Below, piece by piece: positions 1 through 19,056 of a stretch of DNA of 19,056 bases. A program made the position numbers and the translations under genes. Each line of letters starts with the position of its first letter. Position 1 is the first letter of the stretch. Source of the stretch: an archaeon (GTDB lineage Archaea; Nanobdellota; Nanobdellia; Pacearchaeales; GW2011-AR1); the NCBI GenBank assembly GCA_030638105.1, contig DAOWFF010000038.1:1-19056 (forward strand), given 5' to 3'. The notes beneath the pieces are model-generated. The model saw nothing but the letters and a program-made list of their open reading frames with translations, made no database searches and had not been told where the DNA came from.

Positions 1-2
1 AA

Positions 3-2879
3 GAAGAATTAGTTAAAAATTTTAATGATCCTTTGGATCCTGGAGGTTATTTTTTAGTCAAAGGAAATGAAAGAGTTATGGTAATGGCAGAAGACCTTGC
101 AGAAAACCAGCCGTTTATTGAAACCGATAACAAGGGTAATTTAAGATTAAGATTATTTTCATTGAAAGGAACTTATAGAATACCTGTAACTATTCAGGAA
201 AACAAAGAGGGTTTATTTGATGTTTCGTTTAGCAGGTTTAAAGAACTGCCAGCAATTGTTCTGTTGAAAGCAATGGGTTTGACAAAAGAATCAGATATTG
301 CAAAGCATATTGGAAAAGAAACCGACGGTGTTATTGTTAATCTTTATGAGTTTGTGCATCTTGCAACCAAAGAAGATGCGATGATGTATATTGCAGAGCA
401 GACAAATTTGCAGTGGACAAAAAAAGAAATTCTGGACAAGGTTCAGCAGAGAATTGATTCTTATTTGTTTCCTCACATCGGGCAAAAAAAAGAAGATAGG
501 ATAAAAAAGGCCGTAACTTTATGCAAGTTGATTAAACAATTTTTAATAGCAAAAGAAAATCCGAATTTAAGGACAGACAAGGACCACTACTCAAATAAAA
601 GAGTTCGTTTGTCTGGGGATTTGTTGGCTACTTTGTTCAGAGTTAATCTTGGAATTTTAATCAGAGATATTCAATACTCGTTACAGAAATCGTCAAAGAG
701 AAGGAAATTTTTTTCTATAAAAATAATTGCAAAGTCAACTTTATTTTCTCACAGAGTTGAGTCGGCAATTGCAACAGGAAGCTGGACAGGAGAAAGAAGC
801 GGGATTACTCAGAACATGGACAAGACGAATTATCTTGCAACGATTTCACAACTGCAAAGGGTTTCAAGTATGTTGGCAAGTGAGCAGGAAAATTTTTTGG
901 CGAGAACATTGCACCCGACACATTACGGAAGATTTTGTCCGATAGAAACACCTGAAGGAACAGAAATTGGTCTGAGAAAAAACCTCGCGATTTTGGCGAA
1001 AATATCGACGAGGGTAAATCTTGATGAAGATAAATTTTTAAAGGACTTGGAAGAAGCAGGACTTGACAAAAATGGTGGCGAAGGTAAAACGCATGAGGTT
1101 TTTTTCAATGGAAGATTTATTGGCAGCGTGGATGAACCACAGAACTTTGCTAGTCAAATCAGGGAAAGAAGAAGAAACAATGAACTTCCTGGGCAAATGA
1201 ATATTAGAAATGATGAAAATTTTGGCATAGTTTTAATTTCAACAGAACCAGGAAGGGCATTAAGACCTTTGATAATTGTTGAAGAAGGAATTTCAAAATT
1301 AAAAACAGAACACTTGATTCAGTTAGAACAAGACGAAATTAACTGGAATGATTTAGTGAAACAAGGGATAATTGAATATCTTGATGCGTCTGAAGAAGAA
1401 AATTCTTTGGTTGCTTTGTATAATTCAGAAATAACTTCAGAACATACTCATCTTGAAATAGACAACATGGATTTGTTGGGGGTTGTAACAAGTTTGGTTC
1501 CCTATGGAAATCACGACCAGAGTTCAAGGTTAAACAGAGGGAGCAAGACGCAAAAGCAGTCGCTTGGATTATATGCTGCGAATTATCATTGCCGACTTGA
1601 TACTGATGTGAGCATTTTGCAGTATCCCCAAAAACCAATTGTGAGAAGTTTTGTTTACAACACCTTGAATACTTATCCTGCCGGGCAAAATTTGGTTGTT
1701 GCGATTATGACTCACGAAGGTTATAACATGGAAGATGCTTTGGTTTTTAATCAGGGAAGTTTAGACAGGGGAGTTGGGCGAAGTTTTTATTTTAGACCTT
1801 ATTCTGCAATTGAAATGAATTACGCAGGAAGTTTAAGAGATGAAATTGCTATTCCTGATAAAGATACTTCTGGTTATAAAATAGAAACAAGTTACAGGTA
1901 TTTGGAAAAGGATGGGGTTATTTATCCTGAAGCAGAAGTTGTGGGCGGAGATGTTATTATTGGAAAAATGTCGCCTCCAAAATTTTTGTCAGAAGCCAGA
2001 GAAATTTCAGTGCGAGCGAAAAAAGAATCAAGTGTCAGTATGAGGCAGGAAGAAAGAGGAATTGTCGACGCTGTTTTTGTTACAGAGGATTGCGAGGGGA
2101 ATAAAATTGTTCAGGTTAAAACACGAGACCAAAGAATCCCAGAGTTGGGTGATAAATTTGCAACATCTCACGGGCAAAAAGGAGTTATCGGGAGTATAAT
2201 TCCTGAAGAGGATGTCCCTTTTAGTTCAAACGGAATCAGGGCAGATGTTTTGTTTAACCCTCATGGATTGCCAAGCAGAATGACTGTTGGATATTTGCTG
2301 GAATTATTAGCCGGGAAAGTCGGATGTCTGAAAGGAGAGATAGTTGACGGAACTTCTTTTTCAGGGGAAAGCAAAAAAGAATTAGAGAGTCAGTTAAAGG
2401 ACTTGGGATTTAGATATGATGGGAAAGAAACAATGTTCAATGGAGTTACAGGGAAAAGAATGGATGTAAAAATTTTTGTCGGGAATTTATATTACCTGAA
2501 ATTAAAATATATGGTGCGTAATAAACTTCATGGAAGGGCATCTGGAAAAATTGCGTTATTGACAAGGCAACCAATTGAAGGTAGGTCAAGGGGCGGGGCT
2601 TTGCGACTTGGAGAAATGGAACAGCAAGCACTTGTTGCTCACGGGGCTTCGTTATTATTAAAAGAAAGATATGATTCTGACAAAGTTGTTCTGCCGATTT
2701 GTCCGAAGTGCGGAAGCATTGCAATAGATGACAACATTAGAAATAAAATCTCGTGTCCAATCTGCCATACTGAAGATATTGAACCAGTTGAAATTTCTTA
2801 TGCCTTTAAATTATTGCTGGAAGAATTACAAGGACTGCACATTCATACAAAATTTAAATTAAAAAATAAATACGAATAA
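3..2879 (+). CDS. rpoB: DNA-directed RNA polymerase subunit B (Rpo2), 5'-truncated by window edge
   Basis: This is the second-largest subunit of the archaeal RNA polymerase, forming one side of the active-centre cleft. The frame is open to the first base of the window, so the N-terminus lies upstream; the TTG at 33 is an internal leucine codon, not a start. Visible hallmarks are DPGGYF followed by GNERV near the fragment start, the TGSWTGERSG and CPIETPEGTEIGL region, GDKFATSHGQKG (about 2150-2185), NPHGLPSRMTVG (about 2250) and a C-terminal zinc ribbon with CPKC and CPIC pairs (about 2700-2770). The fragment has about 958 codons and joins regions that are separate B'' and B' genes in many methanogens and halophiles, so the gene is unsplit. 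The stop is followed by one A and then the rpoA ATG, indicating co-transcription and translational coupling. ETPEGTEIGL departs from the ETPEGPNCGL form I recall from other archaea. Confidence 0.97.
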   Translation, partial: EELVKNFNDPLDPGGYFLVKGNERVMVMAEDLAENQPFIETDNKGNLRLRLFSLKGTYRIPVTIQENKEGLFDVSFSRFKELPAIVLLKAMGLTKESDIAKHIGKETDGVIVNLYEFVHLATKEDAMMYIAEQTNLQWTKKEILDKVQQRIDSYLFPHIGQKKEDRIKKAVTLCKLIKQFLIAKENPNLRTDKDHYSNKRVRLSGDLLATLFRVNLGILIRDIQYSLQKSSKRRKFFSIKIIAKSTLFSHRVESAIATGSWTGERSGITQNMDKTNYLATISQLQRVSSMLASEQENFLARTLHPTHYGRFCPIETPEGTEIGLRKNLAILAKISTRVNLDEDKFLKDLEEAGLDKNGGEGKTHEVFFNGRFIGSVDEPQNFASQIRERRRNNELPGQMNIRNDENFGIVLISTEPGRALRPLIIVEEGISKLKTEHLIQLEQDEINWNDLVKQGIIEYLDASEEENSLVALYNSEITSEHTHLEIDNMDLLGVVTSLVPYGNHDQSSRLNRGSKTQKQSLGLYAANYHCRLDTDVSILQYPQKPIVRSFVYNTLNTYPAGQNLVVAIMTHEGYNMEDALVFNQGSLDRGVGRSFYFRPYSAIEMNYAGSLRDEIAIPDKDTSGYKIETSYRYLEKDGVIYPEAEVVGGDVIIGKMSPPKFLSEAREISVRAKKESSVSMRQEERGIVDAVFVTEDCEGNKIVQVKTRDQRIPELGDKFATSHGQKGVIGSIIPEEDVPFSSNGIRADVLFNPHGLPSRMTVGYLLELLAGKVGCLKGEIVDGTSFSGESKKELESQLKDLGFRYDGKETMFNGVTGKRMDVKIFVGNLYYLKLKYMVRNKLHGRASGKIALLTRQPIEGRSRGGALRLGEMEQQALVAHGASLLLKERYDSDKVVLPICPKCGSIAIDDNIRNKISCPICHTEDIEPVEISYAFKLLLEELQGLHIHTKFKLKNKYE

Positions 2880-2880
2880 A

Positions 2881-5800
2881 ATGGCAAAACCAGTAAGAAA
2901 AAAAATAAAAGAAATAAGATTTTCTTTGCTTAATCCTGAGGAAATCAAGAAACTTTCAGTTGCAAAAATTGTTACTCCGGAACTTTATGATATTGACGGG
3001 TATCCTGTTGACGGCGGGTTAATGGATTTGCGGTTGGGAGCAATAGACCCTGGTGTGAGATGTCGGACTTGTGGAGGGCGACTTAAAGAATGTCTTGGGC
3101 ATCCAGGAAGTATTGATCTGTCAAGACCTGTAATGCATGTAAAATATATTCCAATAGTTGAATTAACTTTAAGATGTTTTTGTCAAGAGTGCGGGAAGTT
3201 AATGCTTAATGATAAAAGTATTGAAAAATATTCTATGAGTGAGCGGGCAAAAAAAGCAAAGAACGCCAAAAAATGTCCTTGTTGCGGAAATGTTCATGAG
3301 AGAATTAAGCTGGACAAACCGACGAGTTTTTATCAAGGAAAGAAAAGATTGTTTCCGATAGAACTTAGGGAAATGCTTGTGAAAATTTCAAACGAGGAAC
3401 TGGAAAAAATCGGGATTGATGCAAAAACTTACAGGCCTGAATGGGCTATTTTAACGTCGCTGTTAGTTCCGCCTGTGACTGTAAGACCAAGTATTATTCT
3501 GGAATCAGGGGAAAGGAGCGAAGATGATTTGACTCATAAACTTTCAGACATTATCAGGGCAAATCAACGGCTTTGGGAAAACCTGAATGCTGGTGCTCCA
3601 GAAGTTATTATTGAGGACTTGTGGGATTTACTGCAGTTTCATATTACAACTTTTTTTGATAACACAATTACAAGAATACCCCCTGCAAGACACAGAAGTG
3701 GGCAACCTTTGAAAACAATTACAGAAAGAATCAAAGGAAAAGAAGGAAGAATCAGAAAAAATCTTGCTGGAAAAAGAGTGAATTATTCTGGGCGAACTGT
3801 GATTTCTCCAGACCCTTCTATTGAGATTAATGAAGTTGGGATTCCTCTTGAAATTGCAAAAGTGGTTACTGTTTCTGAGATAGCTACAGATATGAATCTT
3901 GAAAGATTAAAAAAATTAATTGAAAAAGGAGAAGAATATCCTGGAGCAAATTATATTATAAGGCCTGATGGAAAGAGGAAAAAAATTGCACCTGAACTTA
4001 AAGAAGAAATTATGAGCGAATTTGAGCAGGGCTATAAAATTGAAAGGCATTTACAAAATGGAGATGTTGTTTTGTTCAACAGACATCCAAGTTTGCACAA
4101 GGGAAGTTTAATGGCTCATTTTGTAAAAATTCTTCCAGGAAGAACATTTAGATTGCACCCTGCAGTGGCTGCTCCATATAACGCTGATTTTGACGGGGAT
4201 GAAATGAATATTCACTCTCCACAAACAGAAGAAGCAAGAGCAGAAGCAAAAATACTTCTTGATGTAAAACAAAATTTAATCTCGCCCAAAAACAGCACTA
4301 ATCTTATTGGGTGTATTGGCGATGCTATTACTGGAAATTATTTATTTGGTTTAAATGAGTTTACAAAAGATTATGCAAATCAAATTCTTTATCAGTCGGG
4401 CGTTGATTATAAAGTTTCAAAAAAAACAATTTCAGGAACAGAATTATTTTCACAGATACTTCCGAAAATTAATTTTTCAAATGATTCTATTACAATTAAA
4501 GACGGAAAAATTGTAAAGGGAGTTATAGATAAAACTGGTTTTGGCGACGGAGACGGCGAGTTAATTAAAAAATTAGACGGAACAATCGGGCGACTTGAAA
4601 CATTTGAAACAATAAAACAAGCATTTAATCTCGGGAAAAATTATCTTACTGACAGGGGAATAACAATTTCTGTTGAGGATTTGGATTTAGATGAAAAAAT
4701 AACAAAGATTGGAGAAGAAATAATGCAAGATGCCGAGAAAAAAACCAATGAAATAATTGAGTCCTATAATCAGGGAGGTCTTGAAGCTATTCCTGGGAAA
4801 ACCGAAGAAGAAACAAGAGAAATAAAAATACTTAAGGTCCTGAATGAAGTGAGAACAAAAATTAGTGAAATTGTGAAAAGGGAATTTCCAGAGGATAATC
4901 CTGTAACTCACATGATTAAGTCAGGTGGTGGGGGAAATATTTTGAATATTACGCAGATGGCTTGTTGTGTTGGTCAGCAGGATTTAGAAGGAAAGAGAAT
5001 TGACATTGGATACACTAAAAGAACTTTGTCGTTTTTTAAGAAGGGCGACTTGTCCCCAAAATCAAAAGGATTTATTTCTAATCCGTTTATTAAAGGACTG
5101 AGACCAGATGAATTTTTCTTTGGTGCTATAACTGGAAGGTCAACGCTTATGGATACTGCATTAAGAACTCCGAAGTCAGGTTATTTATACAGGCGACTGG
5201 CGAGTGCTCTTCAGGATTTGCGAGCTGAATACGACGGAACAATCAGAGACAGCGACAATAATATTATTCAATTTAAATATGGCGACGACGGAATTGATGT
5301 TTCAAAAATTCATACTAACGGGAAACTAAATCCTGGAGAAGCAATCGGGATTATTACTGCTCAGTCATTTGGAGAGCCGTCAACTCAGATGGTTTTGAGA
5401 ACTTTTCATTTTGCTGGTGTTACTGAAATGCAGATTACTCAGGGATTGCCGAGGTTAATTGAAATTTTTGATGCGAGAAAAACGCCTTCATCCCCGAAGA
5501 TGGAAATTTATTTGAACAAGCAATTTAATAATGAAAAAGATGCGAAAGTTCTTGCTGAAAAAATTAAGGAAGTTACAATAAAAGAAATTTCGTCTGAAAT
5601 TAATCTGGACTTTAGTAATAAAAAAATTGAAATAAAAATTGACAGAAACGGGCTAAAGCAAACCCACACTTCTGTAAAAAAAGTCGTTGAGAAACTTAAT
5701 GATTTGAAGTTTAATGTTAAAGAAAAAGAAGGGAATATTATTTTGGATGCGTCGGAATTTGGTTTTAAAGAGATATACAAGTTAAAAGAAAAACTGAAAA

Positions 5801-6369
5801 GCACAATAATTTCTGGAGTCAAGGGAGTAAAACAAATTTTAATTGTTAAGAGGGGTTCTGATTTTGTGATTATAACTCTTGGAACAAATTTGAAAACGAT
5901 AATTGAATTAAAAGAAATTAACAAGGACAAATTAATTTCAAATGATTTTTATGAGGTTGCAGATGTTTTGGGAATTGAAACAGCAAGAAAATTAATAATT
6001 AAAGAAATTGAAGAGGTTCTTAATGCTCAGGGATTGAATATTGATATAAGGCATCTTAAACTAATTGCCGACGCTATGACTAACACGGGGAAAATTAAAG
6101 GAGTTACAAGAATGGGAATTATTGCACAGAAATCATCTATACTTGCGAGGGCGACTTTTGAAACACCAGTGAAACAATTTGTAAATGCGTCAATAAAAGG
6201 AAGCAAGGACAAGTTATCAAGTGTTATCGAGAACATCATACTTAATCAACCAGTTCCAATTGGGACAGGACTTCCCGGGCTTCTTGTAAAAGTTATTGGA
6301 CCTTTGGAGAAAAAAGAAGAAGAGAAAAAAACAGCAAAGAAAAAAGTTGTAGAGAAAACTGGGAAGTAA
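2881..6369 (+). CDS. rpoA: DNA-directed RNA polymerase subunit A, fused A'/A'' (Rpo1)
   Basis: Largest RNA polymerase subunit, 1162 residues, carrying the catalytic NADFDGD motif at residues 434-440; Asp436, Asp438 and Asp440 should bind the active-site magnesium. The N-terminal zinc site (CRTCGG, CLGHPG) and a second cysteine group (CQECG, CPCCG) are present. The bridge-helix region reads GRSTLMDTALRTPKSGYLYR and the trigger loop GEPSTQMVLRTFHFAGV. Both lie in one frame with no stop, so A' and A'' are a single protein; most archaea split them at this point. The C-terminal A'' signature (ADAMTNTGKIKGVTRMGI, FETPVKQF, PVPIGTG) is intact. The protein ends in a Lys/Glu-rich tail whose last 43 nt of coding sequence recur at 7443-7485. 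The start ATG follows the rpoB stop after one base. Confidence 0.97.
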   Translation: MAKPVRKKIKEIRFSLLNPEEIKKLSVAKIVTPELYDIDGYPVDGGLMDLRLGAIDPGVRCRTCGGRLKECLGHPGSIDLSRPVMHVKYIPIVELTLRCFCQECGKLMLNDKSIEKYSMSERAKKAKNAKKCPCCGNVHERIKLDKPTSFYQGKKRLFPIELREMLVKISNEELEKIGIDAKTYRPEWAILTSLLVPPVTVRPSIILESGERSEDDLTHKLSDIIRANQRLWENLNAGAPEVIIEDLWDLLQFHITTFFDNTITRIPPARHRSGQPLKTITERIKGKEGRIRKNLAGKRVNYSGRTVISPDPSIEINEVGIPLEIAKVVTVSEIATDMNLERLKKLIEKGEEYPGANYIIRPDGKRKKIAPELKEEIMSEFEQGYKIERHLQNGDVVLFNRHPSLHKGSLMAHFVKILPGRTFRLHPAVAAPYNADFDGDEMNIHSPQTEEARAEAKILLDVKQNLISPKNSTNLIGCIGDAITGNYLFGLNEFTKDYANQILYQSGVDYKVSKKTISGTELFSQILPKINFSNDSITIKDGKIVKGVIDKTGFGDGDGELIKKLDGTIGRLETFETIKQAFNLGKNYLTDRGITISVEDLDLDEKITKIGEEIMQDAEKKTNEIIESYNQGGLEAIPGKTEEETREIKILKVLNEVRTKISEIVKREFPEDNPVTHMIKSGGGGNILNITQMACCVGQQDLEGKRIDIGYTKRTLSFFKKGDLSPKSKGFISNPFIKGLRPDEFFFGAITGRSTLMDTALRTPKSGYLYRRLASALQDLRAEYDGTIRDSDNNIIQFKYGDDGIDVSKIHTNGKLNPGEAIGIITAQSFGEPSTQMVLRTFHFAGVTEMQITQGLPRLIEIFDARKTPSSPKMEIYLNKQFNNEKDAKVLAEKIKEVTIKEISSEINLDFSNKKIEIKIDRNGLKQTHTSVKKVVEKLNDLKFNVKEKEGNIILDASEFGFKEIYKLKEKLKSTIISGVKGVKQILIVKRGSDFVIITLGTNLKTIIELKEINKDKLISNDFYEVADVLGIETARKLIIKEIEEVLNAQGLNIDIRHLKLIADAMTNTGKIKGVTRMGIIAQKSSILARATFETPVKQFVNASIKGSKDKLSSVIENIILNQPVPIGTGLPGLLVKVIGPLEKKEEEKKTAKKKVVEKTGK
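6327..6369 (+). repeat. 3' end of rpoA, copy 1 of a 43-nt perfect direct repeat
   Basis: The last 43 nt of rpoA, including its TAA, are identical to 7443-7485. The spacing between copies is 1116 nt and the HEPN/MNT pair lies between them. This copy ends a complete gene, so it is the functional one. It is followed directly by GTTTAAAA. Confidence 0.95.
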
Positions 6370-6371
6370 GT

Positions 6372-6863
6372 TTAAAATAACAGCTCTATGAAAGATTTTC
6401 TAATCAAATCTATTTTATCTTTATTTAACTCATCTATTATAACTCTTAACTTTAGTAAAAAATCTTCTGCTTTTGTAATTATTTCATTGCAAGATTCTTT
6501 TGTTGCTTTAATAATTTGTTTTGTTTCTACATAATATTGTTTATCTATTCTTTCCTCTTTTGCCAATAAAACTATTTTTGTTAATTCCTTATTATTAAAT
6601 AATTTATCAAATAAAATAATTGATGCAGAATGATTTTCAGATTTGATTCCTACTTTGAATAATAAAGCGAGTAAGGAATTATAAATACAATAATATGCTT
6701 CTGACGTTGAATTTTCATAAAGTTGGTTCTGGAAAAGTATATTAGAAGATTTGAAACAATTTTCTGCTTTTATCAAATAAGAGGATTTCATTTCTTCAGA
6801 AGGTTCAACAATTTCTAATCTACCTGTTCTTTTAAGTTTCCTTAAAAAAATTATTTTTTTCAT
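6372..6863 (-). CDS. HEPN domain protein of a HEPN/MNT pair
   Basis: A 163-residue helical protein. The stretch KAENCFKSSNILFQNQLYEN with a following EAYYCIYNSLLALLF segment and a conserved-type NHSA is typical of archaeal HEPN proteins that partner minimal nucleotidyltransferases. In characterised MNT/HEPN systems the HEPN protein is an RNase toxin with an RX4-6H motif and the MNT protein inactivates it by nucleotide transfer. Here the expected motif region reads ERIDKQYYV (Arg105, Tyr110, Tyr111) with no histidine, so nuclease activity is uncertain. The start overlaps the end of the MNT gene by 32 nt, indicating one transcript with MNT first. The gene ends three bases from the rpoA stop, in convergent orientation. 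Confidence 0.8.
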   Translation of the reverse strand: MKKIIFLRKLKRTGRLEIVEPSEEMKSSYLIKAENCFKSSNILFQNQLYENSTSEAYYCIYNSLLALLFKVGIKSENHSASIILFDKLFNNKELTKIVLLAKEERIDKQYYVETKQIIKATKESCNEIITKAEDFLLKLRVIIDELNKDKIDLIRKSFIELLF

Positions 6864-7389
6864 AATATTCTTCTACTCCTCTTATAATAACATGATTTTT
6901 GACAATCTCTTTTATCAAAAGGGAGTTTGTATCAAATTCTCCTATTTTTATGCTTAATTTGGAATTTAATTTTCTTAGTTTATTTTTTATTTTGTTATTT
7001 GTTGTTTCAAGAAAAATATCTATATCGCTATGAGGTTTTGAGTTCCCTTTTGCATAACTTCCGAATAATATTATTATTCCTTTTTGAAATCCCTTTTTTA
7101 TATCTTCAAAAATTATAGACAATTCTGGATGTTTTTTTAATAATTTGTTTAGTTTGTGGATTTCTGATGAATAAACATAATTTTTAGATTTGAGATTATT
7201 TTTTATAAAGAAGATTTTATTTTTTCCTTCTTGTTTATAGTCAATTACATTTTCTTTTACAAGTTCATTTATTTTTCTTGAAATAGTTGAATGAGATTCT
7301 CCAATAGAACGAGCAATTTCTCTTAGATGAGATTTATTTTTAATTAAGTTTAAAATAATTTCTAATTCTATGTTTTGATTTTGAACCAT
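6832..7389 (-). CDS. Winged-helix plus minimal nucleotidyltransferase (MNT) protein
   Basis: A 185-residue two-domain protein. Residues about 8-65 form a helix-turn-helix (HLREIARSIGESHSTISRKI) of the winged type. Residues about 104-165 form a nucleotidyltransferase fold with GSYAKGNSKPHSDIDIFL, in which Ser111, Asp122 and Asp124 match the GSX(10)DXD signature; a third carboxylate is probably Glu151 or Asp153. By analogy with known MNT/HEPN pairs it would modify and neutralise the downstream HEPN protein. The winged helix suggests autoregulation. A TATA-like element lies about 27 nt upstream of the ATG, so the message is probably leaderless, and an inverted repeat covers the start codon. Confidence 0.85.
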   Translation of the reverse strand: MVQNQNIELEIILNLIKNKSHLREIARSIGESHSTISRKINELVKENVIDYKQEGKNKIFFIKNNLKSKNYVYSSEIHKLNKLLKKHPELSIIFEDIKKGFQKGIIILFGSYAKGNSKPHSDIDIFLETTNNKIKNKLRKLNSKLSIKIGEFDTNSLLIKEIVKNHVIIRGVEEYYEKNNFFKET

Positions 7390-7420
7390 ATGTTTCAGAT
7401 ATGAACCAATGATATTTAAA
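7383..7420 (-). promoter_or_regulatory. Promoter and possible operator of the MNT/HEPN pair
   Basis: On the minus strand a TATA-like element (positions 7412-7420, reading TTTAAATAT) sits about 27 nt before the MNT start codon. Between them, CATAT (7387-7391) and ATATG (7399-7403) form an inverted repeat overlapping the start codon, and GAACCA occurs twice 20 bp apart (7383 and 7403). Spacing of two helical turns suits a winged-helix repressor such as the N-terminus of the MNT protein. The operator role is inference. Confidence 0.5.
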
Positions 7421-7442
7421 TGTTTCTATTGAAAGAGAGACG

Positions 7443-7485
7443 AAAAACAGCAAAGAAAAAAGTTGTAGAGAAAACTGGGAAGTAA
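7443..7485 (+). repeat. rpoA: 3' end of rpoA, copy 2 of the 43-nt direct repeat
   Basis: This 43-nt stretch is identical to the last 43 nt of rpoA and includes the stop codon. It has no upstream gene body, so it is a 13-codon remnant rather than a functional gene. Similarity continues imperfectly for about 15-20 nt upstream (purine-rich) and stops sharply after TAA, where CGAAGAG replaces GTTTAAAA. Confidence 0.95.
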
Positions 7486-7489
7486 CGAA

Positions 7490-7524
7490 GAGAAAAGTTA
7501 TTTAGGGGGAAGTAAAGTTTAAAA
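7490..7524 (+). repeat. Degenerate third copy of the rpoA 3' end and its flank
   Basis: After the second rpoA-tail copy the sequence GAGAAAA (7490-7496) and then GGGAAGTAA (7507-7515) recur, followed after one extra A by GTTTAAAA. The last 17 matched bases reproduce the stop codon plus immediate downstream flank of rpoA copy 1 (6361-6377) with one inserted base. The GTTTAAAA part also serves as the TATA element of the next gene, so selection on a promoter could explain part of the match. Confidence 0.5.
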
Positions 7525-7546
7525 AGTATTTTTTCTTTATTGAAAT

Positions 7547-7939
7547 ATGGAATTGAAAAATATTTTTAATAAAGGGTTTTGGATTGGTTTGTGTATTGGA
7601 GTTATCTCTTTCATTTTTATATTTAATCTCAAGTTTTTTGAAGGAAGGGGCATGTTATCCCTTAATTTGATTCTGCCAATCATAGGAGGGAGTCTTATTA
7701 TTGGTTTAGTTTTATTTGGAACTGGTTTATTAAATTGGAGTTCATCAGAAGCTTTTTTAACTATGGCAATCATAGGGCTTATTATTCCAATATTTTATGG
7801 AATGATAACTAATTTAATTTCTAATAAAATTCAAAGAAATTATTTAAAATGGTCTTTTATTATATTTTCAATAATATTATTTATAATAATAAATTATATT
7901 TCTGGAAGTACCTATATTGTACTTTTATCATTAAAATAA
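7547..7939 (+). CDS. Small membrane protein with four predicted helices, function unknown
   Basis: I do not recognise this 130-residue protein. It is strongly hydrophobic with four likely transmembrane segments at about residues 11-27, 40-60, 69-88 and 103-123, separated by short polar loops; Lys/Arg residues near the third loop suggest a cytoplasmic side there. No catalytic motif is visible. A TATA element (GTTTAAAAA, 7517-7525) lies about 26 nt before the ATG, indicating a leaderless message. It lies in the AT-rich accessory stretch between rpoA and nusA, where many archaea have the L30e gene. A role alongside the neighbouring toxin-antitoxin-like pairs is possible but unsupported. Confidence 0.75.
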   Translation: MELKNIFNKGFWIGLCIGVISFIFIFNLKFFEGRGMLSLNLILPIIGGSLIIGLVLFGTGLLNWSSSEAFLTMAIIGLIIPIFYGMITNLISNKIQRNYLKWSFIIFSIILFIIINYISGSTYIVLLSLK

Positions 7940-7975
7940 TTATCAAAAAATTTTATTACATCATCTATTTTATTT

Positions 7976-8317
7976 TTAATAACTCAACGCAGGACTTTGT
8001 TGTTTTATTTTAGGGATTATTATAACTCCTTCAGCATCTTCAGAATCAGTTATTATTTTTATTTTCATAGCAGTCATGTTTCTAAAGTTAGTTATGTCTG
8101 CTTTCATTTCCTTGATTTTTGTTAATTCTACAAATTTAGAAAGTAATTTAGACAAAACTTTTGAAGCTTCAAATATTTGTATTGCTACGACATTTTCTTT
8201 TTCATCAAAATCAAAAACAAAGTTTCCTATTTCCACAGCTCCTTTTGATTTAGCATTTCCTAAACAAATAAATAAATCATCATTATTTTTATCGTAGCTG
8301 AAATTAAAATTTTTCAT
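7976..8317 (-). CDS. DUF2283-family protein, probable antitoxin partner
   Basis: A 113-residue protein whose N-terminal half (NFSYDKNNDDLFICLGNAKS, then FVFDFDEKENVVAIQIFEAS) matches the DUF2283 pattern. Such proteins are repeatedly found next to DUF4258 proteins in archaea and bacteria and are thought to be antitoxins, though this is not well proven. I place the start at 8317 because that ATG overlaps the upstream stop as ATGA; an upstream in-frame ATG at 8344 would lengthen it by nine residues and overlap the partner by 31 nt. It is the second gene of the pair. Confidence 0.75.
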   Translation of the reverse strand: MKNFNFSYDKNNDDLFICLGNAKSKGAVEIGNFVFDFDEKENVVAIQIFEASKVLSKLLSKFVELTKIKEMKADITNFRNMTAMKIKIITDSEDAEGVIIIPKIKQQSPALSY

Positions 8318-8634
8318 CTGAATTTTTTGATTGTTTTTTGCCAATCTCTATTTATAATAATTATTGTTACTATAATAATCTTTCTGTTAATAACTAAAAT
8401 ATATTTATGACACAATTTTTCTGAGTAAGAAAAGTAACAAACATACTTTTCTTCATGGGGATTTACAGATTTTTGCCCCTCTGTATAAATTAATCTTTGT
8501 GGATTTAATACATTTTGTTTTACTTCACTTAATTCTACATTTCTAACTATTGCCTGCATTTTAGCATGGTCTGTTATGATAATATCTTTTTCGGAATAAT
8601 TTTTTAATTTTTCTTTTAATTCTTTTAAATCCAT
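8314..8634 (-). CDS. DUF4258-family protein, probable RelE-like toxin
   Basis: A 106-residue protein with DUF4258 features: an ITDHAKMQAIVRNVELSEVK segment near residue 20 (His23, Arg32) and a C-terminal beta-rich part with VCYFSYSEKLCHKYILVINR. DUF4258 is considered a relative of the RelE/ParE toxin fold, and pairs with DUF2283 are widespread. The gene is first in a two-gene minus-strand unit and its stop overlaps the DUF2283 start by 4 nt. It is divergent from nusA across a 70-bp gap that holds both promoters. Toxicity is inferred from family and context. Confidence 0.75.
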   Translation of the reverse strand: MDLKELKEKLKNYSEKDIIITDHAKMQAIVRNVELSEVKQNVLNPQRLIYTEGQKSVNPHEEKYVCYFSYSEKLCHKYILVINRKIIIVTIIIINRDWQKTIKKFR

Positions 8635-8674
8635 TTTATTTTTAAGGATTTTCTGTTTTTAATTTTAGGTAAAG

Positions 8675-8684
8675 TTTTATAAAA
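8675..8684 (+). promoter_or_regulatory. TATA box of nusA
   Basis: TTTTATAAAA is centred about 25 nt before the nusA ATG, so transcription should begin at or next to the start codon (leaderless). The preceding GGTAAAG could serve as the BRE. The segment GTAAAGTTTTATAAAA resembles the flank of the rpoA-tail copies (GTAAAGTTTAAAA at 7512). Confidence 0.7.
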
Positions 8685-8704
8685 CACTTCATCTAAAAAT
8701 TTAA

Positions 8705-9139
8705 ATGACAAAAGTTATTAATATGCAGGACTTGCGGTATCTGAATTTGTTTGAAAAAATAACAAGGATAAGCACGCGATTTTGTTTTAAGTATAATGAG
8801 GCGATAATATTTTGTGTTCCGAAAAGATTGGTTTCAAAAGGAGTTGGGGCTGGTGGCGAGAATATAAAACATCTTAGCAGAATTCTCAGGAGAAAAATAA
8901 AAATTATTCCAATCCCGCAGGGGATTCAGCACGCCAAGATTTTTATTTCGGCAATTGTCCGTCCTGTTACTTTTAAGGATTTAGAAATTACTGAAGATAC
9001 CATAAAGGGCACAAGTGAAATAATTCTTAATGCTGGAAGCCAAAACAAGGCGGCGTTGATTGGACGAAACAAAAGACGGTTTTTAGAAATGCAACAAATT
9101 GTCAGGGATTTTTTTGGAAAAGAATTTCGGATTGTTTGA
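8705..9139 (+). CDS. nusA: Archaeal NusA-type transcription factor (two KH domains)
   Basis: A 144-residue protein consisting only of the two KH RNA-binding domains, as in other archaeal NusA proteins; the N-terminal polymerase-binding and S1 domains of bacterial NusA are absent. KH1 carries VGAGGENIKHLSRILRRKI (about residues 47-65) and KH2 carries AALIGRNKRRFLEMQQIV (about 117-134). It probably binds RNA during elongation or termination. Location between rpoA and rpsL is the standard archaeal order (rpoA'', L30e, nusA, rpsL, rpsG), here with L30e missing and accessory genes in its place. It has its own leaderless promoter. Confidence 0.92.
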   Translation: MTKVINMQDLRYLNLFEKITRISTRFCFKYNEAIIFCVPKRLVSKGVGAGGENIKHLSRILRRKIKIIPIPQGIQHAKIFISAIVRPVTFKDLEITEDTIKGTSEIILNAGSQNKAALIGRNKRRFLEMQQIVRDFFGKEFRIV

Positions 9140-9206
9140 AGGAAATTTTAAATATATGAGATTTATGACAAGTAATTTTTTAAAGGTTTAAGATTTCTTT
9201 AGGTTT

Positions 9207-9503
9207 ATGGGAGTTCAAGAAGAAATAGAAAATTTGAGAGAAAGGTACCAAACAAGAATTAAACCTCTTATTGATAATGAAGAATATTTGAGAGCATCTT
9301 TTGAGTTAGGTAATTTTGTTATTGTTCTAGGTGAAAAAATAAAAGAAATATATTCTCAAGTTCATATGGGTAAGAGTTTTTTTGCTTCTGCACAAATGTT
9401 GGAAGAAGAATTGAGAAAAGGAAATAAAAAAGATATTGAATATTCTGTAAGAAGGTTTGAAGCTTATTCAACTCAAACCACATTACCTCTAAAGCGTCAG
9501 TAA
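9207..9503 (+). CDS. Small helical protein of unknown function
   Basis: I do not recognise this 98-residue protein. It is charged, almost entirely helical in composition and heptad-like in places (QEEIENLRERYQTRIKPLID, MLEEELRKGNKKDIEYSVRR), with no cysteines and no membrane segment. It starts with ATG at 9207, preceded by an AT-rich stretch with TTTAAAGGTTTAAG about 20 nt upstream that could act as a promoter. It separates nusA from rpsL, which are usually adjacent, so it looks like an insertion in the conserved cluster; no duplicated gene tail was found here. Codon pattern looks coding throughout. Confidence 0.65.
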   Translation: MGVQEEIENLRERYQTRIKPLIDNEEYLRASFELGNFVIVLGEKIKEIYSQVHMGKSFFASAQMLEEELRKGNKKDIEYSVRRFEAYSTQTTLPLKRQ

Positions 9504-9520
9504 ATCCTCTTGAACACAAC

Positions 9521-9528
9521 TTTTAAAA
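9521..9528 (+). promoter_or_regulatory. TATA box of the rpsL-rpsG operon
   Basis: TTTTAAAA is centred about 26 nt before the rpsL ATG, which fits leaderless transcription. No Shine-Dalgarno sequence precedes the start. Confidence 0.65.
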
Positions 9529-9550
9529 ACTAATTCTATCAACAATTATA

Positions 9551-9973
9551 ATGGGTTTAAAATCAGCAAAGAAATCAGTGAATAAAAGAAAAAAGTTTAG
9601 ATGGAAAGACAGGAAATATAAAGTGAAAACTCTGAATCTTTATGCTAAGTCAGACCCGCTTGAGGGGGCGAATCAAGCAAAGGGAATTGTTTTGCAGAAG
9701 GTTCAGAAAGAAGCAAAGCAGCCAAATTCTGCAATGAGAAAATGTTGCAAGGTTCAACTTAAAAAAAACGGGAAGCAGGTTACTGCATTTATTCCGGGGA
9801 ACCTCGCGCAAAAATTTATTGACGAGCACGACGAAATTATGATTGAAAGAATCGGCGGAAAACAGGGAAGAAGTAAAGGCGACATTCCTGGAGTTCGGTT
9901 CAAAGTTATCAAAGTAAATGATCAGCCATTACATAGATTGGTGAGTGGCAAGATAGAGAAGGGAAGGAGATAA
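9551..9973 (+). CDS. rpsL: Small-subunit ribosomal protein uS12
   Basis: A 140-residue uS12, the decoding-centre protein of the 30S subunit. The archaeal/eukaryotic form is clear: the [15 protein letters not shown] segment (residues 56-70) and the [10 protein letters not shown] loop (110-119) that approach the A-site codon are both intact. Length is normal for archaea. The stop codon is followed by a single A and then the ATG of a small inserted gene, instead of rpsG directly. The N-terminus MGLKSAKK matches the expected start and a TATA box at 25 nt supports it. Confidence 0.97.
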
Positions 9974-9974
9974 A

Positions 9975-10208
9975 ATGGATTATCCATTGATGTCTCTTGG
10001 GGCAATAGCGGTTGTAGGTGGAGCAATAGATATTTATCTTGGAAGAAGAAATAGAAAAGTAATGCGAGATTTTTATAATAGAACTGGTAGGGATTTAATT
10101 TCCAGAACAAAAGAAGTGACTAAAAGATTTGATGAAGAGATTTCAAGAATATTAAGAAACCCAAAATTAAAAAGCAAATTTGAAACAATATTGGGAGAAA
10201 CAAATTAA
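9975..10208 (+). CDS. Small membrane-anchored protein between rpsL and rpsG, function unknown
   Basis: A 77-residue protein I do not recognise. Residues about 4-22 (PLMSLGAIAVVGGAIDIYLG) form one likely transmembrane anchor, followed by a basic patch (GRRNRKVMRDFYNR) and a charged helical tail, so the bulk should lie in the cytoplasm. It fits exactly between rpsL and rpsG with TAA-A-ATG at both junctions, so it is probably translated with the ribosomal proteins. rpsL and rpsG are normally adjacent, so this is an insertion in the operon. The regular operon spacing argues for a real gene. Confidence 0.65.
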   Translation: MDYPLMSLGAIAVVGGAIDIYLGRRNRKVMRDFYNRTGRDLISRTKEVTKRFDEEISRILRNPKLKSKFETILGETN

Positions 10209-10209
10209 A

Positions 10210-10824
10210 ATGACAGAACAAACACAACTTCCGAAATTTAAAATATTTGATTTGTATGATATCAGTGAAATAAAAGTTGAAGACCCTGGCTTGAAGCAAG
10301 TTATAAATCTTGAGCCGAAATTAATTTTGAAAACGCACGGAAGAAATGTTCAAAGATTTGGACAGACAAAAGTGAATGTTGTTGAGCGACTGATGAATAA
10401 GTTAAGTGTTGCCGGGCACCGAGGGAAAAAGCACAAATTTGAGATAGGGCATACAACTGGAAAATATTCAAAGAATATGAAAATAGTTTTGGATGCTTTT
10501 AAGTTAATAGAGCAAAGGACTAAAAAAAATCCAGTTGAGGTTTTTGTTAAGGCGATTGAGAATTCGGCACCTCGGGACGAGATTACTGTTATTGAGTATG
10601 GGGGAGCAAGATATCCTCAGGCAGTTGATGTTTCGCCGTTGAGAAGAATTAGTTTGGTTTTAAGATGGATTTGTCATGGAGCGTCAGACAAGGCATTTAA
10701 TAAAAAGAAAACTATTGTTCAGGGATTAGCAGACGAAATTGTTTTGGCATTTGAAAAAAACGGCGAGAGTTTTGCAATGAGGAAAAAAAACGAGGCAGAA
10801 AAACAGGCAGATAGTGCACGATAA
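10210..10824 (+). CDS. rpsG: Small-subunit ribosomal protein uS7
   Basis: A 204-residue uS7, which organises the 3' major domain of 16S rRNA near the E site. Diagnostic stretches are VERLMNKLSVAGHRGKKHKF, NPVEVFVKAIENSAPRDEI, GGARYPQAVDVSPLRRI and the C-terminal ADSAR, matching the conserved SAR/SNR terminus of archaeal and eukaryotic proteins. I start it at the ATG at 10210, one base after the preceding stop, rather than the in-frame TTG at 10180 inside the previous gene. The last 16 nt of the gene recur at the end of the radical SAM gene downstream. EF-2, often next in this cluster, is not here. Confidence 0.96.
   Translation: MTEQTQLPKFKIFDLYDISEIKVEDPGLKQVINLEPKLILKTHGRNVQRFGQTKVNVVERLMNKLSVAGHRGKKHKFEIGHTTGKYSKNMKIVLDAFKLIEQRTKKNPVEVFVKAIENSAPRDEITVIEYGGARYPQAVDVSPLRRISLVLRWICHGASDKAFNKKKTIVQGLADEIVLAFEKNGESFAMRKKNEAEKQADSAR
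10809..10824 (+). repeat. 3' end of rpsG, copy 1 of a 16-nt direct repeat
   Basis: AGATAGTGCACGATAA, the last codons and stop of rpsG, is identical to 12642-12657. The core ATnGTGCACnAT is nearly palindromic. Weak similarity (GAAAAA run) extends about 12 nt upstream. Confidence 0.85.
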
Positions 10825-10899
10825 TTCTGATTTTTATTTAAACCAAAAAGTTTTTCAACTTCTAAACCTTCTTGGATTTACAATGGATAGAAATATAAA

Positions 10900-12657
10900 A
10901 TGGAAAAACAATTAAAAGTAGTTTTAGTAAGATCTCCTCAGCCGTATTTGATCACAGAAAAAGGCGAGTTGTTTTCACCAAATCGATTATTAGCCCCAGA
11001 ACCAACTCTCCCATTACTCCAAGGTATTCTTCAAAATGCAGGTGCAGAAAATGGATTAAAGATAAAAATTACTCAATTGGACTTAAGGGATTCTAAAAAT
11101 GGGAAGATTGTCCATAATCATTATGGAGATGTGGAAATTCCTTATATAAAAAATAAATTAAAAAAAATTTGTAGCGGTGTTCTTATAGAAGATTGTATGG
11201 ATTTAATTGAAGAAGCAGATATAATTGGTTTTACTAATAATTTTACTATGAGCAGGAATGTTGTTAGAACAAATATCAAAAAAGTTAGAGATAAATTTCC
11301 CGATAAAGAAATTTGGTTGGGTGGGAGAGATGTTTTTCCAGAAAAAATTGCAGAACTTTATGCTGAATCAACTGATAAGAAAAATCTTGTGATTTTTGAT
11401 GGACATGTATTCAGTTCTTTACCAGAGTACATCAAATATAAAGTAAGTAAATCTGGAGATTTACATGGAATTACAATCTTTGATTCAAATGGAAAGAAAA
11501 CAAAGTATGATACTATTCCTTTAACTAAACTTATAAGTAAAGAAGGATTATCTGTACCGCTTCCAATATTCCCAGACCCTAATGTGTTGGACAGATTCAA
11601 TTATTCTGGAGAAGGACCAATAGAAGAAGGTCATGGGAGATTTGCCCACATGACTATTGGAATAGGTTGTCCACATAAATGTGGTTATTGTACAACTGGT
11701 TGGAGAGAAAGATATTTAGTAGAGAGAAGTATTGATTCAGTAAAAGACGAATTAGATCTCTATAAATCTTTAGGAGTGAAAACTCTCGCCATAATGGATG
11801 ATAATTTATTAAGCTTAGGAGCAGACAAAGTAAACGAAATCATGGATTTAATAAATTCGTATGGATTTAATATAGAGTATGGAAATGGACTTGAACTTGG
11901 GTTATTGCATAAAAATTGGGAGGAAATACACGAATCTGTTCTGAAAAATTGCACCGTGCTTTATGCACCTCTTGAAGATTTAACTCAAGATGTGTCATAT
12001 CGTAAATTAGAATCAATAAGTGAGCAACTTAAATTAATGAAATTAATTGTGGACTATTTTGATGGAAAAGCAAAGCACGGAATAAGATATATTACTATGG
12101 GGGTCATTCTCGGAGTTCCCGGACACACATACAACGGACTATATGAAAACCTCCCTAAAAATGCTGAAAATTTTTTAGAATTATTTGTCGGGAAAAATAT
12201 TGGAGTCGCAATCACTGCTTTTAACTATATGCCTTTAGCAGGAACATCATTTGGAGACCAAGCAATAGGAAGTGAAAGAATGGTAACAGATGTTGTTAGA
12301 GAACATCCAGAGGTCGTTAATTTTGAACTCACAACATATGCTCCAGAAGGTTTGACTCACAACGAAGTATTTGGTGCTTACAAAAAAGTTATTAATCTTA
12401 ATCCTGCAGGTAGGGTAAACCCAAAAGGGAAACTTTTAGGTATCAATTATGAAGATTTAAAAAAATTTGGTGAACGAGCATTACCTGAAAATCAAAGAGA
12501 TAAACTTCCATCTTACTGGAGAGAATTAGGTAAAGAATTTACTGGTGGAAGAGTTGCTGGAGCAGGTTTACATTATAAAGCTCTGATGACTCCAGAAATT
12601 GCAGAAGAGAATAGGATAAATCTTTCAAAGAAAAAATGCATAGATAGTGCACGATAA
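10900..12657 (+). CDS. Radical SAM protein with cobalamin-binding-type N-terminal domain
   Basis: A 585-residue enzyme. The core radical SAM motif is GCPHKCGYC, with Cys257, Cys261 and Cys264 (CX3CX2C) to hold the 4Fe-4S cluster that cleaves S-adenosylmethionine. Residues about 5-190 resemble a B12-binding Rossmann domain (KVVLVRSPQP start, LAPEPTLPLLQGILQNAG, ADIIGFTNNF, KEIWLGGRDVF), the architecture of cobalamin-dependent radical SAM methylases and related enzymes; the His of a classical DXHXXG motif is not evident. The substrate is unknown and the C-terminal 150 residues match nothing I recognise. No partner biosynthetic gene lies nearby. The last residues IDSAR are encoded by a copy of the rpsG 3' end, so the native C-terminus may have been different. 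Confidence 0.85.
   Translation: MEKQLKVVLVRSPQPYLITEKGELFSPNRLLAPEPTLPLLQGILQNAGAENGLKIKITQLDLRDSKNGKIVHNHYGDVEIPYIKNKLKKICSGVLIEDCMDLIEEADIIGFTNNFTMSRNVVRTNIKKVRDKFPDKEIWLGGRDVFPEKIAELYAESTDKKNLVIFDGHVFSSLPEYIKYKVSKSGDLHGITIFDSNGKKTKYDTIPLTKLISKEGLSVPLPIFPDPNVLDRFNYSGEGPIEEGHGRFAHMTIGIGCPHKCGYCTTGWRERYLVERSIDSVKDELDLYKSLGVKTLAIMDDNLLSLGADKVNEIMDLINSYGFNIEYGNGLELGLLHKNWEEIHESVLKNCTVLYAPLEDLTQDVSYRKLESISEQLKLMKLIVDYFDGKAKHGIRYITMGVILGVPGHTYNGLYENLPKNAENFLELFVGKNIGVAITAFNYMPLAGTSFGDQAIGSERMVTDVVREHPEVVNFELTTYAPEGLTHNEVFGAYKKVINLNPAGRVNPKGKLLGINYEDLKKFGERALPENQRDKLPSYWRELGKEFTGGRVAGAGLHYKALMTPEIAEENRINLSKKKCIDSAR
12642..12657 (+). repeat. Copy 2 of the rpsG 3' end, forming the end of the radical SAM gene
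   Basis: Identical over 16 nt to 10809-10824 and in the same reading frame, giving DSAR and the TAA stop. The sequence after TAA differs, and the TATA element of the RelB-like gene begins two bases further on. Confidence 0.85.
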
Positions 12658-12658
12658 A

Positions 12659-12666
12659 TTTAAATA
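12659..12666 (+). promoter_or_regulatory. TATA box of the RelB/RelE-like operon
   Basis: TTTAAATA is centred about 26 nt before the ATG at 12688, consistent with a leaderless message. Confidence 0.6.
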
Positions 12667-12687
12667 GATTAAATAATTCTTTTTTAT

Positions 12688-12864
12688 ATGGAAACCATAA
12701 ATGTTAACAAACAAGCAATAGTTGATTTAGTAAGATTAAAAGAAGAGTTCGAATTGATAGTTGAATCATTAGAAATCATGAGTAATCCTGAAGTCATGGA
12801 ATCTTTAGAAAAATCTGAAGAGCAAATTAAAAATAGAGAATTTGCAAATTTTAATGAATTATAA
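12688..12864 (+). CDS. Small RelB-like antitoxin candidate
   Basis: A 58-residue acidic helical protein beginning METINVNKQAIVDLVRLKEE and ending NFNEL. Size, acidity and position directly before a RelE-type toxin fit a RelB-type antitoxin: the N-terminal part would bind DNA or dimerise and the C-terminal helix, with SLEKSEEQIKNREFANF, would wrap the toxin; similar SxEDIxxGR-like tails are common in such antitoxins. The stop overlaps the toxin start by 11 nt, which couples translation. It has a TATA box at the leaderless distance. The assignment rests mainly on context. Confidence 0.7.
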   Translation: METINVNKQAIVDLVRLKEEFELIVESLEIMSNPEVMESLEKSEEQIKNREFANFNEL

Positions 12865-13102
12865 AATTCTTCCAACAAAAGAGTTTGAAAAAGATTTTAA
12901 AAAACTTGATTCTGAATTTCAATCAAGAATAAAAAATAAAATTAAAAAAGTTGCTGAAAATCCAGAAAGATACAAACATCTTCGACTTGATTTAAAGAAA
13001 TTTTGCAGATTAAGAATAGGTAATTTAAGAATTATTTTTCGTTATGATTCTGAAAAACAAGAACTTTATTTAGAAAAAATTGTTTTTGGGCATAAGTACT
13101 AA
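12854..13102 (+). CDS. RelE/ParE-superfamily toxin
   Basis: An 82-residue RelE-type protein: MNYKILPTKEFEKDFKKLD at the start, a central basic segment, RLRIGNLRIIFRYD for the beta sheet, and a C-terminal FGHKY resembling the conserved end of archaeal RelE/YoeB-like toxins, where basic residues and a terminal Tyr contribute to ribosome-dependent mRNA cleavage. I choose the ATG at 12854, which lies inside the last codons of the antitoxin gene; an in-frame TTG at 12842 is possible but unnecessary. It ends 40 nt before the convergent scpA gene. Confidence 0.85.
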   Translation: MNYKILPTKEFEKDFKKLDSEFQSRIKNKIKKVAENPERYKHLRLDLKKFCRLRIGNLRIIFRYDSEKQELYLEKIVFGHKY

Positions 13103-13141
13103 ACTTCTTGAGATAAATTTTTAATTAATTTAACAACTTAC

Positions 13142-14005
13142 TCACTTCAATTCCTCAATCTCTTTTTTGAGTTCTTCTTTCAAATCAGCAAAAGGGTCTG
13201 GGTTGTGTTTTAAATAAGTTTTTTTTAGCCAGATGTGAATGTTTCCGAAATGTTCTTTTTGTTCAAGCCAGATTTTTTTCTGGTCTTCTAAACATAACAA
13301 AGGCAAGAAAGATGTGGCTTTTTCTTTTTTGTCTTCTTTAAAAAATTCTTCAAAAGAAATTTTCTTTTTTTCTTTGTCTTCTCCAAGATGGCTGAATATT
13401 TTTTCATACATTTGTTTTATTTTATCCTTAATGCTGAATTTTTTTTTGGGCATTGAATAGGAAGTTTCTCTTAGGACATTTTTGTGAATGATTTCTTTTT
13501 TTATTCGCCTGTTTTCAGTGTTGATTGCTCTGTTAAGGGACTCAATTAATTCTTTTAGCGTAACTTTTTTGAATCTTGGCAACGGGGTTCTTAGAGTTAA
13601 TTCAGGAACTTCTTCTTCAAGTTCAATTTTTTCTAAAACATATTTTTCTTTTTCTTTTTTTCCGAAAAGAATTTCGTCTATACTTTTAATGTATTTGTTT
13701 AGCAAAATTTCTGATTTAATTCTTAAGAGAAGTGAGGCAGCCAAAAGAACTTTGCTTGAGACAAAGAAATCGGTTTCTTCAAGTTCTTTTATTTTTTCAA
13801 GATATTTCTCAGTTAAAATAATTACATTAACATCCCAAGGGTCTAATTGTTCAGTATTAATCAGGTCGTAAATAATTTCCTGCCAGCCGATTTCCCGGTT
13901 AAACAGCAAGTCATGAATTTGTTCTTGTTTTACCGAGGAGGTTTGCTCAGACGAATTATTGATTTCATAATCTTTTTTTTGTTTTTCACCATCTTCTTTT
14001 TTCAT
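13142..14005 (-). CDS. scpA: Segregation and condensation protein A (kleisin)
   Basis: A 287-residue ScpA, the kleisin that links the two SMC heads in the prokaryotic condensin complex. The N-terminal SMC-neck-binding region is clear: LDPWDVNVIILTEKYLEKI (residues 54-72) followed by the helix VSSKVLLAASLLLRIKSEILL (82-102). The middle is charged and low complexity, as usual. The C-terminal winged-helix half (SFEEFFKE, ATSFLPLLCLEDQKKIWLEQ, then FGNIHIWL) is present. The charged first 28 residues may be a lineage-specific extension or a later start may be used, but a TATA box lies 25 nt from this ATG. No smc or scpB is in the window. Confidence 0.9.
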   Translation of the reverse strand: MKKEDGEKQKKDYEINNSSEQTSSVKQEQIHDLLFNREIGWQEIIYDLINTEQLDPWDVNVIILTEKYLEKIKELEETDFFVSSKVLLAASLLLRIKSEILLNKYIKSIDEILFGKKEKEKYVLEKIELEEEVPELTLRTPLPRFKKVTLKELIESLNRAINTENRRIKKEIIHKNVLRETSYSMPKKKFSIKDKIKQMYEKIFSHLGEDKEKKKISFEEFFKEDKKEKATSFLPLLCLEDQKKIWLEQKEHFGNIHIWLKKTYLKHNPDPFADLKEELKKEIEELK

Positions 14006-14025
14006 AAATTAAATAATCAAAATGG

Positions 14026-14033
14026 TTTTATAA
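14026..14033 (-). promoter_or_regulatory. TATA box of scpA
   Basis: On the minus strand TTATAAAA is centred 25 nt before the scpA ATG, indicating a leaderless message. Confidence 0.65.
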
Positions 14034-14057
14034 TTCTTTAGAAACAATTTTAATTAA

Positions 14058-14096
14058 GTAGTGCCTAACTTTCTTGTAAATGTAGTGCCTAAGTTT
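14058..14096. repeat. Tandem pair of a 15-nt motif, 24-nt period
   Basis: GTAGTGCCTAACTTT (14058-14072) and GTAGTGCCTAAGTTT (14082-14096) differ at one base. The pair lies just upstream of the scpA TATA box, so it could be a regulatory binding site; it could also be a relic of a transposon end. Nothing else is evident between about 14100 and 14160. Confidence 0.6.
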
Positions 14097-14164
14097 TTGA
14101 GAAATTCTTTCTAATTACTACTATAACCTAATTACCCTCCGTCATTATTTAAGAGTAACATAAC

Positions 14165-14179
14165 CGAAAGGTTTATATA
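14165..14179 (+). promoter_or_regulatory. Strong archaeal promoter (BRE plus TATA) for a candidate RNA gene
   Basis: CGAAAG followed by GTTTATATA is an excellent BRE/TATA combination, better than that of most protein genes in the window. Transcription would begin about 14200-14203. No protein gene follows on the plus strand; the next gene is on the minus strand. Confidence 0.65.
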
Positions 14180-14200
14180 TTCCAGTGTGTTCTATTTCTT

Positions 14201-14274
14201 ATCACCTCTTTTACCCAGGAGATGCTTCAGGTCATACTAATTTACGGCTTGGAGAATCTCCGAGGGTTTTTATT
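14201..14274 (+). ncRNA. Candidate structured small RNA
   Basis: About 75 nt between a strong promoter and a T-run. The 3' part forms the hairpin CTTGGAGAATCTCCGAG (14248-14264, seven pairs, loop AAT) followed by GG and five T, like an intrinsic terminator. An alternative fold pairs GGAGAT (14218-14223) with ATCTCC (14256-14261) and ACCC (14213-14216) with GGGT (14264-14267), and excludes the first. I could not match it to SRP RNA, RNase P RNA, 5S rRNA, a tRNA or a box C/D RNA. A 21-codon reading frame (ATG at 14222) also lies inside, with AGGAG immediately before it. Confidence 0.45.
14248..14274 (+). terminator. Hairpin followed by T-run
   Basis: A seven-pair stem (14248-14254 with 14258-14264) followed within two bases by TTTTTATT. 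It would end the candidate small RNA transcript. Intrinsic termination in archaea depends mainly on the T-run, which is present. Confidence 0.45.
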
Positions 14275-14296
14275 ATTTGAACAATAAAAATTAAAT

Positions 14297-14527
14297 TTAT
14301 TCTTTCTTTTCTTCTTTTTTCTTACCCTCAAATTCAGAGTAATGACATTTTCCGCAATAAGCTCTTCCATTAGAAATCATTAAAAATATTCCTGGTCCGC
14401 ATCTTGGGCAAAATCTTTCTCTTGTAATTTTGTCGCCGTCAATTTTATACTTAGAATATTTTTTGCTCGTCGGTTTATTTTTGTGCGGTTTTTTACCTTT
14501 CTTGATTGATTTTTTTCCTTCAGCCAT
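14297..14527 (-). CDS. rps27ae: Small-subunit ribosomal protein eS31 (S27Ae)
   Basis: A 76-residue zinc-binding ribosomal protein. The core RFCPRCGPGIFLM and AYCGKCHYSEF supply Cys40, Cys43, Cys58 and Cys61 as a C4 zinc site; flanking Lys-rich ends bind rRNA. In eukaryotes it is fused to ubiquitin; the archaeal form is free, as here. It is the last gene of the operon, and its ATG immediately follows the eS24 stop codon (TAAATG). The pairing with eS24 and Spt4 is a conserved archaeal gene order. Confidence 0.95.
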   Translation of the reverse strand: MAEGKKSIKKGKKPHKNKPTSKKYSKYKIDGDKITRERFCPRCGPGIFLMISNGRAYCGKCHYSEFEGKKKEEKKE

Positions 14528-14824
14528 TTATTGCGACTCCTTTTTTACTTCTTGTTTTTTTGAATTTGACGAATTAATCATTTCTATATCTCTGTCTTTT
14601 TTTGAGGAATAAATATTAACATTAATTGTAAAATTTTTTGAGCCAAACTTTCCTGAGATTTTTTTTATTTTTATTTTTTCTGGTTCAGTAGAAAATTTTT
14701 CGCAAATCAATTTTTCAACATCTTCATGACTTGGCGTGATTTCTGCATCAACACTTATCTGAATTTCTTTTCTTTTGAACAAAGGATTTTCCTGTTCATT
14801 TATTATTTTAAAATTTTCAATCAT
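14528..14824 (-). CDS. rps24e: Small-subunit ribosomal protein eS24
   Basis: A 98-residue eS24. ENPLFKRKEIQISVDAEITP and a PEKIKIKKISGKFGSKNF segment are the typical core, followed by a poorly conserved charged tail. Length is normal for archaea. It overlaps the upstream spt4 stop as ATGA and abuts eS31 directly, so it is translationally coupled on both sides. Confidence 0.93.
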   Translation of the reverse strand: MIENFKIINEQENPLFKRKEIQISVDAEITPSHEDVEKLICEKFSTEPEKIKIKKISGKFGSKNFTINVNIYSSKKDRDIEMINSSNSKKQEVKKESQ

Positions 14825-15009
14825 CTTACTTTAACAGCGTAATTCCCTTTGCTGGTTATTTTTAATTTTTTAGCAATCTCGGACTTCTCAGGATCCACCA
14901 CAAAAATTCTTCCCTTGAAACTGTCTGTTGATTCCTTGGCGTCACATTTAGGACATTTGTCCCCTTCTTCATAAATTTTCTTGCAAATCTTACATGCTTT
15001 TGATTTCAT
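14821..15009 (-). CDS. spt4: Transcription elongation factor Spt4 (RpoE'')
   Basis: A 62-residue zinc-finger protein, Spt4, which binds Spt5 and stimulates processive elongation by the archaeal polymerase. Cys6, Cys9, Cys19 and Cys22 (CKIC and CPKC) form the zinc site, and KGRIFVVDPEKSEIAKKL is the characteristic Spt5-contact region. It overlaps genes on both sides by ATGA. Its position just downstream of rpo7 is the usual archaeal arrangement, apart from the small gene inserted between them. Confidence 0.93.
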   Translation of the reverse strand: MKSKACKICKKIYEEGDKCPKCDAKESTDSFKGRIFVVDPEKSEIAKKLKITSKGNYAVKVR

Positions 15010-15191
15010 TTTAAATTCCTCCCTAAGGAGATAAAATGTTCTTCAACTACCTCTCCGTTTTCTTTATTAAAAATTATGTATTTTTCATTTCCTTTTGAAT
15101 CTTTTCCTAATAAAAAATGATCTCCATCAAATCCTTTTGTGTGGCATATAACTTCTTCATACCTGTCTAATTCTTCTTTTCGAATTTTCAT
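15006..15191 (-). CDS. 61-residue protein of unknown function in the rpo7-spt4 operon
   Basis: I do not recognise this protein. It is 61 residues, soluble, acidic to neutral, with a beta-rich look (EEVICHTKGFDGDHFLLGKD, EKYIIFNKENGEVVEEHF). It shares 4-nt ATGA overlaps with both rpo7 and spt4, which strongly supports that it is a real gene made in step with them. In many archaea rpo7 and spt4 are adjacent, so an extra small protein here may be specific to this lineage and could act in transcription or ribosome assembly; that is inference. Confidence 0.75.
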   Translation of the reverse strand: MKIRKEELDRYEEVICHTKGFDGDHFLLGKDSKGNEKYIIFNKENGEVVEEHFISLGRNLK

Positions 15192-15793
15192 TTTTTCTTC
15201 TTGCCTCCTTTGACTTCTTTTTTTTCTTCTCTTGCTAATTTTTGTGCGACTTTTTGTTTTTTCATTTGGTCTTCTTTAATCCAATCCAATTTTCCCAAAC
15301 CAGGTTGTCTCATTGTTAGCCCTATTTTTGGTTCGTCTCCTTTATGACTGAGTGCTACAATTCTTGCTAAACATAAGTCCCCTTGTTTAAGATTTCTTTT
15401 GCTTGTTTTTCCCTGAAGTGAATTTGCCTTGCTGAAACTTACATAATCGTCCATTGTCTGACTGATGTGAATCATTCCTCTCATAGAGCCCATGTCAATA
15501 AACGCACCGAAAGTTGTGATTTCCGAAATTATCCCGAAAGTTAATTCCTGAAGATTTGATTTCCAGACAAGAAGTTTGAATTTTGAATTGTAATAAACTG
15601 CTCCGTCTCCTGGAATGATTATTCCTTCGCCGACGCTGAGAATTTCAATAACAGAAATTACTTTTCCTAAGTCTTTATCATAATAATTTTCGTAGGTCTC
15701 TCTAAGTTGTTTGTCAACAGCTTCGGAAGTAGGCAAACCAAACAATCTTGGCTCTACTCTTATGTGGTCTTCAACTTCAGTTAGATAAAACAT
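15188..15793 (-). CDS. rpoE: RNA polymerase subunit Rpo7 (RpoE')
   Basis: A 201-residue Rpo7, the stalk subunit that with Rpo4 binds nascent RNA and helps open complex formation. The N-terminal tip domain (MFYLTEVEDHIRVEPRLFG, then GKVISVIEILSVGEGIIIPGDGAVYY) is followed by an S1-type RNA-binding domain from about residue 85 (FGIISEITTFGAFIDMGSMR, then MIHISQ) and a Lys-rich C-terminal extension. It overlaps the next gene by ATGA. A 42-nt gap separates it from the upstream PIN gene, with which it is probably co-transcribed, since the TATA-like TTTATAAA adjoining its ATG is too close to serve it. Confidence 0.95.
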   Translation of the reverse strand: MFYLTEVEDHIRVEPRLFGLPTSEAVDKQLRETYENYYDKDLGKVISVIEILSVGEGIIIPGDGAVYYNSKFKLLVWKSNLQELTFGIISEITTFGAFIDMGSMRGMIHISQTMDDYVSFSKANSLQGKTSKRNLKQGDLCLARIVALSHKGDEPKIGLTMRQPGLGKLDWIKEDQMKKQKVAQKLAREEKKEVKGGKKKK

Positions 15794-15835
15794 TTTATAA
15801 AAATTAGAGTAAGAATTGGTTTAAAAGTTCTTTGG

Positions 15836-16207
15836 TTACGCGATTTCTAATTTCTTTTTCCCGCGAATTATTAGTTTAGAATTTTTTAATTTCTTTTTAA
15901 GTTCTCTGTCAAGAGTCGCCACAATAACGCTTTTGTTTTTTTTCGCAAATTCAACTAATCCATCATCAACATACTCTGATTCAAGTTCAATTTTTTTAAA
16001 GTCGCTGGTTTTTAAAATTTCCAAAGCCAATTCCGCTTTTTTTTTAATATGGAATTTCTTTTTTGAATTAGCGACTTTCTCAATTTCATTTATTACCTGC
16101 GTCGGAATCAAGACCCGCAAACCAATTAATTTTATTTCTTCAAAAAAATCAATTTTTTGTTTTACGCAACTGATTATAAAACTTGAATCCAAGATTACTT
16201 TTTTCAT
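15836..16207 (-). CDS. PIN-domain nuclease (archaeal Fcf1/VapC9-like)
   Basis: A 123-residue PIN domain. Asp7 (VILDSSFII), a central Glu (VINEIEKVA), Asp near 83 (DDGLVEFA) and Asp near 99 (VATLDRELKKKL) give the expected acidic metal-binding set. A PIN protein of this type next to rpo7 is a conserved archaeal arrangement, often with eIF2-gamma nearby, and its relatives resemble eukaryotic Fcf1/Utp24, a pre-rRNA processing nuclease. I therefore prefer an RNA-processing role to a VapC toxin; no antitoxin gene is adjacent. It is the first gene of the operon and appears leaderless. Confidence 0.85.
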   Translation of the reverse strand: MKKVILDSSFIISCVKQKIDFFEEIKLIGLRVLIPTQVINEIEKVANSKKKFHIKKKAELALEILKTSDFKKIELESEYVDDGLVEFAKKNKSVIVATLDRELKKKLKNSKLIIRGKKKLEIA

Positions 16208-16227
16208 ATTTTAACTAAATAAAAAGC

Positions 16228-16236
16228 GTATAAAAA
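16228..16236. promoter_or_regulatory. TATA element that may serve both divergent operons
   Basis: GTATAAAAA lies 25 nt from the PIN gene ATG at 16207 on the minus strand, the leaderless distance. Read on the plus strand, the same element predicts a start near 16258 and a leader of about 15 nt for the gene at 16273, containing the Shine-Dalgarno-like GAGGT at 16265-16269. No second clear TATA box is seen in the 65-bp gap. Confidence 0.5.
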
Positions 16237-16264
16237 GTTAACATTTATTAAGTTGGTTTCCCAA

Positions 16265-16269
16265 GAGGT
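16265..16269 (+). promoter_or_regulatory. Shine-Dalgarno-like GAGGT
   Basis: GAGGT ends three bases before the ATG at 16273. It is unusual in this window, where most first genes look leaderless, and supports this start codon. Confidence 0.5.
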
Positions 16270-16272
16270 AAC

Positions 16273-16833
16273 ATGAAAGAAATTGAAAATATTTTGGGGA
16301 TTTTTGAGGCAACAAAACTGGCGATTAAAGACGGCGATTCAATCAAGTTGAAGGAATTGAGCGACAAGACAATTCATGATGCATCTATTTCACAGGATTC
16401 AAATAGCGTTGCTGTTGCAGTTGTGATTTATTCTTTGAGTAAAATTGTTGAAAGAAAAAGATATCAAAAATATCCTGGCTGGGAAAAATTTAAAAAAACA
16501 ATAATTACTGCAATTGATAATTCAATAGTTGCTCTTAAAAAAAATGACGACGAGATGTTTAAGAAAAAACTGGAATTAATCAGAAATTCAATTAGTAAAT
16601 TGTCTGGTAAATTGAAAAAATATATTCAGGAAGTTTTTAGGAGAGCGAGCATAAACAAAGCATCAAGAATTTATGAGCATGGAATTTCAATGGAAAAGAC
16701 CGCGAAACTTTTGGGGATTACAATGTGGGAACTTGCAAATTATGCTGGACAAACTGGAATTTCCGATGTGCCGTTAGGAAAAACTTTAGATGTTAAATCA
16801 AGAATTAAATTGGCAGAGGAAATTTTTTCATGA
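16273..16833 (+). CDS. Helical protein with C-terminal helix-turn-helix, partner of PIN protein
   Basis: A 186-residue, mostly helical protein. The C-terminal stretch ISMEKTAKLLGITMWELANY resembles the helix-turn-helix of UPF0175-type antitoxins, where a similar segment occurs in proteins paired with PIN (DUF3368) toxins. The N-terminal 130 residues are helical repeats of unknown fold, much longer than in UPF0175. The stop overlaps the PIN gene start as ATGA, so the two are produced together. The pair may be a toxin-antitoxin-like or RNA-processing unit; I cannot tell which. Confidence 0.75.
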   Translation: MKEIENILGIFEATKLAIKDGDSIKLKELSDKTIHDASISQDSNSVAVAVVIYSLSKIVERKRYQKYPGWEKFKKTIITAIDNSIVALKKNDDEMFKKKLELIRNSISKLSGKLKKYIQEVFRRASINKASRIYEHGISMEKTAKLLGITMWELANYAGQTGISDVPLGKTLDVKSRIKLAEEIFS

Positions 16834-17525
16834 AAACTGATAATGAAAACAAAGTAATAATTTTTGACGCAAGCACTTTGATAAGTTTTGCAATGAATGG
16901 ATTGTTTGAAGAATTTAAAAATTTGAAAAAAATTTTTAAAGGGAAATTTATAATAACAAAAGATGTTAAAAGAGAAATTATTGACAAGCCGATTACTATA
17001 AAAAGGTTTAAACTTGAAGCACTTAAACTTAAGCAACTTGTTGACGAAAAAATTCTTGAGATGCCTGATTCTTTGGGGGTAACTGATAAAGAAATTTCAG
17101 ATAAATGTAATGAAATTTTGAGTATTGCAAACAACACATTTTCTGGAAGAGGAGAGAATATTAAAATAGTGAGTGTCGGAGAAATTTCCTGTTTAGGATT
17201 AAGCAAAATTTTAAATGAAAAAGGTGTGAGAAATGTCGTCGCTGTTGATGAAAGAACAACCAGAATGTTAGGAGAAAAGCCAGAAAGTTTGGAAAAATTG
17301 CTGAGGAAAAAACTGCACACAAAAATAATTTCTAAAAAAGAAAATTTTAAATTTTTCAGAGGTTTTAATTTTGTCCGTTCATCTGAATTAATTTATATTG
17401 CATATAAGAAAAAACTTATTGAGTTAAAAAATGGAATGGTTTTGGATGCTTTGCTCTGGGCATTGAAATATAAAGGTTGTGCAATTTCAGGGGATGAGAT
17501 TGAAGAAATTAAAAAACTGAAATAA
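16830..17525 (+). CDS. Large PIN-domain protein
   Basis: A 231-residue protein with a PIN fold. Asp13 (VIIFDASTLISFAM), Glu49 (KDVKREIIDK), Glu118 (VSVGEISCLGLS) and Asp140 (VVAVDERTTRMLGEKPE) match the acidic cluster that binds metal in PIN nucleases. It is nearly twice the size of typical VapC toxins; the C-terminal 70 residues (FVRSSELIYIAYKKKLIELK onward) are an extra helical part. Coupling to the helix-turn-helix gene upstream suggests that protein binds and controls it. The substrate is probably RNA by family, but is not shown here. Confidence 0.8.
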   Translation: MKTDNENKVIIFDASTLISFAMNGLFEEFKNLKKIFKGKFIITKDVKREIIDKPITIKRFKLEALKLKQLVDEKILEMPDSLGVTDKEISDKCNEILSIANNTFSGRGENIKIVSVGEISCLGLSKILNEKGVRNVVAVDERTTRMLGEKPESLEKLLRKKLHTKIISKKENFKFFRGFNFVRSSELIYIAYKKKLIELKNGMVLDALLWALKYKGCAISGDEIEEIKKLK

Positions 17526-17540
17526 GAAAGAATTAAAAAT

Positions 17541-17550
17541 CATATATTTC
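17541..17550 (+). promoter_or_regulatory. TATA-like element of the tRNA-Trp gene
   Basis: CATATATTTC lies just over 10-20 nt upstream of the first tRNA base, an acceptable distance for a short 5' leader removed by RNase P. Confidence 0.4.
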
Positions 17551-17561
17551 TAATAATTTTA

Positions 17562-17632
17562 GGGTGCATAGTTCATTGTTAGAATATCGGTCTCCAGAAC
17601 CGAAGAGGAGGGTTAGATTCCCTCTGTGCCCA
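17562..17632 (+). tRNA. tRNA-Trp (anticodon CCA), intronless, with altered elbow pair
   Basis: A full cloverleaf folds by eye. The acceptor stem pairs 17562-17568 with 17625-17631 (two G-U pairs), the D stem GTTC pairs with GAAT, the anticodon stem TCGGT pairs with ACCGA around loop CTCCAGA, and the T stem GAGGG pairs with CCCTC. The discriminator is A (17632) and CCA is not encoded. The anticodon CCA is at 17594-17596. There is no intron, although many archaeal tRNA-Trp genes have one. The D loop is ATTGTTA and the T loop TTAGATT: G18 and T55 are kept, but position 19 is T and position 56 is A, in place of the near-universal G19-C56. Position 15 is T and 48 is G, also unlike the usual Levitt pair. 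T-rich sequence at 17634 probably ends transcription. Confidence 0.9.
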
Positions 17633-17650
17633 TATTTTTCCTACAAAACA

Positions 17651-17682
17651 TTTATAAACACATATGAACTAAAATTCATATG
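17651..17682 (+). promoter_or_regulatory. TATA box plus perfect palindromic operator of the ArsR-type regulator
   Basis: TTTATAAA (17651-17658) is about 25 nt before the ATG at 17680. Directly after it, CATATGAA (17661-17668) and TTCATATG (17675-17682) form a perfect 8-bp inverted repeat with a 6-nt spacer that ends inside the start codon. A dimeric winged-helix repressor bound here would block both RNA polymerase and the start site. Autoregulation by the downstream ArsR-type protein is the likely reading. Confidence 0.75.
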
Positions 17683-17991
17683 AAATCAAATTCAAATAAC
17701 ACCTACCATGTGTTTTTTACAAATCTTGCTAATCCTTTGAAAATAAATATTATCATAAATCTTAAGGAAAAAGAAAAAAATGTTACTGAACTTTCTAAAG
17801 AACTAAATGTTGAGCAGAGCAAAATTTCTCACGCATTGTCTTCTTTAAAATGTTGTAATATTGTTCAGGCAAAGCAAAAAGGAAAACAAAGAATTTATTT
17901 TCTGAATAAAAAAACAATTATTCCAATGTTAAAATTAATTGACAAACATGCTCAAAATTTTTGCAGAGGAAAATGTTTGGAGTGTAAATAA
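17680..17991 (+). CDS. ArsR-family regulator with C-terminal CX3CX2C motif
   Basis: A 103-residue winged-helix protein: FFTNLANPLKINIIINL is the first helix pair, VTELSKELNVEQSKISHALS the recognition helix-turn-helix, and KGKQRIYFLNK the wing, as in ArsR/SmtB regulators. It ends with CRGKCLEC, giving Cys95, Cys99 and Cys102, and also has Cys58 and Cys59 right after the recognition helix. These could bind a metal or an Fe-S cluster. It overlaps the cysteine desulfurase start (TAATG), so it is likely to control sulfur mobilisation or Fe-S assembly, a role filled by IscR or SufR in bacteria; that link is inference. Confidence 0.85.
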   Translation: MKSNSNNTYHVFFTNLANPLKINIIINLKEKEKNVTELSKELNVEQSKISHALSSLKCCNIVQAKQKGKQRIYFLNKKTIIPMLKLIDKHAQNFCRGKCLECK

Positions 17992-19056
17992 TGAAAAAAA
18001 TTTATTTTGATAATGCAGCGACGACAAAAGTTGATGAGAATGTCTTGAAAGCAATGATGCCTTATTTTTCTGAAAAATATGGAAACGCTTCTTCACAGCA
18101 TTTGATTGGAAACGAGGCGAAAAATGCTTTGGAAAAAAGCAGGAAGATAATTGCAAAATCAATCGGTGCAAGTAGCAGGGAAATTATTTTTACTTCTGGC
18201 GGAACTGAATCAAATAATTTTGCGTTGAAAGGTTTGTTTTTTGAAAATTATCCTGAAAAAAATCACATTGTTACGACGAGGATAGAACATGATTGTGTTT
18301 TGAACGCATGCAAATGGCTTGAAACACAAGGAGCAAAAGTTACTTATCTTAATGTTGATGACGAAGGTTTTGTTGATTTGAAAAATTTGAAAGATGCGAT
18401 TACAGATAAAACAATTATTGTGTCGGTTATTCACGGCAATAATGAAATTGGAACAATGCAGGATTTAGAATCAATCGGAAAAATATGCAAGGAAAAAAAT
18501 GTTTTGTTTCATACAGATGCGTGTCAGAGTTTTACAAAATTTCTGATGGATGTTAAAAAATTAAATCTTGATTTGGTAACTTTAAACTCGCACAAAATTC
18601 ACGGACCAAAAGGTGTTGGAGCTTTGTATCTTCGGGAAGGTGTTAAAATAAATCCTTTAATTCACGGCGGAGGGCATGAAAAAAATTTGAGAAGTGGGAC
18701 AGAAAACATTTCTGGAATTGTGGGATTTGCAAAAGCAGTTGAAGTTTCTAATTCACACCGCTCGGTGTACCCCAAATTGCGGAGTACGGGGGCAAAAGAT
18801 GCAGAAAAAATTACTGAATTAAGAGACAAATTAATCGCTGGAATTCTGCAAATTAAAAATGTAAAACTTAATGGTCCTGTTAAAAATCGGCTCTGCAATA
18901 ATGTTAATGTTTCTTTCAATGATGTTGAAGGAGAATCAGTCGGAGGGTATTTAGAAAGTTTCGGGATTTACACATCCACTGGCTCTGCATGTGCCTCGCA
19001 TTCTTTAGAACCGAGCCATGTTTTAAAAGCAATCGGGCTTTCATTGATTCAGTCAA
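17991..19056 (+). CDS. iscS: Cysteine desulfurase (IscS/NifS family), 3'-truncated by window edge
   Basis: A PLP enzyme that converts cysteine to alanine and passes the sulfur, as a persulfide, to Fe-S cluster or tRNA thiolation pathways. 355 codons are present and the frame runs off the window; the family is usually about 380-400 residues. YFDNAATT starts the protein. His100 (RIEHDCV), Asp176 and Gln179 (HTDACQS) and Lys202 (NSHKIHGPKG) are the PLP-site residues, and Cys334 in TGSACASHSLEPSHVL is the persulfide cysteine in a long class I loop. The start overlaps the regulator stop. Between the conserved KAVE and LRD segments about eight more residues than usual occur, encoded by a GC-rich palindromic stretch (18754-18793). 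Confidence 0.93.
   Translation, partial: MKKIYFDNAATTKVDENVLKAMMPYFSEKYGNASSQHLIGNEAKNALEKSRKIIAKSIGASSREIIFTSGGTESNNFALKGLFFENYPEKNHIVTTRIEHDCVLNACKWLETQGAKVTYLNVDDEGFVDLKNLKDAITDKTIIVSVIHGNNEIGTMQDLESIGKICKEKNVLFHTDACQSFTKFLMDVKKLNLDLVTLNSHKIHGPKGVGALYLREGVKINPLIHGGGHEKNLRSGTENISGIVGFAKAVEVSNSHRSVYPKLRSTGAKDAEKITELRDKLIAGILQIKNVKLNGPVKNRLCNNVNVSFNDVEGESVGGYLESFGIYTSTGSACASHSLEPSHVLKAIGLSLIQS
18754..18793 (+). repeat. GC-rich palindromic segment read in frame within the cysteine desulfurase gene
   Basis: ACACCGCTCGGTGT (18755-18768) is a perfect inverted repeat. It is followed by GTAC (18767-18770) and GTAC (18784-18787), which pair with inner CC/GG around an AAATTGC core, and by CCCC (18770-18773) opposite GGGG (18788-18792). 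The stretch is far more GC-rich than the gene around it and uses codons (CGC, TCG, CCC, CGG, ACG, GGG) that are scarce nearby. It encodes about 14 residues, SHRSVYPKLRSTGA. Confidence 0.7.

Follow-up and report, generated by a model that had tools for sequence, protein, structure and literature searches.

Why should the end of an essential gene be repeated, stop codon included, on the far side of genes unrelated to it? The window analysed here, a stretch of 19,056 nucleotides that is the entire contig C47 of an archaeal genome (G000), raises this question twice, at rpoA and at the gene for ribosomal protein S7.

Repeated gene ends in the window

The rpoA gene, which encodes a fused large subunit of 1162 aa (plus strand, 2881..6369; an open reading frame with matches in 53 of 56 genomes searched), ends on TAA in a 43-nt tail (6327..6369) that recurs exactly on the same strand at 7443..7485, 1116 nt away from start to start. 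With up to three mismatches allowed, a 38-nt part of this repeat has no further occurrence in the genome assembly (75 contigs, 441,662 bases). Between the copy in use and the displaced copy lie, on the minus strand, genes for a HEPN protein (6372..6863; PF05168, E 9e-10) and an HTH-MNT nucleotidyltransferase (6832..7389; PF18765 and PF01909; PADLOC PDC-M05A, E 9e-12), which are adjacent and both antisense to rpoA and thus form a HEPN/MNT module. A candidate third rpoA tail, GGGAAGTAA, stands on the plus strand at 7507..7515 and had escaped the first, sequence-only reading of this DNA; with both strands searched, this 9-mer occurs in the window at positions 6361, 7477 and 7507 only.

The S7 gene (plus strand, 10180..10824; PF00177, E 4e-36) ends in 16 nt that encode DSAR and the stop (10809..10824, plus strand). 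They are repeated exactly at 12642..12657, at the end of a radical SAM gene (rSAM) read in the sense direction (plus strand, 10900..12657; PF04055), and the repeat ends on the stop codons of both genes. The rSAM frame has a C-terminal extension, CIDSAR (12637..12657, plus strand), that runs into the displaced S7 tail; its closest homologs, as seen in the 19 C-termini listed out of 48 homologs, stop at about ENRxNLxK or a few residues beyond, without DSAR. At E ≤ 1e-100, the gene was found in 1 of 164 family genomes, namely its own, and a scan of GTDB genomes confirmed no relative.

The sequence-only reading had described two exact direct repeats, of 43 and 16 nt, both ending on a stop codon, around modules that differ in cargo and orientation and carry no recombinase. 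All of this was confirmed: by Pfam and open reading frames, HEPN/MNT lies antisense to rpoA and rSAM in sense, and no recombinase family was matched among the ten window proteins scanned with Pfam, all cargo included. At both genes the tail copies are identical, without recoding. On balance, we think it rather probable that both modules are foreign cassettes, inserted at the 3' end of rpoA and at that of S7, that they exemplify a phenomenon more widespread in this archaeal family, and that they arrived by the route proposed below; that the rSAM case belongs to this phenomenon is likely.

Displaced tails in related genomes

Recurrent insertion of cassettes at gene 3' ends is well supported. The layout recurs in related genomes, the named records being Pacearchaeota or Nanoarchaeota, and the same genes are targeted in different genera. 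Downstream tail copies were found for 14 of 1,189 genes, upstream copies for 2 of 1,127, and antisense copies for 1. The expectation raised earlier, that gene ends should be copied more often than internal segments, was borne out, with copies of 13 of 1,189 tails versus 14 of 4,756 internal segments. The counts were made both with and without loci L038, L039, L072, L058, and L049; the arrays at L038 and L039 and the repeats at L072 proved not to be cassettes. A strict EF-2 tail pattern occurs in 135 of 180 family genomes; in 10 of these, the window's own genome among them, another copy stands next to it on the same strand (reversed control, one occurrence in each of 4 genomes). Among 62 distinct EF-2 3' ends, a sample that includes some loci chosen for having copies, 12 have a tail copy (at least 7 of 9 aa) within 300 nt, against 0 of 62 antisense and 0 of 62 upstream. 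Twenty other contigs of the window's genome yielded no further tail copy, in a MAG that is 75% complete; the listed completeness of the assemblies is mostly 60-95%, and most are fragmented.

Besides EF-2, the targets include S7, SMC, gyrB, and the 3' end of RNase P RNA. The earlier suggestion that essential genes are the targets is too narrow, as the RNase P RNA end (in G059, G152, and G003), tRNA neighbourhoods, and a MopE-like gene are also hit. One target, at L060, had been taken for leucyl-tRNA synthetase, wrongly; the gene is SMC. The inserts that were read are mostly 30-160 nt long, with intact coding tails, within an overall range of tens of nt to 2.8 kb, and tails also stand in arrays of two or three copies. 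Some units are tandem repeats (EF-2 in G017 and RNase P in G152), and a copy in G031 was rejected as a 59-nt tandem copy without a cassette. At the Rfam gathering threshold, units from 11 sources matched no family, the hits being confined to tRNA and to the archaeal RNase P RNA that lies close to three units. In a same-genus pair, the flank 3' of the displaced EF-2 tail of G003 equals the flank 3' of the single tail of G110 at 21 of 22 nt, and the score of the 40-nt alignment was matched by none of 5000 shuffles. In the four other genera listed (g26, g28, g91, and g71), comparison by eye of carriers with relatives that have a single tail showed no evident flank match, and neither an excised form nor a same-species empty site was seen.

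Outside the window, the copies often encode the same residues by different codons (23 cases tabulated), which suggests that a substitute tail comes in with the inserted DNA and displaces the old one. In these 23 chosen cases, from which the two identical tails of the window are excluded, 52 of 154 degenerate codons past the identical core are identical, versus 72.7 expected if independent, and 4 are non-synonymous; since the cases were chosen and most of them have, by construction, a different 5'-most codon past the core, we read these values as roughly independent codon choice. The cases were picked before near-identical tail copies turned up in genomes G007, G108, and G028. The notion of a family of 3'-end cassettes that duplicate the tail is supported outside the window, with the correction that the two copies there are often recoded. 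A model of pure target duplication was set aside because the tails often differ synonymously.

Cargo genes are carried in relatives as well. A HEPN/MNT cassette of 1,151 nt in G028 closely parallels the rpoA case: its genes are likewise arranged in antisense, its tail repeats measure 53 and 21 nt on either side of a single mismatch, and a motif unit and another short tail, the third, follow. In G101, Fic and SIR2 genes lie between EF-2 tails 2820 nt apart. Flanking repeats of at least 16 nt were found at 5 of 12 HEPN/MNT loci, and only those of the window and of G028 can be clearly recognised as a gene tail. A 326-aa open reading frame of one G030 insert and the 81-aa open reading frame gave no match at all.

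Hairpins beside the displaced tails

In many units of the relatives, a covarying hairpin stands directly 5' of the displaced tail. The free inner pair of motif 1 is Watson-Crick in 19 of 22 distinct strings (GC in 10, CG in 6, AT in 3; AC in 2 and GT in 1), a count that takes in all 25 matches, 22 of them distinct, where an earlier one took 14, and 0 of 5000 shuffles paired as well. Motif 2, GCTCGNNGACAYAGTCGCTTCGCATA, searched with up to three mismatches, was found 32 times, in 8 of 180 genomes, against no match for the reversed control. Its pair 6-17 is CG in 22, TA in 9, and TG in 1 of the 32; 11 of 27 loci lie no more than 30 nt past a same-strand stop, versus 3.9% of random positions. When the hairpins of ten relatives were folded and compared with shuffles, four were clearly more stable (z of -2.2 to -4.0), three mildly so, and three no better. 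Across the GTDB genomes, motif 1 was found in 12 stretches, 10 of them in MAGs titled Pacearchaeota, Nanoarchaeota, or archaeon and 2 in Bacteroidetes-group MAGs, which is about chance level by a rough estimate. IMG/VR held no exact match for motif 1 or for part of motif 2, and a 53-nt probe found nothing in phage records.

At the window's two right ends, neither motif is present and folding is no better than in shuffles. The first reading's caution against a single mechanism for both modules was well placed, as neither junction has the hairpin found in the EF-2-type units. Three points speak against one shared mechanism: the window's cassettes have no hairpin, their tails are identical whereas recoding is frequent elsewhere, and the carriers are not marked out by any recombinase family.

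Possible routes of insertion and known systems

We propose that a non-autonomous cassette joins a gene at a short core within its last codons. The left end of the cassette would supply a substitute tail with a stop codon, so that the target gene remains functional, while its right end would adjoin the core, the old tail being left beyond; repeated insertion would then build arrays of two or three tails. In the many units with a hairpin directly 5' of the right-hand core, a site-specific recombinase or transposase acting in trans may read this hairpin and move the cassette, and the hairpin-less cassettes of the window may be moved likewise or make use of a tail array already in place.

A dedicated enzyme would be superfluous if a relative's cassette-bearing DNA crossed in by homologous or homology-facilitated recombination in the gene body and the conserved core, which would bring in the donor's tail with the cargo and leave the recipient's own tail in place. 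Such recombination accounts for the lack of a recombinase match, the conserved targets, and the recoded first tails, and one crossover within the tail, or gene conversion there, would yield the exact 43-nt repeat of rpoA and the 53- and 21-nt repeats of G028. We nevertheless regard it as rather unlikely, as it explains neither why similar covarying hairpins should stand directly 5' of the core at many genes that are unrelated, both inside one genome and from one genome to another, nor how blocks of identity can be as short as about 5 nt, as at EF-2 of G025. Local tandem duplication or slippage of gene ends, unconnected with mobile DNA, describes G031 and perhaps the tandem units of G017 and G152, but as a general account it is scarcely credible given the cargo genes between tails (1.1 and 1.8 kb of unrelated cargo in the window), an rSAM gene present in one genome only, non-homologous spacers, and strong synonymous divergence.

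The anatomy also recalls attL and attR, with a direct repeat that overlaps the target 3' end and restores the gene, as would be left if larger elements at gene 3' ends had lost a tyrosine integrase and retained a few cargo genes and the scars of their att sites. Protein-gene 3' regions served as targets for 14 of the 68 integrated elements of Thaumarchaeota whose sites were defined, according to the part of PMC6563490 considered here, and PF00589 proteins occur in 30 of 32 genomes, including a single 390-aa open reading frame on contig C74 of the window's own genome. Yet none of the cargo proteins scanned (window, G101, G028, and another G030 insert) matched an integrase or any other recombinase, the carriers G101 and G025 lack a PF00589 match, and the inserts read are mostly of 30-160 nt with their coding tails intact, which makes such remnants an improbable source. 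Casposon-like insertion by Cas1 with target-site duplication would fit the exact repeats at rpoA and S7, and EF-2 is apparently the commonest target of thaumarchaeal casposons in the same part of PMC6563490. We give it very little credence: Cas1 (PF01867) was found in 3 of 32 genomes, a set differing in two genomes from those used for the other two families, and is absent from the 75%-complete G000; a fresh target duplication gives identical copies, whereas the tails often differ synonymously and repeat lengths vary widely. The Y1 transposase family PF01797 was found in 15 of the 32 incomplete MAGs and not in the other 17, which include G000 and several other carriers, and none of PF00589, PF01797, and PF01867 singles out the carriers.

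Elements with their own integrase or Cas1 are known to insert site-specifically at gene 3' ends. The integrated elements of Thaumarchaeota, as portrayed in the portion of PMC6563490 used here, resemble our cassettes in using conserved genes, EF-2 among them, for insertion at the 3' end, in their direct repeats, and in tandem insertion at one target, and in one case frame and stop were restored by element-derived sequence. Compared with that account, our inserts differ in spanning tens of nt to 2.8 kb without a recombinase match in the cargo scanned, in tails recoded over up to about 15 codons, and in a hairpin that often lies 5' of the core.

Integron gene cassettes (attI/attC) have been reported in Archaea, including Nanoarchaeota (PMC9668308, in the section consulted). 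As far as that section goes, they resemble the units described here in small size, a single folded 3'-end site, a recombinase in trans (conjectural here), and array growth beside a fixed site; the folded site would correspond to the covarying hairpin of the relatives, which is absent at the window junctions. Unlike in integrons, the fixed site here is a gene 3' end, and the integrase search covered the general PF00589 family. The integron core consensus is of the GTTRRRY type, and no such core was noticed in the units. In IS200/IS605 elements and REP/RAYT palindromes, a hairpin lies near the cleavage end and target duplication is not required, as with the hairpin near the joining end here, but the gene-specific left-end tail and the distribution of Y1 transposase set the cassettes apart. 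Engineered home-and-rescue drives insert at an essential gene and preserve its function by a recoded end; the recoded rescue tail is alike, as an analogy only, no nuclease or guide having been identified here.

In the open-licence PMC literature, searched by title or abstract opening, no description of such units was found. The units described here are very small, show no visible recombinase, and occur at many genes of a reduced-genome archaeal family, with a substitute tail, covarying hairpins, tandem arrays, and toxin-antitoxin or defence cargo. The cassettes suggest an unrecognised way to move genes without killing the host. More tentatively, and with doubt outweighing confidence, we raise the possibility of a new mobile gene-cassette system of DPANN archaea, in which cassettes that bear a single hairpin as their folded site would land at the 3' ends of vital genes, be they for proteins, RNase P RNA, or possibly tRNAs, and would each bring a rescue version, frequently recoded, of the gene end that they push aside: a natural, integron-like insert-and-rescue system that would spread toxin-antitoxin and anti-virus genes via an enzyme yet to be recognised. 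If so, DPANN archaea would have a route of gene gain that spares vital genes, the displaced tail with hairpin and core would be a signature for cassettes overlooked by annotation, and the hairpin-reading enzyme would be a concrete target to look for.

The portions consulted of PMC12988326 and PMC6393860 contain no account of how HEPN-MNT, PDC-M05, or SoFic genes move or of their exact place of insertion. They do report that SoFic and PDCs are enriched in DPANN, with PDC-M05 enriched in archaea (PMC12988326), and that the DPANN HEPN-MNT fusion typically stands in a house-keeping context (PMC6393860); these defence candidates, as presented there, are of the same cargo class as the genes in our cassettes.

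Tail copies at gene ends

The sequence-only reading had proposed a family of cassettes that enter at the 3' ends of essential genes and leave a second copy of the gene's last codons and stop (the tail) beyond the insert, with a comparison of gene ends and internal gene segments as its check. This comparison came out positive. At the nucleotide level (score ≥18), a copy at most 5 kb downstream was found for 13 of 1,189 tails versus 14 of 4,756 internal segments (Fisher p about 9e-4), the copies being rare and confined to particular genes; with five repeat-rich loci removed, the figures are 9/1,104 and 6/4,416. In the gene-start control at this level, 5 of 1,127 genes had an upstream copy.

A first scan of 675 genes on stretches of related genomes gave 12 stop-anchored downstream tail copies (score ≥10), against 3/643 upstream and 1/675 antisense. 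The combined scan (1,205,365 bases) gave 14 among 1,189 genes, against 2/1,127 upstream and 1/1,189 antisense, on stretches selected independently of known tail copies, although 20 of them surround rpoA and three genomes (G017, G097, and G110) were sampled further once units had been found there. Four of the 14 are not cassette-like (one tandem duplication, two repeat families, and one Gly-rich tail), three others are weak (stretches L062, L063, and L065), and 20 additional contigs of the window's own genome, G000, added no tail copies. Recurrent cassette insertion with displacement of the tail is well supported in this archaeal family. Of note, the end of a gene on L049 (G031; 16876-18146, reverse strand) lies in a 59-nt tandem duplication, a tail copy without a cassette. 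On L042 (G030; 5517-5864, minus strand), S12 and S7 are separated by a small gene that opens with 17 nt duplicated from the S7 start region, suggesting that gene heads may be duplicated as well.

EF-2 and other targets

EF-2 is the clearest target. Its tail pattern, KGLxENQ*, is present in 135 of the 180 family genomes, and in 10 of them (G000, G003, G017, G077, G094, G097, G101, G114, G142, and G174) a second copy on the same strand follows 34 to 2,820 nt downstream; the window's own genome has three consecutive EF-2 tails. The reversed control pattern occurs once in each of four genomes, EF-2 copies in G014, G025, G030, and G121 escaped the strict pattern, and an extra match in G089 and the third in G094 sit on a different contig, each closing a further EF-2 frame. 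The EF-2 unit varies within genera, being present in G003 and absent from G110, present in G114 and absent from G027, and present in G142 and absent from G092 and G127. The flank past the displaced tail of G003 matches that past the single tail of G110 at 21 of 22 nt; no comparable match was apparent on visual inspection of the remaining four genera.

Further protein targets, named via Pfam or Rfam, are SMC, gyrB, an S2-like gene, OapB, a YGR210-like GTPase, YbjQ, and a MarR-like gene, together with S28e and L30, where the copies span only 3-4 codons including the stop. The 3' end of the archaeal RNase P RNA is a target in three genomes of two genera; on L338, L339, and L205, units with copies of this tail lie immediately 3' of the RNase P RNA gene, and a second unit on L338 is similar to the spacer found at EF-2 in G017. 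YbjQ-like, S2-like, OapB-like, and MarR-like genes, EF-2, S7, and RNase P are targets in more than one genus, some of them assigned from the tail alone.

The two copies of a tail are frequently recoded. In 23 cases, beyond the identical core within the last codons, the two copies share 52 of 154 degenerate codons versus 72.7 expected under independent choice, and four differences are non-synonymous, so both copies have worked as coding tails. We rejected a fresh duplication of the target as the source of recoded tails, since it would not yield synonymous recoding. The rpoA and S7 tail pairs of the window are identical over their full length; near-identical pairs also occur in G108 (L365), G028, and G007, the last with 48 nt compared, differing stop codons, and two copies of the hairpin motif 2 described below.

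Hairpins and the movement of cassettes

Many units carry a short hairpin immediately 5' of the displaced tail. In motif 1, CAAATC-N-AC-loop-GT-N-ATTTG-YAY, the free inner pair conforms to Watson-Crick pairing in 19 of the 22 distinct strings, three pair types being represented. Motif 1 also stands behind S9, yet without a convincing tail copy, and on L217, L219, L208, and L210 it adjoins, in one orientation or the other, a tRNA gene or a tRNA-like sequence. Motif 2 (GCTCGNNGACAYAGTCGCTTCGCATA), at times arranged as tandem units, has 32 copies in 8 of the 180 genomes, where its reversed control has none; its pair 6-17 is CG in 22 copies, TA in 9, and TG in 1. Of 27 motif-2 loci, 11 have a same-strand stop at most 30 nt away (3.9% for random positions) and 17 have one at most 130 nt away (15%). 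Taken alone, folding energy is mixed evidence: compared with shuffles, four of 10 hairpins were clearly more stable, three mildly, and three not. The window junctions folded no better than shuffled DNA and contain neither motif.

The best account of cassette movement is that a cassette would be joined site-specifically at the core adjoining the hairpin, by an enzyme provided in trans. We rank plain recombination as the main rival. None of the recombinase families searched tracks the carrier genomes, nor was an excised form seen in these incomplete assemblies.

Cassettes and cargo in the window

The window, contig C47 of an assembly of 75 contigs and 441,662 bases, carries rpoB and a fused rpoA (names that we assume), an antisense HEPN/MNT module, a 130-aa ORF, an antisense DUF2283/DUF4258 pair, a presumably NusA-like gene, a 98-aa ORF, what we take to be S12, a 77-aa ORF, S7, the radical SAM (rSAM) gene, a small ORF, and a ParE-like toxin gene. 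Both direct repeats noted by the earlier reading are exact and end with the stop codon, namely 43 nt at the rpoA end (6327-6369 and 7443-7485) and 16 nt at the S7 end (10809-10824 and 12642-12657). In the G000 assembly, 38 nt of the rpoA repeat have two sites only (≤3 mismatches). A third GGGAAGTAA lies 30 nt past that 9-mer of the second rpoA tail copy, and none occurs elsewhere in the window beyond these three.

In G028, antisense HEPN and HTH-MNT genes lie within 1,151 nt bounded by tail repeats of 53 + 21 nt around one mismatch; a motif unit comes next, and then a third short tail. The window rpoA locus shares this plan, at 1,116 nt with a 43-nt repeat, a parallel that gives good support to its membership in the cassette group. 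At E≤1e-6, 101 of the 180 family genomes have an MNT match. Among 12 HEPN/MNT loci compared (the 10 closest homologs, the window, and G028), five have flanking repeats of at least 16 nt (window, G028, G175, G186, and G156) and seven do not. The G175 and G156 repeats are unlike gene tails; the G186 repeat is ambiguous. The loci L372, L369, and L367 (G175, G156, and G155) have palindromic repeats in common, such as GAGAACCTTAACCTAAGGTT, whole or in part, on one side or on both, and the G155 module sits 3' of S7, whose tail reads QADGAR.

The S7/rSAM cassette probably belongs to the same group. The window cargo is foreign: at E≤1e-100, the rSAM gene is found in one of 164 family genomes, its own. 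The closest rSAM homologs stop near ENRxNLxK or slightly beyond it, by a few residues, and the window protein extends past these ends with CIDSAR, so that its frame reads into the displaced S7 tail. Most of the inserts read are geneless. The G101 insert between EF-2 tails 2,820 nt apart encodes Fic (PF02661; PADLOC SoFic, 4e-104) and a SIR2-like protein (PF13289; ThsA, 6e-22), and a weaker case in G030 (704 nt; tails LVLWEGY/LVLWKGY) has an antisense NYN-domain gene.

The 98-aa (9207-9503) and 77-aa (9975-10208) ORFs, both without a Pfam match, fill the NusA-S12 and S12-S7 gaps, whose lengths vary in relatives. The rpoA to NusA-like gap, as matched, measures between about 10 and about 6,200 nt there, indicating that the operon picks up additional genes in several relatives. 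In many relatives (e.g., G011, G012, G018, and G036), rpoA itself, a single gene in the window, matches as two pieces that divide near residue 535. The DUF2283/DUF4258 pair (7976-8634, minus strand), lying past the rpoA cassette and ahead of the NusA-like gene, resembles a further accessory two-gene module, and the small ORF and ParE-like toxin gene (12690-13102, plus strand), immediately 3' of rSAM, form a second TA-like pair in the window.
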